Shown here piece after piece: positions 1-64,000 of a stretch of 64,000 nucleotides of DNA. Below the pieces are notes generated by a model. That model did not search any database. It was not told where the DNA came from and saw only the letters and a program-made list of their open reading frames with translations. Every line of letters begins with the position of its first letter. Positions within the stretch are counted from its first letter, which is position 1. The DNA comes from Zoogloea dura (GTDB lineage: Bacteria > Pseudomonadota > Gammaproteobacteria > Burkholderiales > Rhodocyclaceae): NCBI RefSeq assembly GCF_012927165.1, contig NZ_JABBGA010000001.1, positions 372,001-436,000 of the forward strand, written 5' to 3'. A program made the position numbers and the translations under genes.

Positions 1-267
1 TCAATCCATAGAGAAGTAGAGCACTCAGTGAAGAAGTGAAATCAATCACAAACAGAAAGCGAAAAATCACAAACAAAATTGTTAAAAAATAACAATTCTC
101 ATCAAAATTGCAATTTTCAAGTGATTTTTTGGATTTCCCTATAAAGCTGTCACTGCGCTTACCGTTCACCATCAAGTCAGCATGTCAAATTCTCACCGGC
201 AGACAAAATCGAACAGCTGAATAACTCAAGAAAAACTGGAAATATCAATTTTCACCTATCCGCTGAA

Positions 268-468
268 ATGCCGACAAAGCCTGAATCATTAAAAATTGAG
301 TGTAGCCGATGTGGCTGGAAAACAATTTTCTCATCAAAATCGGACGCACTTGTTGCCCAACCACCAACAAAGTGCGAGATGTGTCATAGCCAAGATCTAC
401 ATACATCCCCTATCACAACCACAGAAAAAACTATTTTATATTTTCTCTCAGGCACTCACGAAAAGTAG
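268..468 (+). CDS. small protein with paired CxxC motifs (possible zinc ribbon)
   Basis: Predicted 66-residue protein. It has two Cys pairs, CSRC near residue 11 and CEMC near residue 36, spaced as in small zinc-ribbon proteins; that is the only functional hint. No signal peptide or membrane segment is visible. The stop lies 18 bases before the start of the next gene, so the two could be co-transcribed. The ribosome binding site is poor, which weakens the call. The region is clearly AT-richer than the rest of the window, consistent with acquired DNA. I do not recognise the family. Confidence 0.5.
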   Translation: MPTKPESLKIECSRCGWKTIFSSKSDALVAQPPTKCEMCHSQDLHTSPITTTEKTILYFLSGTHEK

Positions 469-486
469 TTACACAAGGAGAACAAA

Positions 487-1020
487 ATGGCATTTTGGGA
501 TGATTTAAAGCAACTTGGCAAGGATATTGGAGGTGAAATATCCAACCTCGGAAAAGAATTAAACGAAATAGGGAAAGACACAATCAAGGAAATCAAGCAA
601 GACCCGGCCAAATATCTCGTTGATTCGGCCAAGGAAGTAGCAACCGGAGCTGTAAAAGTCGGAAAGTACGTGCTCGAGGAGGGAATACCCGACGCAGGGT
701 TTTTATCAGTCAAAAAAATGGGAGATTTATACAGATCAGGACAGCTCCCAGAAGACAGACATGAGGCCTATTTTGAACAGGTTCGAAATGGCCTTTCATT
801 GAGCCGAAGACAAATCGATCACCTCTTGAATAAAGAAGCTCCTAGTGCGGACAACGACTTAAAAAACCGGATAAATCTATTAAAAAAGGCAAACAATAGA
901 CTTGATTGGTTCTTAAACTCCTCAGGCCTTGACCTTGATTCTGACGCACGCAAGGACGCCCAAAGCGACATTGACAGAGTTAAGGAAGCAATACTTGCGC
1001 TCGAAGAGCAAGGGAATTGA
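487..1020 (+). CDS. hypothetical protein, charged and probably helical
   Basis: Predicted 177-residue protein with a strong AAGGAG ribosome binding site just before the ATG. The N-terminal ~60 residues are rich in Lys, Glu, Gly and Ile and look amphipathic. The C-terminal ~70 residues (after about residue 105) are strongly helical and could form a coiled coil. No signal peptide, transmembrane segment or catalytic motif is visible. It sits between two small genes with CxxC motifs in an AT-rich accessory region. I do not recognise a family, and codon use differs from the GC-rich genes downstream. Confidence 0.7.
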   Translation: MAFWDDLKQLGKDIGGEISNLGKELNEIGKDTIKEIKQDPAKYLVDSAKEVATGAVKVGKYVLEEGIPDAGFLSVKKMGDLYRSGQLPEDRHEAYFEQVRNGLSLSRRQIDHLLNKEAPSADNDLKNRINLLKKANNRLDWFLNSSGLDLDSDARKDAQSDIDRVKEAILALEEQGN

Positions 1021-1101
1021 TAATAGGAATTTTCGAGACCAACGTCGTCAAACAATTTTTTAGCAAACTCATTATATTAACTGGCAATTAATTGAGACAC
1101 C

Positions 1102-1317
1102 ATGTCATTCAAATGCGAAAAATGCGGGCGAACGGAAAGTAACACCTCAATGGTTGGACTCGTTCTCGGACAGATAGCCAAAGCAGTTCTAAAAGGAAAA
1201 GGTATTGATTTGGATGCAGGAGCGGCAGCAATTAGCCGTCGCTTTAGTGCCAGTTTCCTAAACGGCCTAGGTGTAAAATGCCCGAAGTGCAACAGTGCAC
1301 TATGGAAAGAAAATTAG
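1102..1317 (+). CDS. small zinc-ribbon-like protein
   Basis: Predicted 71-residue protein. CEKC at residues 5-8 and CPKC near residue 60 form two knuckles of a likely zinc ribbon, separated by a ~50-residue insert rich in Gly, Ala, Leu and Ile that may be a short amphipathic or membrane-touching helix. It follows the 177-residue gene by about 80 bases on the same strand and shares its AT-rich composition. A GAGA just upstream is only a weak ribosome binding site. Function unknown. The 194 bases after its stop (1318-1511) show no gene. Confidence 0.55.
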   Translation: MSFKCEKCGRTESNTSMVGLVLGQIAKAVLKGKGIDLDAGAAAISRRFSASFLNGLGVKCPKCNSALWKEN

Positions 1318-1511
1318 GCGATCAGATTATATATATATCAATACACCAAGGTCCATTTCCATCGCGCATCGCATCAAGGCAATAAAACAGCTTCACAAAT
1401 TCATATCGACCTAATGATTAGCTCAACCCAATTTCATTGATGACTGATATATAAAATTAACTGATGGCACTGGCCTAATTCTGTACCTAACTACACCCTC
1501 GTCCTACTTAT

Positions 1512-1548
1512 CCCCGTTCGGTTCGTGCCGAACGGGGATTTTTATTTT
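1512..1548 (+). terminator. hairpin plus T-tract, intrinsic terminator or attenuator
   Basis: A perfect 10-bp inverted repeat (CCCCGTTCGG at 1512-1521 and CCGAACGGGG at 1528-1537) with a 6-base loop is followed by a T-rich run to 1548. It may end transcription of the small upstream genes. It lies only about 20 bases before the start of the YqaJ gene, so it could also act as an attenuator in that gene's leader. Confidence 0.65.
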
Positions 1549-1569
1549 ACGTTAGAGGTGATGATCATC

Positions 1570-2571
1570 ATGACCGCAAGTCAGCAATTTACATCTAAGC
1601 CGCCGCACTTTACAGCCCTCAAACTCGTCAAGACCAACAACCTCACCCGGGATCAGTGGCTGAATGTCCGCCGGCAAGGTATCGGGAGTTCCGATGCCGC
1701 TGCTGCGGTTGGGCTTAATCCCTACAAGTCGCCGCTCGAGCTCTGGCTTGAAAAGACCGGCCGTGATGCGGAACTCCCACGTATTGACCCGTCGGATGAA
1801 ACGAGTCCTACCTACTGGGGAACACTGCTGGAGCCCATTGTTGCAGCGCACTACACCAAGCGGTCTGGCAACAAAGTACGCAAGGTCAACGCCGTTCTTC
1901 AGCACCCTGAACATGCTTGGATGCTCGCCAACATCGACCGGGAAATCGTGGGTACCTCTGATGTTCAGATCCTTGAATGCAAGACAGCCGGTATCCACGG
2001 ATCCCGTCTCTGGAGGGATGGTGTTCCCGAGTACGTGCAACTGCAGGTGATGCATCAGCTTGCTGTAACTGGAAAACAAGCTGCGGATGTGGCGGTTCTG
2101 CTGGGTGGTCAAGAATTGCAGATTCACCGCATCGAGCGGGATGAAACGGTGATCGCGCAGCTGATCGAACTCGAAGCACAGTTCTGGGCGCATGTTGAGG
2201 CGGATGAAGCGCCACCAGCGGATGGATCGGAGTCTGCAGATCGAGCACTTCGGGCGCTCTACCCTCAGGACTCTGGTCGAGTGCTGGACTTCACCGGTGA
2301 CATGGAAATGTCCGCGCTGTTCTCTGACCTGGTTGCGGTTCGCAAGGTCCTGGAAGACCAGGGAGATCAAGAAGCACAACTCCGGCAGCGTATTCAGGAA
2401 CGGATGGGCGATGCCACACGAGCGCTGTTTGAGACGGGTGATGTGACCTGGAAGCGGACCAAGGATGGTACGAGCACCGATATGGCCGCACTCAAGAACG
2501 ACCACCCTGCTCTACTGCTGCGCTACTCGCAGCCAAAACCTGGTTACCGGCGCTTCGTCGTCAATGTGTGA
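1570..2571 (+). CDS. YqaJ-family viral-type recombination exonuclease
   Basis: Predicted 333-residue protein of the YqaJ/lambda-exonuclease type, which degrades double-stranded DNA from ends to prepare it for strand annealing in phages and conjugative elements. Family features: GIGSSDAA at residues 37-44, the LLEP glutamate near residue 88, Asp131, the LECK motif (Glu136, Lys138), and YVQLQ at 155-159 followed by a helix; together these form the PD-(D/E)XK nuclease core. The ATG at 1570 is chosen because GAGG lies 11 bases upstream; in-frame ATG 1561 sits too close to it, and an upstream start at 1525 would fall inside a hairpin. The gene downstream is a common partner of this exonuclease in mobile elements. 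Catalytic residues appear intact. Confidence 0.85.
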   Translation: MTASQQFTSKPPHFTALKLVKTNNLTRDQWLNVRRQGIGSSDAAAAVGLNPYKSPLELWLEKTGRDAELPRIDPSDETSPTYWGTLLEPIVAAHYTKRSGNKVRKVNAVLQHPEHAWMLANIDREIVGTSDVQILECKTAGIHGSRLWRDGVPEYVQLQVMHQLAVTGKQAADVAVLLGGQELQIHRIERDETVIAQLIELEAQFWAHVEADEAPPADGSESADRALRALYPQDSGRVLDFTGDMEMSALFSDLVAVRKVLEDQGDQEAQLRQRIQERMGDATRALFETGDVTWKRTKDGTSTDMAALKNDHPALLLRYSQPKPGYRRFVVNV

Positions 2572-2577
2572 TCCATA

Positions 2578-2610
2578 GCGAAGCCATGTCCTTGAAGGAC
2601 ATGGCTTCGC
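2578..2610. repeat. 15-bp perfect inverted repeat between the exonuclease gene and its partner
   Basis: Two 15-base arms (2578-2592 and 2596-2610) are perfectly complementary around a 3-base loop, in the short gap between the two genes. There is no T-tract, so it is not an ordinary intrinsic terminator. It could stabilise or process the mRNA, or be a protein-binding site. An imperfect ATAGC extension continues the stem with a two-base bulge. Confidence 0.8.
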
Positions 2611-2637
2611 GCTATGAACGATCGAAAGGATACGAGC

Positions 2638-3570
2638 ATGATCAAAGGACTGGCCATCACGCCACCGGCAATCGGCCGGATCTCCATCGGCAAGGTGGTA
2701 GAGAAACAAGGAAAACGACTCCCGGAGAAAGACGACGAGTTCACTATCACGACACAGATTCAGACTCGGGAAGGTTGGGTCCATCACCCGCTGGATGAAT
2801 CGCTGAGAAAAACGCCAGGCGCAAAGCTGCGAGCCATTCCCATCCGCCTGCTCTTTGACGAAGTGGATCTGAACCTGCGTGCAAACTACACCTTGTTTGA
2901 CCGTAGCAGCGGACGGCAAGTGTGTGTCGGAAGCGGGGAGACATGCAAACGGGTGACGGCTTCGGGTATCGAGTCACTTCCCTGTCCTACGCCTTATGCG
3001 TGCGAGTTCGGGCAAGGAATCTGCAAACCGTATGGCCGACTGAACGTTCGGATCGGGGATGAGGACGAGTTGGGCACCTTCGTCTTTCGGACAACGGGAT
3101 TCAACAGCATCAGAACCTTGATGGCGCGACTCACCTACTTCTTCGCACTGTCGGGAGGGATGTTGTCGTGCTTGCCGCTGGAACTACGTTTGCGGGGTAA
3201 ATCAACGACCAAATCTCACCGGACGCCGATTTACTATGTAGACGTGACTGTTCGCACGGGGACGACGCTGACGGAAGCGCTGACCGAGGCGAAGGTAGAG
3301 CGGGAACGCAGACGAAACGCGGGATTCGACCAAGCAGGGCTGGATCTTGCAGCTCGGGTCGGATTCGCCAACGGTGCGTTTGAAGAAGTCGAAGAGGATG
3401 GTAGTGCGGTGGTCGAGGAGTTCTGCCCAGACATCGGTGCGGAAACGGCTGATGCAACTAATGACGAGCCGAGTTCATCCGAGATAGGCAAGAATCCGCT
3501 TCATGGCCGTCTCGGTACACGGTTGAGTGAGGTACGGAATACTGGCCGAGACACTGCAGGTCGCGGCTAG
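2638..3570 (+). CDS. Cys-rich protein of the type paired with YqaJ exonucleases in mobile elements
   Basis: Predicted 310-residue protein. It has a central Cys cluster (Cys96, 103, 116, 122, 129) followed by a CKPYGRL segment, which suggests a metal-binding fold. Proteins like this are often annotated 'hydrolase or metal-binding protein' and are found beside YqaJ nucleases in integrating conjugative elements. A resemblance to the gp3-type recombination directionality family is possible but weak. Start 2638 is chosen because AGGA lies 7 bases upstream; an ATG at 2614 lacks a ribosome binding site. By context it may be the annealing or accessory partner of the exonuclease. The C-terminal ~80 residues are acidic, Ser/Glu-rich and probably disordered. 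Confidence 0.75.
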   Translation: MIKGLAITPPAIGRISIGKVVEKQGKRLPEKDDEFTITTQIQTREGWVHHPLDESLRKTPGAKLRAIPIRLLFDEVDLNLRANYTLFDRSSGRQVCVGSGETCKRVTASGIESLPCPTPYACEFGQGICKPYGRLNVRIGDEDELGTFVFRTTGFNSIRTLMARLTYFFALSGGMLSCLPLELRLRGKSTTKSHRTPIYYVDVTVRTGTTLTEALTEAKVERERRRNAGFDQAGLDLAARVGFANGAFEEVEEDGSAVVEEFCPDIGAETADATNDEPSSSEIGKNPLHGRLGTRLSEVRNTGRDTAGRG

Positions 3571-3720
3571 TCGAATCCAATCCGAAACCATTCGTCTGCA
3601 ACTTCCGGTAAGCACGAAGCGCCGGATGCTCTGCGGCATCCAGCGCAATCCAACCTCAGCCAACTGAAGCTAACATGCCATGGCACACTCAATGGCATGC
3701 CGGCGAACGACAAAAACAAA
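3571..3720. other. junction region between element and tRNA gene; no gene seen
   Basis: No convincing coding region. It holds an 8-bp inverted repeat (CATGCCAT at 3674-3681 and ATGGCATG at 3692-3699). If the left-hand genes are an integrated element, the attachment junction should lie in or next to this stretch, but no duplicate of the tRNA 3' end is visible in the window to define it. Confidence 0.4.
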
Positions 3721-3742
3721 AAAGCCCATGAAAATCATGGGC
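3711..3742 (-). terminator. intrinsic terminator of tRNA-Ser transcript
   Basis: Read on the minus strand, the hairpin GCCCATGA/TCATGGGC (3724-3731 and 3735-3742, 3-base loop) is followed by a long T-rich run (3711-3723). It lies directly downstream of the tRNA-Ser gene. Confidence 0.75.
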
Positions 3743-3756
3743 TTCTCTGTTTTTCT

Positions 3757-3850
3757 TGGCGGAGAGTGAGGGATTCGAACCCTCGATGCAAGTTTTAGCT
3801 CGCATGCTCCCTTAGCAGGGGAGTGCCTTCGACCTCTCGGCCAACTCTCC
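3757..3850 (-). tRNA. tRNA-Ser (anticodon GCU)
   Basis: A 94-base class II tRNA on the minus strand including an encoded CCA (3757-3759). The acceptor stem pairs GGAGAGT with ACTCTCC. The anticodon loop CTGCTAA reads anticodon GCT within a CTCCC/GGGAG stem, and the T-loop GTTCGAATC is canonical. A long variable arm is present, as expected for serine tRNA. It lies just downstream of lysC on the same strand. Its 3' end faces the AT-rich accessory region at 1-3700, the usual geometry for integration at a tRNA gene. Confidence 0.95.
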
Positions 3851-3896
3851 TCCGCAAGAGCTGCGCATTATAGACAAGGCGCAGCGTTACGTCAAA

Positions 3897-5126
3897 TCAA
3901 TTTGGAGCCTGATCGAGGCCGAAAGCGCGATGCAGCACGCGCACGGCCAGCTCGAGGTATTTCTCGTCGATGGCGACGGAAATCTTGATCTCGGAGGTGG
4001 AGATCATCTGGATATTGATGCCTTCCTCGGCCAGGGTCCGGAACATGCGGGAAGCCACGCCCGGGTGGGAGCGCATGCCGACGCCGACGATGGAGACCTT
4101 GGCCATGGTGCGGTCGCCCTGGATCGCACGGGCACCGATGTGGGCCTGCACGCCTTCGAGGATCTTGATGGCCTTGTCGTAGTCGGGGCGATTGACGGTG
4201 AAGGAGAAATCGGTGGTGCCGTCGTGGCCCACGTTCTGGATGATCATGTCCACATCGACATTCGCATCCGCCACCGGGCCGAGGATCTGGTAGGCGATAC
4301 CCGGCTTGTCGGGAACACCCAGCACGGTGATCTTGGCTTCGTCACGGTTGAAGGCGATGCCGGAGATGATCGGCTGTTCCATGTTCTTGTCTTCCTCTAC
4401 GGTAATCAGGGTGCCCTCACCTTCCTCCTGGAAGCTGGAGAGAACACGAAGCTTGACTTTGTACTTGCCGGCGAATTCAACCGAGCGGATCTGCAGCACC
4501 TTGGAGCCGAGGCTGGCCATTTCCAGCATCTCTTCGAAGGTGATGGTATCCAGCTTTCGCGCCTCGGGCACGACGCGGGGGTCGGTGGTGTACACACCAT
4601 CCACGTCGGTGTAGATCTGGCATTCGTCGGCCTTGATGGCCGCGGCCAGCGCCACGCCGGTGGTATCAGAGCCGCCACGGCCGAGGGTGGTGATGTTGCC
4701 AGCCTCGTCCACACCCTGGAACCCCGCCACCACGACGACGGCACCGGCATCGAGATCGCGGCGGATGTTGTCGCCATCGATGTCGAGGATGCGGGCCTTG
4801 GTGAAGGAGTCGTCGGTCAGGATGCGCACCTGGCCGCCGGTGTAGCTGCGCGCCTTGATGCCCATTTCCTCGAGCGCCATGGAGAGCAGGCCGATGGTGA
4901 CCTGTTCACCTGTGGAGATCACCACGTCGAGTTCACGGGGGCTGGGACTGGCGCTGATTTCCTTGGCCAGGGCGATCAGGCGGTTGGTCTCGCCGCTCAT
5001 CGCGGACAGGACGATCACCATCTGGTGTCCCTGGGCATGGAACTTCGCGACCCGCTTGGCCACGTTCTTGATCCGTTCGGGGTTGCCGACGGAAGTGCCG
5101 CCATATTTCTGAACTATGAGCGCCAT
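3897..5126 (-). CDS. lysC: aspartate kinase
   Basis: Predicted 409 residues, the usual length of monofunctional LysC-type aspartokinase, which phosphorylates aspartate at the first step of the lysine, threonine and methionine pathway. KYGGTS (residues 7-12) is the signature phosphate-binding loop, GRGGSDTTG lies mid-kinase domain, and two ACT domains fill the C-terminal ~150 residues, where lysine/threonine feedback is expected. The start at 5126 ([10 protein letters not shown]) matches the family; an upstream in-frame ATG at 5192 would add a 22-residue non-conserved tail. It is followed on the same strand by tRNA-Ser with 46 bases between. No anomalies seen. Confidence 0.97.
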
Positions 5127-5283
5127 CTTGACTTCTAAGAAGGGAGGATGTGGAAAACCCGTGATCTTATCGGATAACGGGGTTTCGCGCATCTCGTTGC
5201 GCCCAGGGGGAGTATCCGGATGTCGGTGTGGCGCTTTTCACGAAATCTCAATGTGGAAAACCCTAGCCAAAGCAAATATAGCG

Positions 5284-5338
5284 TTGTATTACGAGACGAC
5301 TCTGATCTATACTTTTCGACATATAACGAAAGTTATAT
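5284..5338 (+). promoter_or_regulatory. promoter with overlapping dyad upstream of small HTH gene
   Basis: A sigma-70-like promoter, TTGTAT (5284-5289) and TATACT (5308-5313) with an 18-base spacer, is followed directly by the inverted repeat ATATAAC-GAAA-GTTATAT (5321-5338). A dyad just past the -10 box is a typical repressor site and may be the autoregulatory operator of the downstream HTH protein. The stretch is AT-rich and lies between divergent lysC and the HTH gene. Confidence 0.55.
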
Positions 5339-5395
5339 TCAACAACACCTAGAAGCTTGTTAAAGCTGACAGAGCAACCCCTGAGGATGGCAGAT

Positions 5396-5698
5396 ATGAA
5401 AACTACTGAAAAAGTTGATGTGCGCGAGATCCGTCGCAAGCTGGGCATGAACCAGTCCCAGTTCTGGTCCAAGATCGGTGTGACCCAAAGTGGCGGCTCC
5501 CGCTACGAGAGCGGCCGCAACATTCCCCGCCCCGTCCAAGCCCTGCTGCGCCTTGTTCACATCGAGCAAGTCGATATCAGCAAGATCAAGAAGGACGATG
5601 TGGATGTGGTCGAGTATCTGAAGGCGACCAACCCGGAGCTGTTCAAGACCCTCAAGAAGGAAGCGCGCGCCAAGAAGAAGGAACGCGTTGCCCACTGA
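5396..5698 (+). CDS. small helix-turn-helix (Cro/CI-type) transcriptional regulator
   Basis: Predicted 100-residue protein. Residues ~8-60 match an XRE-type DNA-binding helix-turn-helix: a REIRRKLGMNQSQFW helix, then turn and recognition helix (TQSGGSRYESGR), as in Cro/CI-like proteins. The tail is Lys-rich and contains a conserved-looking Asp/Val segment. The start at 5396 is preferred because GAGG lies 10 bases upstream; ATG 5387 is too close to it. The dyad just upstream suggests autoregulation. The target is not indicated; lysC is divergent and could share control, but nothing shows that directly. Confidence 0.85.
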   Translation: MKTTEKVDVREIRRKLGMNQSQFWSKIGVTQSGGSRYESGRNIPRPVQALLRLVHIEQVDISKIKKDDVDVVEYLKATNPELFKTLKKEARAKKKERVAH

Positions 5699-5802
5699 GC
5701 CGGCCACTCCCGGTGACAGGCCGAGCGCCAGTTGCCGGGAGCCGTCGGAATGGCATTTCCTCCGGAGATCGCCCCCTGAAGCGAGGCGGGTGCCCGCTGC
5801 GT

Positions 5803-5808
5803 TATAAT
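5803..5808 (+). promoter_or_regulatory. probable -10 box upstream of queD
   Basis: A perfect TATAAT lies 33 bases before the queD start. The matching -35 element is poor. No PreQ1 riboswitch-like structure is evident in the short leader. Confidence 0.45.
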
Positions 5809-5840
5809 GCGGCCCCCTTCCCCCTCTTCGGTGTTGTTCG

Positions 5841-6293
5841 ATGCGTATCACGCGCCGCCTTGAATTCGACGCGGGTCACCGCATTCCCGACCACGCCAGC
5901 CAGTGCCGCCATCTCCATGGCCATCGCTACGGGCTGGAGATCACGCTGTCCGGTGAAATCATCAAGGCCGATGGCGAGGCCGTGAACGGCATGGTCATGG
6001 ATTTTGCCGACGTCAAGGCGATTGCCAAGCAGCATGTAGTGGACGTCTGGGACCACGCTTTCCTTGCCTACCGCGGCGACACCGCCGTTGTCAGCTTCCT
6101 GCAGTCCATGCCCGGCCACAAGACAGTGATCCTCGACGTGGTTCCCACCGCCGAGAACCTGGCCGCCGAGGCTTTCCGCATTCTCGACCCCCTGTACCGG
6201 GACAGCTACGGCAACCACCTCCGCCTGGAGCGCGTGCGCTTGTTCGAAACGCCCAATTGCTGGGCCGACGCCCTGCGCAGCGAGCGGGGCTGA
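5841..6293 (+). CDS. queD: 6-carboxy-5,6,7,8-tetrahydropterin synthase
   Basis: Predicted 150-residue QueD/PTPS-family enzyme, which converts dihydroneopterin triphosphate to 6-carboxytetrahydropterin in queuosine (7-deazaguanine) synthesis. Zinc-binding histidines are His13 (DAGHR) and His26/His28 in HLHGH. Cys22 in the loop just before is the catalytic thiol position, with Asp71-His72 and Glu105 (PTAEN) as further conserved residues. Length is normal for QueD, with the typical [15 protein letters not shown] start. No other queuosine gene is nearby. A perfect -10 box precedes it. Confidence 0.93.
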
Positions 6294-6306
6294 CACACCA
6301 GCCGGG

Positions 6307-7005
6307 TCAGGTCACCAGCAGGCGCAGCCTACCCACGCCTTCCACCCCGGCCTCGATCCTGTCTCCCGCTTTCACGGCACCAACGCCCTCGGGCGTACCG
6401 GTCATGATCAGATCCCCGGGCTCGAGCCGGAACCAGCCCGAGAGCCTGGCAAGTACCTCCGCCACCGACCAGATCATGTCACCCAGATCGCCCTGCTGGC
6501 GGCGCACTCCGTTCACATCGAGCCAGATCTCGCCGCGCTCCGGCCGGGCCAGCGCCGTGGCTGGCACCAACGGACTGATGGGCGCGGAACGATCGAAAGC
6601 CTTGCCGATCTCCCAGGGGCGCCCCTGATCCTTCATCACGCCCTGCAGGTCGCGCCGGGTCATGTCCAGGCCCACCGCATAGCCCCACACATGGGTCAGG
6701 GCCTGCTCCACCGCGATGTTCTCGCCACCACGCCCCACCGCCAGCACCAGCTCCACCTCGTGATGGAGATTGGACGTGGCCATCGGGTACGGCCATTCGA
6801 CACACTCATCCGGTGGCACAGGCACCACGGCGTCGGCCGGCTTGCAGAAGAAGAACGGCGGCTCGCGGCTGGGGTCGGAGCCCATCTCCCGCGCATGGGC
6901 GGCATAGTTGCGACCCACACAATAGATGCGCCGCACCGGGAAGAGATCGTCACTCCCCACCACCGGCAGGGCGGGAACGGACGGCTGTGCAATGACGAAG
7001 GTCAT
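6307..7005 (-). CDS. fumarylacetoacetate hydrolase family protein
   Basis: Predicted 232 residues with the FAH fold used by fumarylpyruvate hydrolases, acylpyruvases and related C-C bond hydrolases. Features: [10 protein letters not shown] (residues 29-38), [11 protein letters not shown] mid-protein with metal-binding acidic residues, [14 protein letters not shown], and a conserved [14 protein letters not shown] segment near the C-terminus. The start at 7005 has AGGAG about 9 bases upstream; a longer start at 7074 would add a non-conserved tail. It stops 13 bases from the convergent queD stop. The substrate cannot be told from sequence; acylpyruvate or fumarylpyruvate hydrolysis is plausible. 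Confidence 0.9.
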
Positions 7006-7079
7006 GGAAGGCGGCTCCTGACGAAAACCCGCATCATGAACAAAGCCGGCCGATGCTGCACGCCGCTGTTGCACCCGCG

Positions 7080-7105
7080 CACTTGCAGGTGCGTCGCTGC
7101 AAGTG
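7080..7105. promoter_or_regulatory. 8-bp inverted repeat in divergent promoter region
   Basis: Perfect arms CACTTGCA (7080-7087) and TGCAAGTG (7098-7105) flank a 10-base spacer, between the divergent FAH-family and DJ-1-family genes. The arm centres are 18 bases apart. It could be an operator serving either gene; no regulator is adjacent. Confidence 0.4.
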
Positions 7106-7179
7106 TTAACCCGCTACCACCCGCAACCTTTGAGCACGCGCCACACTCCGCTCACACCATCACCCCCGAGGAGACCGGC

Positions 7180-7758
7180 ATGGCCAAGAAGATCCTGATG
7201 ATTTGCGGCGATTTCTGCGAAGACTACGAAACCATGGTGCCCTTCCAGGCCCTGCTGGCCGTGGGCCACACCGTCCACGCCGTGTGCCCCGGCAAGAAGG
7301 CCGGCGACACCATCGCCACCGCCATCCACGATTTTGAAGGCGACCAGACCTACACCGAGAAGCGCGGCCACAACTTCGCGCTGAATGCCACCTTCGCCGA
7401 GATCAGGGCGGAGGACTATGACGCACTGGTGATCCCCGGCGGGCGCGGCCCTGAATACCTGCGCATGTACCCGGACGTGATCGCCGCCGTGCGCCATTTC
7501 TTCGAAGAGGACAAGCCCGTCGCCGCAGTCTGTCACGGCGCCCAGCTGCTGGCCGGCGCCCGCGTGCTCGAAGGACGCACCTGCTCCGCCTACCCGGCCT
7601 GCCGGGCCGAGGTGGAGCTTGCCGGCGGCACCTATGCAGACATCCCGATCGATCAGGCGGTGACCGACCGCAACCTGGTCTCGGCCCCCGCGTGGCCGGC
7701 CCATCCGGCCTGGATCGCCCAGTTCCTGTCGGTCCTCGGCACGCGGATCAGCCTCTGA
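7180..7758 (+). CDS. DJ-1/PfpI family protein
   Basis: Predicted 192-residue class I glutamine-amidotransferase-like protein. The nucleophile elbow AAVCHGAQ carries Cys118 followed by His119, with Glu14 near the N-terminus as in DJ-1/PfpI members. These act variously as glyoxalases, deglycases, chaperones or proteases, and the sequence does not decide which. GAGGAG lies upstream of the ATG. An in-frame upstream extension to 6691 lies in non-conserved sequence opposite the FAH gene and is rejected. It is a single gene divergent from the FAH-family hydrolase. Confidence 0.9.
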
Positions 7759-7863
7759 GCGACATCCGGGATCCTGCCGATCAGTGTTCGCCCTGATCCC
7801 CCCAAGCGCCCCGCCGGACCTAGAATGATCCGGCGGGGCGTTCCCGTTTGCGGAGTCACAGCC

Positions 7864-8223
7864 ATGTGCCAGATCTTCATCAGTGCCGACCCGGCGCTCT
7901 ACGCCACCCGCAGCCGCTCGATCCGGCTTCACGGTGTCGCCACCAGCCTGCGCCTGGAGAACCTGTTCTGGCAGGTGCTCGAAGAAATCGGCGAACGGGA
8001 CGGGCTCAGCGTACCGCAGCTGGTGGGCCGCCTCTACGACGAACTCCTGGCCAGCGGCCGCCTCGACGATGCCACGAACTTCTCGTCCTTCCTGAGGGTC
8101 TCCTGCATGCGCTACCAGCAACTCCAGCTCGCTGGCCGGATCCCGGCGGATGTCCGGACGCCCATCCGCAGCCTCGATCCCGCCTGGGTGCTGGCCACCG
8201 GACCGGCCGCCGCCCCCCAGTGA
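7864..8223 (+). CDS. ribbon-helix-helix domain protein
   Basis: Predicted 119-residue protein. Residues ~15-75 match the RHH_4-type ribbon-helix-helix signature (SIRLHGVATSLRLENLFW followed by a helix and LSVPQLVGRLYDEL). This domain usually binds DNA as a dimer, though many members have unknown roles. GGAG lies about 10 bases before ATG 7864; an ATG at 7825 is less likely. It is followed 36 bases later by a glutathione-transferase-like gene on the same strand, so the two may be co-transcribed. Confidence 0.85.
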   Translation: MCQIFISADPALYATRSRSIRLHGVATSLRLENLFWQVLEEIGERDGLSVPQLVGRLYDELLASGRLDDATNFSSFLRVSCMRYQQLQLAGRIPADVRTPIRSLDPAWVLATGPAAAPQ

Positions 8224-8259
8224 TTGCCGCCGGACAACCTTGCCTACAGGATACCTCGC

Positions 8260-8964
8260 ATGATCGACCTCTATTACTGGACCACGCCCAACGGCCACAA
8301 GATCACCCTCTTCCTCGAAGAGAGCGGCCTGCCCTACCGCATCCTGCCGATCAACATCGGCAAGGGCGAGCAGTTCCAGCCCGATTTCCTGCGCATTGCC
8401 CCGAACAACCGCATCCCGGCCATCGTGGACACCGAACCGGCAGACGGTGGCGCGCCCATTCCCCTTTTCGAGTCTGGCGCGATCCTGCTCTACCTGGCCG
8501 AAAAGAGCGGCCGCTTCCTGTCCGCTGACCCGCGAGTGCGCCTGGACACCCTGCAGTGGCTGTTCTGGCAGATGGGCGGACTCGGCCCGATGGCCGGCCA
8601 GAATCATCACTTCGGTGTCTATGCGCCCGAGCCCATCCCCTACGCCATCGACCGCTACGTCAAGGAGACAGGGCGCCTCTACGCGGTACTCGACAAGCGG
8701 CTGGCGGATCGCCCTTTCATCGCCGGCGACGACTACTCCATCGCCGACATGGCCTGCTACCCGTGGATCGTGCCCTACGAGCGCCAGCGCCAGAGCCTGG
8801 CCGACTTCCCCCATCTGGCGCGCTGGTTCGAAGCCATCCGCCAGCGACCGGCCACCGTGCGTGCCTACGCCCTGGCGGAACAGATCAACAAACCGGCCCC
8901 CCTCGACGAGGCCGCCAAGCAGGTTCTTTTTGGCCAGGATGCAAAAACCGTAAACAAAGGATGA
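8260..8964 (+). CDS. glutathione S-transferase family protein (YfcG/YghU-like disulfide oxidoreductase)
   Basis: Predicted 234 residues with an N-terminal thioredoxin-like domain (to ~85) and a C-terminal helical domain. The TTPNGHKI segment at residues 8-15 is typical of the nu-class/YfcG group, which lacks the usual catalytic Cys/Ser/Tyr start and reduces disulfides using bound glutathione. ESGAIL in the glutathione-binding region and SIADMACYPWI in the C-terminal domain are conserved. Start 8260 is preferred over 8224, which lies in non-conserved sequence. Confidence 0.9.
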   Translation: MIDLYYWTTPNGHKITLFLEESGLPYRILPINIGKGEQFQPDFLRIAPNNRIPAIVDTEPADGGAPIPLFESGAILLYLAEKSGRFLSADPRVRLDTLQWLFWQMGGLGPMAGQNHHFGVYAPEPIPYAIDRYVKETGRLYAVLDKRLADRPFIAGDDYSIADMACYPWIVPYERQRQSLADFPHLARWFEAIRQRPATVRAYALAEQINKPAPLDEAAKQVLFGQDAKTVNKG

Positions 8965-9079
8965 TCTTAGCTCGGCACGTGCGGGTCGCTTCCGGTAAAA
9001 TCCCGTGGTCTCTGAAGCCGTTTCTTACACCGGGCCCAAGACCGCTTCACCTTCCAACCGGCCCGCGCATCCCGTTTCC

Positions 9080-10894
9080 ATGACAGAACCCATCGAACGA
9101 TTCGACCAGCTCGACCTCCAGGCTCCCATCCTCGAGGCCCTGGCCGAGATCGGTTACGAAACCCCGTCGCCCATCCAGGCGGCGTGCATCCCCCACCTCC
9201 TGGCCGGGCACGACATCCTCGGCGAAGCCCAGACCGGCACCGGCAAGACCGCCGCCTTCGCCCTGCCCGCCCTCGACCGGGTGGACATCAACAAGCGCAA
9301 TCCCCAGGTGCTGGTCCTCGCGCCGACCCGCGAGCTCGCCATCCAGGTGGCCGAGGCCTTCCAGCGCTACGCCAGCAAGATGCCCGGCTTCCATGTGCTG
9401 CCGATCTACGGCGGCCAGAGCATGGTGGTGCAGCTGCGTCAGCTGCAGCGCGGCGCCCACGTGGTGGTCGGCACCCCCGGCCGGGTCATGGACCACATCG
9501 AGCGCAAGAGCCTCAACCTCGATGGCCTGACCACCCTGGTACTCGACGAAGCCGACGAAATGCTGCGCATGGGCTTCATCGACGACGTGGAGTGGATCCT
9601 TGAGCACCTCCCCGCCGAGCGCCAGACCGCCCTCTTCTCGGCCACCATGCCGGACGCGATCCGGCGGGTTGCCCATCGCTACCTGCGTGATCCCAAGGAA
9701 GTGAAGATCAAGGCCGCCACGGCCACGGTCTCCACCATCCGCCAGCGTTTCCTGCAGATCGCCGGCCCGCACAAGCTCGACGCCCTCACCCGCATTCTCG
9801 AGGTCGAGGACGAGTTCGACGCCGCCATCGTCTTCGTGCGCACCAAGACGGCCACCGTCGAGCTCGCCGAGAAGCTCGAAGCGCGCGGCTATGCGGCCGC
9901 CTGCCTGAACGGCGACATGACCCAGCAGCTCCGCGAACGGGTCATCGAACAGCTCAAGAACAAGGCCCTCGACATCGTCGTCGCCACCGACGTGGCTGCC
10001 CGCGGCATCGACGTGCCGCGCATCAGCCACGTCATCAACTACGACATCCCCTACGACACCGAGGCCTATGTGCACCGCATCGGCCGCACCGGCCGTGCCG
10101 GCCGCGCCGGCAACGCGATCCTCTTCGTCGCCCCGCGTGAGAACCACCTGCTGCGCCAGATCGAGCGTGCCACCCGGCAGCCCATCGAAGCACTCAAGCT
10201 GCCCAGCCGCGAGGCTGTGGCCGACAAGCGGGTCGCAGCCTTCCGCCAGCAGGTCGCCGACGTGCTCGAATCCGAAGACCTGAGCTTCTTTCTCGACGTG
10301 GTCGCCGGCATGGAAGAGAAGCACGATGTCGACATCCGCGAAGTGGCCGCAGCGCTGGCCTTCCTGGCCCAGAAGGATCGCCCGCTGCAGATGCCCGAAA
10401 CCGGGCGTCCCGACATCGCCCAGCTCGCCGCCGGCAAGCCGGACCGTCCCGTCCGGGACACCCGCGAGCCGCGCGAGAACCGCGAAGAGATCCTCGAGCG
10501 CCGCCGTGACTACGCGGAAGGCCGGCTGACCCGCTATCGCATCGACGTGGGCCGCGAGCACATGGCCTCGCCCAAGGACATCGTCGGCGCGATCGCCAAC
10601 GAAGCCGGCATCGAAAGCCGCTTCATCGGCCAGATCAACCTGTTCGAAGACTACAGCACGGTAGAGCTCCCGCCCGACCTGCCCAACGAGGTTTTGCAGA
10701 TCCTGCGCAAGGCCCGGGTTCGCCAGCAGCAGCTCAACATCCGCCTCGCCAGCCCTGAGGAAGCCGCCCGCGAGCGTGGCCGCCCCGGCGGTCCTGGTGG
10801 TCCTGGCCGAGGTGCGCCGGCCGGCAAGAAGCCTTTCCGCAAGGATGGCTTCGCCGGCAACAAGGACTTCAAGCCCCGCAAGCCAAAGCCCTGA
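9080..10894 (+). CDS. deaD: DEAD-box ATP-dependent RNA helicase
   Basis: Predicted 604 residues. It remodels structured RNA during ribosome assembly, mRNA decay and cold adaptation. The helicase core is complete: Q-motif (FDQLDLQAPILEAL), Walker A AQTGTGKT at 50-57, PTRELA 82-87, DEAD at 156-159, SAT near 189, and the RecA2 motif HRIGRTGRAGR. After the core come a linker, a DbpA-like RNA-binding domain (~residues 480-560) and a Gly/Arg/Lys-rich tail, the CsdA/DeaD arrangement. MTEPIERF at 9080 is the likely start; an upstream in-frame ATG at 9005 adds a non-conserved tail. It is convergent with an HD-GYP gene. Confidence 0.95.
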   Translation: MTEPIERFDQLDLQAPILEALAEIGYETPSPIQAACIPHLLAGHDILGEAQTGTGKTAAFALPALDRVDINKRNPQVLVLAPTRELAIQVAEAFQRYASKMPGFHVLPIYGGQSMVVQLRQLQRGAHVVVGTPGRVMDHIERKSLNLDGLTTLVLDEADEMLRMGFIDDVEWILEHLPAERQTALFSATMPDAIRRVAHRYLRDPKEVKIKAATATVSTIRQRFLQIAGPHKLDALTRILEVEDEFDAAIVFVRTKTATVELAEKLEARGYAAACLNGDMTQQLRERVIEQLKNKALDIVVATDVAARGIDVPRISHVINYDIPYDTEAYVHRIGRTGRAGRAGNAILFVAPRENHLLRQIERATRQPIEALKLPSREAVADKRVAAFRQQVADVLESEDLSFFLDVVAGMEEKHDVDIREVAAALAFLAQKDRPLQMPETGRPDIAQLAAGKPDRPVRDTREPRENREEILERRRDYAEGRLTRYRIDVGREHMASPKDIVGAIANEAGIESRFIGQINLFEDYSTVELPPDLPNEVLQILRKARVRQQQLNIRLASPEEAARERGRPGGPGGPGRGAPAGKKPFRKDGFAGNKDFKPRKPKP

Positions 10895-10936
10895 GCAACC
10901 GCCACGGGGGGGGCTCCCGCAGCCCCCGGCCCGCGC

Positions 10937-12373
10937 TCACACCATCTCCAGGGAATCGACGATCCGCTTCAGGGCATCGAAGCAGCGGGCGTCGATCGCC
11001 TTGCCGACTTCCGCCGCCATGATCTCCAGCGTCTTCGGGATCGGCACCGCGCCGCGGTAGGGGCGCTCGGCGGTGATCGCATCAAAGATGTCGGCGGTCG
11101 TGATGATCCGCGTCTCGAGCGAGATCCCGTCCCCGCTCAAGCCCCGCGGATAACCCTTGCCATCCAGGCGCTCGTGATGCGCCCCGGAAACGACAGCCAG
11201 CTCCTCGAACGCCCTGATGCGCGACAGGATGGCCTCGGTATAGCGGGCATGCCGCTGCACCGCCGCCCATTCGTCCGCGTCCAGCTTGCCCGGCTTGTCC
11301 AGGATTGCATTGCTGACCCCCAGCTTGCCCATGTCGTGCAGCAGGGCTCCGCGCCTCAGCCAGCGCCGGCGTGCCGGCGGCATCCCGAGTTCCTCGGCAA
11401 TCCGGTCGGTGTACAAGGCCACCCGTGCGCTGTGGCCCGCGGTGTAGGGGCTCTTCGAGTCCACAACCTGACCGAAGGCCGCCGCGATCTCATCCAGATA
11501 GTCCTCATCCAGGGGCATCACGTAGCGTCCGGGCTCCAGCGCAAACACGGCCCGGTCGAGCCGTGTATCGGCCAGCCGCTCCCAGAACTCCGGCTGCGCC
11601 GCGCACTGCCGGAAAGCCGCCACGACAGCCGGATCAAACCAGCTGCCGCAGCGGTCCTCAATCTCCCAGCAGGCCGCATCCATCCCGTCGGAAACATTGA
11701 ACACATCCACCACTTGGGCCAGCAGGGCGATCCGCGCATAAACGGGGATCTGCTCGCCGCGCAGATGGCCGGGACGACCGCTGCCGTCCCAATGCTCGTC
11801 GAGGGCGTGGATGCCCATCGCCACGGATTCGCTGAAGCGCAACTGGCGGGCAATGTCGGCGCCGCGGGTACAGCGGGTCTCGATCAGCGCCTGGGCGATC
11901 TCGTCGCCGTTCTGGAAGATGTTGGCGATCGCCTTGAAACGCTCGGTCAGCCCGGCCCCCAGCCCGGTATGGCCAATCACGAACTTGAGCACCTTGGGCA
12001 GGCGCCCATTGACGGTCTTGAAGTCCCGCTTGAAGCTCAGGTCGTCGGTCATGTACAGCTCGCAGATACGCGCTGCGTTGCTGCTGCAGCCCAGGTCCTT
12101 GAGCAGGAGCGTGTAGTACAGCTCCCACAGGGCCTCATCGGAAAGACCCATGGTTCTGCCCACATGCATGCCGATCCAGCAACAACGCACGCAATGACCT
12201 TCGGGCTGCCCCTCGGTGATATCGAGGGCGTGGCTCAGAGCCCCGATCAGTTCGGATAGTGTCAAACCTGCCAGTGGCATGCCCAGCTCCAGGGTGTTCA
12301 GGGCTTCCAGCTGGAAACCCCGCGATGGATTTTCCCGGGTAACGACCATCCCTGCCGTGACTGAAGTCCCCAT
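10937..12373 (-). CDS. HD-GYP domain cyclic-di-GMP phosphodiesterase
   Basis: Predicted 478 residues. The N-terminal half carries an HD-related region. The C-terminal half (~280-478) is a complete HD-GYP domain with HSARVALYTDRIAEEL, HDMGKLG and the signature HHERLDGKGYP, so c-di-GMP hydrolysis is expected. No transmembrane segment or receiver domain is apparent, so the sensor input is unclear; the N-terminal domain may be a degenerate HD domain. The start is uncertain: ATGs at 12373 and 12349 are both possible, neither with a strong ribosome binding site. It is divergent from the DUF47-pit pair. Confidence 0.9.
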   Translation of the reverse strand: MGTSVTAGMVVTRENPSRGFQLEALNTLELGMPLAGLTLSELIGALSHALDITEGQPEGHCVRCCWIGMHVGRTMGLSDEALWELYYTLLLKDLGCSSNAARICELYMTDDLSFKRDFKTVNGRLPKVLKFVIGHTGLGAGLTERFKAIANIFQNGDEIAQALIETRCTRGADIARQLRFSESVAMGIHALDEHWDGSGRPGHLRGEQIPVYARIALLAQVVDVFNVSDGMDAACWEIEDRCGSWFDPAVVAAFRQCAAQPEFWERLADTRLDRAVFALEPGRYVMPLDEDYLDEIAAAFGQVVDSKSPYTAGHSARVALYTDRIAEELGMPPARRRWLRRGALLHDMGKLGVSNAILDKPGKLDADEWAAVQRHARYTEAILSRIRAFEELAVVSGAHHERLDGKGYPRGLSGDGISLETRIITTADIFDAITAERPYRGAVPIPKTLEIMAAEVGKAIDARCFDALKRIVDSLEMV

Positions 12374-12478
12374 CGGTCGTTGTAATCGCCCTACAGTCTG
12401 CCTCGCCGAACAGGTGAATCCATGAACGCTCTGTTAAAATTCCCATTACAGTCATTTTTTCGAAACAATTTCATACTC

Positions 12479-13105
12479 ATGTTCGGACGCCTGCTGCCCC
12501 AAGAGGGCCGTTTTTTTGAACTCTTCAACTCCCATGCGGAGCAAATCGTCCTCGGAGGCCAGGCCCTCGTCGCCCTGATGGAGGATCTTGCCAGTGCAGA
12601 AAAGCACATCGGCGCCATCGAAGGCATCGAGCAGGCGGCCGACAAGATCACCCACGAAACCATCGCCCAGCTGCACAAGAGCTTCATCACGCCCCTCGAC
12701 CGGGACGAGATCCACAGCCTCATCAACGCCATGGACGACATCCTGGACACCGTCCAGGACGTGGCGGAATGCACCACCCTCTATCACATCCAGCGCATCA
12801 CCCCCGAAGCGCTCCAGCTGGCCAACGTCAGCCTGTCCTGCTGCACCCGGGTCAAGATCGTCGTCGGCCTGATCTCCAACATGGACAACGCCAGCGCCAT
12901 CCTGCAGACCTGCCAGGAGATCGATCGCCTAGAAACCGACGCCGACCGCATCATGCGCGGCGCCATGTCGCGCCTCTTCCGCGACGAGCGCGATGCCCTG
13001 CAGGTCATGAAGCTCAAGGCCATCTACGAGCAGCTGGAATCCATCACCGACCGTTGCGAGGACGTCGCCAAGATCGTCGAAGGCATCGTGCTGGAAAACG
13101 CCTGA
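12479..13105 (+). CDS. DUF47 (PhoU-like) protein, Pit accessory
   Basis: Predicted 208-residue all-helical PhoU-like protein of the DUF47 family. Such proteins accompany and regulate low-affinity Pit phosphate transporters. The MFGRLLPQEGRFFELFN start is typical, so ATG 12479 is chosen; ATG 12422 would add 19 non-conserved residues. Internal signatures include HETIAQLHKSFITPLDR and repeated Asp/Glu motifs (DRLETDAD and LESITDRCEDVA) that in PhoU-like proteins bind metal clusters. It lies 8 bases upstream of pit. Confidence 0.92.
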   Translation: MFGRLLPQEGRFFELFNSHAEQIVLGGQALVALMEDLASAEKHIGAIEGIEQAADKITHETIAQLHKSFITPLDRDEIHSLINAMDDILDTVQDVAECTTLYHIQRITPEALQLANVSLSCCTRVKIVVGLISNMDNASAILQTCQEIDRLETDADRIMRGAMSRLFRDERDALQVMKLKAIYEQLESITDRCEDVAKIVEGIVLENA

Positions 13106-13113
13106 GCACTGCC

Positions 13114-14121
13114 ATGGAACCCGTACAGATCGGATTCTGGGTCATCGCCGGGCTGGTCGTCATCGCCCTGCTTTTCGACTTCATGAATGGCTTTCACGAC
13201 GCGGCGAATGCCATCGCCACCGTCGTCTCCACCGGCGTGCTCAAGCCGCACCAGGCTGTGGCCTGGGCCGCCTTCTTCAATTTCGTCGCTCTCTTCGTCT
13301 TCCAGCTGAAGGTGGCCAGCACCGTCGGCAAGGGCATCATCGACCCTGCAGTGGTGGACCACTACCTCATCTTCGGCGCCTTGCTTGGCGCCATTGCCTG
13401 GAACGTGGTCACCTGGTACTACGGCATCCCGTCCAGTTCGTCCCACGCCCTGATCGGCGGCATCGTCGGCGCAGCCATGGCCAAGGCCGGAACAGACCCG
13501 CTCATTGCCAGCGGCATCTGGAAGACCGTTTCCTTCATCATCATCTCGCCGCTGTTCGGCTACCTGCTCGGCTCACTGATCCTGGTGATAGTCGCCTGGG
13601 TCTGCCGCAACAAGACCCAGCGCAGGGTGGACAAATGGTTCCGCCGCCTGCAACTGGTCTCCGCAGCGCTTTACAGCCTGGGGCACGGAGGCAACGATGC
13701 ACAGAAGACGGTCGGCATCATCTGGATGCTCTTGCTGGCGGCCGGCGTCACCGCCACCAATGACCCCGTACCCATGTGGGTGGTGGTGACCTGCTACATG
13801 GCCATCGGCCTCGGCACCCTGTTCGGTGGCTGGCGCATCGTCAAGACCATGGGGCAGCGCATCACCAAGCTCAAGCCGGTCGGCGGTTTCTGTGCCGAAA
13901 CCGGCGGCGCCATCACCCTGTTCCTGGCCACCAGCCTCGGCATTCCGGTATCCACCACCCACACCATCACCGGCGCCATCGTCGGCGTTGGCTCGGTGCG
14001 CCGCACCGCGGCCGTGCGCTGGGGCGTGGCCGGCAACATCGTGTGGGCCTGGGTGCTCACCATCCCCTGCTCCGCCCTGGTGGCGGCAGGCGGCTACTGG
14101 CTCGGCCGCAGCATCATGTAA
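13114..14121 (+). CDS. pit: inorganic phosphate transporter, Pit family
   Basis: Predicted 335 residues, a polytopic inner-membrane symporter that moves metal-phosphate with protons. Two homologous halves carry the family signatures GFHDAANAIATVVST (residues ~20-35) and GGNDAQKTVGIIW (~190-203), with ~10 hydrophobic helices. It is co-directional with the DUF47 gene (8-base gap), the usual pit operon. Start 13114 fits the N-terminus and position; an in-frame extension to 12769 overlaps the upstream gene and is rejected. Confidence 0.95.
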   Translation: MEPVQIGFWVIAGLVVIALLFDFMNGFHDAANAIATVVSTGVLKPHQAVAWAAFFNFVALFVFQLKVASTVGKGIIDPAVVDHYLIFGALLGAIAWNVVTWYYGIPSSSSHALIGGIVGAAMAKAGTDPLIASGIWKTVSFIIISPLFGYLLGSLILVIVAWVCRNKTQRRVDKWFRRLQLVSAALYSLGHGGNDAQKTVGIIWMLLLAAGVTATNDPVPMWVVVTCYMAIGLGTLFGGWRIVKTMGQRITKLKPVGGFCAETGGAITLFLATSLGIPVSTTHTITGAIVGVGSVRRTAAVRWGVAGNIVWAWVLTIPCSALVAAGGYWLGRSIM

Positions 14122-14196
14122 GCCTCCCGGGTGCTTGACGGGGACGGGCCAAGGCCCGATCCTCGCGGCACCCTGGATTTCACGACGCTTCCCGCA

Positions 14197-14436
14197 ATGG
14201 CCACACCCACCCTCAAGCAGCAGAAAACCTTCGCCCTCGTACGCATCATCGGTGGCTTCGCCGCCGCCTGCGTGCTCGGCTATTCCTTCGTCGCCAACGT
14301 GGCGGCCGGGCAGCCTGCCGAAGGCGCGGTGCTCGGCACCGGCATCATGGCCCTGCTCGGGCTAGGCTACGCAGCCTTCTACACCCGCAGCCTGAGCCGC
14401 ATCGCCGAACAGGAAAAGTCGGCGGGCAAGTCTTGA
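14197..14436 (+). CDS. small membrane protein
   Basis: Predicted 79-residue protein with two hydrophobic stretches (~residues 12-33 and 44-63) and charged ends, so probably two transmembrane helices. The start at 14197 (MATPTLKQQK) is preferred over 14131, which is in non-conserved sequence. Its stop overlaps the start of the next gene (the bases TTGA), so the two are probably translationally coupled. Function unknown. Confidence 0.7.
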   Translation: MATPTLKQQKTFALVRIIGGFAAACVLGYSFVANVAAGQPAEGAVLGTGIMALLGLGYAAFYTRSLSRIAEQEKSAGKS

Positions 14437-15728
14437 GGCTGCTGCGCACTGGCGCCTGCCTCCTGGTGCCGCTGCTGCTTGGCGCCTGCGCCAGCAGCGG
14501 CCCGGTGGAGTCCCGACCCTCGCCGGTATTGCCCCCGGCGCCCGGCGCGACGGGTCAGGCGGCCCGCCCGATCATGCCGCCGGCCGTCCCGTCCGACACG
14601 CCGCGCGCCCTGCCGCCCGCCACCAGCGCGCCTCAGGCGCCGCCGCCCATGCAGCCGGCCCCCGCCGCGCCCCGGCCCGCAGCGCCGGCCTACCCCGACG
14701 AGCGGGAGGGCCGCGCCCTGGTGTCGAGCTTCCTGCCCCCTGCGGTGAAGGACAGGGACGGCTGGGCGGCCGACATCTTCTCGGCCTTCGCCGCCCTGCG
14801 CATCGCCCCCACGCCGGACAACATCTGCGCCGCGGTGGCGGTGATCGAACAGGAATCCACCTTTCAGGCCGACCCGCAAGTCCCCGGCCTGGGCCGCATC
14901 GTGCGCAAGGAGATCGACACCCGGCGCGAGCGCCTGCACCTGCCCAAGCTGCTTGTGGACGCGGCCCTGCTCAAGGGCTCGCCGGACGGCCGCAGCTACA
15001 GCACACGCATCGACGCCCTGCGCACCGAGAAGGAGATGAACCGCCTCTTCGAGGACATGATCTCGGAGTTCCCCCACGGCAGGGACCTGCTCGGCGGCTA
15101 CAACCCGGTGCGCACCGGCGGGCCTATGCAGGTCAGCGTGGCCTTTGCCGAAGACCACGTGAAGGAAAAAGGCTACCCCTATCCGCGCCAGGGCAGCATT
15201 CGCGACGAAGTATTCTCCCGCCGCGGCGGCCTGTACTTCGGCATTGCCATCCTGCTCGACTATCCTGCCCCCTACACCCAGCCGCTGTACCGCTTTGCCG
15301 ACTTCAATGCCGGGCGCTACAGCAGCCGCAACGCGGCCTTCCAGCAAGCCGTGGCGCGCCTGGGCGGCCAGGCCCTGGCGCTCGACGGCGACCTGCTGCG
15401 CTACACCAACGGCAATCCGTCCGCCGAACCCAGCGCCACCCTGCAGGCCCTCGAGAGGCTGGGCCCGCGGCTCGGCTTCACGCGGGCGGAGATGCTCCGC
15501 GACCTGCGCCTGGAGAAGGTCTCGCGCTTCGCCCAGACCCCGCTGTACGGCCGCGTCTTCGCCCTCGCCGACGGTGATGCAGGCGCCCGCCTGCCGCGGG
15601 AGACCCTGCCGCGCATCGACCTCAAGAGCCCCAAGATCCAGCGCAAGCTCACCACCGCCTGGTTTGCCGAACGCGTCGACGCGCGGCATCGCACCTGCCT
15701 GGGACGCAACCGGGCGGCCACCCCCTGA
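14433..15728 (+). CDS. DUF1615 family lipoprotein
   Basis: Predicted 431-residue lipoprotein. The signal peptide ends at a lipobox LLGAC with Cys19, followed by a long Pro/Ala-rich linker (~residues 22-85). The globular domain then shows a lytic-transglycosylase-like segment near residue 145 (IEQESTFQADPQVPGL) and an FADFNAGRYSSRNAAFQ segment, typical of DUF1615. Members are thought to act on the cell envelope; a muramidase-like role is inference. The start is a TTG at 14433 overlapping the previous stop; no better ATG is near. Confidence 0.85.
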   Translation: MRLLRTGACLLVPLLLGACASSGPVESRPSPVLPPAPGATGQAARPIMPPAVPSDTPRALPPATSAPQAPPPMQPAPAAPRPAAPAYPDEREGRALVSSFLPPAVKDRDGWAADIFSAFAALRIAPTPDNICAAVAVIEQESTFQADPQVPGLGRIVRKEIDTRRERLHLPKLLVDAALLKGSPDGRSYSTRIDALRTEKEMNRLFEDMISEFPHGRDLLGGYNPVRTGGPMQVSVAFAEDHVKEKGYPYPRQGSIRDEVFSRRGGLYFGIAILLDYPAPYTQPLYRFADFNAGRYSSRNAAFQQAVARLGGQALALDGDLLRYTNGNPSAEPSATLQALERLGPRLGFTRAEMLRDLRLEKVSRFAQTPLYGRVFALADGDAGARLPRETLPRIDLKSPKIQRKLTTAWFAERVDARHRTCLGRNRAATP

Positions 15729-15863
15729 GGCCGGCAAGGCGCTCGCGTTTCCTTGATCCAGGCCAGATTTAGCGTGCATCCGGGGCATTACAATCCAGTA
15801 CAGGATATGCCGCCAAGGCATGGTTTAATTGCGCCAAAACAACGACCACGGGAGATCAAACGC

Positions 15864-17159
15864 ATGAACCCTCAGGAACAGTACGCAGCCAAGCGCATGA
15901 CCGCGGCGGAAGCCATCCGCCTTGTGCGGAACGGTGACACCATCGTCGTGCCCACCGCCGTAGCCGAGCCGCCGGCGCTGCTGACCGCCCTGTCCGAACA
16001 CCGTCGCGACTTCCGCGACGTGCAGGTGTCCCAGATCCTCGCCGTCCGCAAGTTCGGCTACCTGGACCCGACCACCGCCGAGCATGTGCGCCACACCGCC
16101 TATTTCTTCAGCGGCGCGACCCGCCCGGGTTTCCGCGAAGGCGTGGTGGACTTCACGCCCAGCTACTTCTCCGAGATGCCCCAGCTGATCGACCGCGGCC
16201 TGATGCCGGCCGACGTGGTGTTCACCCAGGTGTCGCCGATGGACCAGCACGGCTACTTCTCCCTGGGCATCGCCGCCGACTACACCATGGCCGCCATCCG
16301 CAAGGCCCGCGCAGTGGTCATCGAGGTCAACCCCAACGTCCCCTTCGCCTTCGGCAACTGCCACCTGCACATCTCCCAGGTCAGCGCCCTGGTCGAGAAC
16401 GACGAGCCGGTGCTGGAAGTGGGCCTGCCCACCATCGGCCCCGTGCAGGAAGCCATCGGCAAGTACGTGGCCGACCTGATCGATGACGGCTCCACCCTGC
16501 AGATCGGCTACGGCGGCATCCCCGACGCCGTGGTGATGCAGCTGACCCACAAGCACGATCTGGGCATCCACACCGAGATGATCGGCGACGGCATCCTGAC
16601 CCTGATCGAATCCGGCGCGGTCACCAACCGGCGCAAGAACTACCTGCCTGGCAAGATGGTGGCCACCTTCGCCCTGGGCTCGAAGAAGCTCTACAAGTGG
16701 ATCGACCGCAACCCGATGTTCGAGATGCACCCTGTCGATTTCACCAACGACCCCTACCTGGCCGGCCAGAACGACAACCTGGTGGCCATCAACGCCACCC
16801 TGGAGATCGACTTCCTCGGCCAGTGCGGTTCCGAGAGCCTCGGCCCGATCCCCTACTCCGGCACCGGCGGCCAGTCTGACTTCGTGCGCGCGGCCAACCG
16901 CTCCAACGGCGGCAAGGCCTTCATCGTGCTGCCCTCGACGGCCAAGGACGGCGCCATCTCGCGCATCGCCCCGACCCTCACCCCCGGCACCCACGTGTCC
17001 ACCAGCAAGAACGACATCAACTACGTGGTCACCGAATACGGTGTGGCCCAGCTGCGCGGCAAGACCGCCAAGCAACGCTGCCAGGCCCTGATCGGCATCG
17101 CCCACCCGGACTTCCGGGCCGAGCTGACCGAAGCCGCCAAGAAGATGCACCTGCTGTAA
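15864..17159 (+). CDS. acetyl-CoA hydrolase/transferase family protein
   Basis: Predicted 431 residues of the family that includes acetyl-CoA:succinate and 4-hydroxybutyrate CoA-transferases. Family features: a GDTIVVPTAVAEP N-terminal loop, the PHCMQ-like SPMDQHGYFSLG segment, ATLEIDFLGQCGSE (candidate catalytic Glu), the CoA-binding GTGGQSDFVRAA loop and VVTEYGVAQLRGKT near the C-terminus. The ATG at 15864 has GGGAG ~10 bases upstream. It probably transfers CoA between acetyl-CoA and a short-chain acid such as succinate; the exact substrate cannot be assigned. Confidence 0.88.
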   Translation: MNPQEQYAAKRMTAAEAIRLVRNGDTIVVPTAVAEPPALLTALSEHRRDFRDVQVSQILAVRKFGYLDPTTAEHVRHTAYFFSGATRPGFREGVVDFTPSYFSEMPQLIDRGLMPADVVFTQVSPMDQHGYFSLGIAADYTMAAIRKARAVVIEVNPNVPFAFGNCHLHISQVSALVENDEPVLEVGLPTIGPVQEAIGKYVADLIDDGSTLQIGYGGIPDAVVMQLTHKHDLGIHTEMIGDGILTLIESGAVTNRRKNYLPGKMVATFALGSKKLYKWIDRNPMFEMHPVDFTNDPYLAGQNDNLVAINATLEIDFLGQCGSESLGPIPYSGTGGQSDFVRAANRSNGGKAFIVLPSTAKDGAISRIAPTLTPGTHVSTSKNDINYVVTEYGVAQLRGKTAKQRCQALIGIAHPDFRAELTEAAKKMHLL

Positions 17160-17177
17160 GCCATTGCCTCCGGCAGC

Positions 17178-17214
17178 AATGACAAAGCCCCGGCATGTCC
17201 GGGGCTTTGTCATT
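17178..17214 (+). terminator. intrinsic terminator after CoA-transferase gene
   Basis: A perfect 16-bp stem (17178-17193 and 17199-17214) with a CATGT loop, GC-rich inside and AT-rich at its base (AATGACAAAG/CTTTGTCATT) and followed by TT, lies 18 bases after the CoA-transferase stop. The symmetrical base could let it work on both strands. Confidence 0.85.
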
Positions 17215-17280
17215 TTCGAGCCGGCACGTGCTCCCGTGGCATCGGCGGGCGGGCACTCTGTATGCGAAGCTGGGGTAGCT

Positions 17281-17893
17281 TACTGAAGGGCTTTCCGTTG
17301 TTTTGAGTTGAATTGGCCGGGATTTCGCCCCGGCGGGCGACTCACTTCTTTGCTTCGCCAAAGAAGTGAGCAAGAAAGGCGACCCGCCTCCCCGGTCATT
17401 CGCTACGCGAATGACTCCCCTGCGCTGCTCACGGCAGGCGGCCGGCGCGGAACTCGCCCTGCGGGCTCAAACAGCCGCGCCGGACTACCCCGCCTGCCGT
17501 TCCGCTGCTCGGCGGGTCGGAACGGGCTTTCAGCAAGCACCGAGCCTCTGCGGAAAATCCGGCGGATGCGAGACCTTGGGGTTTTGCTTTTGCGTTGATC
17601 ATCGTCCCCTGCTTCAGCAAACGCGCGGTGTTTGCGAAAAGCCCGTTCTGACCCGCCGAGCAGCGCAGCAGCGGGCGGGGCCTTCCGGCGCGGCTGTCTG
17701 AGGAGGCGCAGCCGACGAGTTCCGCGCCGGCCGCCCGATGCGAGCAGCGCAGGGGAGTCGTCCGCAACGCGGACGACCGGGGAAGCCGGGTCGCCTTTCT
17801 TTCCCCCTTTCTTTGGCGACGCAAAGAAAGGGGTCGCCCGCCGGGGCGAATTCCCGGCCAATTCAACGTCAAACAACGGAAAGCCAACCAGTA
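17281..17893. repeat. ~0.6 kb palindromic intergenic repeat, copy 1
   Basis: The two ends are inverted repeats: GGCTTTCCGTTGTTT at 17289-17303 and its complement at 17871-17885, with near-complementary ACTG/CAGT flanks. Arms of ~200 bases are largely complementary (for example GAATTGGCCGGG and the CCCCGGCGGGCGAC block), and several sub-hairpins occur inside. A second copy lies at 39255-39849. The unique centre of copy 1 (around 17525-17645) matches the reverse complement of the centre of copy 2. No transposase or credible gene is inside; the open frames are repeat translations. Together with flanks it fills the 845-base gap before rlmJ. Confidence 0.9.
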
Positions 17894-18004
17894 AAGGCGC
17901 AGACGCAGTGTAGTGACCACCAACACGCCCTGGGCAACACCCTCTTCAGCCGCTCTCGGGCGTCGATCAATCCCCTGCTGGCGGCGTCCGCCGCCCTCGC
18001 GCGT

Positions 18005-18850
18005 TCAGGGGATCTCGTACTCCAGGCCAAAAGCTGCACCGTCGTCGAGGCCCAGCACCTGGACCAGCCACGGCATGACGGTCTTGAGGGTGTCGGGCAG
18101 GGTCCACGGCGGGTTGATCACGAACAGGCCGCTGCCATGCATGCCGTAGCCGTCCTCCGAGGGCTTGCTTACATCCAGGCTGACATTCAGCCAGCTGGTG
18201 ATGGGCAGGCGCTTGAGCTTGTCGGGAAGCTCGCGCGACAGCATGGTCTGCAGCCGGGGGTACCAGACCACGTAAGTGCCCGTCGGAAAGCGGCGCAGGC
18301 ATTCCTTGAGAGAGCTCACCACCGTGCGGTAGTCGCTCTTCACCTCGTAAGGGGGGTCGATCAGCACCAGGGCACGGCGTGACGGCGGAGGCAGGAAGGC
18401 GTTGATCCCGGTGAAGCCGTCCTGCTCCAGCACGATGGCCTTGCCGTGGGCCTCGTCGAAGGTCTGGCGTAGCAGGCGGTTGTCTGCAGGGTGGAGCTCG
18501 AACAGGCGCATCCGGTCGTCGGTCCGCAGCAGCGGCGCGGCGCAGCACGGCGAACCGGGATAGAGCTTGAGCTTGCCGGTGTCGTTGAGTTCCCTGACCA
18601 GCTTGAGGTAGCTCTTCAGCGGCTTCGGCACGTCCTTGCGGCCGAGCAGGCGGCCGACGCCGTCTTCGAACTCCGCGTTCTTGCGGGCGAAGGCCTCGTC
18701 CAGCGAGTAGCAGCCGGCACCCGCGTGGGTGTCGATGTACCAGTAAGGCTTGTCTTTCTGGTTGAAATACTCGAGCAACTGGACAAGTACGAAGTGCTTG
18801 AGCACGTCGGCGTGGTTGCCGGCGTGGAAGGCGTGGCGATAACTCAGCAT
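18005..18850 (-). CDS. rlmJ: 23S rRNA (adenine(2030)-N6)-methyltransferase
   Basis: Predicted 281 residues. RlmJ methylates A2030 of 23S rRNA. The N-terminus (MLSYRHAFHAGNHADVLKH) is diagnostic, a THAGAGCYSL SAM-binding loop follows at 41-50, and the catalytic DPPY motif is at 165-168. Length matches E. coli RlmJ (280). GGAG lies 7 bases upstream of the ATG. It stands alone between the palindromic repeat and a MazG-like gene. Confidence 0.95.
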   Translation of the reverse strand: MLSYRHAFHAGNHADVLKHFVLVQLLEYFNQKDKPYWYIDTHAGAGCYSLDEAFARKNAEFEDGVGRLLGRKDVPKPLKSYLKLVRELNDTGKLKLYPGSPCCAAPLLRTDDRMRLFELHPADNRLLRQTFDEAHGKAIVLEQDGFTGINAFLPPPSRRALVLIDPPYEVKSDYRTVVSSLKECLRRFPTGTYVVWYPRLQTMLSRELPDKLKRLPITSWLNVSLDVSKPSEDGYGMHGSGLFVINPPWTLPDTLKTVMPWLVQVLGLDDGAAFGLEYEIP

Positions 18851-18931
18851 GGCGGGTCTCCGCGGAAGCGGGAACGGTGGATCAGGGGCGCGATGCTATC
18901 ACCTCCGCCCCCTGCCCGCCCCACTCCCGGG

Positions 18932-19288
18932 CTAAGGAGCGTTGTACTTGCGGCTGGAGCCCCGGAAGCGCTCCACCGGATACTTGGCTTCGTTCTTGGC
19001 CAGCTTGGCCAGGGCCGCCGCCTCCAGATCGATGCCCGCCTTGTCGGCGATCAGCAGCAGATACAGCAGCACGTCGGCGCATTCGTCCTGCAGTGCTTCG
19101 CGGCCGTGCAGGTCTTCGGCCAGGGCCGCCACCTGGGCGTCGTCCTTCCACTGGGTCAGCTCCAGCAACTCGCCCGCCTCCAGGTTGAGGGACACGATCA
19201 GGTTGCGCAGGGAGTGGAACTGGGCCCAGTCGCGGGCATCCCGGAAGGCGGCGACCCGCCGGGTGAGATCGTCCAGGTCGCCGGCCAT
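18932..19288 (-). CDS. MazG-like nucleotide pyrophosphohydrolase
   Basis: Predicted 118 residues, the RS21-C6/dCTPase type of all-alpha NTP pyrophosphohydrolase that hydrolyses non-standard dNTPs to monophosphates. The metal-binding glutamate pattern EAGELLELTQW...LQDECADVLLYLLLIAD is intact, with the usual KNEAKYP tail. Its start lies 3 bases past the enoyl-CoA hydratase stop, so the two are probably one transcript. The substrate is not certain. Confidence 0.88.
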   Translation of the reverse strand: MAGDLDDLTRRVAAFRDARDWAQFHSLRNLIVSLNLEAGELLELTQWKDDAQVAALAEDLHGREALQDECADVLLYLLLIADKAGIDLEAAALAKLAKNEAKYPVERFRGSSRKYNAP

Positions 19289-19291
19289 GCC

Positions 19292-20083
19292 TCAGCCCTT
19301 CTTGCGATCAAGGAAGGCCGCCACCGCCGCGTCGTGCTCGGCCGAGGTGTGGGTCAGGGCCTGGTAGGCCGCCGACAGTTCCAGCACGGTGTCGAGGCGG
19401 CTGGTCTGGGCTTCGCGCATCAGGCGCTTGGTCATCCGCAGGGCCTGGCCGGGGTTGGCGGCGATGCGCCGGGCCAGCGCCAGCGCCTCGTCGAGCAGGT
19501 TCTCCGGCGCCACCACCCGCGACACCAGGCCGGCCTCGAGGGCCTGACGCGCATCCAGCGCGTCACCGGTGAAGCTCATCTCGGCGGCACGGGCGTAGCC
19601 CACCACCCGCTGCAGCAGCCAGGCCCCGCCATCGCCGGGGATCAGGCCGAGCTTGACGAAGCTCTCGGCAAACAGGGCTTTCTCGGAGGCGATGCGGATG
19701 TCGGCCATGCAGGCCAAGTCGCAGCCGGCGCCGATGGCGGGGCCGTTCACCGCCGCGATGGTCGGCACGTCCAGGCGATAAAAGGCCAGCGGAATGCGCT
19801 GGATGCCGTTGCGGTAAGCCTCCTTGACCTCCATCCCGGTGCCCGCTGCGAGGCCGCGCTTGTCGCGGAAGTCCTTGACGTTGCCGCCGGCACAGAAGGC
19901 GCTGCCTGCGCCGGTGAGGATCACCACCTTGACCGACGGATCACGCTGGACCCGCTCGCAGGCCGCCACCACTGCATCCCATTGCTCCGGGCCGGTCAGC
20001 GCATTGCGCGCATCGGGCGCATTGAGGGTCAATGTGACGATGCCATCCTGTTGCTTGAAAACCACAAACTCCTGATCTGTCAT
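19292..20083 (-). CDS. enoyl-CoA hydratase/isomerase family protein
   Basis: Predicted 263-residue crotonase-fold protein. The oxyanion-hole motifs AFCAGGNVKDF (residues ~62-72) and NGPAIGAGCDLACMADI (~115-131) are intact, as is the typical KLGLIPGDGGAWLLQRVVG segment. Members act in fatty-acid or aromatic CoA-ester degradation; no clustered beta-oxidation genes reveal the substrate. GGGAG lies upstream of the ATG, and the MazG-like gene follows 3 bases after the stop. Confidence 0.9.
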   Translation of the reverse strand: MTDQEFVVFKQQDGIVTLTLNAPDARNALTGPEQWDAVVAACERVQRDPSVKVVILTGAGSAFCAGGNVKDFRDKRGLAAGTGMEVKEAYRNGIQRIPLAFYRLDVPTIAAVNGPAIGAGCDLACMADIRIASEKALFAESFVKLGLIPGDGGAWLLQRVVGYARAAEMSFTGDALDARQALEAGLVSRVVAPENLLDEALALARRIAANPGQALRMTKRLMREAQTSRLDTVLELSAAYQALTHTSAEHDAAVAAFLDRKKG

Positions 20084-20199
20084 ACCTGTCTCCCTGATTG
20101 TTCGCCGAGCCCCACCCAGCCATCGCCTGCATGCCCCGGCGGTGGGCCTAAGCCCTTATTTCCCTTGCGGAAAGCGCTGTCGTGACACCGATTTTCCGC

Positions 20200-20227
20200 T
20201 TGCGCTGCAGCATTACCCTGTTATTAT
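20200..20227 (+). promoter_or_regulatory. sigma-70-type promoter for the gamma carbonic anhydrase gene
   Basis: TTGCGC (20200-20205) and TATTAT (20222-20227) with a 16-base spacer lie about 60 bases before the start codon. It is in the region divergent from the enoyl-CoA hydratase gene. Confidence 0.5.
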
Positions 20228-20289
20228 GGCGCGCTCTTCGGCTGGCCATTCGGCGGCACGGCTGAACTTCACTAAAACAGGAAAATAAC

Positions 20290-20811
20290 ATGCCGATCTA
20301 CCGCCTCGGAGAGCGTGCTCCGCAGTTGCAGGAGGGAGTCTGGATTGCCGACACCGCCACCGTCATCGGTGACGTGCGTCTCGGCAAGAACGTCAATGTG
20401 TGGTTCGGCGCGATCCTGCGTGGGGACAACGACCCCATCACCATCGGCGAGAACACCAACATCCAGGACGGCTCGGTGCTGCATACCGACGACGGCGTGC
20501 CCCTCGACATCGGCGCCAATGTCACCGTCGGGCACAAGGTCATGCTGCATGGCTGTACGGTCGGGGAAGGCTCCCTGATCGGCATCAACGCCGTGGTGCT
20601 CAACCGCGCGGTGATCGGCAAGCACTGCCTGATCGGCGCCAACTCGCTCATCCCCGAAGGCAAGGTGATCCCCGACCGTTCGCTGGTCTGCGGCTCGCCG
20701 GGCCGGATCATCCGCGAGCTCACCGACCACGAGATCAGCCGCCTCCAGGCCAGCGCCGACGGTTACGTCGCCAACGCGCTGCGCTACCAGGCGGATCTGG
20801 TCAAGCTCTGA
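20290..20811 (+). CDS. gamma carbonic anhydrase family protein
   Basis: Predicted 173-residue left-handed beta-helix protein of the gamma-CA/YrdA family. The three zinc histidines typical of the family are His65, His82 and His87, on successive coils of the hexapeptide repeat, followed by a C-terminal helix. Many YrdA-type members lack strong CO2 hydration activity, so enzymatic carbonic anhydrase activity is not certain. A sigma-70-like promoter lies upstream. Confidence 0.92.
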
Positions 20812-20862
20812 GCCGCCTGCCCCCGGCCCGGCCCCGTCGGGCACAGGCCGGGGAGACCGGGC

Positions 20863-21717
20863 TTACAGCAGGGCCAGCATGACCGGCTGATGGTCGGACG
20901 CCGCGGTGGCCTGGTCCACCGCCACCGCTTCGATGCGATCCACCAGGTCGGCACTGACAAAGAAATAGTCGCAGCAATATGGGCGGTCCGGCCATTCGGC
21001 ACCGTTCTGGCCGACCGTGCCGAGGTGCGGGATCTCCCCGTAGCAGGCGCACCAGGCATCCTCCCAGCCCGACACATCGGCGCTGATCGGCGCGGTCATC
21101 CGGTAATACTCCGGACTGCCCGGTTCGCAGTTGAAATCTCCGCAGATCACCGCCGACGCAGGCCTCGGCCACACCGCAAAGGGCGAGTCGCTGCGCTCCC
21201 GGCCATCTGCCTGCGCCATGCCGGCCAGACGCACCGCGTCGGACTGCAAGGTGTGCAGCGCCGCGATCTGGGTCATGCGCTGGATCCGCGAGTAGTACTC
21301 CAGGTGGGTGTTGAGCACCCGCAAGGGGCCTTGCGGCCCGTCCACCACCAGCTCCAGACACACCCGCGGCATGCTCGGCATGCCCTCTTCCGGTGGCCGC
21401 GGCAGGCTGTGGCGGAAGACCTGGCCAACCGGCAGGCGCGACAGGCTCAGGTTGCCGAAGCGACTGCGCCCGCCTGCACCATCCGGCAGATCCACGCCCT
21501 CGGCAAAATGCACCGCGTAGCCCGGAAAGGCCGCTGCGAGCCGGGCCACCCCGTCCACCGCCACACCTCCCTGCAGTCCGGCAAAGCCCACCGCCACTTC
21601 CTGCAGGCAGATCACATCGAAATCGCCCAGCATCCGGATTGCCGCAATGGTGCGATCAAGATTCACGACGCCGTCGGCGCCGCGTCCCCATTGAATGTTC
21701 CAGCTCAATAGCTTCAT
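20863..21717 (-). CDS. endonuclease/exonuclease/phosphatase family protein
   Basis: Predicted 284 residues with the EEP (DNase I/APE1-like) fold. Motifs: WNIQWG at the N-terminus, CLQEVAV with the catalytic Glu, NTHLEYYS, CGDFNCEPGS and SDHQPVML with the catalytic Asp-His. Such proteins cleave phosphodiester bonds in DNA, RNA, phosphoinositides or other substrates. The ATG at 21717 is chosen over 21744. No partner gene indicates a substrate. Confidence 0.88.
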   Translation of the reverse strand: MKLLSWNIQWGRGADGVVNLDRTIAAIRMLGDFDVICLQEVAVGFAGLQGGVAVDGVARLAAAFPGYAVHFAEGVDLPDGAGGRSRFGNLSLSRLPVGQVFRHSLPRPPEEGMPSMPRVCLELVVDGPQGPLRVLNTHLEYYSRIQRMTQIAALHTLQSDAVRLAGMAQADGRERSDSPFAVWPRPASAVICGDFNCEPGSPEYYRMTAPISADVSGWEDAWCACYGEIPHLGTVGQNGAEWPDRPYCCDYFFVSADLVDRIEAVAVDQATAASDHQPVMLALL

Positions 21718-21977
21718 CGAAAAATCCGTTCTCCGTGAACGCATCCCGGCACGGGAGTTTTCCTGGCCGGACTGACAGGCAGGAGGATATCAAGCCGCCT
21801 TGGGCCGCTCCCGCGCAAAACCCGCAATAGCGTGCGCAATTGCCGAAAGTAACGCATGTCATTGATCGAAACAGGATTTTTGTCACGAAAGGCAAAACCG
21901 GCGAATTCCAGCCTGATACTCAAGAGCCGCCCCCCACCGCCGTAAACCCTCTGGTCACCCGCCAGAGAATGATCGCC

Positions 21978-22829
21978 ATGAGTACTCCCCAGGAGCTTGT
22001 TGCCTGCGTCGAGAGGCTGGCCAGCCTGCCCGCCGTGTATCACCGCATCCGCGCCCTGCTCGACGACCCGGACAGCTCCGTGCAGGACCTGGCCAACGCC
22101 GTGTCCAGCGACGCGGGCATCACGGCGCGGGTCCTCAGGGCCGTCAACAGCGTGCTCTATGGTTTCCCCGGCAAGGTCGAAACCATCGGGCGGGCGGTCA
22201 ATCTGATGGGCATGCAGCAGGTTCACGATCTGGTGCTGAGCACCTCGGTAATCGGCGCCTTTTCGGGCGTCCGCCCGGCGCGCATGCACATGATCAAGTT
22301 CTGGAAGGACTGCGTGTTCCGCGGCCTGGCGGCGCGGGCGGGCGCCAAGACGCTGGGCACCGGCGACCCGGAACGCATGTTCGTCGAGGGGCTGCTGGCT
22401 GACATCGGCCACCTGGTGATGTTCCAGGCGGCCCCCGAGGCCACCGACGCCGCCCTCGCCGCGGCCCACAAGGCACAGGCCCCGGTCCACGAGATGGAGC
22501 AGGAGATCGTCGGCTGCGACTATGCCGAGGTGGGCGCGGCACTCGCCAACGCCTGGCATCTGCCCAATGGTTTTGCCGCCGCCATCGGCGCCCAGATCCG
22601 GCCTGCGCTGGCGGGCCCCCACGTCACCGAGGCCGCCCTGATCCACATCGCCAACCAGATCCTCGCCACTGGCGGAGAGGCAGAGCCCGACGCGGCCGCC
22701 CTGGCCCTCATCGACCCCATGGTGGCCGCAAGCCTCGAACTCGACACCGACAAGCTGGCCCACATCCGCGGCATTGCCGAGGGTGAGCAGGATTCGGTGA
22801 TAGCCCTGTTCTTCCCGGCCCAGGGCTGA
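21978..22829 (+). CDS. HDOD domain protein
   Basis: Predicted 283-residue protein whose N-terminal two-thirds is an HDOD domain (LASLPAVYHRIRALLDDPDSSVQDLANAVSSD, AGITARVLRAVNS). This is a degenerate HD relative widespread in signalling proteins of proteobacteria. No receiver or GGDEF domain is attached. It probably takes part in cyclic-di-GMP-linked or motility signalling. The start at 21978 (MSTPQEL) has AGAG nearby; an upstream in-frame ATG at 21840 lies in non-conserved sequence. Confidence 0.85.
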   Translation: MSTPQELVACVERLASLPAVYHRIRALLDDPDSSVQDLANAVSSDAGITARVLRAVNSVLYGFPGKVETIGRAVNLMGMQQVHDLVLSTSVIGAFSGVRPARMHMIKFWKDCVFRGLAARAGAKTLGTGDPERMFVEGLLADIGHLVMFQAAPEATDAALAAAHKAQAPVHEMEQEIVGCDYAEVGAALANAWHLPNGFAAAIGAQIRPALAGPHVTEAALIHIANQILATGGEAEPDAAALALIDPMVAASLELDTDKLAHIRGIAEGEQDSVIALFFPAQG

Positions 22830-22835
22830 AACGAC

Positions 22836-22859
22836 ACAGGGCAGCTTCCGCTGCCCTGT
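22836..22859 (+). terminator. hairpin between convergent genes
   Basis: A 10-bp perfect stem (ACAGGGCAGC/GCTGCCCTGT) with loop TTCC lies right after the HDOD stop, between two convergent genes. There is only a short T run, so it may be a weak terminator or a bidirectional stabilising hairpin. Confidence 0.55.
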
Positions 22860-22878
22860 TGCAATCCGCCAGCTCCGC

Positions 22879-24864
22879 TCAACACAGACGCCTGAAGACG
22901 GTTTCCACCGGCGCACCTGCCGCCAGCCGGGCCCGCCAGATCACCGTGGTGCTCGGCACACGCTGGTCATAGCCGCGGGACACCCATCCTGTCAGTGGGC
23001 TCTCGGACCCGTGCAGGACACTGACCTCCCCTCCCGGCGGCAACAGCATCTCGAGGCACACCGGCCCGTTGCTCACGTGCAGGCCCTCGGGCATGCACGT
23101 AACGCTGCACTCCTCGCTGAAATGCCAGTGCAGGCGGACATCCTGAAGGCCGTTGCCGGACACGCTGTCGGTCACCGACAGGGTCGCGCTGTGGCGCTCG
23201 AACCGCCAGGCCCGGCGGTGCACCGGTCGCCCCGGCTTGCGCCGGTAGCCGTCGTGCTCCGCCACCAGCAGCTCGTCACCGGCATCGCTGCTACGTTCGA
23301 CCACCCGGGCCTGGTAGCGCCGGGTCCAGACGAAGCGACCGCCAGACACCGCCTGGTCGTCCCCGTCCAGGCTCAGGGTGTTGTGCATGGCCGTCCCGCG
23401 GAAACCGTTGCGCCAGCTCTCCGCTCCCAGGTAGGTGCCCGTGCCGGGATCGACCAGAAATTCCCGGCCGGCGATCGACAAGGTGAAGGACAGCGCATCC
23501 GCATGTCCATGGGCCGCCACGCCGGCCAGACCGAGAGGCCCGGCATCCACCACGGCGCGAAACTCGCCCGGGGTATCGAGGCTGGAGCCCAGCACATACA
23601 CCCCGCCCTCCGCAAAATCGGTCCGCGGCGTAGCGACGGCACCCTGCAGCATCAGGCCGTCGAATTCCGCACAGGCCGATTCGCCGAGCAGCCACTCGGT
23701 CACCGGATCAACCACCCCTGCCTTGCGCGCCAGGGACGCGTTGCGGAACAGCAGGGCACCTGTCGCCAGCTGGGCATGGAAGGCGCAGCTGCCACTGCCC
23801 AGTGCCAGCCCGGAAATCTGGCTGCTGTCCGTGTCCCCGAGCTGCGGCACATGTCCACCGGCATCCATGATCGCCGCCAGGAACTCCAGCATGGCCTCCA
23901 GGCGCTGCCAATAGTTGCCCGAGAACGGCGTGTCGGTGCTGCGCGATGCCAGGCCCGCAAACATCAGGCAGTCCCACACCGTCTGCTGCACGCCGATCGA
24001 TTGCTCGCGGCACACACCATCGGTGCCGACCTGCTGCAGGACTTCCTTCTCCAGCCCTTCCCGGGCCGTGCTGCACCAGCTGGCGGCCTCGTCCCAATGG
24101 GGCCAGGTCGCGCCGGCAATATACAAACCGGCCAGCTCGGTGATGCGCGTGTTATCCCCCAGGGCCCGCCTCCCCGGGTGCGCATCGATGAACTCGGCAT
24201 GGCGCCACACGCTGTTGAGCCAGTCGGTACGCAATACCTTGCCGACCGGATTGTCGAACAGCGGGGAGCGGATCCCACCCACCAGTTGCCAGGCCAGTGC
24301 CCAGTTGATCAGGCGGATGCCCGCCTCGCCGGGGCACGACCACGCCGCACCATGGGGAAAGGGGCACTGGGCAAACCAGCTGCCCAGCAGGTCGCCCAGG
24401 GCATCCAGGTAGCGCCGCTCGCCGCTCATCTGCCAGGCCTGGGCGAGCACCACCAGCTCCCGGTGACGATGCATCTCAAGAAGATACTTGTAGTCGCCGG
24501 TGGTCTCGATGTCGCGCACCGAGAAGCGCCGGCCGACGCTCAACTGCACGCCCACCCCGCTGGCCGGATTGCGGTTCCACTCGGGCGGAAAGGCCAGCTC
24601 GACGGGCCGCGACAGCAGGCGCCACGTGCCCTTGAGCAATTCATCGGCACGCCGCAGCACCAGCCCGCGGCGGGATGGGACCTGCAAGGACAGCCAGGTC
24701 GGCTCGGGCAGCACGGGGCGAGGCAGGGGTACGGTGTCCACCACCGGCCGGCGGGTCATCGCACGGCTGGCGCTGGAGCCCGCCCGCTCGACGATGTCCG
24801 CGGACAGGCCGCGCAATTGATTCCAGTACCACCCTACCCGGGTCAGGCTCGACATTGCTTCCAT
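22879..24864 (-). CDS. heparinase II/III family polysaccharide lyase-like protein
   Basis: Predicted 661 residues, an (alpha/alpha)6 barrel plus beta-sheet protein as in heparinase II/III and alginate lyase families. The C-terminal part (from ~residue 375) has the family motif pattern AHGHADALSFTLSIAGREFLVDPGTGTY with a candidate catalytic His. The predicted N-terminus is cytoplasmic-like with no obvious signal peptide. Such lyases are often linked to exopolysaccharide synthesis or degradation, but no other polysaccharide gene is next to it. The ATG at 24864 or 24855 could be the start. Confidence 0.85.
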   Translation of the reverse strand: MEAMSSLTRVGWYWNQLRGLSADIVERAGSSASRAMTRRPVVDTVPLPRPVLPEPTWLSLQVPSRRGLVLRRADELLKGTWRLLSRPVELAFPPEWNRNPASGVGVQLSVGRRFSVRDIETTGDYKYLLEMHRHRELVVLAQAWQMSGERRYLDALGDLLGSWFAQCPFPHGAAWSCPGEAGIRLINWALAWQLVGGIRSPLFDNPVGKVLRTDWLNSVWRHAEFIDAHPGRRALGDNTRITELAGLYIAGATWPHWDEAASWCSTAREGLEKEVLQQVGTDGVCREQSIGVQQTVWDCLMFAGLASRSTDTPFSGNYWQRLEAMLEFLAAIMDAGGHVPQLGDTDSSQISGLALGSGSCAFHAQLATGALLFRNASLARKAGVVDPVTEWLLGESACAEFDGLMLQGAVATPRTDFAEGGVYVLGSSLDTPGEFRAVVDAGPLGLAGVAAHGHADALSFTLSIAGREFLVDPGTGTYLGAESWRNGFRGTAMHNTLSLDGDDQAVSGGRFVWTRRYQARVVERSSDAGDELLVAEHDGYRRKPGRPVHRRAWRFERHSATLSVTDSVSGNGLQDVRLHWHFSEECSVTCMPEGLHVSNGPVCLEMLLPPGGEVSVLHGSESPLTGWVSRGYDQRVPSTTVIWRARLAAGAPVETVFRRLC

Positions 24865-25124
24865 TACTCCCTGTTCCTCTATCCACTCCGGGCATCAGCA
24901 CCCGACGGAAAAAATCATAGCCGCAGGCCTCCTGGCAAACTGTGATAAGTGCCATCTATCGGGAGAAATTCTTTAAATTCTTAAAAATCATCAATACCGC
25001 AAATACCATCCGACTCTGCCCCCCCGCATTCCAGCGGCCTTCCTGCCACGGAAAGCAAGATCCCGGATGCGCGTGCGCGCGGTGCCGGCTACATTGATGG
25101 GCACGTGCTGGCAAGGAGGAAGAG
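24865..25124. other. intergenic region between divergent genes, AT-rich core
   Basis: 260 bases with an AT-rich stretch (~24930-25015), probably holding promoters for the divergent lyase and Ada-like genes. No hairpin or repeat of note was seen. Confidence 0.5.
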
Positions 25125-26000
25125 ATGGACATCGCAACACGCACTGCGGACAACCAGGCCCTGGCCCAACGCCAGGCCGGGCTGGTGGAACAGGCCTGCC
25201 GCCTGCTCGAAGCCGCGGACCAGGCCCCGCGCCTGACCGCTCTGGCCGAGGCCCTGGGCGTCAGCCCGTCTCACCTGCATCGCCTGTTCAAGAGCGCCAC
25301 CGGCGTCACCCCTGCCGCCTATGCGGCCGCCCTGCGTGCCCAGCGGGTCCGCGACGGGCTGCGCCCCGGCGTCACCGTCACCACCGCCCTGCATGACGCC
25401 GGCTACACCTCGGCCGCCGCCTTCCATGCCGAAGCGCCGGGCCGCCTTGGCATGACGCCCGGGCGCTACCGGGCCGGCGGCGTCGACACCGAGATCCGCT
25501 TCGCCCTGGGCCAGAGCACCCTCGGCGCCCTGCTGGTGGCCGCCAGCCCCATCGGCATCTGTGCCATCGCCCTGGGCGACGACCCCGAACAGCTGGTGAA
25601 GGAGCTGCAGGACCGCTTCCCGAAAGCCCGCTTGATCGGCGACGACCCGGAGTTCGCCCGGCACATGGCGCGCATTGCCGGCCTCATGGAGACCCCCGGC
25701 CCGGGCGCCCACCTGCTGCCCCTCGACATCCGCGGCACCGCCTTCCAGCAACGGGTCTGGGAGGCCCTGATGCGGATCCCCGCAGGCAGCACCCTGAGCT
25801 ACACCGAACTGGCCCGCCAGCTGGGCATGCCGCGAGCCGTGCGCGCCGTGGCCAGCGCCTGCGCCGCCAACGTGCTGGCCGTCGCCATCCCCTGTCACCG
25901 GGTCGTGCGCAGCGATGGCGCCCTGGCCGGCTACCGCTGGGGCATCGCGCGCAAGGCCGAGCTGCTGCGCCGCGAAGCCGGCCACGAGCCCGCGGCATGA
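25125..26000 (+). CDS. AraC-type HTH fused to methylated-DNA--protein-cysteine methyltransferase
   Basis: Predicted 291 residues. Residues ~18-118 form an AraC-type helix-turn-helix domain with VSPSHLHRLFKSATGVTP. Residues ~130-290 form the alkyl-transferase domain, with GSTLSYTELA and the active-site PCHRV (Cys257). It resembles E. coli Ada without its N-terminal zinc/methylphosphotriester-sensing domain, so it can repair O6-methylguanine but is unlikely to sense phosphotriesters. AGGAGG precedes the start. The alkA gene overlaps its stop (ATGA). It probably regulates and acts in alkylation repair. Confidence 0.9.
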   Translation: MDIATRTADNQALAQRQAGLVEQACRLLEAADQAPRLTALAEALGVSPSHLHRLFKSATGVTPAAYAAALRAQRVRDGLRPGVTVTTALHDAGYTSAAAFHAEAPGRLGMTPGRYRAGGVDTEIRFALGQSTLGALLVAASPIGICAIALGDDPEQLVKELQDRFPKARLIGDDPEFARHMARIAGLMETPGPGAHLLPLDIRGTAFQQRVWEALMRIPAGSTLSYTELARQLGMPRAVRAVASACAANVLAVAIPCHRVVRSDGALAGYRWGIARKAELLRREAGHEPAA

Positions 26001-26899
26001 AAGCCAGCCAGGACGCCGGCTGGGTCACGCTCACGCTGCCGCCCGCCTACCGCCAGGCAGACTTCCTGGCCTTCCACAGCCGCGACCGCCTGGGGCTGGC
26101 CGAGCAGGTCACGGGCGGCACGCTCCGCAAGGGCATCGTCTGGCACGGCACGCCGGCACGCCTGGAGGTGTCCTTTGAAGGCAACACGGCCAGCCTGCGG
26201 ATCAGCGCCGTCAGCCCATCAGAACGCAGCGGCCTAGCCACCTGGGGACGCCGCTTCCTGGGACTGGACCAGCCGGTCGAAGCGTTCGAGGCGGCCTGGC
26301 GCAGCCATCCCCTGCTCGGCCCTCATCTGACCCGGCGCCCCGGCCTGCGCCTGAGCCAGGCGGCGAGCCCCTTCGAAGCGCTCAGCTGGGCCGTCACCGG
26401 GCAGCAGATCAGCGTCGCCGCCGCCCTCGGCATCCGCCGGCGCCTGATCGAGACCACCGCCCTGCACACCACCGACGGGCTGGCCTGCTATCCCGACGCA
26501 CAGGCCGTGGCCGCCCTCTCCGAGGAACAACTGCGCACTGCCGGCTTCTCGCGCAGCAAGGCCACCACCCTGCTGGAGATTGCCCGCCAGATCGTCGACG
26601 GGCGACTGCCCCTGGACGATTGGTGGGCGCAATCGGCCGCCCCCGCCCTGCTCCGCGAACGCCTGCTGGCCCTGCGCGGCATCGGCCCGTGGACGGTGGA
26701 CTACACCCTGCTGCGCGGCTTCGGCCACCTCGACGCCTCCCTGCACGGCGACGCCGCGGTGCGCCGCGGCCTCGGCCAGCTGCTCGGCGGCGAGGGCGAC
26801 GCAGCGCACCCCGACCCGCGCCACACCGACGCCTGGCTGGCCCCCTTCGCCCCCTGGCGCTCCCTGGTCGCCGCCCATCTGTGGCAGATCCAGGCCTGA
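25997..26899 (+). CDS. DNA-3-methyladenine glycosylase II (AlkA-like)
   Basis: Predicted 300-residue base-excision glycosylase that removes 3-methyladenine and other alkylated bases. The helix-hairpin-helix motif LRGIGPWTVDY spans ~226-236, the catalytic Asp is Asp252 (HGDAAV), and the AlkA-N-type domain occupies the first ~115 residues. It shares an ATGA overlap with the upstream Ada-like gene, so translation is coupled. The pair gives a two-step alkylation-damage response: direct reversal by the alkyl-transferase and excision by AlkA. Confidence 0.9.
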   Translation: MKASQDAGWVTLTLPPAYRQADFLAFHSRDRLGLAEQVTGGTLRKGIVWHGTPARLEVSFEGNTASLRISAVSPSERSGLATWGRRFLGLDQPVEAFEAAWRSHPLLGPHLTRRPGLRLSQAASPFEALSWAVTGQQISVAAALGIRRRLIETTALHTTDGLACYPDAQAVAALSEEQLRTAGFSRSKATTLLEIARQIVDGRLPLDDWWAQSAAPALLRERLLALRGIGPWTVDYTLLRGFGHLDASLHGDAAVRRGLGQLLGGEGDAAHPDPRHTDAWLAPFAPWRSLVAAHLWQIQA

Positions 26900-26915
26900 G
26901 CCGCCGCCGCGCGCC

Positions 26916-26944
26916 TTGCCCGGTGCAAGGCTTTACCGTAGGCT
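26916..26944 (+). promoter_or_regulatory. promoter of the first cobalamin riboswitch transcript
   Basis: TTGCCC (26916-26921) and TAGGCT (26939-26944) with a 17-base spacer lie just upstream of the aptamer. A perfect 6-bp dyad CCTTGC/GCAAGG (26914-26930) overlaps the -35 box, matching a similar dyad at the second riboswitch promoter. Confidence 0.5.
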
Positions 26945-26961
26945 TCGGCCCTGTTCCTCCG

Positions 26962-27148
26962 GGTGCCTGTGTCGCATGTTGCGGCCGGGCCAAACGGGAA
27001 GTCCGGTGAAGCCCCGGTGCGCAGGCACCCAGGCCATTCCGGCGCAGCCCCCGCTGCTGTAAGCCTGACGACTCCGTCCACTCATGCCACTGGGCCCTGC
27101 CCGGGAAGGCCGGACGGAGAAGAACGATGGCGAGCCAGAAGACCGGCC
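26962..27148 (+). ncRNA. cobalamin riboswitch 1 (aptamer)
   Basis: Typical B12-riboswitch core in order: GGTGCC, AAACGGGAAGTCCGGTGA, CGCAGCCCCCGCTGCTGTAA, GCCACTG, GGGAAGGC and GAGCCAGAAGACCGGCC. It very probably binds adenosylcobalamin or a related corrinoid and represses the downstream CobN-like operon. The remaining leader to 27297 has no gene; the 18-base shared motif (27170-27187) lies in it. Confidence 0.95.
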
Positions 27149-27169
27149 CGAGGACCTCCTGTTCGGCCG

Positions 27170-27187
27170 GGCCCCGGGGTGTGGGCG
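27170..27187 (+). promoter_or_regulatory. shared post-aptamer motif, probable expression-platform element
   Basis: GGCCCCGGGGTGTGGGCG is identical at 32750-32767 behind the second riboswitch, at about the same distance from the aptamer (22 versus 20 bases). Here it could pair with the downstream CCACGATCCCCGG to form a hairpin. This suggests a conserved expression platform. Confidence 0.55.
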
Positions 27188-27297
27188 TGGCGAGCGAAGC
27201 GCTCCTCCACGATCCCCGGCCCGTCGCGCCGGCCTCGTCCCGTGCTCTCGTTCCGCTCCGTCTCCGTGTGCCCGCCCTGTTGCGGAATCGCGAAGAC

Positions 27298-30200
27298 ATG
27301 TCCATCACCCTCCCGCTGCGCAGCGCCCCTGTCCGCCGGCTTCTTGCCGCGGCGGCCCTCCTGTATGCCCTGCCGGCGCCGGCCGCCAGCCTGTTCGGAG
27401 TCGTTACCGACCGGGCTGCCCCGGCAGCCGTTGAAGCCGCCCGGCAACACCTCGCCCGCCATCCGGGCGACCGCATCCAGCTGCGCACTCCGACCCAGCT
27501 GATGGCCGCCAGCGACCGCCAGTTGCGCCAGTGGCTGGAAGCCGATGCAGTGCTGGCGGTGTCCGCCTTCGGCGATCCGGCCCGCCGCCTGATCGACGCC
27601 CTGCCGGCCAGTCGTGCCACCACCGTGCTGGCCATGAACGGCGAGCAGCGCCTCAGCCTGCTGAGCCGTAGCCGCGCCGGCAGCCTGGCGACCTTCCCAG
27701 CCGAAACGCTGCGCCAGCTGGCCACCGAGACGCCCGCCACCGAGACGCCCGCCACCGAGGCCCTCGCCGCGGCTGCAACCCACCCGGCCGCCACCCGCTG
27801 GCTCGCCGCCCGGCAGACCTGGCAAGCCGGTGGCAAGGACAACCTGGCCCGTCTGTTCGCCCACCTGCTGGACGGCAAGCCCCTGCCCCCACCCAGCCCC
27901 GAGCCCACCCTGCGCCTGCGCGTCGGCGACCAGGAACGCCTCGACGCCGACGCCTGGAAGGCCGGCCTGCTGCCCGCCGGCCCGGCCCTCGCGGTGCTCG
28001 ACCTGTCCAACATCGAATCCGGCAGCGCCGCCGCCCTGTGTGCCGAATCCCGTCGCCAGGGGCTGCCCTGCGCTGAGGTGCTGACCCGCTGGGGTGGCAG
28101 CTCACGGGAGGCGGTGGAACGCCTGCCGGAACTGCTGGCCCCGGCCCGGCCTGCCGCCTTAGTCGTGATCCAGGACTTCGTGGTGGGCGCCGCCGAGAAC
28201 CGCGAGGCCGTCACCGAAGCCTTCAGGAAACTCGACGTGCCAGTGCTCAAGGCCCTCCGCCTCACCGAGCGCAGCGCCACCCAGTGGCGCCTGTCGGCCG
28301 AGGGCCTGCCTGTCGACTCCGTGCAGTACCGGGTGGCCCTGCCTGAACTGCAGGGCATCGGCCAGCCGGTCGTCGTATCCGCCGTGGGTGCCGGCCGCAT
28401 CGACCCGCAGACCGGCGTCGAGCTACGCCGCACCGAAGCCATCCCCGCCGAGGTGCAGCGCCTGGTGAGCCGCGTGGTGCGCTGGCAGCAACTGCGCGCC
28501 AAGGCCAACGGGGACAAGCGCCTGGCGGTGATCTACTACAACCATCCGCCGGGCCGCCAGAACATCGGCGCCGACAACCTGGACGTGCCGGCCTCGCTGT
28601 TCACCCTGCTGCAGCGCCTCAAGGCCGAGGGCTACGACACCGGCGAGCTGCCCGCCTCCGCCGAGGCCCTGCTCGACCAGATCATGGCCCACGGGGTCAA
28701 CCTGCCGGAGGACAAGACCGCCCTGCGCGAGCTGTCGCGCACGGTGCAGGGCCTCTCCGCCGCCGACTACCGGCGCTGGTTCGGCACCCTGCCGGAGCGG
28801 GTCCAGGGCGAGATGGTGTCCGGCCCCCTCGGCCGCCTGCATGCCGAGGTGCTCGAAGCCGAGCGGGCCGGGGAACGCAGCCTGGGCCGCAAGCGGGTGG
28901 AGTCGGCCATGAAGGAACTCCACCACCTCGCCGAAGGCGCCGACCATCCCCGGCGGGCCGAGGCCATCGCCGGCCTGCGCGAGCTCGAGAACGGCTACCG
29001 CGACTGCCTCGCCGACACCCCGCGGCGCAGCTGTGCCAGCCTCTCCGCCCTGGCCCTGCGCCTGGTCGGCCACGGCATCGAAGGCCTGCGCGGCTGGGGG
29101 CCGGCGCCCGGCAAGGTGATGGTCAGTGACGGCCGCCTGCTGGTGCCCGGCCTGCGCTTCGGCAAGATCTTCGTCGGCCCCCAGCCACCGCGGGGCTGGG
29201 AGGTGGACGAGGAGCTGCTCCACGCCAACACCAGCGTGTCGCCGCCGCACCAGTTCCTGGGCTTCTACCACTGGATCCGCGACGTCTTCCGGGCCGACGC
29301 GGTGGTGCACCTGGGCCGCCATTCCACCTATGAATTCCTGCCCGGCAAGGCCGTCGGCCTGACCGCCGACGACTACCCCAGCCTGATCGCCGCCGATCTG
29401 CCGGGCATCTACCCCTACATCGTTGACGGCGTCGGCGAAGGCATCCAGGCCAAGCGCCGGGGCCTCGCGGTGATCGTCGACCACCTCACCCCGCCGCTCT
29501 CGGCCACGCCGCTCTACGACAAGCTGCTGGAGCTACGCCAGGTGGTGGAGAGCTTCGAGGCCGCCAACAGCGAGAGCCTCAAGGCCCAGGCCGCCCACAC
29601 CATGCGCCAGCAGGTGACGGCCCTCAACCTGCGGGCCGAGCTGGAGGCCTCCATGGCCGACGTGCTGGAGGTGCGCGGCATCGGCTTCGAGGACGCCGAC
29701 GACGACCTGCTGGCCCATGAGGTCGGCCACTACCTCACCAAGCTGCAGGAGAAGTTCATGCCCCACGGCCTGCACGTCTTCGGGCAGGACTGGACGCAGG
29801 AATCCCTCAAGCTGATGGCCGACTCCATGGCCCAGGTGGCCGGCGGCTACGACGACGAAATCGCCCGGCGCCTGGCCGACTCGCCACGCCTAGAGATGGA
29901 AGGCCTGCTCGCCGGCCTGGCCGGCCGCTTCGTGCCGCCGGGCAAGGGCAACGACCCCCTGCGCTCGCCCGACGCCCTGCCCACCGGGCGCAACTTCCAC
30001 GCGGTGGACGGCGACATCCTGCCGACCCGCCTGGGCCAGGCCCTCGGCGCCCGCCTGGCCGGACAGGCCATGGCCCGCCCACGCAAGGCCGTCGGCACCG
30101 CCGACAGCGACGCGGTGATCCTGTGGGCCTCCGACGCGGTGCGCGACGAAGGGGCGATGGTCGCCTTCTGCCTGTCCCTGCTCGGTGCCGAGCCGGTGTG

Positions 30201-31671
30201 GAACGCCCGCGGCATCGTCACCGACGTGCGCCTCCTGGCCGACACGCCGCGGCGTGACGTGATCGTCACCACCTCGGGCCTGTTCCGCGACCTCTACCCC
30301 AACCTCCTCAACCAGATCGACCGGGCCGGGCGGCTGGCCCTGGCCGCCTCCGGTGAAGTGCTGGCGCGCCAGCACCCGGAGTTGGCCGAGGCCCTCGCCG
30401 CCGCCCTGGCGCCCCTCGGCAAGGTCGCGCAGGGCAGCCAGCCCCTCGCCGACAACCTGGCGGCGCAGGCCTGGATGGACCGCACCGCGCAGCTCGCCCG
30501 CAACGGCCTGCCCCCCGTCGACGCTGGCCGGGCCGCCGCGCTGCGCATCTTCGGCGACGCCCCGGGAGCCTACAGCGCCGGCGTGAACCGCCTCGCCGAA
30601 CGCTCCGGCGCCTGGCGCGAGCGCGAGGAGCTGGGCCGCGTCTACCTCAATCGCATGGGCCACGCCTACGGCCTTGACAGTGCCGGTGACGCCGCCCACC
30701 AGGCCTTCGAGACGGCCCTGTCCGGGGTCGCCCGCAGCTACCACGGCCGCGCCAGCAACCTCTACGGGCTGCTCGACAACAACGACGCCTTCGACTACCT
30801 GGGTGGTCTCTCGGTGGGCGTCGAAACCCTCACCGGGCGTCGCCCGGAAGGCCTGATCCTGCAGCACGCCGACCCGGCCCACCCAGCCGTCGAACCCCTC
30901 GCCACCGCCCTGCTGTCGGAACTGCGCGGCCGCTACCTCAACCCCGAGTGGCTCAAGCCCCTGATGAAGCACGGCTATGCCGGCGCCCGCACGATGGGCC
31001 AGGAGTTCCTCGAAAACCTGTGGGGCTGGCAGGTGACCCGGCCCGACCTGATCAAGCAGTGGGCCTGGGACGAGGTCAAGGAAACCTGGTTCGACGACAA
31101 GCAGAAGCTCGGCCTGCCGCGCTTCCTGGCCCAGGGCCACAACGCCCACGTCAAGGCGCAGATGCTGGCCATCTTCATGGTGGCTGCCGAGAAGGGCTTC
31201 TGGCAGGCCGACGAGGCCACCCTGCGCCAGATGGGTGGCGAGCTGGCCCGCCTGGTAGCGAAGAACGGCCTGCCCGGCAGTGGCCACACCGCGCCCAATC
31301 ACCCCATGTGGACCTGGCTCGCGCCACGCATCGACCAGGCTGACGCAGAAGCCCTCGGCGTGGCCCTGGCCCGGGCCCGCGGCGAACTGCCGGCCGCGGC
31401 TGCATCCACACCCGCCATGCCGGCGCCAGGCCCCCGCGCCGCAGCCGCCACCACGCAGAAGGCGGTCGCGGCCGCCGGGCAGAAACCGCCGCCCGCCGCG
31501 GAAGCCCCTCCGCCTCCAGCCGAGACGCCCCCTGCGCGCTACTTCGAACTCCACGCCCGGCCGCCCACCCGCGCGCCGGATCTTCCCGCCGCCCTGCTGG
31601 CCGGCGCGCCCCTGCTGTTCCTGCTCGGGCTCGCCTGGAGCCGGCGCATTCCTTCCCCCAAGAAAGGCTGA
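27298..31671 (+). CDS. secreted, membrane-anchored CobN-like chelatase subunit
   Basis: Predicted 1457 residues, a CobN/magnesium-chelatase H-type protein. The N-terminal Sec signal (MSITLPLRSAPVRRLLAAAA, cleavage near Ala30) and a C-terminal hydrophobic anchor (AALLAGAPLLFLLGLAW, near the end) place the CobN domain outside the cytoplasm, unlike CobN of the aerobic B12 pathway, which is cytoplasmic. CobN features include HLGRHSTYEFLPGKAVGL, GEGIQAKRRG, NLYGLLDNNDAFDYLGG and NPEWLKPLMKHGYAGA. A long Pro/Ala linker precedes the anchor. Upstream in-frame sequence lies in the riboswitch leader, so ATG 27298 is the start. The next two genes encode an ExbB-type protein and DUF2149. The trio resembles the HmuS-HmuU-HmuV layout of haem operons, but this one is B12-riboswitch controlled, so its substrate is likely a corrinoid or tetrapyrrole. 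Confidence 0.85.
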   Translation: MSITLPLRSAPVRRLLAAAALLYALPAPAASLFGVVTDRAAPAAVEAARQHLARHPGDRIQLRTPTQLMAASDRQLRQWLEADAVLAVSAFGDPARRLIDALPASRATTVLAMNGEQRLSLLSRSRAGSLATFPAETLRQLATETPATETPATEALAAAATHPAATRWLAARQTWQAGGKDNLARLFAHLLDGKPLPPPSPEPTLRLRVGDQERLDADAWKAGLLPAGPALAVLDLSNIESGSAAALCAESRRQGLPCAEVLTRWGGSSREAVERLPELLAPARPAALVVIQDFVVGAAENREAVTEAFRKLDVPVLKALRLTERSATQWRLSAEGLPVDSVQYRVALPELQGIGQPVVVSAVGAGRIDPQTGVELRRTEAIPAEVQRLVSRVVRWQQLRAKANGDKRLAVIYYNHPPGRQNIGADNLDVPASLFTLLQRLKAEGYDTGELPASAEALLDQIMAHGVNLPEDKTALRELSRTVQGLSAADYRRWFGTLPERVQGEMVSGPLGRLHAEVLEAERAGERSLGRKRVESAMKELHHLAEGADHPRRAEAIAGLRELENGYRDCLADTPRRSCASLSALALRLVGHGIEGLRGWGPAPGKVMVSDGRLLVPGLRFGKIFVGPQPPRGWEVDEELLHANTSVSPPHQFLGFYHWIRDVFRADAVVHLGRHSTYEFLPGKAVGLTADDYPSLIAADLPGIYPYIVDGVGEGIQAKRRGLAVIVDHLTPPLSATPLYDKLLELRQVVESFEAANSESLKAQAAHTMRQQVTALNLRAELEASMADVLEVRGIGFEDADDDLLAHEVGHYLTKLQEKFMPHGLHVFGQDWTQESLKLMADSMAQVAGGYDDEIARRLADSPRLEMEGLLAGLAGRFVPPGKGNDPLRSPDALPTGRNFHAVDGDILPTRLGQALGARLAGQAMARPRKAVGTADSDAVILWASDAVRDEGAMVAFCLSLLGAEPVWNARGIVTDVRLLADTPRRDVIVTTSGLFRDLYPNLLNQIDRAGRLALAASGEVLARQHPELAEALAAALAPLGKVAQGSQPLADNLAAQAWMDRTAQLARNGLPPVDAGRAAALRIFGDAPGAYSAGVNRLAERSGAWREREELGRVYLNRMGHAYGLDSAGDAAHQAFETALSGVARSYHGRASNLYGLLDNNDAFDYLGGLSVGVETLTGRRPEGLILQHADPAHPAVEPLATALLSELRGRYLNPEWLKPLMKHGYAGARTMGQEFLENLWGWQVTRPDLIKQWAWDEVKETWFDDKQKLGLPRFLAQGHNAHVKAQMLAIFMVAAEKGFWQADEATLRQMGGELARLVAKNGLPGSGHTAPNHPMWTWLAPRIDQADAEALGVALARARGELPAAAASTPAMPAPGPRAAAATTQKAVAAAGQKPPPAAEAPPPPAETPPARYFELHARPPTRAPDLPAALLAGAPLLFLLGLAWSRRIPSPKKG

Positions 31672-31674
31672 TCC

Positions 31675-32124
31675 ATGCACGACATCGTTTCCCTGGCCTG
31701 GCTGCACCAGGCCGTCACCTGGCTCCTCGCCCCGGCCCTGCTGGCCCTGGTGGCCGCCTGCGCCATCGCCCTCGCCGAAGCGGGGCTGGCCGTCGGCGAA
31801 CGGCTGTGGGGCCTCCAGCGCCTCGCCGCCTCCGGCGATCTGCCACTGATCCAGCGCATCGCCCGCCACCGGCTGGAGCGGGCCGATCTGCTGGCGCGCA
31901 TTCCTCCCATGCTGGGCCTGATGGCCACCATCATTCCTCTCGGACCGGGCCTCGCCGCTCTCGGCCAGGGCAACCCGGGCGAGCTGGCCAGCGCCGTCAC
32001 GGTGGCCTTCGACGCCACCGTGCTGGGCCTCGTCGCCGGCATCGGCGGGCTGGTGGTCGGCAAGTTGCGCCGCCGCTGGTACGAGGAGCTGCTGGAGACC
32101 CTGGAGCTGGAGGACGACGCATGA
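31675..32124 (+). CDS. MotA/TolQ/ExbB-type proton channel subunit
   Basis: Predicted 149 residues with three hydrophobic helices (N-terminal ~15-35; ~77-97 around IPPMLGLMATIIPLGPGL; ~108-128 around AVTVAFDATVLGLVAGIGGLV), the ExbB/TolQ core fold. The gap after the CobN-like stop is 3 bases. It probably uses the proton gradient to energise the neighbouring DUF2149 and CobN-like proteins. It is much shorter than full TolQ/ExbB, as usual for HmuU-type members. Confidence 0.85.
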   Translation: MHDIVSLAWLHQAVTWLLAPALLALVAACAIALAEAGLAVGERLWGLQRLAASGDLPLIQRIARHRLERADLLARIPPMLGLMATIIPLGPGLAALGQGNPGELASAVTVAFDATVLGLVAGIGGLVVGKLRRRWYEELLETLELEDDA

Positions 32125-32468
32125 AGGCGGCCCATCCCCAAAAAAAGCCCCCGCGCAAGCGCCTGCGCCTCTACTCGCGCCTCGATGCCCGCTTCGACGA
32201 CCGGGACGAAGACCCGCGGGCCAGCCTGGTGAATCTGGTGGATGTGATGCTGGTCTTCGCCTGCGGCCTGCTCGCGGCGCTGGCCGCCAGCACCCAGGGC
32301 GCCCTGTCCACACCGAGGCCGGTGGACAAGGGCCGCGCCATCGAACGCCCGGCCGACGGTCAGGGCCAGGCCGGCGCCGGCATGGACCGGGTCGGTGAGG
32401 TATTCCGCGATCCGAAGACCGGCCAGCTGATCCTGATCGAGCCTGCTGCGGGCAAGACTGCACCCTGA
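32121..32468 (+). CDS. DUF2149 protein (ExbD/HmuV-like partner)
   Basis: Predicted 115 residues with one transmembrane helix (VNLVDVMLVFACGLLAAL, ~42-59) and a small extracytoplasmic domain ending GEVFRDPKTGQLILIEP, typical of DUF2149. It is translationally coupled (ATGA) to the ExbB-like gene. By analogy with ExbD/HmuV it should form a proton-driven complex with the upstream channel protein. Confidence 0.85.
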   Translation: MKAAHPQKKPPRKRLRLYSRLDARFDDRDEDPRASLVNLVDVMLVFACGLLAALAASTQGALSTPRPVDKGRAIERPADGQGQAGAGMDRVGEVFRDPKTGQLILIEPAAGKTAP

Positions 32469-32498
32469 ATATTCCAGCGTCCTTCCCTAGCGGAAGGC

Positions 32499-32527
32499 TT
32501 GCACCGTCCCGGTGCATGCGGTTAGAC
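32499..32527 (+). promoter_or_regulatory. promoter of the second cobalamin riboswitch transcript
   Basis: TTGCAC (32499-32504) and TTAGAC (32522-32527) are separated by 17 bases. A dyad TGCACCG/CGGTGCA (32500-32516) overlaps the -35 box, as at the first riboswitch. Confidence 0.55.
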
Positions 32528-32540
32528 TGCGCCGCGTCAC

Positions 32541-32730
32541 AGGTGCCGAGCCCGCTTTCCGCGGGCAAGGTGAAACGGGAAGTCCGGTGAAGTCGTGAGC
32601 CAGCCCTCACGCCCATTCCGGCGCAGCCCCCGCTGCTGTAAGCCTGACAACTCTGCTTTACGCCACTGCGTGCCCAGCACGCGGGAAGGTTGGCAGACGA
32701 GGAAGAAGGCGAGCCAGAAGACCGGCCTCT
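32541..32730 (+). ncRNA. cobalamin riboswitch 2 (aptamer)
   Basis: Same core elements as riboswitch 1: AGGTGCCGAG, AAACGGGAAGTCCGGTGAAG, CGCAGCCCCCGCTGCTGTAA, GCCACTG, GGGAAGG and GAGCCAGAAGACCGGCC. It precedes the cbiM-led cob gene cluster and probably represses it when B12 is abundant. The leader from 32731 to 32967 contains no gene, only the shared motif at 32750-32767 and a hairpin GGGCGGAACC/GGGTTCGCCC downstream of it. Confidence 0.95.
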
Positions 32731-32749
32731 GACGTTGTGGTGTGGTATT

Positions 32750-32767
32750 GGCCCCGGGGTGTGGGCG
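32750..32767 (+). promoter_or_regulatory. shared post-aptamer motif, second copy
   Basis: Identical 18-base GGCCCCGGGGTGTGGGCG found at the same relative place behind riboswitch 1. Here the motif's right half can pair with the following GGGTTCGCCC. Possible expression platform. Confidence 0.55.
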
Positions 32768-32967
32768 GAACCGACCGATGGGTTCGCCCAGCCGCTTCGT
32801 CCGTCCGTTCTTCGCTCGTCATGCACCCGTCATGACCCCGCGTTGAACCGCTCCCGATCCCGGCATGTGCCTGCCCGGCCCCTGGCCACCGGTCCGTTTT
32901 TTCGTTTGTCCTTCCTGCCCCCCGTTGCCTTGCCGCACTTCGTCCATCCGTCACGAAGGGAAGCAAG

Positions 32968-33594
32968 ATGCACATCGAACCGGGGTACGTCGCCAATGCC
33001 AAGATCCTCGCCGCCAATGCCGGCGCCATCGCCCTGCTGGGGAGCCAGTCGGTCCACCTCCTGCGCCAGCCGCAGCTGATCGTCCGCAGCCTGCTCGCCG
33101 CGGTGTTCTTCAGCCTGGCGATGCAGGCCTTCCACCTGCGGGTCGGCCCATCCGAGCTGCACTTCCTCGGCGCCATGCCGATCTACCTGTCCTTCGGCTT
33201 CCTGCCCGCCCTGTTTGGCTTTGCCGTCGGGCTGCTGGTGCAGGGCCTGCTCTTCGAGCCGACCGATCTGGTCCACCTGGGCATCAACTTCCTGTCCCTG
33301 GCCCTGCCCCTGGTCGTCGTGCATGCCACCCTCGGCAAGCGCCTCGGCGCCCTCTCGGTGCGCAGCATCCTCAAGCTGGACGCGGCTTATTACAGCGGCG
33401 TGACCCTGATGGTGGGCTTCTGGCTGGCCATCGGCGAGGTCGCCACCCCTGTCTCTGCCTGGGCTGCCTTCGCCCTGTCCTACGCGGCCATCGTGGCGAT
33501 CGAACCGCTGGTCACCCTGCTCGTCCTGCGCACCCTGCACGGCCGGCCGGCACACCCGGTGCTGCGCCTCTGCTTCGCCGCCCGGGCGCACTGA
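32968..33594 (+). CDS. cbiM: CbiM-like energy-coupling-factor substrate-binding component
   Basis: Predicted 208-residue membrane protein with about 6 hydrophobic segments. It begins MHIEPGYVANAKI, the CbiM/NikM N-terminus whose Met1-His2 bind Co or Ni in solved relatives. Its presence first in the B12-riboswitch operon points to cobalt uptake. No cbiN, cbiQ or cbiO is nearby, so ATPase and transmembrane partners must be supplied elsewhere or it functions alone. CobM follows 3 bases later. Confidence 0.85.
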   Translation: MHIEPGYVANAKILAANAGAIALLGSQSVHLLRQPQLIVRSLLAAVFFSLAMQAFHLRVGPSELHFLGAMPIYLSFGFLPALFGFAVGLLVQGLLFEPTDLVHLGINFLSLALPLVVVHATLGKRLGALSVRSILKLDAAYYSGVTLMVGFWLAIGEVATPVSAWAAFALSYAAIVAIEPLVTLLVLRTLHGRPAHPVLRLCFAARAH

Positions 33595-33597
33595 AGC

Positions 33598-34404
33598 ATG
33601 AGCGGCAAGATCTGGTTTGTCGGCGCCGGGCCGGGTGATCCCGAGCTGCTGACCCTCAAGGGCCGCCGCCTGCTCTCCGAGGCCGGCGCGATCCTGTACG
33701 CCGGTTCGCTGGTCAACCAGGCGGCCACCCTGTTCTCGCCGCCCGGTTGCGAGATCCGCGACTCGAAGGACATGACCCTGGAGGAGATGACCGCCTGGCT
33801 GCTCGAACAGGCTGCCCGGCACGCCACGGTGGTCCGCCTGCAGACCGGTGACCCCGGCCTTTACGGGGCGCTGCAGGAACTCACCCGGCCGCTCAGCGCC
33901 GCCGCGATCGAATGGGCGGTGGTGCCCGGCGTGTCCTCGGCCTTCGCCTCGATGGCCGCCGCCGGCGAGAGCATGACCCTGCCTGAAGTCACCCAGACGG
34001 TGATCCTGACCCGCGTCGAGGGCCGCACCCCGATGCCGCCAGGAGAGTCCCTCGAAGCCCTGGCCGCCCATGGCAGCACCCTCTGCATCTTCCTGTCGAT
34101 CACCCTGCTGCACGAAGTCCAGCGGGCCCTGCGTAACGCCGGCTGGGCCGAGGACTCGCCCATGCTGGTGGTGCAGAAGGCCAGCTGGCCCGGCGAGGAG
34201 AAGATCGTCCGCGGCACCCTCGCCGACATCAAGCGGCGCTGCCAGGACGCGAAGATCGCCAGCCAGGCCATGATCGTCGCCGGCCCCACCCTGAGCGCCG
34301 CCGACTGGCCGACCCTCGCCCGCTCCAAGCTCTACGACCCCGCCTTCGGCCACCGCTTCCGCAAGGCCAGCCTGCCCACCGCCTCCCCGGAGATGACCCC
34401 ATGA
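33598..34404 (+). CDS. cobM: precorrin-4 C11-methyltransferase
   Basis: Predicted 268-residue SAM-dependent tetrapyrrole methylase. It methylates C11 of precorrin-4 (CbiF in the anaerobic route). IWFVGAGPGDPELLTLKG near the N-terminus is the family motif, with RLQTGDPGLYGAL and EWAVVPGVSSAFASMAAA. Its stop overlaps the cbiX start (ATGA). Confidence 0.95.
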   Translation: MSGKIWFVGAGPGDPELLTLKGRRLLSEAGAILYAGSLVNQAATLFSPPGCEIRDSKDMTLEEMTAWLLEQAARHATVVRLQTGDPGLYGALQELTRPLSAAAIEWAVVPGVSSAFASMAAAGESMTLPEVTQTVILTRVEGRTPMPPGESLEALAAHGSTLCIFLSITLLHEVQRALRNAGWAEDSPMLVVQKASWPGEEKIVRGTLADIKRRCQDAKIASQAMIVAGPTLSAADWPTLARSKLYDPAFGHRFRKASLPTASPEMTP

Positions 34405-35252
34405 ACGACTCAACCCTGCTGCTTGTCGGCCACGGCTCCCGCAACCGGGACGGCAACAACGAGATCCTCAGCTTTGCCGCCCAGTGGCGCGAGCGCCACG
34501 TCGGCCGGCGCATCGACGTGTGCTTCATCGAGCACGCCGAGGTGCTGCTCGACGAAGGCCTCGACCGTGCCGCCGAAGGCAGCCGCCACGTGGTGGTGCT
34601 GCCCTTCATCCTCAACGCCGCCGGCCACGTGAAGATGGAACTGCCGGCCGCCGTCGAGGCCGCCCGCCAGCGCCACCCGGGGGTGCGCTTCAGCTGCACC
34701 CGCCACCTCGGCATGGGCCGCGAGATCCTCGCCGTGCTGCAGGCTCAGCTCGACGCCCTGATGCATGCCCTGGCCGTGCCCGACCCCCAGACCACCGGGG
34801 TGATCCTGCTCGGCCGAGGCTCATCCGACGCCGGTGCCAACGGCGAACTGGCGCGCATGGCACGCTGGCTGTTCGAGGACAACGAGCACGAGCTGGTGGA
34901 CCTGGCCTTCACCGGCGTCACCTGGCCACGCCTCGAGACCGTGGTACAGCGCCAGGCGCGCCTGGGCATGGCACAGATCTGCATCGTGCCGGTGTACCTC
35001 TTCAGCGGCGTGCTGATCGATCGCATCCAGGCCCAGGTGGCGCGCCTGCGCACCCAGTACCCGCAGATCGCCTTTGCCCTGGGCGGGCACTTCGGTTTCG
35101 ACCGGGGCATCTTCGACCTCCTCGACACCCGCGTCGCCGGCGCCGACCTGGCCGAGGGCGGGCTGCTCGAATGCGACGGTTGCAAGTACCGCCAGGCCGC
35201 CGAGGCGGAGCACCTGCACCACCACGGCCACGAACACCACGCCCACGCATAG
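34401..35252 (+). CDS. cbiX: sirohydrochlorin cobaltochelatase
   Basis: Predicted 283 residues with two tandem CbiX domains (each beginning near VGHGSRN and an ILLGRGSSD-type loop). It inserts cobalt into sirohydrochlorin, marking the early-cobalt, anaerobic pathway. The active-site His region GHGSR is intact, and the C-terminus has an unusual His-rich tail (HLHHHGHEHHAHA) that may buffer cobalt. The gene overlaps cobM by 4 bases. Confidence 0.93.
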   Translation: MNDSTLLLVGHGSRNRDGNNEILSFAAQWRERHVGRRIDVCFIEHAEVLLDEGLDRAAEGSRHVVVLPFILNAAGHVKMELPAAVEAARQRHPGVRFSCTRHLGMGREILAVLQAQLDALMHALAVPDPQTTGVILLGRGSSDAGANGELARMARWLFEDNEHELVDLAFTGVTWPRLETVVQRQARLGMAQICIVPVYLFSGVLIDRIQAQVARLRTQYPQIAFALGGHFGFDRGIFDLLDTRVAGADLAEGGLLECDGCKYRQAAEAEHLHHHGHEHHAHA

Positions 35253-35262
35253 GCAGACATCC

Positions 35263-35940
35263 ATGTCCACCTTCAACACCGTCACCGAACAACTCACCGC
35301 TGCCGGGCGGGCCATCGAGCATGACTCCTTCGCCATCATCGACTGGGAGGTGGGCCACCACGGTTACCGGGCCGAGCAATGGCCGGTGGTGCGCCGCATG
35401 ATCCACGCCAACGCCGACTTCGAGTTCAACGGCCTCACCGCCTTCCACCCGGACGCCATCAACGCCGGGGTGGCGCGCATCCTGGCCGGTGGCGCGCCGG
35501 TGGTGGCCGACGTGGAGATGATCTGCGTCGGCCTGTCGGCGCCGCGCCTGGGCCACTTCGGCATGCACACCCACCAGTTCATCTCCGACCCGGACGTGAT
35601 CGCCGCCGCCCGCGCCGAGGACACCACCCGCGCCGTGCAGGCGATCCGCAAGGCCCACCGCCTGGGCCTGCTCGACGGTGCCCTGGTGGGCATCGGCAAC
35701 GCGCCCACTGCGCTGATCGAGCTGGTCCGCCTGATCCGCGAGGAAGGCGCCCGGCCGGCCCTGGTGATCGGCATGCCGGTGGGCTTCGTGTCGGCCGCCG
35801 AGTCCAAGGACCTGCTGATGGACGTGGCCGACGTGCCGTGGGTGGCGATCCGCGGCCGCAAGGGCGGCTCGACCCTGGTGGTGGCGGCCCTCCACGCCCT
35901 GCTTGGCCTGGCCGAAGAGCGCCAGCGCCAGGACGCCTGA
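35263..35940 (+). CDS. cobH: precorrin-8X/cobalt-precorrin-8 methylmutase
   Basis: Predicted 225 residues, moving the C11 methyl to C12 to form hydrogenobyrinic or cobyrinic acid (CbiC in the anaerobic route). Signatures: ANADFEFNGLTAFHPDAINAG with the active-site His, DVEMICVGLS and VIGMPVGFVSAAESK. The start at 35263 is supported by the preceding cbiX stop 10 bases upstream; in-frame upstream sequence overlaps cbiX and is not conserved. Confidence 0.94.
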   Translation: MSTFNTVTEQLTAAGRAIEHDSFAIIDWEVGHHGYRAEQWPVVRRMIHANADFEFNGLTAFHPDAINAGVARILAGGAPVVADVEMICVGLSAPRLGHFGMHTHQFISDPDVIAAARAEDTTRAVQAIRKAHRLGLLDGALVGIGNAPTALIELVRLIREEGARPALVIGMPVGFVSAAESKDLLMDVADVPWVAIRGRKGGSTLVVAALHALLGLAEERQRQDA

Positions 35941-35948
35941 GGATTGCC

Positions 35949-37100
35949 ATGACAGCCGGCCACGTCCTCCCCGAAAAAGTCCGCAAGGGCGACCCCAAGC
36001 GGGATCGCGGCAACCGCACGGGCTTTTCCACCGGCGCCAACTCCGCTGCCGCCGCAGCCGCCGCCACCCTCGGGCTGGTGCACGGGCGGGTGCCGGAGGC
36101 GATCGAGTGCGTGCTGCCCAACACCCAGCGGGTGCGCTTCTCCATCACCGACGGGTGGACCGACGGCCTGCGGGCCCGGGCGGTCAGCATCAAGGACGCC
36201 GGTGACGACCCCGACGCCACCAACGGCGCCCATCTCACCGCCGAGGTCGAGCGCCTGCCCGGCGCCGCTGGCGAGATCGTGCTGCGCGGCGGCCCCGGCG
36301 TGGGTGTGGTGACCAAGTCCGGGCTGGGCCTGGAGGTCGGCGGCCCAGCCATCAACCCGGTGCCCCGCCGCAACATCGCCGACAACGTGCGGGCCGCCGG
36401 CGCCCCCATCCTGGCCGCCGGCGACGGCCTCGCCGTGACCATCTCGGTACCGGGTGGCGAGGTGATGGCCACCAAGACCCTCAACGCCCGGCTTGGCATC
36501 CTGGGGGGGATCTCCATCCTCGGCACCACCGGCATCGTGCGGCCCTACTCCACCGCGGCCTTCCGGGCCAGCGTGGTGCAGGCCGTCGACGTGGCCGCGA
36601 ACCAGGGCCAGACCAGCGTCGTGTTCACCACCGGCGGGCGCACCGAGAAGTGCGCCATGCGCTGCTTTCCGGAGCTGGACGAAGCCTGCTTCGTGCAGAT
36701 GGGCGACTTCGTCAAGGCCGCCTTCCAGACCGCGGTGAAGCAGGGCATGCAGCACATCATCGTCGGCGCCATGGTCGGCAAGCTCACCAAGATCGCCCAG
36801 GGCCTGTCGGTCACCCACGCCTGGCGCGAGGAGGTGGACCGGGAGCTGATCGCCGCCGCCGCCGCCGAGGTGGGCGCGCCGCCCGACCTGGTGGACGAGA
36901 TCCGCGCCGCCGAGACCGCCCGTTTCGCCGCCGAACGCCTGGCCGAGCTGGACCTCGCCGTGGCCTTCCACCGGGCCCTCGCCGCCCGCGCCATCCACAG
37001 CCTGCGCCAGCGCTACCCCGGCCCCCACCGCCTCACCGTGCTCGCCTGCAATTTCGAGGGCGTGCCCATCGTCACCCTGGAAGAACATGAACTCGCCTGA
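35949..37100 (+). CDS. cbiD: cobalt-precorrin-5B (C1)-methyltransferase
   Basis: Predicted 383 residues, CbiD, the C1-methyltransferase unique to the cobalt-early pathway. It has the family N-terminus FSTGANSAAAAAA, NMGNTLKYSPI-like TNGAHLTAEVERL, PRRNIADNVRAAG and the C-terminal GMQHIIVGAMVGKLTKIAQG. Its last 14 bases overlap cobL. It marks this as the anaerobic branch of B12 synthesis. Confidence 0.94.
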   Translation: MTAGHVLPEKVRKGDPKRDRGNRTGFSTGANSAAAAAAATLGLVHGRVPEAIECVLPNTQRVRFSITDGWTDGLRARAVSIKDAGDDPDATNGAHLTAEVERLPGAAGEIVLRGGPGVGVVTKSGLGLEVGGPAINPVPRRNIADNVRAAGAPILAAGDGLAVTISVPGGEVMATKTLNARLGILGGISILGTTGIVRPYSTAAFRASVVQAVDVAANQGQTSVVFTTGGRTEKCAMRCFPELDEACFVQMGDFVKAAFQTAVKQGMQHIIVGAMVGKLTKIAQGLSVTHAWREEVDRELIAAAAAEVGAPPDLVDEIRAAETARFAAERLAELDLAVAFHRALAARAIHSLRQRYPGPHRLTVLACNFEGVPIVTLEEHELA

Positions 37101-38400
37101 ACCCTGCCGCCTGATCGGCATCCTCGACGACGGCTGGGCCGGCCTGGGCGATCTGGCCCGCGCCCACCTGATTGAATGTGACCTGTTAATCGGCGCCCGC
37201 CGCACGCTTGAACTCGTTGCCCTCCGCCTCCCCTCCCGGGTGGAACAACGGGCGATGGACGGCCTTCTCGGCCGTGTCCCCGAGTGGGTCCGTGCGGCGC
37301 GGGGCGCCGGCCAGCGCTGCGTCGTGCTGGCCACCGGCGACCCCCTGTGCCACGGCATCGGTGCCTTCCTGATCGATAAACTCGGCGCCGGCCAGGTGGA
37401 GGTGCTGCCTGCCGTGTCCACCCTGCAGTTGGCCTTCGCCCGCCTCGGCAAGCCCTGGCAGGCGGCGCGTATCGTCTCGGTGCACAGCCGTGACGCAGGC
37501 GAATGGCAGCCCGGCGCCGGGCCCGACCACGGGCTCTACCCCCTGCTGCAGGCCGCCGCAGAAGCCACCACCGCTGCGCCGCTGATGGGGGTGTTCACCA
37601 GTCCCGCCAACAACCCGGCGCGCATCGCCCGCGCCCTGATCGCGGCGGGTTACGGCGAGGACTTCCGCCTGTCCGTGGCGGCCTGCCTGGAGCTGCCGGA
37701 GGAGTCGGTGCACGCGGACCTGAGCCTCGCCGACGCCGCCGCCCGCGAATTCGCCGATCCCAACATCGTCGTGCTGGAGCGCTGCGGCCCGCCGGACAGC
37801 CGGCCGCGCTTCGGTTTCGATGACGCCGACTTCGTGCAGCGCACCCCCGAGAAGGGCCTCATCACCAAGCAGGAAGCCCGTGCCGTGTCCCTGGCCCGCC
37901 TCGGCCTGCGCAGTGACAGCGTGGTCTGGGACATCGGCGCCGGCTCCGGCTCGGTGGGGCTGGAAGCCGCCCGCCTGGCCCCCCGCGGGCATGTCTGGGC
38001 GATCGAGAAGAACCCCGGCGACGCCGCCAATGCGCGCGAGAACGCTCGCCGCTTCAGGGCCCACAACTACAGCCTCAGTGAAGGCAAGGCGCCGGAAGGC
38101 CTCGACGCCTGGCCCGACCCGGATGCCGTCTTCATCGGCGGCTCCGGCGGCGAGCTGGCCGAACTGATCCGCCTGGTGCTGGCCCGCCTGCGCCCGGGCG
38201 GCCGCCTGGTGATGAACTTCGTGACCCTGGAGAACCTGGCCACCGCCACCACCACGCTGACTGAAGCCGGCGCCAGCTGGGACGTGATCCAGCTCCAGGC
38301 CGCGCGCAGCCAGCCCATCCTCGCCATGCACCGCCTCGCCGCCCAGAACCCGGTGTGGATCGTCTCCGCGGCAAGCCCGGCTCAAACCCAATCCATCTGA
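37087..38400 (+). CDS. cobL: precorrin-6Y C5,15-methyltransferase (decarboxylating), CbiE-CbiT fusion
   Basis: Predicted 437 residues. The N-terminal ~210 residues are a CbiE-type methylase (tetrapyrrole methylase fold, VVLATGDPLCHGIGAFL), and the C-terminal ~200 a CbiT-type methyltransferase (VVWDIGAGSGSVGLEAARL, SAM loop). The fusion methylates C5 and C15 and decarboxylates the C12 side chain. It overlaps cbiD by 14 bases and abuts cobI (stop 38400, start 38401). Confidence 0.93.
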   Translation: MNSPEPCRLIGILDDGWAGLGDLARAHLIECDLLIGARRTLELVALRLPSRVEQRAMDGLLGRVPEWVRAARGAGQRCVVLATGDPLCHGIGAFLIDKLGAGQVEVLPAVSTLQLAFARLGKPWQAARIVSVHSRDAGEWQPGAGPDHGLYPLLQAAAEATTAAPLMGVFTSPANNPARIARALIAAGYGEDFRLSVAACLELPEESVHADLSLADAAAREFADPNIVVLERCGPPDSRPRFGFDDADFVQRTPEKGLITKQEARAVSLARLGLRSDSVVWDIGAGSGSVGLEAARLAPRGHVWAIEKNPGDAANARENARRFRAHNYSLSEGKAPEGLDAWPDPDAVFIGGSGGELAELIRLVLARLRPGGRLVMNFVTLENLATATTTLTEAGASWDVIQLQAARSQPILAMHRLAAQNPVWIVSAASPAQTQSI

Positions 38401-39177
38401 ATGATGAGCACGATGACCCCCCGTCCTCCCGGGCGCCTGATCGGCGCCTCCCTCGGCCCCGGCGATCCGGCGCTGATCACCCGCCGGGCCTGGGATGCCC
38501 TGCAGTCCGGAGCCCGCTGGCTCTACCCGGTCAAAAAGGCCGAGTCGGCGTCCTACGCCCTCGGCATCGTCGAGCGGGGCGGCCTGCACGTGCCCGCTGA
38601 CGCGGAAGCCCTGGTCTTCCCGATGACCCGCGACCCGGTCGCCCTGGCCCGGGCCTGGTCGCGTGCCGCCACCCGCACGGTCGAGCTGCTGCGGGAAGGC
38701 CGCGACCTGGTGTTCCTGGTGGAAGGAGACGCCTCCACCTTCGCCACCTTCGGCCACCTGGCCCGGGTGGTGCGGGAGCTAGCCCCCGAGGTCGAGGTGG
38801 ACACCATCCCCGGCGTCAGCGCCTTCGCCGCCGCGGCCGCCATCACCGCCACCCCGCTGGCCGAAGAGGACGAGACCTTCGCGGTGATCCCGGCCGCCTA
38901 CGGTATCGAGGTGATCGCCCGCCTGATCGACGACTTCGACACCCTGGTGCTGCTCAAGGTCAAACCGCTGCTCGACGAGCTGATCGAGCTGCTGCGCCAG
39001 CGCGGCCTGTTGCAGCACGCCTGCTTCATCGAGAAGGTCGGCGCCCCCGAGGAACGCATCGTCCATGACGTGGCCGGCCTGGCCGGCGAGAAGGTCAATT
39101 ACCTGTCCCTGCTGCTGGTCCGCAACCCGGAGCGCGTACGTGGCGAGCTGCGCCGTGGCTGCAGGAAGCGGCTGTAA
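38401..39177 (+). CDS. cobI: precorrin-2 C20-methyltransferase
   Basis: Predicted 258 residues, a tetrapyrrole methylase adding the C20 methyl (CbiL in the anaerobic route). Motifs: LIGASLGPGDPALITRRA, LVFLVEGDASTFATFGHL and VDTIPGVSAFAAAAA. Starts at 38401, 38404 or 38413 are possible. The palindromic repeat begins 78 bases after its stop. Confidence 0.93.
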   Translation: MMSTMTPRPPGRLIGASLGPGDPALITRRAWDALQSGARWLYPVKKAESASYALGIVERGGLHVPADAEALVFPMTRDPVALARAWSRAATRTVELLREGRDLVFLVEGDASTFATFGHLARVVRELAPEVEVDTIPGVSAFAAAAAITATPLAEEDETFAVIPAAYGIEVIARLIDDFDTLVLLKVKPLLDELIELLRQRGLLQHACFIEKVGAPEERIVHDVAGLAGEKVNYLSLLLVRNPERVRGELRRGCRKRL

Positions 39178-39254
39178 GCGCGCTATGGGGACGTGCAAGG
39201 GCGGCTTCAGCCGCCCGCGGGTGTCAGATCAAAGCTGGTGTGCCTCTACTGGGC

Positions 39255-39849
39255 GGCTTTCCGTTTTTCAGCGTTGGATTGGCCGGGAGTTCGCCCCGGC
39301 GGGCGACCTCCTTTCTTGCTTCGCCAAGAAAGGAGGCAAAGAAGGCGACCCGCCTCCCCGGTCGTCCGCTGCGCGGACGACTCCCCTGCGCTGCTCACGC
39401 CAGGCGGCCGGCGCGGAACTCGCCCTTCGGGCTCAAACAGCCGCGCCGGACTACCCCGCCTGCCGTTCCGCTGCTCGGCGGGTCGGAACGGGCTTTTCGC
39501 AAACACCGCGCGTTTGCTGAAGCAGGGCGTGATGATCAACGCACAAGCAGAACCCCAGCGTCTCGCATCCACCGGTCTTTCCGTAGAGGCTTGGTGCTTG
39601 CTGAAAGCCCGTTCTGACCCGCCGAGCAGCACAGCAGCGGGCGGGGCTTTCCGGCGCGGCTGTCTGAGGAGGCGTAGCCGACGAGTTCCGCGCCGGCCGC
39701 CCGATGCGAGCAGCGCAGGGGAGTCGTTCGCAACGCGAACGACCGGGGAGGCGGGTCGCCTTTCTTGCTTACTTCTTTGGCGAAGCAAAGAAGTGAGTCG
39801 CCCGCCGGGGCGAAATCCCGGCCAATTCAACGCGGAAAAAGGGAAAACC
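39255..39849. repeat. ~0.6 kb palindromic intergenic repeat, copy 2 (inside the cob operon)
   Basis: Ends GGCTTTCCG (39255) and near-complementary GGAAAACC (39841-39848). Long complementary arms as in copy 1; the left arm matches the right arm of copy 1 and the centre matches the reverse complement of copy 1's centre, so this copy is inverted relative to copy 1. It separates cobI from cbiG without visible loss of either. No credible gene in 39178-39922. Confidence 0.9.
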
Positions 39850-39922
39850 GACCAGACAAAAGGCACAAACAGCGGGCTGAAGCCACCCCTACAACACCCT
39901 CCATATCACCCATCACACCCCC

Positions 39923-40693
39923 ATGACCCAGCACCTGCCCTTTCCCTCCGAACGCATCGCCGTGGTGTCGATCACCCGCCACGGCATCGCCCTGGCCGGC
40001 CACGTCATTGCGGCCCTGCCCGGCGCCCGGCTGTTTGCGCCGGAGAAGTTCGCCGCTGAGGCCGAGGCCGCAGCACCCGGCGCCAACGCCTGCTACGCAG
40101 GCAAGACGGCCGAGCAGATCCCCATCCTGTTCTCCAACTTCGATGGCATCGTCGCCATCGTCTCCCTCGGGGCGATGGTGCGGCTGGTGGCGCCCTACCT
40201 GGCGCGCAAGGAGTCCGACCCCGGCGTGGTGGTGATCGACGAGGCCGGGCGCTTCGTGATCCCCATGCTGTCCGGCCACCTGGGCGGCGCCAACGCCCTG
40301 GCCGGCGTGCTGGCCGGGGCCCTCGACGCCACCGCGGTGCTCACCACCGCCTCCGATGCCCGCCAGACCCTGGCGGTGGACCTGCTCGGCCGCGAGCTGG
40401 GGTGGACCTTCGAGGCCAGCCACGACGAGATCGTGCGGGCCAGCGCCGCCGTGGTGAACGACGAGCCGGTGGCCCTCGTGCAGGAAGCCGGCAGCCCCGA
40501 CTGGTGGGCCCGCCATGCCAACGGCCGCAATGGCCCGCTGCCGGGCAATCTGTTCCCCTTCTCGCGCCTCGAGGACGTGGAACCGGAGCGCTTCGGCGCC
40601 GTGCTGTGGATCAGCCACCGGGATCTGCCCGCCGCCCTGGCCCCACGCCTGGCCGGCAAACGGGTGATCTACCGGCCGCCGGTGAGCCCATGA
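39923..40693 (+). CDS. cbiG: cobalt-precorrin-5A hydrolase, N-terminal and central parts
   Basis: Predicted 256 residues. CbiG opens the ring-contraction lactone and releases acetaldehyde from cobalt-precorrin-5A. Residues ~8-245 carry the CbiG N and mid domains (VSITRHGIALAGHV, GIVAIVSLGAMVRL, VIPMLSGHLGGANALA). The C-terminal CobE-like domain found in full-length CbiG is in the next gene, which overlaps by 4 bases, so the protein is split. The ATG at 39923 is the first after the repeat. Confidence 0.9.
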   Translation: MTQHLPFPSERIAVVSITRHGIALAGHVIAALPGARLFAPEKFAAEAEAAAPGANACYAGKTAEQIPILFSNFDGIVAIVSLGAMVRLVAPYLARKESDPGVVVIDEAGRFVIPMLSGHLGGANALAGVLAGALDATAVLTTASDARQTLAVDLLGRELGWTFEASHDEIVRASAAVVNDEPVALVQEAGSPDWWARHANGRNGPLPGNLFPFSRLEDVEPERFGAVLWISHRDLPAALAPRLAGKRVIYRPPVSP

Positions 40694-41160
40694 GCGCAGC
40701 CCGGCCGCCCGAAGGCGCTCGCACCGAGGCCCGCCAGGGCGGAGGTCATCCATTCAGCAGCGTCGGGCCCATCGCCCTCGGCATCGGCTGCGACCGGGGC
40801 ACGCCGGCGTCCACCCTGGCCTGGGCCGTGGTGGATGCCCTGGCGGCGTGCCAGGCCAGCCTGACGGACGTTGTCGCGGTGGCCAGCATCGACCTGAAGG
40901 CCGATGAACCGGGGCTGCACGCCCTGGCCCGCTGGCAGGGCTGGACGATCCGCTTCTACCCGGCTGCCGAGCTGGCGGAGGTGCCCGTCCCGCACCCCTC
41001 CGAAACCGTCCGCAAGTACACCGGCACGCCTTCGGTCTCCGAAGCCGCCGCCCTGCTCGCGGCCGGCACCGACATGAGCGGCTTACTGCTCGAAAAACAC
41101 AAATACCGTGGCCCCGACGGGCGCCATGCCACTGTTTCGATTGCGAGGATTCCCCGATGA
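40690..41160 (+). CDS. cobE: CobE/CbiG C-terminal domain protein
   Basis: Predicted 156 residues that match the CobE/CbiG C-terminal domain: GIGCDRGTPASTLA, VASIDLKADEPGLHALA, VPHPSETVRKYTGTPSVSEAAAL. Overlaps cbiG by ATGA, consistent with a split CbiG. The first ~25 residues are non-conserved and possibly disordered. Its stop overlaps the cobJ start. Confidence 0.88.
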   Translation: MSAARPPEGARTEARQGGGHPFSSVGPIALGIGCDRGTPASTLAWAVVDALAACQASLTDVVAVASIDLKADEPGLHALARWQGWTIRFYPAAELAEVPVPHPSETVRKYTGTPSVSEAAALLAAGTDMSGLLLEKHKYRGPDGRHATVSIARIPR

Positions 41161-42155
41161 ACGACATCACCACTCCCACTTCCACCCCGGGTCGCATCAT
41201 GCTGGTCGGCCTTGGGCCGGGCAGCCACGCGCACCTGTCGGCCCGCGCCCGCGCCGCCATCGCCGAAGCCGACACGGTGATCGGCTACGTCACCTACATC
41301 CGCCTGGTGGCCGACCTGCTGGAGGGCAAGGAGGTCATCCGCAAGTCCATGACCGAGGAGCTCGACCGGGCCGTGGAGGCCTTCGAGCGCGCCCGTCAGG
41401 GCAAGCGGGTGGCCCTCATCTCCTCCGGCGACGCCGGCGTGTACGGCATGGCCGGGCCGACCTTCGAGGTGCTGTTCCAGGCCGGCTGGACGCCGGAGTC
41501 GGACATCGAGGTCGAGATCATCCCCGGCGCCTCGGCGATCAACACCTGCGCCGCGCTGGTCGGCGCGCCGCTGACCCACGACTTCTGCGCCATCTCCCTG
41601 TCGGACCTGCTGACCCCCTGGCCGGTCATCGCCCGCCGCCTGGAGGCGGTGGCCTTCTCCGACTTCGTGGTGGCCTTGTACAACCCCAAGAGCGGCCGCC
41701 GCACCCGCCAGATCGTCGAGGCGCGCCGCCTGTTCCTGCGCCACCGCAGCCCGGACACCCCGGTGGCCATCGTCAAGTCGGCCTACCGGCCCAAGCAGCG
41801 GATCGAATTCACCACCCTCGAGAAGATGACCGAGTGCGACATCGGCATGCTGTCCACGGTGCTGATCGGCAACTCCAGCACCTTCATCCGCCACGGCCTG
41901 ATGGTCACGCCGCGGGGCTACGCCAACAAGTACGACGTGGACAGCGGCACGGCGCACGAGGGCGAGAAGCCCGGCCGCTCCCTGAGCAGCGGCCTCACCG
42001 GCTGGCTGGCCGGGATCCATGCCAGCGGGCTCGGCGCGGCCGAGCTGGCACGCATCCACCGCCTGCCCGAGGACTACATCGCCGCCCTGCTGGCCGAGCC
42101 CCTCGAATCCCCCGAGCCGCTGTCCGAAGCCGCCGGCGAGGAGGCCGGGGCATGA
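41157..42155 (+). CDS. cobJ: precorrin-3B C17-methyltransferase
   Basis: Predicted 332 residues. The methylase core spans ~13-260 (VGLGPGSHAHLSARARAAI, SSGDAGVYGMAGPTFEVL, IPGASAINTCAALVGAPLTHDF). It performs ring contraction with C17 methylation (CbiH in the anaerobic route). About 60-70 residues beyond the usual end form a C-terminal extension of unknown role. It is coupled to the ferredoxin gene (ATGA overlap). Confidence 0.93.
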   Translation: MNDITTPTSTPGRIMLVGLGPGSHAHLSARARAAIAEADTVIGYVTYIRLVADLLEGKEVIRKSMTEELDRAVEAFERARQGKRVALISSGDAGVYGMAGPTFEVLFQAGWTPESDIEVEIIPGASAINTCAALVGAPLTHDFCAISLSDLLTPWPVIARRLEAVAFSDFVVALYNPKSGRRTRQIVEARRLFLRHRSPDTPVAIVKSAYRPKQRIEFTTLEKMTECDIGMLSTVLIGNSSTFIRHGLMVTPRGYANKYDVDSGTAHEGEKPGRSLSSGLTGWLAGIHASGLGAAELARIHRLPEDYIAALLAEPLESPEPLSEAAGEEAGA

Positions 42156-42511
42156 GCGAAGCGATCAAGCCGAAGATCGCCGGCTACCACCGCCACCTGC
42201 TGCTGTGCACCGGCCCCCGCTGCGCCGCCGACGGCGCCGCCCAGGCGCTCTTCGACAGCCTCGGCGCAAAGTTCAAGGCAGCCGGGCTGGACAGCGGCGA
42301 GCTGCGCGTCAAGCGCACCCGCGCAGCCTGTTTCGCGGCCTGCAAGGGCGGACCGATCCTGTGCGTCCAGCCGGACGGCACCTGGTACTACGGGGTCACC
42401 GACGCCGTGATGGACCGCATCGTCAGCGAGCACCTGGTCGGCGGCCAGCCGGTCAGCGATCACGTATTCCACCAGGCCACGGCCTGCCCTACATCCACCG
42501 CATCCGAGTAA
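42152..42511 (+). CDS. thioredoxin-like [2Fe-2S] ferredoxin
   Basis: Predicted 119 residues. Cysteines Cys19 and Cys24 (CTGPRC) plus the pair in RAACFAACKGGPILC fit a thioredoxin-fold [2Fe-2S] ferredoxin like those found in some cob operons (CbiW-like). It could supply electrons for cobalt reduction or ring contraction, but this is inference. It overlaps cobJ by 4 bases, and the receptor gene begins 4 bases after its stop. Confidence 0.8.
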   Translation: MSEAIKPKIAGYHRHLLLCTGPRCAADGAAQALFDSLGAKFKAAGLDSGELRVKRTRAACFAACKGGPILCVQPDGTWYYGVTDAVMDRIVSEHLVGGQPVSDHVFHQATACPTSTASE

Positions 42512-42514
42512 GCC

Positions 42515-44644
42515 ATGCTGTCACTCACGCGCCCCTTTGCTCTCCGTAATCCCGCCCTCGGCGCGGCCCTGCTCTTTGCCTTCGCGACGCCGGCCGCCCA
42601 CGCCGCCGGCATCCCGACCCTGCAGGAAGTCACCGTCAGCACCCGCAACACCGACCTGATCGGCGTCGCCGACAGCGCCAGCGAAGGCACCGTCACCGCC
42701 CGCCAGCTGGCCAGCCGCCCCCTGCTGCGACCCGCCGAGGTGCTGGAGGTGGTGCCCGGCCTGATCGTCACCCAGCACTCCGGCGACGGCAAGGCCAACC
42801 AGTACTTCCTGCGCGGCTTCAACCTCGACCACGGCAGCGACTTCGCCACCCGGGTGATGGGCATGCCGATCAACATGGTGTCCCACGCCCATGGCCAGGG
42901 CTACATGGACCTGAACTTCCTGATCCCCGAGCTGGTGGGCAGCGTGAAGTACCGCAAGGGCGTGTACGAAGCCGAGGACGGCGACTTCGCCACCAGCGGC
43001 AGCGCCCGCATCGACTACCAGCGCCGCCTCGCCGCGCCCTTCGTGGACCTGTCCATCGGCCAGCACAACTACCGCCGCCTGCTCAGCGCCGGCAGCACCC
43101 GCCTCGACAACGGCTTCGACCTGCTGGCCGGCATCGAACTGGCCGGCAACGACGGCCCCTGGGACCAGCCCGAGAAGCTGAAGAAGCGCAACGCGGTGTT
43201 CCGCCTGTCGTCCGGCACTGCCGCCGACGGCTTTGCGCTGACCGCGATGCTCTACAAGGCCGACTGGACCGCCTCGGAGCACGTCCCCGAGCGGGCCATC
43301 CGCAGCGGCGAGATCGGCCGCTACGGCACCCTCGTCCCCAACGACGGCGGCCAGACCCACCGCTACAGCCTGTCCGGCGAATGGGCCCGCAGCGGCGAGC
43401 GGGACGCCACCCGGGCCAGCGTCTACGTGGTGGATTACGGCCTCAACCTGTTCTCGGCCCCCTCCGGCTACATCGGCGGCTTGCAGGGCGACCAGCACGA
43501 ACAGGCCGACGAACGCCTGCTGTGGGGCGGTGAAGCCCGCCAGAGCTGGTTCCTCGGCCCCGAATGGAAGGACTCGGAAGTCAGCGTCGGCGCCCAGCTG
43601 CGCCAGGACCGCATCGGCAAGGTCGGGCTGTACACCACCGAAAACCGCCAGCGCAGCGCCACCGTGCGCGAGGACCGCATCACCGAGACCGCCTACGCCC
43701 TGTTCGCCGACGCGCGCACCCAATGGACCCCGTGGCTGCGCACCAGCCTCGGCGCCCGTTACGACGAGATCCATGCCGACGCCACGGCCCGCGGCGGTGT
43801 GTACAACATGGACAACGGCGGCAGCGTCCGCGCCCGCCAGACCAGCCCCAAGCTGGGCGCGGTGTTCGGCCCCTTCCCCCTGCTCGGCCCCACCGAGTTC
43901 TACGCCAACTGGGGCCACGGCTTCCACAGCAACGACGCCCGCGGCGCCACCGCCCGCCACAATCCCCAGGACGGCAGCGCCGCCGACCCGGTGCCCTTGA
44001 TCGTCAAGGCCCGCGGCAGCGAGCTGGGCATCCGTACCACCCCCCTGCCCGGCTGGAACTCCAGCCTGTCCATCTGGCGCATGAAGCTGGCCTCCGAGCT
44101 GGTCTTCATCGGCGACGAGGGCATCACCGAACCCAAGGGTGCGTCCCACCGCTACGGCCTGGAGTGGTCCAACTACTTCGTGCCGGCACCAGGCTGGATC
44201 GCCGACCTGGACGTGGCCCTGTCCCGCGCCCGCTTCGACGCCGCCAACCCCGACAACGGCGGCCGCCGGGTCCCCAACGCCATCCCGCTGACCGCCTCGG
44301 CCGGCCTGGGCATGGACAACGGCGGCCCCTGGTTCGGCGGCCTGCGCTGGCGCTACATCGGCGCCTACGATCTGGAGGAGACCGGCGAACAGAAATCCCG
44401 CGCTTTCGGCATGCTCAACCTGAAAGCCGGCTACCGCGTCTCGAAGCAGCTCCAGGTGACTGTGGACGTGCTCAACCTGTTCGACCGCAAGGCCAACGAC
44501 ATCGAGTACTGGGGCGGCGCCTGCACCCGCAGCGAAGCCCTGGCCGGCACCGGCGGCTGCGGCAGCGGCGGCGCCATCGACGGCCGGCTGGTGCACCCGC
44601 TGGAACCGCGCAGCGTAAGGCTGAGCCTGCGCTTCAGCCTATAG
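42515..44644 (+). CDS. TonB-dependent outer-membrane receptor
   Basis: Predicted 709 residues with a signal peptide (cleavage near Ala30), a TonB-box-like LQEVTVST, a plug domain (~40-150, RGFNLDHGSDFATRVMGMPINM) and a 22-strand-type barrel ending in Phe-Ser-Leu. SHAHGQGYMDLN near the end of the plug is His-rich and could bind metal. It is transcribed directly after the ferredoxin in the riboswitch operon, so cobalt or corrinoid import is the likely job; however this receptor subfamily is not BtuB itself. Confidence 0.85.
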   Translation: MLSLTRPFALRNPALGAALLFAFATPAAHAAGIPTLQEVTVSTRNTDLIGVADSASEGTVTARQLASRPLLRPAEVLEVVPGLIVTQHSGDGKANQYFLRGFNLDHGSDFATRVMGMPINMVSHAHGQGYMDLNFLIPELVGSVKYRKGVYEAEDGDFATSGSARIDYQRRLAAPFVDLSIGQHNYRRLLSAGSTRLDNGFDLLAGIELAGNDGPWDQPEKLKKRNAVFRLSSGTAADGFALTAMLYKADWTASEHVPERAIRSGEIGRYGTLVPNDGGQTHRYSLSGEWARSGERDATRASVYVVDYGLNLFSAPSGYIGGLQGDQHEQADERLLWGGEARQSWFLGPEWKDSEVSVGAQLRQDRIGKVGLYTTENRQRSATVREDRITETAYALFADARTQWTPWLRTSLGARYDEIHADATARGGVYNMDNGGSVRARQTSPKLGAVFGPFPLLGPTEFYANWGHGFHSNDARGATARHNPQDGSAADPVPLIVKARGSELGIRTTPLPGWNSSLSIWRMKLASELVFIGDEGITEPKGASHRYGLEWSNYFVPAPGWIADLDVALSRARFDAANPDNGGRRVPNAIPLTASAGLGMDNGGPWFGGLRWRYIGAYDLEETGEQKSRAFGMLNLKAGYRVSKQLQVTVDVLNLFDRKANDIEYWGGACTRSEALAGTGGCGSGGAIDGRLVHPLEPRSVRLSLRFSL

Positions 44645-44664
44645 GGGCGGATTCATCCGACACC

Positions 44665-44938
44665 CGCAAGTTGCCCCTGGAGCCCAGTCATATCGGCTCC
44701 GGGCCCAACCGGTTCGGCTCCGGGGGGAACGTGTTCGGCTCCGGAGGCCAGTGGGTTCCCCTCCGGGCCAAACTTGCTCAGCGCTGAGCCGAACTTGTTT
44801 CCCTCCGGAGGCAGTGGGTTCACCTCCGGACCGAACTTGTTCGGTTCCAAGCCGAACCTGTTTCCCCCCGAGCCCAGTGGGTTCATGTCCGGGCCCAACT
44901 TGTTGCCCTCCGGGGGAGACCGGTTTCCTTCTGAGGGT
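44665..44938. repeat. 21-nt tandem repeat array (~13 degenerate units)
   Basis: Degenerate 21-base units such as AACTTGTTCGGTTCCAAGCCG alternate with AGTGGGTTCACCTCCGGACCG. A 22-base unit at 44749-44770 breaks the phase. Being a multiple of three, the array gives heptapeptide-like translations on both strands, but no start or gene with good signals is visible. Lies right after the TonB receptor stop; the rest of 44645-45153 shows no gene. Confidence 0.85.
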
Positions 44939-45153
44939 AAATTCCTTTACGCGCAGCGAGGCCAGGCAGGCTTTTTTGCCGTACTCCGCGGCTCGTCCAT
45001 GAGCAGCAGCAGCCTCAGCTGAACGATGTTCGGGAGTAGTTCAAGCAACTCGAGGAGCGCCTGTCGCTAGACCGTCCCGTGAATGTGTAACTGGCCGGGG
45101 GGAATGCTGTCCACTTTGGGCCTGCGCTTCAGCCTGTTGGGGGCGGAGCCCTA

Positions 45154-46419
45154 TCAGAACCAATACCCGAAACTCAAACGCCAGCCATTGGAATTCTTGG
45201 CCTGGACAAGTGCCAGCCCTCCCCTCAGATAGCTTGCCAGCCCCTTTGATTCGCGATCCGTCCCGACCGTGAAGCCCACTTCATTCTGGCTCTTGGTGTA
45301 AGTCTCCGAGCCGGTGAAGAGGGTATTTACGTAGGTGAATTCGGTGGCCATCTTGTGTCCGCCTGCCGAAAACGGAATCGTGTACATGACGCCATTACGG
45401 AACACCGTATTCGCGACCTTGGGATCGAACTCATAGTCGTCGACCTTCAGCTTGAGCGTCCGGTAATGCCCCACCATGTTGCCGATGGCAAGCGTATTGC
45501 CATCGGCAGAACTGGAGAGCACATAGGCACTGCTCAATGAGGCCGACATCTGCTGGGCGGCCTGCGCCAGATCAACCGAAGCGGCCAGCCCATAGCCGAC
45601 AGCCGGCGTCAGCGTCCAGCTCTTGCTCACGGGGATACGGGTCGCCAGGCTGAACTGGCCCGCATAGGTGCTGGCCTTACCCACCGAACCCAATGTGATC
45701 GGTGCGGAGATGATGACCTGCCTCCTGGAATCGGAATCGGACCTCCACGTGTAGGACAAGGGAATCGTCTTGGTGGAGGTTTCAATGTCACCTTGCTTGA
45801 AATGGCCGTAGGTAAATCCAAGACCTATCAGATTCGGGATCCTGGCATCGCCATTCCCAGGAGAGATCACCCGCGAGGCAAGACTCGTGACCCCAAGGTC
45901 GAAATCGGCTGCAGCCTGAAGGGTCTGGATCGACCCCGGATTACCGGCGATGCTGCTGTTCGGAGTCTTGGCCACGACCCACTTCTGGATCTGCGTATAC
46001 ACGCTCCCCGAGTTGGCCTTCAGGTAATTCACCAACTGATTATAGGCGTCCTTGCGAGCATCATTGGCCGTGCCCCCCAACCCCACGAAAACCTCGCTGA
46101 TGCCAAGCTCCGGCACCGAAAAGCTCAATGACTGGGCGTTGCCCGTATAGACGGAACTGGTGAAGTTCCAGTTCAGGCCCAGGTAGTTGATCGTGCTGGA
46201 CGAAGCCTGATCCGCATTGAAGTTGATGGTGCCGAAACGTTGCTGAATGGCTGATTCGTTTTTGGCCAGGTCGAAGAGTTCGGATAAGGAAGAAAACCCT
46301 GCCGCAGCAGTCTGGCCGTTTTGAACGAAAGAGATGCTCAAAGGATCTGCAGCGTGAGATGCCACGGAAGACACAGTCGAAACGGCAACTGCAAGACCGA
46401 TTAATTTATATTTTTTCAT
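45154..46419 (-). CDS. unknown outer-membrane protein (beta-barrel)
   Basis: Predicted 421 residues with a clear Sec signal peptide (cleavage near Ala23-Ala24) and a mature chain of alternating polar and aromatic strands ending in the outer-membrane-type terminus FGYWF. No plug, passenger repeats or cysteines recognisable, so I cannot assign function. Repeated Thr/Ser/Asn-rich stretches resemble porins or autotransporter barrels. It is less GC-rich than neighbours and is divergent from a LuxR-type regulator. Confidence 0.75.
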   Translation of the reverse strand: MKKYKLIGLAVAVSTVSSVASHAADPLSISFVQNGQTAAAGFSSLSELFDLAKNESAIQQRFGTINFNADQASSSTINYLGLNWNFTSSVYTGNAQSLSFSVPELGISEVFVGLGGTANDARKDAYNQLVNYLKANSGSVYTQIQKWVVAKTPNSSIAGNPGSIQTLQAAADFDLGVTSLASRVISPGNGDARIPNLIGLGFTYGHFKQGDIETSTKTIPLSYTWRSDSDSRRQVIISAPITLGSVGKASTYAGQFSLATRIPVSKSWTLTPAVGYGLAASVDLAQAAQQMSASLSSAYVLSSSADGNTLAIGNMVGHYRTLKLKVDDYEFDPKVANTVFRNGVMYTIPFSAGGHKMATEFTYVNTLFTGSETYTKSQNEVGFTVGTDRESKGLASYLRGGLALVQAKNSNGWRLSFGYWF

Positions 46420-46727
46420 GATTTGATCCGTGCAAGAAATAGAGCTTTCGAGAGATCACTGAAATACCTATTCAGCGATCCGGATTCCAGACGCAGGGCT
46501 CCCGCGTCACGAAGATCAAGATTTATTCAAGACGTCCCCCGCTCTTGTGACACATTTTTAAAATTGAAAGCGGATTGAGGAACCCGCCCTTCATCCATGC
46601 CGTTTGATTTTCCCTGGACTTCAATATATCCACCATCCAATATGTACTCATCATCCATATGGATGAAGAACATAGCCACCTAACGGCATACCATTTGCTT
46701 AATAAGAACTGGCAATAGGAGGAGAGA
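46420..46727. other. divergent regulatory region, AT-rich
   Basis: 308 bases between the outer-membrane gene and the LuxR-type gene. It includes the perfect 16-base palindrome at 46651-46666 and AT-rich runs (for example TTTTTAAAATTG near 46554). No gene seen. Confidence 0.6.
46651..46666. promoter_or_regulatory. 16-bp palindrome, candidate operator of the LuxR-type regulator
   Basis: TCATCCATATGGATGA is perfectly self-complementary and lies ~62 bases upstream of the LuxR-type gene. It could be the binding site for that regulator, controlling itself and the divergent outer-membrane gene. Confidence 0.5.
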
Positions 46728-47852
46728 ATGAATCCGGACGATTACGATGAACTGGTTGGCCAGATCTACGAGGCTTCGCACTCACCGACGGCCTGGCCCG
46801 CAGTGTTTGCATCGCTGGAGAATTTGGTTGGGGTCGATGCGTGGACGATGATGCGGATAGCGCATCGGCCGGAGGAAGGAGCACATTTCCTTTCCATTGG
46901 CGGCACCCGCGTCAGCGCCGAGGCGCCAATCCGCTACGAATCCCATTACGGTGCACTGGACCCAAGGACCGACCTGGTGCGGCGGACACCACCGGGCGAG
47001 ATCTACACCTGCGTGCAGCACTTCGACGAGCGCTTCGTTTCGCGCAGCGAGTTCTACCAAGACTTCCTGCTGCCTGAAGGCTTGCGCTATGTGATCGGGG
47101 GTTGCGCGTATCGGGCGGAGGACCACGACTACGTCTTCGGTCTGCAGCGCGGGGCAGACCGTGGTGTATTCACACCGGAGCATGAATCACTGCTCAGGCG
47201 CCTGACCCCGCACCTGGGCCGCTCCCTGCGGCTGATGGATGGCCTCCAGTCGCACCTGCAGGACGCAAACGCCGTATCCGCTGCGCTGGATACGACACCG
47301 ATTGCGGTTATCGCTATTGATGGAGTGGGCCGTGTTCGCAGCAGCAACCGCCGTGGGGAGCAGATGCTGCGGGATGGCGATCTCGTTTGTGTGCGAAAGG
47401 GGGTGTTGTCGTGCGCAGACCCATCGCTTCGAAGCCATCTTGCGGCGATGGTCGAGCACTGTGGCCGGTCTGCAGAGCCCGTTTCCTTGCTGCTCGGCAG
47501 CGATGGGAGCCAGGTGCGGCGCTGCAGCCTGACCTTGCTCCGGGCCAAGCCGGCTTCCGTCTTCGCTGCGCTGGGTTCGGAGGGGCTGCTGCTGTGCCTG
47601 ATCGCTCCCATCGAACGTCGACGCGTGGCAACAGCCAGACAGCTGATGGCCTTGTTCGGGCTGACCCCGGCGGAGTCCCGCCTTGCGAGGGCGCTGGCGG
47701 CGGGGGAGTCGTTGGAGGTCTATGCCGAGAATGCGGGGCTGAAGCTCCCCACGGTGAAGACCCAGTTGCGGGCGGTGCTGTCCAAGACCGGGACCGACAG
47801 GCAGGCAAGCTTGATAGGCTTGATCGGAGGGGTGCCGGTTGTGAGGGAATGA
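46728..47852 (+). CDS. LuxR-type helix-turn-helix transcriptional regulator
   Basis: Predicted 374 residues. The N-terminal ~250 residues are a sensor region of unknown ligand (no acyl-homoserine-lactone signature I can confirm). The C-terminal ~65 residues form the LuxR/FixJ DNA-binding domain (LTPAESRLARALAAGESLEV, LKLPTVKTQLRAVLSKTG). AGGAGAG lies upstream of the ATG. It is divergent from the outer-membrane gene and may regulate it. Confidence 0.88.
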   Translation: MNPDDYDELVGQIYEASHSPTAWPAVFASLENLVGVDAWTMMRIAHRPEEGAHFLSIGGTRVSAEAPIRYESHYGALDPRTDLVRRTPPGEIYTCVQHFDERFVSRSEFYQDFLLPEGLRYVIGGCAYRAEDHDYVFGLQRGADRGVFTPEHESLLRRLTPHLGRSLRLMDGLQSHLQDANAVSAALDTTPIAVIAIDGVGRVRSSNRRGEQMLRDGDLVCVRKGVLSCADPSLRSHLAAMVEHCGRSAEPVSLLLGSDGSQVRRCSLTLLRAKPASVFAALGSEGLLLCLIAPIERRRVATARQLMALFGLTPAESRLARALAAGESLEVYAENAGLKLPTVKTQLRAVLSKTGTDRQASLIGLIGGVPVVRE

Positions 47853-47965
47853 TTCGGCAGATGGAATAGCCTGCTCTCTGCCGGGGCGCCGCCGGAAACA
47901 ACGCTGTACACAGGGCTCACTCGCAATCCGCATCAAGCTTGCCATAAAGAGCTTTACTCCCAATA

Positions 47966-48310
47966 ATGCTTTTCATGGCAAGCACAAAAACCCACCCCTG
48001 CCCTGATGAGGTTCTCCACATCGCCCAGCGCCTGGGCGGGCGAATCCGTGCCGCCAGGGTCTTCCGGAAATGGCGGCAGGAAGACCTGGCCGGGCGCAGC
48101 GGCTTGTCCCGCTCGACCATCCAGGCGATCGAGCGAGGTGAAGAGACGGTCGCCATAGGGAGTGTTCTGCAGGTCCTCTGGCTGCTCGGCCTGGCCGGCG
48201 AGGTCGAGCTGATCGCCGACCCGGGGCTGGATCGCGACGGTCTGTCCCTGGCGCTCGATGCGGCGAAGAAGCGCGTGTACGTCCAGCGGAAGGCGGACGA
48301 TGACTTCTGA
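47966..48310 (+). CDS. hipB: HipB-like antitoxin (XRE family)
   Basis: Predicted 114 residues with a Cro/CI-type helix-turn-helix (~residues 27-75, WRQEDLAGRSGLSRSTIQAIERG). It is the DNA-binding antitoxin partner of the following HipA gene, which starts 11 bases inside its end (48300 versus stop 48310). The ribosome binding site is weak; alternative start 47975. Confidence 0.85.
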   Translation: MLFMASTKTHPCPDEVLHIAQRLGGRIRAARVFRKWRQEDLAGRSGLSRSTIQAIERGEETVAIGSVLQVLWLLGLAGEVELIADPGLDRDGLSLALDAAKKRVYVQRKADDDF

Positions 48311-49523
48311 CGATCTCTTCGTCTGGGTCTATCTCCCAGGCCGGCAAGCGCCGGTCGTGGCAGGCCGCCTCGGCCTGTCACAGACGGCTGCTGGCAAGGT
48401 GGGCCGCTTCACCTACGGACGCTCCTACCTGGAGCGCCCGGACGCAATCCCCCTCGACCCCCTGACGCTGCCGCTGAAAAAGGGGGAATACAGCTTCACT
48501 TCCCTGAGCGGCTTTCCCGGCGTGATCCTGGACAGTTGCCCGGACCGTTGGGGCGTCAAGGTGATAGACCGGCTGGTCGGGCAACAGGATTATCCGCGCG
48601 GCTACATTCTCAGAAACGATCCCGGCCGCGCGGGTGCCCTCGCCTACTCCACCCGTTCAACGGAAGCACCGCAGGAGCAATCGAGCCGGGAGTTTTCCCT
48701 GGCGCAATTGCTCACCGCGGCCGAGAACGTGGAGTCCGATCGCCCGGTGGATGGTGAATTGCTCAAGGCCTTGCACCCAGGCACCGGCGGCGCGCGCCCG
48801 AAATGCAATGTGTTCGAAGACGAGGCAGTCTGGATCGCCAAGTTTCCCAGCATTGACGACGCGCCCCTCGTCAGCATTCCGCGCCTGGAGCACGCGACCC
48901 TGCAACTGGGTCGGCTCTGCGGCATTTCGACGGCCGAGACCGTGATCCGGGAGGTGAATGGCCGGGACGTCTGCCTGGTCCGGCGTTTCGACCGGGAGGT
49001 GGCAGGCGGCCACATCAGTCGGCGCGGCTTCCTGAGCGCACGCAGCGTGTTCCATGCCGACCCGGCCTACGTCGGCGTCTCCACACCCTCCTATGCCCGC
49101 CTCTCCCGCTGGATGCCGCGCTATGGCTGCACGGCCGAGCAACGCCAGGAACTGTTCCGGCGCATGGCCTTCAACTGCGTCGTCAGGAACGTGGATGATC
49201 ATGAACTGAACCACGGCCTGGTCCATGTCCGGGGTGACACCTTTGAACTGGCCCCGGCCTACGACATTGTGCCCAGCCTCCAGCGCCACGCCATCCACCA
49301 TCACGCCATGCTTACGGGTGACTCCGGCGCCGGCACGATCGCCAATCTCGCCAGTGTGGCAGAGGCCTTCACCCTCAAGCGGGACGAGGCGCTGGCAACC
49401 CTCCACGATATCCAACGGAAGGTGCTGGATCACTGGCGGGACGTCTTCTACGAAGCAGGCTTCGACGATCAGGCTCTGCACGCGCTGGAGCACGTCTTCC
49501 AGGCGCTCCCGGCGGGGAACTGA
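48300..49523 (+). CDS. hipA: HipA-like serine/threonine kinase toxin
   Basis: Predicted 407 residues. HipA toxins phosphorylate glutamyl-tRNA synthetase, halting growth and causing persistence. Motifs: P-loop-like GTGGARPK at 161-168, Lys181 in IAKFP, the catalytic NVDDHELN at 297-304 (Asp299) and the DFG-equivalent PAYD with Asp322. All key residues are present, so an active kinase is likely. The N-terminal ~60 residues are the usual HipA subdomain. Confidence 0.88.
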   Translation: MTSDDLFVWVYLPGRQAPVVAGRLGLSQTAAGKVGRFTYGRSYLERPDAIPLDPLTLPLKKGEYSFTSLSGFPGVILDSCPDRWGVKVIDRLVGQQDYPRGYILRNDPGRAGALAYSTRSTEAPQEQSSREFSLAQLLTAAENVESDRPVDGELLKALHPGTGGARPKCNVFEDEAVWIAKFPSIDDAPLVSIPRLEHATLQLGRLCGISTAETVIREVNGRDVCLVRRFDREVAGGHISRRGFLSARSVFHADPAYVGVSTPSYARLSRWMPRYGCTAEQRQELFRRMAFNCVVRNVDDHELNHGLVHVRGDTFELAPAYDIVPSLQRHAIHHHAMLTGDSGAGTIANLASVAEAFTLKRDEALATLHDIQRKVLDHWRDVFYEAGFDDQALHALEHVFQALPAGN

Positions 49524-49542
49524 ACTGCAGCCCCCTGCCCCA

Positions 49543-50244
49543 TCACCCCCCCTGCATCACGAAGCGGTAGCCCACCCCGGGCTCGGTCAGCAGGTGGTCC
49601 GGGTTGGCCGGGTCGGTTTCGAGCTTCTTGCGCAGATGCCCCATGTACACCCGCACGTAATGGCTGTCGTCGGCGTGGGAGGGGCCCCACACGGCTTTCA
49701 GCAGCTGCCGGTGGGTCAGCACGCAGTCCGGGTTGCTGACCACGTAGGCCAGCAGGCGGAACTCGATGGGCGTGAGATGCACCGGCTGGCCGTCCCGCTC
49801 GACCAGACGGCGCCCGAGGTCCACCCGCACCGGGCCGAAGACGATCTGCGCCGGCGCGTCCGAGCCGGCCCGGTAGCGGCGGCGCAGCTGGGCCCGCACC
49901 CGGGCCATCAGTTCGGCGGCACCGAAGGGCTTGGTCAGGTAGTCGTCGGCGCCGGCGTCTAGGGCGCGGACTTTCTCCTCCTCAGCGGTGCGCGCCGACA
50001 GCACGATGATGGGCATGTCGGACCAACTGCGCAGCTCACGGATCAGGTCGACCCCGTCGCCGTCGGGCAGGCCCAGGTCGAGGACCAGCAGGTCGGGCTT
50101 GCGGGTGCCGGTCTCGATCAGCCCGCGCTTCACCGAGTCGGCCTCGAAGACCTCGCAGCCTTCGGCCTCGAGGGCCAGGCGCACGAAGCGCCGCAGGCTG
50201 GCCTCGTCCTCGACGACGATGACCTTGGGGCTGGGTTCAGACAT
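49543..50244 (-). CDS. kdpE: KdpE response regulator
   Basis: Predicted 233 residues, OmpR-family response regulator of potassium-transport genes. The receiver has Asp56 (LVLDLGLPD) as the phospho-acceptor, and the C-terminal winged helix follows. It overlaps kdpD by 8 bases and is the last gene of the kdp operon. Confidence 0.95.
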   Translation of the reverse strand: MSEPSPKVIVVEDEASLRRFVRLALEAEGCEVFEADSVKRGLIETGTRKPDLLVLDLGLPDGDGVDLIRELRSWSDMPIIVLSARTAEEEKVRALDAGADDYLTKPFGAAELMARVRAQLRRRYRAGSDAPAQIVFGPVRVDLGRRLVERDGQPVHLTPIEFRLLAYVVSNPDCVLTHRQLLKAVWGPSHADDSHYVRVYMGHLRKKLETDPANPDHLLTEPGVGYRFVMQGG

Positions 50245-52978
50245 CCTTCATCCTCTCGTTGGTTTCCACTTCGGGGAGCCGCTCGTCGTCCATCAGGGGC
50301 GGTGGATGGCCCAGGGGCAGGGTGAACACGAAGCAGGCGCCGCCTCCGGCCCGCTGGCGCGCGTGGATCTCGCCGCCGTGGGCTTCGACGATGGCCCGGC
50401 AGATCGCCAGGCCGAGCCCGACCCCCGGCGTGTCGCTCTCGGCGCGGCCCCGCTCGAACTTCTTGAAGATCGCCTCCTCGCGCCCCTCCGGCAGGCCGGG
50501 GCCATCGTCCTCGACATGGACTTCCAGGCGCTGATCCACCACGAAGGCCCGGATGTCGATATGACTGCCCGGCGGCGTGTATTTGAGCGCGTTCTCCACC
50601 AGGTTGGAAAAGACCCGCTGCATCAGCACCGAGTCCATTTCGACCAGCGGCAGTGTCTCGTCCAGCCCGACATGCAGCACATGCCCGGCCAGGGCGGGAC
50701 GCAGGCCTTTGAGGGCGCTGCCGATCACCTCCTCAAGCGGCTGCCACTGGCGGTTGAGCTGGACCCGGCCGGCCTGCAGGCGGGCCATGTCGAGCAGGTT
50801 GTCCACCTGGGCATTGATCCGCAGGGCCTGCTCCCGCAACTGGCCGGCGATGCCGGCCTGCTCCCCGGTGGGCGGCGGGCGGGTCAGGGCCAGGGAATCG
50901 GCCAGGCCGATCATCACGCTGAGGGGGGTCCGCAGATCATGAGAAATGGCCGACAGCAGCGAGTTGCGCAGCCGCTCCGACTCCATCTGCACCGTGGTCA
51001 GGCGGGCCACATCCACGTAATGGACCCGCTCCAGGGCGATCGCGATGAGGGACGCAAAGGTGTCCAGCAGGCGCCGCTGCTCGGGGATCAGCAGGCGCGA
51101 CGGATCGCGCATCTCGAGGGCCAGCACGCCGCGCAGGCGCATCGGCGCCTTGAGGGGCAGGTAGAGCACCGGGCTGGCCGGCAGGGTGTCGGTACCCTGC
51201 CCGGCTGCCTCGCCGTGGTCGAAGGCCCACTGGGCAATGCCCGGTTCGACAGCGGGAAAGCCCGGCGAGGCAAAGATCGGCGCCTGCAGCCGGTCATCGT
51301 CATCGGCCAGCAGGAAGGCCGCCCGGGCCCCCATCTCGGCCACCAGGAAACGCTCGCCGATCTCGGTGATCTGCTCCGGCAGCAAGGCCCCGGACAGATC
51401 CCGCGACATTTCGTAGAGGGCCCGGACCCGCGCTTCCCGGCGCCCCGCCACCCGGGCCTGGTACTTGTAGCCGGCGGTGAGCTGGCCCACCACCAGCCCC
51501 ACCACCAGCATCACCAGGAAGGTCATCAGGTACTGCACGTCACTCACCGCGAAGGACAGGCGCGGCGGCACGAAGAAGAAGTCGAAGATGGCGACGCTGA
51601 GGAAGGAGGCCAGCACCGCCGGGCCGCGTCCGCAGCGCACCGCCACCACCACCACACCAAGCAGGAAGACCATCACGATGTTGGCGAGATCCACCAGCGA
51701 GGTCAGGGGCGCGGCGATCAGGCCGGCCAGGCCGCACACCGCAGTCGCCAGCAGGTAGTCCCGCCATGCCAGCGTCGGCGGCTCAGGCTGGCCGGCGGCA
51801 GGCTCGGCGCGGGAGTCCTCGCGGCCAGCCAGCGCCACCTGGATCACGTCCATGTCGGGGGCGATGCGGCCGATCCGGTCGGCCACCGAGCGCTGCCAGA
51901 AGCGCCATGCCGGCGGCTCATCGCGCCCCACCAGGACCCGCGACAGGTTGTGGGCCCGGGCGTAGGCCACCACCTCCTGCTCGACCTGGGCGCCCGACAG
52001 GGTCGCGGTGCTGGCGCCCAGTTCCTCGGCCAGCTTGAGGGTGCGCAGGATGCGCTCGCGCTGCCCGGCGCCCAGCCGCGCGTGGGCAGGCGTCTCCACG
52101 TGGATCACATGCCACGGCGCCTCCAGGCGCCCTGCCATGCGGGCCGCCGCACGCACGATCTTCTCGCTGCCTGCGCCGGGCCCGACGCAGGCCAGCAGGG
52201 AATCCTGGGTCTGCCACACCGGCGCCACCAGCTGGTCGCGGCGGTATTGCTGGACATCCTCGTCCACCCGGTCGGCGGTGCGGCGCAGGGCCAGCTCACG
52301 CAAGGCCAGCAGGTTGCCCTTGCGGAAGAAGTTGCGGATCGCCCGCTCGGCCTGGTTGGGCAGGTAGACCTTGCCCTCGCGCAGGCGCTGCAGCAGCTCG
52401 TCGGGAGGCAGATCCACCAGCACCACTTCGTCGGCCTCGTCGAAGACCCGGTCCGGCACCGTCTCCCACACCCGGATGCCGGTGATGCCGCTGACCACGT
52501 CGTTGAGGCTCTCCAGGTGCTGCACGTTGATCGTGGTGTAAACGTGGATGCCGGCGGCGAGCAGTTCTTCCACATCCTGCCAGCGCTTGGGGTGGCGGGA
52601 GCCGGCCACGTTGGAGTGGGCCAGCTCGTCCACCAGCACCAGGGCCGGCTTGCGGGCGAGGGTCCGGTCCAGATCGAACTCGGCCAGGATCCGCCCCCGG
52701 TAGGGCACCGACAAGGGCGGGATGCACTCGATGCCGGCGGCCATTGCCTGGGTCTCGGCCCGGCCATGGGTCTCCACCACGCCGATGACCACGTCGACAC
52801 CCTGCTCCAGCTGCTGACGCGCCGCGGCGAGCATGGCGCAGGTCTTGCCGACACCGGCCGAGGCGCCGAAGAAGATCTTCAGCCGGCCGCGCTGGGCCCG
52901 CGCCTCGTCCTGCTGCACGCGGGCCAGCAGCGCATCCGGATCGGGGCGGCCATCGTCCCGGGGATCCTTGCCCTTCAT
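50237..52978 (-). CDS. kdpD: KdpD osmosensitive potassium-channel sensor histidine kinase
   Basis: Predicted 913 residues. Order: KdpD N-terminal domain with the Walker A GASAGVGKT at 38-46 and DELAHSN, Usp-like region, four transmembrane helices, GAF-like domain, and a histidine kinase core with ISHDLRTPL (phospho-His) and NLVENALKYTP (ATPase). It senses K+ limitation and osmotic stress. The ATG at 52978 overlaps the CorA-like stop (ATGA). Confidence 0.95.
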   Translation of the reverse strand: MKGKDPRDDGRPDPDALLARVQQDEARAQRGRLKIFFGASAGVGKTCAMLAAARQQLEQGVDVVIGVVETHGRAETQAMAAGIECIPPLSVPYRGRILAEFDLDRTLARKPALVLVDELAHSNVAGSRHPKRWQDVEELLAAGIHVYTTINVQHLESLNDVVSGITGIRVWETVPDRVFDEADEVVLVDLPPDELLQRLREGKVYLPNQAERAIRNFFRKGNLLALRELALRRTADRVDEDVQQYRRDQLVAPVWQTQDSLLACVGPGAGSEKIVRAAARMAGRLEAPWHVIHVETPAHARLGAGQRERILRTLKLAEELGASTATLSGAQVEQEVVAYARAHNLSRVLVGRDEPPAWRFWQRSVADRIGRIAPDMDVIQVALAGREDSRAEPAAGQPEPPTLAWRDYLLATAVCGLAGLIAAPLTSLVDLANIVMVFLLGVVVVAVRCGRGPAVLASFLSVAIFDFFFVPPRLSFAVSDVQYLMTFLVMLVVGLVVGQLTAGYKYQARVAGRREARVRALYEMSRDLSGALLPEQITEIGERFLVAEMGARAAFLLADDDDRLQAPIFASPGFPAVEPGIAQWAFDHGEAAGQGTDTLPASPVLYLPLKAPMRLRGVLALEMRDPSRLLIPEQRRLLDTFASLIAIALERVHYVDVARLTTVQMESERLRNSLLSAISHDLRTPLSVMIGLADSLALTRPPPTGEQAGIAGQLREQALRINAQVDNLLDMARLQAGRVQLNRQWQPLEEVIGSALKGLRPALAGHVLHVGLDETLPLVEMDSVLMQRVFSNLVENALKYTPPGSHIDIRAFVVDQRLEVHVEDDGPGLPEGREEAIFKKFERGRAESDTPGVGLGLAICRAIVEAHGGEIHARQRAGGGACFVFTLPLGHPPPLMDDERLPEVETNERMKDV

Positions 52979-54612
52979 CGTGATTCGTCCGCCTTCCGGA
53001 ACACCCGGACCAGTGAAGCCCACTTGGCCTTGCCGTCGAGACGCTCGTCGGACAGCGCTTCAAGAAAATCCGACAGGCGCTTGGAGCGCGCCACCGCGAA
53101 CAACACCATGCACAGGGTGCTGCCGGTCACCACGCCGAACTGGAGCAGCTTGCGGGAGTCCGCCACCTCGGGGAAGTTGAACAGGTTCATGCCGAAATAG
53201 CCGGTCACCACCGTGGCGATCAGCCCGAAGATGGTCACCACGGTCAGGCGCAGCACGGTGCCCGACTGGCGCCGCTGGCTGTCGCTGTCCAGGTAGGCGC
53301 TCATCTCGCGCACCTGCTCCTTCACGTCGGCGAACAGCTCGTCATTGCGCAGCAGCCCGGTGGTGCGCTGGAACAAGGCCTGCACCAGGCCCTGCTCGGA
53401 CACTTCGTGGAACCAATAGCGGTGGGTGAAACGCAGGAAGGCCTCGAAGGACAACCGGATGCGGCGCTTGAAGCGGCGCACCGACTCGGCGTCGCGCACG
53501 TCCAGGTCGTTCACCGCGTCAGCCAGCCCGTCGGAGAAGGACAGCAGCGCGGCCCGGTGGAAATGGGCAATCATGAAGACCAGGAAGTACTGGTGGCGGA
53601 AGCGCGCCAGGAAGCCGTGGTCGGGGTCGCGGAAATACTCGGAGCGGGCGTCGCCCACCAGCACCAGGGCGTTGCCGGTGCACAGGAAACGGCTGTTGGG
53701 CCCCTCCTCCGAATCGGTCCAGAAACGGTCCTCGCAATGCAGGCGCTCGAAGCGCAGCACGGACGGGTCGCGCACCGGCAGCGGGTCGCGGGCCGGCAGG
53801 TTGGCCACGAAGCCGATCCGGATGAAGTCCTCGCGGGTCAGGGCGCGCGGGTCATCGAGGGCCAGGAAGGCCATCATCGGCATGCGGTAGTACTCGATCA
53901 GGCGATAGCGCAGCGCCCCCGGCAGGTCCTCCTGGTCCTGCACCAGGGGCTGCAGCAGCCAGGCCCACAGGGCGCCGACCCGGGGCGCGCGCTTGGCGCA
54001 CACGAAGTGCAGGTAGCGGTCGCGCTGCTCGGAGTCGGAGGTGGCGAGGATCTGCCCGTCGTGCCCCAGCAGCTCCGAACGATGCACGTTATGCACGCCC
54101 TGGCCGTTGGCATCCCAGCCGGTCGGGTAGGCGCGCCCGAAGCGGTACAGCAACTCCAGGGCGGTGGCCAGGGGCAGATCGTCGGCGGCCACCTCCACGT
54201 TGAGCAGGGCCACGTCCATGTCGAGGAAGAGATACAGGTCCACGTGGGCCACGCGCAGGGCGATCGGCGCCTCACCGGGCCTGAGGGTCACCCGCAGGCC
54301 GGCCACGTCGGTACGCCGGTAGACCGACATCGACGCCGGCCGGGCCGCCTCCGCCGCCACGCCGGAGCGGCTGTCGCCGTACAGGAAGCGCTGAACATAG
54401 GGCAGGAAGGCGACGAACTCCTTGTAGTGGCGCTCCTGGAAATCCGCCGGATCGGTGGTGAATTCGTCGTCCACCGGGGCCCAGCGGCCGTCGCCGGTTA
54501 TCAGCTCGTGCAGGCGGCCGATCTCACCCCCGCTGAAACCCGGCCGTATCTGCACCGGCCAGACCAGGACATCCCGGAAATGGCGGACCACGTGATCCGG
54601 TTGTGACAGCAT
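52975..54612 (-). CDS. CorA-like divalent-cation transporter family protein
   Basis: Predicted 545 residues. The C-terminal ~180 residues contain two hydrophobic helices with the GMN motif (YFGMNLF), the CorA signature, and a long cytoplasmic N-terminal domain. AGAGGAGACGCC precedes the ATG 54612. In-frame upstream sequence to 54906 is non-conserved. It is translationally coupled to kdpD, so it may modulate cation balance with the Kdp system. Ion specificity is unknown. Confidence 0.8.
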   Translation of the reverse strand: MLSQPDHVVRHFRDVLVWPVQIRPGFSGGEIGRLHELITGDGRWAPVDDEFTTDPADFQERHYKEFVAFLPYVQRFLYGDSRSGVAAEAARPASMSVYRRTDVAGLRVTLRPGEAPIALRVAHVDLYLFLDMDVALLNVEVAADDLPLATALELLYRFGRAYPTGWDANGQGVHNVHRSELLGHDGQILATSDSEQRDRYLHFVCAKRAPRVGALWAWLLQPLVQDQEDLPGALRYRLIEYYRMPMMAFLALDDPRALTREDFIRIGFVANLPARDPLPVRDPSVLRFERLHCEDRFWTDSEEGPNSRFLCTGNALVLVGDARSEYFRDPDHGFLARFRHQYFLVFMIAHFHRAALLSFSDGLADAVNDLDVRDAESVRRFKRRIRLSFEAFLRFTHRYWFHEVSEQGLVQALFQRTTGLLRNDELFADVKEQVREMSAYLDSDSQRRQSGTVLRLTVVTIFGLIATVVTGYFGMNLFNFPEVADSRKLLQFGVVTGSTLCMVLFAVARSKRLSDFLEALSDERLDGKAKWASLVRVFRKADESR

Positions 54613-54680
54613 GGCGTCTCCTCTGCGTGTTCTTCTTGTTGTGCGGCCGGCCAGGTGGGCACCCGCGGCCGGATTGTCTG

Positions 54681-54929
54681 TCATTTCGGGGCGTCCGGGC
54701 ACGCCTGCGTATCGCTCCGCAGCCTGCTGTCCCCAAGCGCAGCATGGCGGGCCCGGCGCAAGCGCCCGGCCGCCTCGGCCATCTCGGCGAGCGTTCGGAG
54801 GCGGACCAGCCCGGCCAGGGATGTCTTGCATTTCGGCGAGCAGGTCAGGAAGCGGCCATAGGCAAGACGGTCCAGCACACTCGACACTTCGTGCCGGCAC
54901 CCGCATACCGGGCAGACATGGATAGGCAT
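54681..54929 (-). CDS. small zinc-ribbon-like protein
   Basis: Predicted 82 residues with CPVCGCRHE near the N-terminus and CSPKC further on, a likely zinc knuckle pair. It lies in the kdp operon 4 bases after the previous stop. Function unknown; confidence moderate because it is short. Confidence 0.55.
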   Translation of the reverse strand: MPIHVCPVCGCRHEVSSVLDRLAYGRFLTCSPKCKTSLAGLVRLRTLAEMAEAAGRLRRARHAALGDSRLRSDTQACPDAPK

Positions 54930-54932
54930 GAC

Positions 54933-55235
54933 TCAGGGTGCCCGGGAGGCGTAGCGAGCCAGCTCGGCGGCCTGGTCCGCCACCCGGCGGGCCACGATGT
55001 ACACATCGCGGTCCCCTCCACCACCGAGGCTGAGCGCGCAGCCCATTGCCGCATCGCCGGAGACGGCGAGCCGGAGATGGCGCTCCTGGCCGGCCAGGAA
55101 GACCTTCAGGACTGCCTGCCCCAGCGCCGACGGGGGAAAACCGTAGCTTGCCGGCGCGCCGCCTGCCTCGAGGGTGGCCACCTCATAGCCGCCCTCCCGG
55201 ACCGCAATGCCGATACACAAATCAATGGGTTTCAT
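54933..55235 (-). CDS. hypothetical protein of the kdp operon
   Basis: Predicted 100 residues, no motif recognised. The ATG at 55235 has GGAG 9 bases upstream and overlaps the kinase-like gene's stop by 14 bases; ATG 55250 is an alternative. Context suggests co-expression with the kdp genes. Confidence 0.6.
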   Translation of the reverse strand: MKPIDLCIGIAVREGGYEVATLEAGGAPASYGFPPSALGQAVLKVFLAGQERHLRLAVSGDAAMGCALSLGGGGDRDVYIVARRVADQAAELARYASRAP

Positions 55236-56061
55236 GCGACTCATCTCCATGCTGTGAAAGATCGAGGTATTGCGCGCTGCGGGCGATGACCCCGGCCGCC
55301 GGGTCGGGCAACACCAGGCTGCCCTGGCTGTCCCGGGTCAGGATCTCGAGCAGCAGCACTTCCGGGCGTCGGGCGTCGACCACATGCACGGCCCCCACGC
55401 CCGCCCGCAGCGCCTCGGCCAGATGGCGGTGCTCGCCCATCGGAGCCAGAGCCTCGAACTCGCTCGCCGACAGGCGGTGCAGCACTCGCCCCCGCTCGCC
55501 CAGGATTCCCGGCGCGTCACCCATCACGATGAGCTTGGCGGCAGACAGCCGGGTGGCGATGGCCGCAGCCGTGCGCCCTCCATCGACGGGACACGCCTGG
55601 CCGTCCGGCCCGGTCGCCAGCGGACGGACGACCGGCAGCAGCCCGCGTCCGAAGTACATCTGGAGCAGCTCCGGATCGACCCGGACACTCTCCCCGGCAT
55701 GGTCCCCCATCGCCGCCAGGGGGGCGGCGTAGGCCTGCAGGAAGCCGCCATCCAGCCCGGACACGCCCACCGCCCGGCCGCCATGGCGATTGATGAGGCT
55801 GACCAGTTCGCCGTTGAGGGCGCCGCCGCGGTGCACCACCACCAGTCGCAGGCCCACCAGGCTGAGCAACGCCAGATCCCGCCCCAGGCTGTTCCAGGCC
55901 GCAGGATCGCCGGTACCGCGCAAGCCGTAGTCCACGACAAAGATCTTGCTGTGATAGGCCCTCAGGTAAGGCAGGGTCTCGGCCAGGATGCGCGCCTGCA
56001 GCTTGCCGAAGGGGCGCACCGGGTCTGCCGCCGTGAGATGGGTGGGAGCCATGGGCGTCAC
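55222..56061 (-). CDS. acetylglutamate-kinase-like protein lacking expected catalytic residues
   Basis: Predicted 279 residues with the amino-acid kinase fold (LRLVVVHRGGALNGEL, KLIVMGDAPGILGERGRVLHRL). In active NAG kinases the first strand ends with Lys-x-Gly-Gly; here it is DYGLRG, so the Lys is Asp, VHGGG is VHRGG, and the NAD/D catalytic Asp loop is VDGGRTAAA. It may be a binding or regulatory pseudo-kinase. Starts at 56061 with ATGA coupling to the PTS gene. Confidence 0.75.
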   Translation of the reverse strand: MTPMAPTHLTAADPVRPFGKLQARILAETLPYLRAYHSKIFVVDYGLRGTGDPAAWNSLGRDLALLSLVGLRLVVVHRGGALNGELVSLINRHGGRAVGVSGLDGGFLQAYAAPLAAMGDHAGESVRVDPELLQMYFGRGLLPVVRPLATGPDGQACPVDGGRTAAAIATRLSAAKLIVMGDAPGILGERGRVLHRLSASEFEALAPMGEHRHLAEALRAGVGAVHVVDARRPEVLLLEILTRDSQGSLVLPDPAAGVIARSAQYLDLSQHGDESHETH

Positions 56062-56522
56062 GCTGCGGCCGGCAGCCAGGAGCGGAACAGGGCCCGCACA
56101 CCATGGGGATCATCGCAGGCATGCAAGGCCGCGCGGAAGCGCGGATCCGTGAACAGGGCGGAGACTCCGGCCAGAATGCCCAGATGCTCCTCGGTGGCGC
56201 GCTCGGGGACGAGCAGCACGATGAAGTCCGACACGGGCTTGCCGTCCGGCGCATCGAAAGGCAGCGGGCGGCGCGGCCTGACATAGACCGCATGAGTCTG
56301 GCGCAGACCGGCCAGGCGACCATGGGGAATCGCCACCCCCTGGCCCAGGGCCGTGGAGCCGAAGCGCTCCCGCTGGCTCAGGGCTGCCGCCACCTGGACG
56401 CGGGGCAAACCATGCCAGCGCTGCATGTTCTGGCCGACCTCGTCGAAGAGTGCCGCGGCGCTGCCGACCTCCAGGTCGAGGAGGATGTCCTCCGGCAGCA
56501 GGATGTCCGAAAGCGTGATCAT
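56058..56522 (-). CDS. EIIA(Ntr)-like phosphotransferase protein
   Basis: Predicted 154 residues, a PTS fructose/nitrogen-type EIIA domain with the phospho-accepting His67 in GVAIPHGRL. In E. coli the EIIA(Ntr) protein PtsN stimulates kdp expression by binding KdpD and controls TrkA. A copy inside the kdp operon suggests a local regulator of potassium transport. AAGGAAA precedes the start. Confidence 0.85.
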   Translation of the reverse strand: MITLSDILLPEDILLDLEVGSAAALFDEVGQNMQRWHGLPRVQVAAALSQRERFGSTALGQGVAIPHGRLAGLRQTHAVYVRPRRPLPFDAPDGKPVSDFIVLLVPERATEEHLGILAGVSALFTDPRFRAALHACDDPHGVRALFRSWLPAAA

Positions 56523-56547
56523 GACTTTTTCCTTTCCGTGCCCATGC

Positions 56548-57438
56548 TCAGAAGCTCCGGCTCAGCGACAGCACCGCCGTGCCGCGGCCGGCATCGCGGC
56601 TGCGCGATCCATTCCCCGTGCCGTCGCTCGCCATGCTGCTGCTGAAGCAGTAGAACTCGCCGTTGGCGCAGCGCCCCTGGGCCGTCGTTCCGACATAGGC
56701 CACGCCGAGGATCCAGCCCGACATGTCCCGGGTGATGCCGATGCGCCAGTCGGTGTAGCGGCCGTCGTAGGTGGAGCCGTCAGCATTCAGGTAGGCGAAG
56801 TCACGCATCAGCAGGCGGCCCACGTGCAGCCCGAGGCTGTAGCCGTCTCCCAGGTCGCGGCTGGCCGACAGATCGAGGTAGCCCGTGCCGCGGGTGCCCG
56901 GCATCGCGAAGTAGTCCGTCACCGCGTGGGAGTACTTGAGGGTGATGGCATTCCAGGTCGCGGCCACGTAAACCTCGCCGTTGTCCACGTTGCCGCTCGA
57001 GGTGCCGCCGGGATGACGGCGGTTGACGCCGGCATAGGCATGGTCGAGGCGGCTCCCCGGATAGGCGTAGTAGAGCGCTCCGACGTCCAGCCCCACGTCG
57101 CCCAGTTGATGGCGATAGCCGGCATAGAAGTCCATCTCGAGGCTTCCCTCCGGGTAGCCTGCCCCGCTGCTCACATTGGAGTTCCAGTTGCCCGCGTAGA
57201 GGCCGGACGGGTGGGTGTAATCAAAGCCGCCCTGTATGGCGGGCCGGCCGAAGCTCTGGTCCAGGCCCCGGAAGCGGTAGCTGCTGAACAGCCCCAGGTT
57301 GGCGACGAGGGGCGCCGGCGTCACGGCCTCAGGTGACTGCAGCGCTTCCGACGCCTCGGAAGCAGCCTGCGCGGCCCCTCCGCTCAAGGTCGCGGCAAGG
57401 CCGCAGGCGACTACTACAAGGGTGTGCGTGTAGAACAA
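56548..57438 (-). CDS. TorF-type outer-membrane porin
   Basis: Predicted 296 residues: TTG start with GAGGAG upstream, Sec signal (cleavage near residue 25, GGAAQA), a beta-barrel rich in aromatic strands, and a terminal SRSF. It matches the TorF family (TIGR02001-like). Placed between kdpC and the EIIA gene; probably permits passage of solutes or ions. Confidence 0.82.
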   Translation of the reverse strand: MFYTHTLVVVACGLAATLSGGAAQAASEASEALQSPEAVTPAPLVANLGLFSSYRFRGLDQSFGRPAIQGGFDYTHPSGLYAGNWNSNVSSGAGYPEGSLEMDFYAGYRHQLGDVGLDVGALYYAYPGSRLDHAYAGVNRRHPGGTSSGNVDNGEVYVAATWNAITLKYSHAVTDYFAMPGTRGTGYLDLSASRDLGDGYSLGLHVGRLLMRDFAYLNADGSTYDGRYTDWRIGITRDMSGWILGVAYVGTTAQGRCANGEFYCFSSSMASDGTGNGSRSRDAGRGTAVLSLSRSF

Positions 57439-57464
57439 GATCGGTGCTCCTCAGGGTGATTCGG

Positions 57465-58040
57465 TCAGCGTTTCAGCGCATCCAGCGCCAGGTTGAGTGC
57501 CAGGACATTGACCCGGGCCTCGCCCAGGAAGCCCCACTGGCGGCCTTCCGTATTGGCATCCACGAGCGCCCTGACCTGCGCTTCGGGCAGGCCGCGCGCG
57601 CGGGCCACCCGGCCCAGCTGCCAGAGGGCCGCGGCGGGGCTGATGTGAGGGTCCAGGCCGCTGCCGGACGCAGTGACGAGGTCGGCTGGAATGGGGGCGC
57701 CATTGCCCGGATCGGCGGCCCGCAGGGCGGCGATGCGCCCCTTCACCGCGTCTTCGAGGGCCGGATTGAGAGGCCCCTGGTTCGAGCCGGACGAGGCGGC
57801 GGCGTTGTAGGGCTGGGGCGCCGTGGCGGAGGGACGGCCCCAGAAATGCCCGGGGTCGCTGAACGGCTGGCCGATCAGGCGCGAACCGACCGGCTTGCCG
57901 TCCTTGAAGATCAGGCTGCCGGCCGCCTGCTCGGGAAAGACCGCCCCGGCGATGCCGGTGACGGCCAGGGGGTAGGCCAGCCCGGTGATGGCGCTGAGCA
58001 GTACGAACACGCTGAGGGCGGGACGCAGAAGGCTTTTCAT
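57465..58040 (-). CDS. kdpC: KdpC, potassium-transporting ATPase subunit C
   Basis: Predicted 191 residues with one N-terminal membrane helix and an extracytoplasmic domain; typical of KdpC, which aids K+ binding. GGAG lies 8 bases before ATG 58040. Follows kdpB by 16 bases. Confidence 0.95.
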
Positions 58041-58056
58041 GCTGGGTTCTCCGGAT

Positions 58057-60135
58057 TCAGGCCAGGCCGGTGACGGCCAGGAAGACATCGATCAACTTGA
58101 TGCCGGCAAAGGGCACCAGGATGCCGCCGAGGCCATAGACGGCCAGGTTGCGGCGCAGCAGGGTGGCTGCGCCGAGGGGGCGGTAGCGCACGCCCTTGAG
58201 GGCCAGGGGGATCAGGAAGACGATGATCAGGGCGTTGAAGATCACCGCCGACAGGATCGCCGAGGCCGGGCTGGCGAGGCCCATCACGTTGAGCGCCGCC
58301 AGCTGCGGATAGGTGCCGACGAAGGCCGCCGGGATGATGGCGAAGTACTTGGCGATGTCGTTGGCGATGCTGAAGGTGGTGAGGGAGCCCCGCGTCATCA
58401 GCATCTGCTTGCCGGTCTCCACCACCTCGATCAGCTTGGTCGGGTTGGAGTCCAGGTCCACCATGTTGCCGGCCTCCTTGGCGGCCTGGGTGCCGGTGTT
58501 CATGGCCACCGCCACGTCCGCCTGGGCCAGCGCCGGGGCATCGTTGGTGCCGTCGCCGGTCATCGCCACCAGGCGGCCTTCGGCCTGGTATTGGCGGATC
58601 AGGGCCAGCTTGGCCTCCGGCGTGGCTTCGGCCAGGAAGTCGTCCACCCCGGCCTCGGCGGCGATGGCGGCCGCGGTGACCCGGTTGTCGCCGGTGACCA
58701 TCACCGTCTTGATGCCCATCCGGCGCAGTTCGGCGAAGCGCTCGCGGATGCCGCCCTTGACGATGTCCTTGAGCTCGATGACGCCGAGCACGCGCTTGCC
58801 TTCGGCCACCACCAGGGGTGTGCTGCCGCGCCGGGCGACCTCGTCCACCCGGTGGCTGACCGAGGCGGGAAAACTGCCGCCCAGGCTCTCCACCTGGCGC
58901 CGGATGGCGTCGGCGGAGCCTTTGCGGATCTGCTTGTCACCCAGGTCGACACCGCTCATCCGGGTCTGGGCCGAGAAGTGGACAAAATGGGCGTCCAGGG
59001 CATGGATGTCCCGTTCCCGCAGGTTGAACTTCTGCTTGGCCAGCACGACGATGCTGCGCCCTTCCGGTGTCTCGTCGGCCAGGGAGGCGAGCTGGGCCAG
59101 GTCGGCCAGTTCGGCATCGTCCCCCCCCTCGGCGGGCAGGAAGGCGGACGCCTGACGGTTGCCCAGGGTGATGGTGCCGGTCTTGTCCATCAGGAGCACA
59201 TCCACGTCGCCGGCCGCCTCCACCGCGCGGCCCGAGGTGGCGATCACGTTGGCCTGCATCATGCGGCTCATGCCGGCCACGCCGATGGCGGAGAGCAGGC
59301 CCGCAATGGTGGTGGGGATCAGGCACACCAGCAGGGCCACCAGCACCGTGATGCTCACCGGCCGGCCGGCGCCGGACACCTCGACGCTGAACAGCGAGAA
59401 GGGCAGCAGGGTCACGGTGACGCCCAGGAAGACGATGGTCAGGGCCACCAGCAGGATGGTCAGGGCGATCTCGTTGGGTGTCTTCTGGCGCTTGGCGTTC
59501 TCCACCATGGCGATCATGCGGTCCACGAAGGTCTCGCCCGGGTTGGCGGTGACGCGCAGCACGATCCAGTCGGAGAGCACCCGGGTGCCGCCGGTCACGG
59601 CCGAAAAGTCGCCGCCCGACTCGCGGATCACGGGGGCCGACTCGCCGGTGATGGCCGACTCGTCCACCGAGGCGACGCCCTCGATCACCTCGCCGTCGGC
59701 AGGGATCACCGACTGGCCGATGTCGCCGGCCTCCACCACCACCACGTCGCCCTTGCGCAGGTCATTGCCCTGCACGAGCTGCCACTTGCCGCCGTAGTGG
59801 GGCTCGAGCAGCTTCTTGGCCCAGATCTCGCGCTTGAGCCCGCGCAGGGAGGCGGCCTGGGCCTTGCTGCGGCCTTCCGCGAGGGCCTCGGCAAAGTTGG
59901 CGAAGAGCACGGTGAACCACAGCCACACGGCAATGGCGAGGATGAAACCGGCCGGCGCATCGCCCTCCCCGCCCAGCGCCTGCAGCGCCAGGAGGGTGGT
60001 CAGGATGCTGCCGGCGTACACCACGAACATCACCGGGTTACGCCACTGCACCGCCGGGTTGAGCTTGCGGAAGGCCTCGCCGATGGCCGGCACGGCCAGG
60101 GCGGGGTCGAACAGCTTGAAGGTCTTCTTGGTCAT
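58057..60135 (-). CDS. kdpB: KdpB, P-type ATPase subunit of the Kdp complex
   Basis: Predicted 692 residues. Phosphorylation motif DKTGTIT, TGES actuator loop and [12 protein letters not shown] hinge, plus the expected membrane helices. Powers K+ uptake through KdpA. GAGGAAA precedes ATG 60135. Confidence 0.97.
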
Positions 60136-60145
60136 GGTCTTTTCC

Positions 60146-61942
60146 TCAGGCACCCAGCCACAGCACGAGGTGCTCGACGATCGGCCCGAGGGCCAGGGCC
60201 GGTACGTAGTTGAGCAGCCCCACCAGCAGCACGGTGCCGATCAGCAAGGTGACGAACAGCGGGCCATGGGTCGGCAGGGTGCCGGCACCGGCAGGCAGAC
60301 GCTTCTTGGCAGCCAGGGCCCCGGCCATGGCGAGCACCGGGACGATCACGCCGAAGCGGCCGAACCACATGGCCAGCGCCAGCAGCACGTTGTAGAAGGG
60401 GGTGTTGGCGGACAGGCCGGCAAAAGCGCTGCCGTTGTTGTTGGCGGCGGAGGTGAGCGCGTAGAGGATCTCCGAGAAGCCGTGGGCGCCCGGGTTGGCG
60501 ATACCCGCCCTGCCCGCCTCGCTCATCACCGCGATGGCAGTGCCCAGCAGCACCAGCAGCGGCGTGACCAGGATGGCGATGGCGCTCATCTTCATCTCGT
60601 GGGCTTCGATCTTCTTGCCCAGGTACTCCGGCGTGCGCCCGATCATCAGGCCGGAGATGAATACCGCCAGGATGGCAAACACCAGCATGCCGTAGAGCCC
60701 GGTGCCGACCCCGCCGAAGATCACCTCGCCGAGCTGCATGTTCACCAGGGGCACCAGGCCGCCCAGGGGGGTGAAGGAGTCGTGCATGGCATTCACCGCG
60801 CCGCAGGAGGCGGCCGTGGTCACTGCCGCGAAGAGGGCCGAATCGGCACTGCCGAAGCGCGCCTCCTTGCCTTCCAGATTGCCGCCGGACTGCAGCGGGC
60901 CACCCAGCTGATCCACCCCCAGCGCGGCCAGGCGCGGATTGCCCTGCTGCTCGAAGCTCATCACCGCAGCGGCCGCCACCACGAACATCAGGGTCATCGC
61001 GGCCAGCACCGCCCAGCCCTGCCGGCCATCCCCGACCATGCGGCCGAAACTCACGCAGAGGGCGGCGGGGATCAGGAAGATCGCCAGCATCTGGACGAAG
61101 TTGCTCAGGGGCGTGGGGTTCTCATAGGGGTGGGCCGAGTTGGCGTTGAAGAAGCCGCCACCGTTGGTGCCGAGCATCTTGATCGCCTCCTGGGATGCCA
61201 CCGGCCCCATGGCCAGGGTCTGCACGGCGGTCTGGGCCGGCTCGGTCAGCACCGCGCCCTTGTCGTCGGTCAGGGGTTGGCCGGCGGCGTCAAGCCGGGG
61301 GGCTTCATAACGGGTGACTTCGAGGGTCGTCACCTCCCGGTAGGGATCGAGGTTCTGGATCACCCCTTGCCCCGCCAGCACGATGGCGATCAGGAAGGAC
61401 AGGGGCAGCAGCAGGTAGAGGGTGGCGCGGGTGAGGTCCACCCAGGCATTGCCGACGGTCGCGGCGCTATGGCGGGCCAGGCCGCGGATCAGGGCGATCA
61501 CGACGACGATGCCGGTGGCCGCGGACAGGAAGTTCTGGACCGTCAGGCCAAGCATCTGCACCAGGTAGCCCAGGGTGGATTCGCCACCATAGCCCTGCCA
61601 GTTGGTGTTGGTGACGAAGCTCACCGCGGTATTGAAGGCCGAATCCGGCGTGACCGCCAGCATCTGCTGCGGGTTGAACGGCAGTGCCAGCTGCAGGCGC
61701 TGCAGTGCATACACCGACAGCACGCCGAGGGCGTTGAACAGCAGGATGGCGAGGGCGTAGCGCAGCCAGCCCATCTCTTCGTCGGGGCGCACGCCGGCGA
61801 GGCGGTACACGACATTTTCGAGGGGACGGCCAATGCGCAGGCGCCCTTCCATCAGGTAGGCGATGTAGAGGCCGAGGGGCTTGGCCGCGAGCAGCAGGAC
61901 GGCCAGGAAGGCCCCCAGCAGGAGCCAGGCGTGGGTGCTCAT
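60146..61942 (-). CDS. kdpA: KdpA, potassium-binding subunit
   Basis: Predicted 598 residues, about 10 membrane helices with four pore loops, e.g. [44 protein letters not shown] and [10 protein letters not shown]. Start 61942 overlaps the kdpF stop. Upstream in-frame sequence is not conserved. Confidence 0.96.
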
Positions 61943-62031
61943 GAGAAGTTCTCCGGTTTGAGGAGGGCTGCCACCAGATAGACCAGCAGCGCCGCGGCGA
62001 TGCAGGCGCCAAGCACGTAGAGCCCGCTCAT
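61939..62031 (-). CDS. kdpF: KdpF, small stabilising subunit
   Basis: 30-residue one-helix peptide ([20 protein letters not shown] then [10 protein letters not shown]). The C-terminal LLKPENF matches KdpF proteins, and the gene overlaps kdpA by 4 bases (ATGA). GGGAGGCG lies just upstream. Too short for default gene callers. Confidence 0.85.
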
Positions 62032-62120
62032 CGCCCGCCTCCCAGGCGGTCGCATCCGACCGCAAGGCCGATCACCAGCGCCACCATGGCGGCGGTGATC
62101 GCGAGGTATGTGAAGTCCAT
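62028..62120 (-). CDS. 30-residue membrane microprotein upstream of kdpF
   Basis: Begins [18 protein letters not shown] and ends [12 protein letters not shown]: one hydrophobic helix then a Cys-Asp-Arg-Leu tail. AAGGGAC lies before the ATG; its stop overlaps the kdpF start (ATGA), so translation is coupled. Similar short ORFs occur upstream of kdpF in other proteobacteria (from memory). Function unknown, possibly a further Kdp subunit. Confidence 0.6.
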
Positions 62121-62199
62121 GAATGTCCCTTTCGAAGCACGGAATTGAGTACCGTCATGCTAGGCAGGGCGGTATCAAAACGTTCGCAAAAGGGATGGT

Positions 62200-62221
62200 G
62201 GCCTTGTAAAGGACCTGTAAA
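62200..62221 (-). promoter_or_regulatory. candidate KdpE-binding direct repeat upstream of the kdp operon
   Basis: On the minus strand TTTACAGGTCC and TTTACAAGGCC sit directly head to tail (11-base period) preceded by a T-run, about 80 bases before the first kdp microprotein start. This resembles the T-rich KdpE site of E. coli but was not tested. Confidence 0.45.
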
Positions 62222-62248
62222 AAAGCCGGGAAAGCCCGCGAAAGGCTC
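62219..62248 (-). terminator. possible intrinsic terminator of the MocR-type gene
   Basis: Read on the minus strand, AGCC...GGCT and CGGG-CTTT-CCCG hairpins are followed by a T-run (62218-62225). It lies 22 bases after the MocR stop, overlapping the kdp promoter region. Confidence 0.4.
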
Positions 62249-62269
62249 ACCCTGCCGGGCCCGGCATCC

Positions 62270-63748
62270 TCAGGCGACGGGCAAGCGCGCCAGGGCCCGG
62301 GCCAGCCCGTCGAGGCCGGCTTCGATCTCGGCCGGCGCCAGGCTGGCATAGCCCAGGCGCAGCCCCCCGGGCAGGTCGCCGGTGGCACAGAAAGGCCGGG
62401 ACGAAGGAATCTGCACCCCCTCCTCCCGCGCCAGCCGGATCAGGGCTTCATCGTCCACGCCCGGATCAAGGCGCAACCACAGGGCCAGCCCGCCGGGCGG
62501 CAGGGTGAAATCCACCTGGGGCGGCAGCTGCGCCGCCCGGCCGGCGATCAGGCTCCGCCGCGCCTCATACACCCGCAGGGCGCGGCGGATGTGGCGCTTC
62601 AGTTCGCCGCTGTCCATCAGGTCGCTCACCGCCCGCTCCGTCACCGGATTGCCCTGCCGGTCGATCAGCAGGATCTCCGCCGCGCAGCGGTCGATCAAGG
62701 CCGGCGCACCGACCACGTAGCCGACCCGCAGCCCTGGCGCCAGCACCTTGGAGAGCGAGCCGACGTAGATCACCCGGCCCGAGCGGTCGACGCTGGCCAT
62801 GGGGAACATCGGCCGGTGGGAAAAGTGGAACTCGTGGTCGTAGTCGTCCTCGACGATGGCGAAGTCGAACTGCTCGGCCAGCATCAGCAGGTGCACGCGC
62901 CGCTCGGCCGGCATCAGCCGGGTCGTCGGAAACTGATGGTGCGGAGTGAGATACACAGCACGGATGCGCGTGCGGCGGCACAGCCGCTCGAGTTCGTCGG
63001 GCCGCATCCCGTCGGCGTCCATGGCGAGGCCATGCACTTCCGCCCCGGCCGCCCGGAAAGCCTCCCGGGCCGGCGGATAGCTGAGCGCCTCCACCGCCAC
63101 GTGGTCTCCCGGCCTCACCAGCAGGCGGGCGGCCAGGTAGATGCCCATCTGGCTGCCCCGCACGATGCAGACCTTGTCGGGCCCGGCCTGCAAGCCCCGC
63201 TCCTCGGCCAGCATGCGCGCGACGGACTGGCGCAAGGCCGGGTCGCCACGGGGGTCGCCGTAGCCCAGGCCGTTGTGCCGTGCCGTATCGATCAGGGCCC
63301 GCCGGTAGGCGCGCCCCAGCACGTCATAGGGAATCAGCCGGGCGTCCGGCACCCCATCCGAAAACGTGACTGCGGCCTGCTCCCCGACGGCCGGGGGGCG
63401 CTCCAGCGGCCGCCCGTACAGCCGGTAGGGCGGCTCACCGGAGGCCATCGGGCGAGCCGTGGCCGTGGGCACCTCCGGCGGCGGGCCGGGCAGTCGGGCC
63501 GCCACGAAGGTACCGCGGCGCCCCTGGGTGCTCACCCAACCCTGGGCCGCCAGCTCCTCGAAGGCCAGCACCACGGTCTTGCGATTGACAGCCAGGTCGG
63601 CGGCGACCTCCCGCGTGCCCGGCAAGGCCGAGCCCGGCACCAGGCGGCCGCGACCGATCTCGTCGGCCAGGTACTGGGCGATCTGCAGATGCACCGGCAA
63701 GGTGTGGTCGCGCTGGATCGCCAGCTTCATCTTCCAGGGGCGGAGCAT
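62270..63748 (-). CDS. MocR-type (GntR-aminotransferase) transcriptional regulator
   Basis: Predicted 492 residues. Residues ~10-80 are a GntR winged helix-turn-helix (LPVHLQIAQYLADEI, LPGTREVAADLAVNRKTV), and ~110-490 a fold-I aminotransferase-like domain with PLP Lys in GSLSKVLAPGLRVGYV. GCAGG lies 8 bases before ATG 63748. Members respond to PLP-linked ligands; target unknown, possibly the divergent gene. Confidence 0.88.
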   Translation of the reverse strand: MLRPWKMKLAIQRDHTLPVHLQIAQYLADEIGRGRLVPGSALPGTREVAADLAVNRKTVVLAFEELAAQGWVSTQGRRGTFVAARLPGPPPEVPTATARPMASGEPPYRLYGRPLERPPAVGEQAAVTFSDGVPDARLIPYDVLGRAYRRALIDTARHNGLGYGDPRGDPALRQSVARMLAEERGLQAGPDKVCIVRGSQMGIYLAARLLVRPGDHVAVEALSYPPAREAFRAAGAEVHGLAMDADGMRPDELERLCRRTRIRAVYLTPHHQFPTTRLMPAERRVHLLMLAEQFDFAIVEDDYDHEFHFSHRPMFPMASVDRSGRVIYVGSLSKVLAPGLRVGYVVGAPALIDRCAAEILLIDRQGNPVTERAVSDLMDSGELKRHIRRALRVYEARRSLIAGRAAQLPPQVDFTLPPGGLALWLRLDPGVDDEALIRLAREEGVQIPSSRPFCATGDLPGGLRLGYASLAPAEIEAGLDGLARALARLPVA

Positions 63749-63863
63749 GGAGGGCACCTGCTTGGGTTTTATCTGGACCAGTCATTTTCCAGAAACTGGC
63801 GGTTTTTGGTGGGCCAGCAGAATCCTAGCATGGGGGCCTTGATGAGCACCCGAGATCGCCCCC

Positions 63864-64000
63864 ATGCCCCGCACCGCACCGCCACCCGATCAGGCCCGCC
63901 TCCAGCCCTTCCGGCTGGAAGCGCTCACCCCGCTCAACCATGAAGTCCTGCGCCTGGAACTGAGCCAGATCGCCGGCCCGCCACTCACCTATCGGGAGGG
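63864..64000 (+). CDS. partial gene divergent from the MocR-type regulator, cut by the window end
   Basis: Open from an ATG at 63864 to the window edge (45 codons shown, starting MPRTAPPPDQARLQPFRLEA). Divergence from a MocR regulator suggests it may be its target. Too little is visible to recognise a family; an alternative frame from 63842 closes at 63943. Confidence 0.45.
   Translation, partial: MPRTAPPPDQARLQPFRLEALTPLNHEVLRLELSQIAGPPLTYRE

Follow-up and report, generated by a model that had tools for sequence, protein, structure and literature searches.

A riboswitch-controlled CobN-like protein with ExbB-type and DUF2149 partners in Zoogloea dura: a possible proton-energised corrinoid chelatase

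The window analysed here, a 64,000-nucleotide stretch of Zoogloea dura DNA, carries behind a cobalamin riboswitch the genes of a CobN-like protein, an ExbB-type channel protein and a DUF2149 protein. This triad probably serves corrinoid salvage, and it may, at somewhat less than an even chance, form a proton-energised chelatase that processes corrinoids in the periplasm through a putative reaction on their metal centre. The class I chelatase superfamily is described as having large branches of unknown function (PMC12583661), and one such branch is now marked by a motif and an insertion of its own and tied to B12 through its regulation and gene context. The CobN-like protein seems to represent a new branch of a family whose known activity to date is the removal of iron from haem, and the operon turns up in gene clusters for B12 salvage across many bacteria.

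Operon layout and riboswitches

The riboswitch in front of the triad (26944-27165, forward strand) matched RF00174 with 92.2 bits (cmscan, E 1.5e-21; gathering score 31.5 bits). It is followed, on the same strand and directly adjacent to one another, by the genes of the CobN-like protein (27298-31671), the ExbB-type protein (31675-32124) and the DUF2149 protein (32121-32468). The cobalamin riboswitch and the trio of the original prediction were thus borne out, the latter by Pfam matches of all three proteins. The genes just upstream look Ada-like and AlkA-like.

A second RF00174 element (32524-32744, forward strand; cmscan 104.7 bits) precedes a forward-strand cob operon encoding a CbiM-type cobalt uptake protein (32968-33594; PF01891, 101.8 bits), corrin ring synthesis proteins including CbiX, CbiC, CbiD, CbiG and tetrapyrrole methylases (33598-42155; Pfam) and, last, a TonB-dependent receptor (42515-44644; PF00593 and PF07715). 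Zoogloea dura itself therefore makes the corrin ring and has the early-insertion enzyme CbiX, a point against reading the triad as a corrinoid-processing machine for salvage. The receptor, the only one identified nearby, lies about 10 kb downstream of the triad at the end of this second operon, and the original description of the triad as next to a TonB-dependent receptor gene was wrong for the window. Same-family receptors do adjoin the triad in relatives; the window receptor shares 70-73% identity with those directly 3' of the triad in loci L048, L049, L051, L053 and L057.

The CobN-like protein

The start of the CobN-like protein was taken at the ATG at 27298, since the longer reading frame from 27127 would begin inside the riboswitch. 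The resulting protein of 1457 residues matched PF02514 with 814 bits and belongs by profile and by fold to the class I chelatase superfamily. Residues 1-30 (27298-27387) form, by eye, a Sec-like signal peptide, MSITLPLRSAPVRRLLAAAALLYALPAPAAS, in which Ala29 is invariant across 15 aligned rows. The C-terminus consists of a Pro/Ala-rich linker, a hydrophobic helix identified by eye as transmembrane (residues 1430-1448; 31585-31641) and Arg/Lys residues. Using crude hydrophobicity thresholds, 57 of 77 full-length relatives passed at the N-terminus and 73 of 77 had the C-terminal helix, in agreement with the signal and anchor that had been predicted. As judged from these sequence features, the protein very probably lies outside the cytoplasm, anchored in the membrane and facing the periplasm; Cys248 and Cys258, conserved in 78/78 aligned rows, would suit a periplasmic disulphide.

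The active-site motif HLGRHSTYEFLPG (29308-29346, forward strand), assigned by alignment, carries His671, His675 and Glu679, and GRHST was found in 76/77 relatives. The catalytic positions His675, Glu679, Glu714 and Asp1163 were each kept in 78/78 aligned rows; in alignment, Glu679 and Glu714 correspond to the ChlH residues that were altered in the PDB variants E625K and E660D/W. A clade-specific insertion of about 90 residues (about 510-598; 28825-29091, forward strand) appeared as helices in a structure model of residues 29-1228 (pLDDT 79.9, pTM 0.76). The stretch holding it spans 102-122 residues in the 78 clade rows, against 10-15 in 17 rows of CobN, BchH and C9 type (a CobN-like type with a copy in the same genome), and its His543 and His550 are each kept in 74/78 rows.

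The ExbB-type and DUF2149 partners

The 149-residue ExbB/TolQ/MotA-type protein matched PF01618 above cut-off (31.4 bits), and its membrane residues Thr85 and Thr115, which presumably correspond to Thr148 and Thr181 of E. coli ExbB, were invariant in 48 rows; profile match and conserved threonines are those of a MotA/TolQ/ExbB channel. The 115-residue DUF2149 protein, HmuV-like and ExbD-like, matched PF09919 above cut-off (35.7 bits). Its single membrane helix contains Asp41, invariant in 46 rows, and its model consisted only of this helix (34-60) and a beta hairpin (pLDDT 66); no sequence match for it was found in the PDB.

Elsewhere in the genus another ExbB-DUF2149 pair follows a secreted Sel1-like protein with a Pro-rich linker and a C-terminal helix, as though such a pair could power any anchored protein encoded ahead of it. 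Tails of the C9-type CobN and Sel1-like proteins gave a candidate common module: a loose motif occurred in 11/13 and 3/5 of them, respectively, against 173/2600 shuffles, and a C9-tail profile matched four of these Sel1-like proteins at E 0.0003-0.8 (the rows listed do not include the fifth; best shuffled tail, E 0.004). The loose motif was in 0/77 tails of the window clade. This module is suggestive only and was rejected.

Comparison with HmuS-HmuU-HmuV

The HmuS-HmuU-HmuV genes of Bacteroidota are described as a haem de-chelatase operon (PMC12583661, PMC10100974, PMC13227078, PMC10434189). HmuV is annotated in print as DUF2149 (PMC10434189), and the likeness to this layout that the original prediction drew is therefore real: both sets comprise an anchored CobN-fold protein outside the cytoplasm with ExbB-type and DUF2149 proteins. 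The His538/Glu577 dyad of HmuS, mapped through ChlH and CobN alignments and the residues given in PMC12583661, is kept as His675/Glu714 in 78/78 rows, with a spacing of 39 in both. The triad differs, however, in having no gene between those of the CobN-like and ExbB-type proteins, the place of hmuT, in showing no HmuY by gene order, and in its setting, where iron control gives way to a B12 riboswitch and neighbouring corrinoid genes.

The HmuS motif LSLDHxxEFMGG with the axial His1209 was absent from the window protein, which has LLDNNDAFDYLGG; DN[ND]DxFD occupies the site in 77/77 relatives, and the His1209 position is Asp in the clade, as in CobN. Also absent was the Met-rich insertion in domain IV, a trait of HmuS; this region of the CobN-like protein has 141 residues with 6 Met and is shorter than in the five CobN rows of an alignment from which HmuS is omitted (199-258). 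The clade's own insertion is placed elsewhere, and HmuS features haem ligands Met79 and His254 at the head and neck. In domain III the protein is closer to CobN than to HmuS (146.7 against 100.3 bits). These differences, together with the corrinoid neighbours, argue against a plain haem de-chelatase, in which an orthologue of HmuS would have come under B12 riboswitch control by chance; we consider this highly improbable. Membership of the HmuS family, which was judged by motif and insertion since HmuS stood outside the tree, is not supported for this separate clade. HmuV has been said to appear diagnostic of haem transport (PMC10100974), and the window clade speaks against this statement.

Relatives and gene context

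Altogether 290 relatives were confirmed, and loci were examined for the best 80 of these rather than for a random sample; eight of the 80 appear to be shared with a first set of loci, so that the two sets are not independent. The triad was whole in 77/80 loci, the remaining three stopping at contig ends, and is thus more than a chance association. A same-strand cobalamin riboswitch was found upstream, within about 8 kb of the start of the tblastn match, in 73/80 loci (72 by model R1 and L122 by Rfam), a count that includes weak R1-only matches at L129, L145, L147, L149 and L154 (33-40 bits) and some riboswitches standing several genes away. No upstream same-strand riboswitch was found at L124, L130, L133 (opposite strand), L135, L138, L140 and L152. 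In the first set, 15/17 loci had one in front, L038 and L039 being the exceptions.

At least one corrinoid gene lay within 8 kb on either strand in 40/80 loci, compared with 0/10 C9-type control loci. CobO (25), CobB (24), CobU (17), BluB (16), CobC (15), BtuF (14) and CbiB (12) were the neighbours concerned, and 24/80 loci, some on cut contigs, had no scored partner within 8 kb. The riboswitch and the surrounding corrinoid genes thus support the proposal that the system handles corrinoids and not haem. Some clusters also hold a siderophore-type TonB receptor and a PepSY protein.

Receptors bear on another explanation, in which ExbB and DUF2149 would be a private motor for TonB and the BtuB-type receptor and the CobN-like protein a non-catalytic periplasmic carrier of corrinoids from the receptor to BtuF. 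HmuU and HmuV have been proposed as a motor for TonB and its receptor (PMC12583661, PMC10100974), a BtuB-like receptor was present in 26/80 loci and BtuC in 14/80, and a TonB-like gene directly follows the BtuB-like receptor in first-set loci L040 and L046, with a TonB_C profile match in L040 only. However, a mere carrier would not need the chelatase catalytic positions, the triad remains whole where no receptor is near, and one BLAST search found no relatives of the two TonB proteins in the 80 loci, a weak argument since TonB proteins diverge fast. We regard this explanation as rather unlikely.

A tree made by a quick method, which flags long branches and leaves HmuS out, placed the window protein in a clade (SH-aLRT 100) that excludes CobN, BchH and the second CobN-like type of its own genome. 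The CobN-like protein of L066, a third type from the same genus with its own riboswitch (87.9 bits), is absent from the tree because the reading-frame script did not pick it up. A Marinobacter plasmid copy lacks the tail helix and has no ExbB or DUF2149 annotated beside it; perhaps this copy has decayed, or perhaps it hints that the CobN-like body can act alone.

Corrin synthesis and CobT in host genomes

CbiC/CobH, the marker of the corrin ring, was found in 9/19 first-set genomes and in 4/49 genomes from the 80-locus set, against a base rate of 30/274 for the class; this survey and that of CobT each covered the 49 genomes, whose completeness is not given. The triad therefore does not go with ring synthesis, and a count not far below the base rate shows a lack of such a link and no special bond to non-makers. 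With the marker found in so few of the 49 genomes, most of these hosts seem unable to build the ring, which points to salvage as the role of the triad.

It is conceivable that the triad instead removes cobalt from corrinoids or cobalt tetrapyrroles in the periplasm, in the manner of HmuS, and delivers Co(II) to CbiM and CbiX. Both are encoded in the next operon of the window, behind the second riboswitch, and HmuS, which shares this fold, is reported as a proven de-chelatase (PMC12583661). However, reuse of cobalt for corrin synthesis seems impossible in the 45/49 clade genomes where CbiC/CobH was not found, a cell short of B12 would have little reason to break corrinoids down, and the clade lacks the second axial His found in HmuS; we therefore think this unlikely.

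CobT was found in 7/49 genomes and in 3/19 first-set genomes (two of these three over the cut-off); it was not found in 42/49 and 16/19, the latter including Zoogloea dura itself. The window protein is thus not an ordinary CobN. CobNST and ChlHID are described as cytoplasmic, ATP-driven class I chelatases (PMC7689651), whereas the window protein is by its sequence exported and anchored, with proton-channel partners instead. It fell short of the curated NCBIfam CobN equivalog cut-offs (585.8 bits against 1619, and 517.1 against 822.05) and of that for BchH, so that neither equivalog score, genomic CobT nor, on predicted location, a soluble cytoplasmic protein spoke for CobNST. The PF02514 match, the database name CobN and the CobB and CobO neighbours would fit an ordinary cytoplasmic cobaltochelatase that acts late in the aerobic pathway together with CobS and CobT and whose N-terminus has been misread. 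Given that signal and tail helix recur among relatives, and with CbiX in the same genome, this is scarcely credible.

Proposed mechanism

As a corrinoid-processing chelatase, the triad would be an inner-membrane machine facing the periplasm. Shortage of B12 would release its expression through the riboswitch, BtuB-type or related TonB receptors would carry corrinoids, perhaps with a cobalt chelate, into the periplasm, and the CobN-like body would bind the corrinoid there in its class I chelatase cleft. ExbB and DUF2149 may act as a proton-driven motor of the ExbB/ExbD type, holding the CobN-like protein by its C-terminal helix to drive the cleft. Such a motor would substitute for the ATP-driven one of CobS and CobT, which cannot work outside the cytoplasm. 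We put the coupling of this motor to the CobN-like protein at slightly better than even, and purified HmuS was reported to turn haem over by itself (PMC12583661), which means that a motor is not indispensable to chelatases of this fold. The likeliest reaction would be cobalt insertion or metal exchange on the incoming corrinoid, although this assignment is doubtful; BtuFCD and the late pathway could then make use of corrinoids that are otherwise unusable.

More specifically, and improbably in our view, the triad could be a periplasmic cobaltochelatase driven by the proton motive force, in which a motor of the ExbB/ExbD type stands in for the AAA+ ATPase CobST and cobalt, supplied by the siderophore-type receptor and PepSY protein, enters scavenged cobalt-free or wrongly metallated corrinoids. 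Bacteria unable to build the corrin ring could then still make B12. If a proton motor does drive the chelatase, it would be a second power source, after ATP, for tetrapyrrole metal chemistry and would add a new step to B12 salvage.

Related systems

Hmu-like operons with B12 riboswitches are already in print for Bacteroides fragilis, where a role in cobalamin metabolism was guessed (PMC10100974), and the window triad would be a variant of this kind of operon. As described, these operons have, like the window, Hmu-like genes preceded by a cobalamin riboswitch and differ in their two HmuR copies and Bacteroidota host. Also among the closest known systems is BtuS, which PMC6460266 cites from Rodionov et al. 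2003 as a third CobN-related type.

The C9 type forms a clade separate from that of the window, and no cobalamin riboswitch was found at 13 C9-type loci, three of which lack part of the gene or of the upstream stretch. The C9 copy of Zoogloea dura has CobN-like, ExbB and DUF2149 genes together with a TonB receptor gene recognised by similarity. By printed gene content, both this copy and the window triad resemble PA1921-PA1925 of Pseudomonas aeruginosa PAO1, a Zur-controlled operon that responds to zinc starvation and combines a TonB receptor with a CobN-like and an Exb-type protein (PMC4542158).

Organisation of the locus

In the window (67% G+C), which belongs to a 5.83 Mb genome of 83 contigs, the CobN-like gene (27298-31671), the ExbB-type gene (31675-32124) and the DUF2149 gene (32121-32468) were found on the forward strand, spaced by 3 nt or overlapping, downstream of a cobalamin riboswitch (26944-27165, +); the genes and the riboswitch of the original prediction were thus borne out. 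A second cobalamin riboswitch (32524-32744, +) precedes a cob operon encoding CbiM, a tetrapyrrole methylase, CbiX, CbiC, CbiD, a CbiET-like fusion, further methylases, CbiG and a TonB receptor. This receptor had been placed next to the triad; at 42515-44644 (+) it closes the cob operon behind the second riboswitch, and is nearby and non-adjacent. Within the same operon, approximately 745 bp between a methylase gene and the CbiG gene (39178-39922) is gene-free in the ORF list.

A separate clade of CobN-like proteins

Seventeen window-type loci were drawn from the genus and class, and the named loci, the best 80 of 290 relatives, were taken from a genome scan. ExbB and DUF2149 genes lie downstream of the CobN-like gene in all 17 genus and class loci and in 77 of the best 80 of 290, the remaining three stopping at contig ends. 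Hosts of these best 80 include, among others, Zoogloea, Dechloromonas, Massilia, Duganella, Pseudoduganella, Methylobacillus, Methylotenera, Methyloversatilis, Lysobacter, Azotobacter, Pseudomonas, Marinobacterium and Steroidobacter, as well as Nitrospirota and Myxococcota bins.

A tree of 38 rows (21 window-type, 11 C9-type, five CobN and BchH; HmuS not included) was built by a quick method, the tool flagging long branches, and a branch supported at SH-aLRT 100 divided all 21 window-type rows from the C9-type, CobN and BchH rows. In this tree, the window-type CobN-like proteins are thus a clade separate from those three groups. The clade is marked by a helical insertion, the stretch measuring 102-122 residues in 78 window-type rows, against 10-15 in the 17 remaining ones. 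The corresponding region of HmuS spans approximately 45 residues by phmmer coordinates, compared with approximately 132 in the window protein. Cys248 and Cys258 are kept in 78/78 window-type rows, and the motifs GRHST and DN[ND]DxFD occur in 76 and 77 of 77 relatives, respectively.

The chemistry and structure of HmuS are already in print (PMC12583661), as are Hmu-like operons with a B12 riboswitch in Bacteroides fragilis (PMC10100974), while the name BtuS comes from Rodionov 2003 as quoted in a passage of PMC6460266. Searches of open-licence literature brought up no description of the clade or of its insertion and salvage context, and none of a chelatase powered by protons; the last is a bold, testable reading.

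Riboswitch control and gene neighbourhood

Model R1 placed a cobalamin riboswitch upstream on the same strand in 72 of the best 80 of 290 named loci, and Rfam added one for L122. Rfam also confirmed all five weaker R1 matches that were rechecked (L139, L146, L148, L151 and L153), a further five weak matches being counted on R1 alone. For the 72 R1 loci the nearest riboswitch lay within 600 nt in 43, at 0.6-3 kb in six and at 3 kb or more in 23. In many of these most distant cases the intervening genes encode a BtuB-like receptor and further B12 functions, and we infer that these, the triad and the distant riboswitch form one operon. Behind a cobalamin riboswitch, the triad would be expected to be expressed when B12 is scarce.

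Partner genes were identified by Pfam and NCBIfam scans of representatives. The partner receptor gave TIGR01779 (TonB-B12) as its best match, at 469 bits under a cut-off of 599.7 in the representative scanned, and the other partners in representatives were FecCD permease, ABC ATPase, Peripla_BP_2, CobO, CobB, BluB, CobU, CbiB and PepSY_TM. At least one corrinoid gene lay within 8 kb in 40 of the best 80 of 290 named loci, against 0/10 C9-type controls; none of the scored partners lay within that distance at 24 of the 80. A second kind of receptor adjoins PepSY and has its own riboswitch in several loci; the representative that was scanned is of siderophore type, matching TIGR01783 at 227.5 bits with a cut-off of 223.5.

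A hydrophobic protein of approximately 190 residues, whose early part includes a stretch resembling LTRG(H/S/N)HF, was present in 15 copies in nine of the best 80 of 290 named loci (L111:5489-6058; also L110, L112, L113, L115, L120, L125, L133 and L149). The one copy scanned had no Pfam or NCBIfam match, and the protein is a candidate B12-linked membrane protein.

Corrin synthesis and salvage

CbiC/CobH is required in both corrin pathways. It was found in 9/19 first-set genomes, with CbiD in the same nine, and in 4/49 named genomes, for which completeness is not given, against a class base rate of 30/274. Among the relatives in which it was not found are laboratory strains of Methyloversatilis universalis (L118) and Methylobacillus glycogenes (L114). 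Thus the triad is not tied to making the corrin ring, and salvage seems to be what most of the examined hosts depend on. CobT was present in three of the 19 first-set genomes (two over cut-off) and in seven of the 49 named genomes. The occurrence of CobB beside the triad in hosts that do not make the ring hints that the corrinoids taken up are not yet amidated.

A putative energised chelatase

In the ExbB-type protein Thr85 and Thr115 are invariant (48/48 rows) and Asp113 is kept in at least 90%, while Asp41 of the DUF2149 protein, in its single membrane helix, is invariant in 46/46 rows; in 18 aligned rows it lies within N(L/F)xDxMLVF. We take these positions to correspond to the ExbB/ExbD proton path. 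The CobN-like C-terminus carries a Pro/Ala- or Gln-rich linker, then a helix, then positive residues, from which its body should face the periplasm. On our reading, the ExbB-DUF2149 pair would drive whichever anchored protein has its gene upstream, acting as its motor; in the window this is a chelatase-type body. That the pair instead serves TonB and BtuB is a live alternative, TonB-like genes having been found in two loci.

Another ExbB-DUF2149 pair recurs in the genus behind a secreted Sel1-like protein that itself has a tail helix and a Pro-rich linker (L037:9297-11320, at approximately 113.3-115.3 kb of contig C5 of the same genome; also L047, L055, L056 and L076). No CobN was found in the stretches holding this module, and such pairs may serve proteins other than the CobN-like ones too. 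By eye, the module adjoins an aldehyde dehydrogenase-like gene.

As to the reaction, metal insertion or exchange in scavenged corrinoids fits best, yet is a tentative guess that could well prove wrong. The opposite activity, removal of cobalt by the CobN-like protein, is disfavoured because most triad hosts seem incapable of reusing cobalt and expression is expected when B12 is scarce.

Related arrangements

On contig C9 (L005:9603-16700) the same genome holds a second CobN-ExbB-DUF2149 system, behind a gene identified by similarity as a TonB receptor. It has no cobalamin riboswitch, nor was one found in the 13 C9-type loci examined, three of them incomplete, and it is similar to what has been published on PA1922-PA1925, an operon of P. 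aeruginosa under Zur control (PMC4542158). A third arrangement in the genus, L066 (G022:C100), does have a cobalamin riboswitch, followed by a TonB receptor, ExbB, DUF2149 and a CobN-like protein approximately equidistant from the window-type and C9-type proteins.

On a Marinobacter sp. M3C plasmid (L158), a window-type CobN forms part of a gene series that starts with a riboswitch and comprises TonB receptor, BtuFCD-like, CobB, CobN, CobO, CobQ and BluB genes; the C-terminus of this CobN has no helix, and neither ExbB nor DUF2149 is annotated alongside. A Spirosoma oryzicola plasmid (L160) carries two divergent cobalamin riboswitches. One stands ahead of CobB, a CobN showing no obvious signal, a putative cobaltochelatase and genes for late B12 steps; downstream of the other come a protein annotated as CcdA and a TonB receptor. 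Two C9-type rows, L064 and L167, have DHPFE at the position of the HmuS DHxxE motif, where their relatives have DDPFQ, a residue pattern that might mark haem users among the C9-type proteins.
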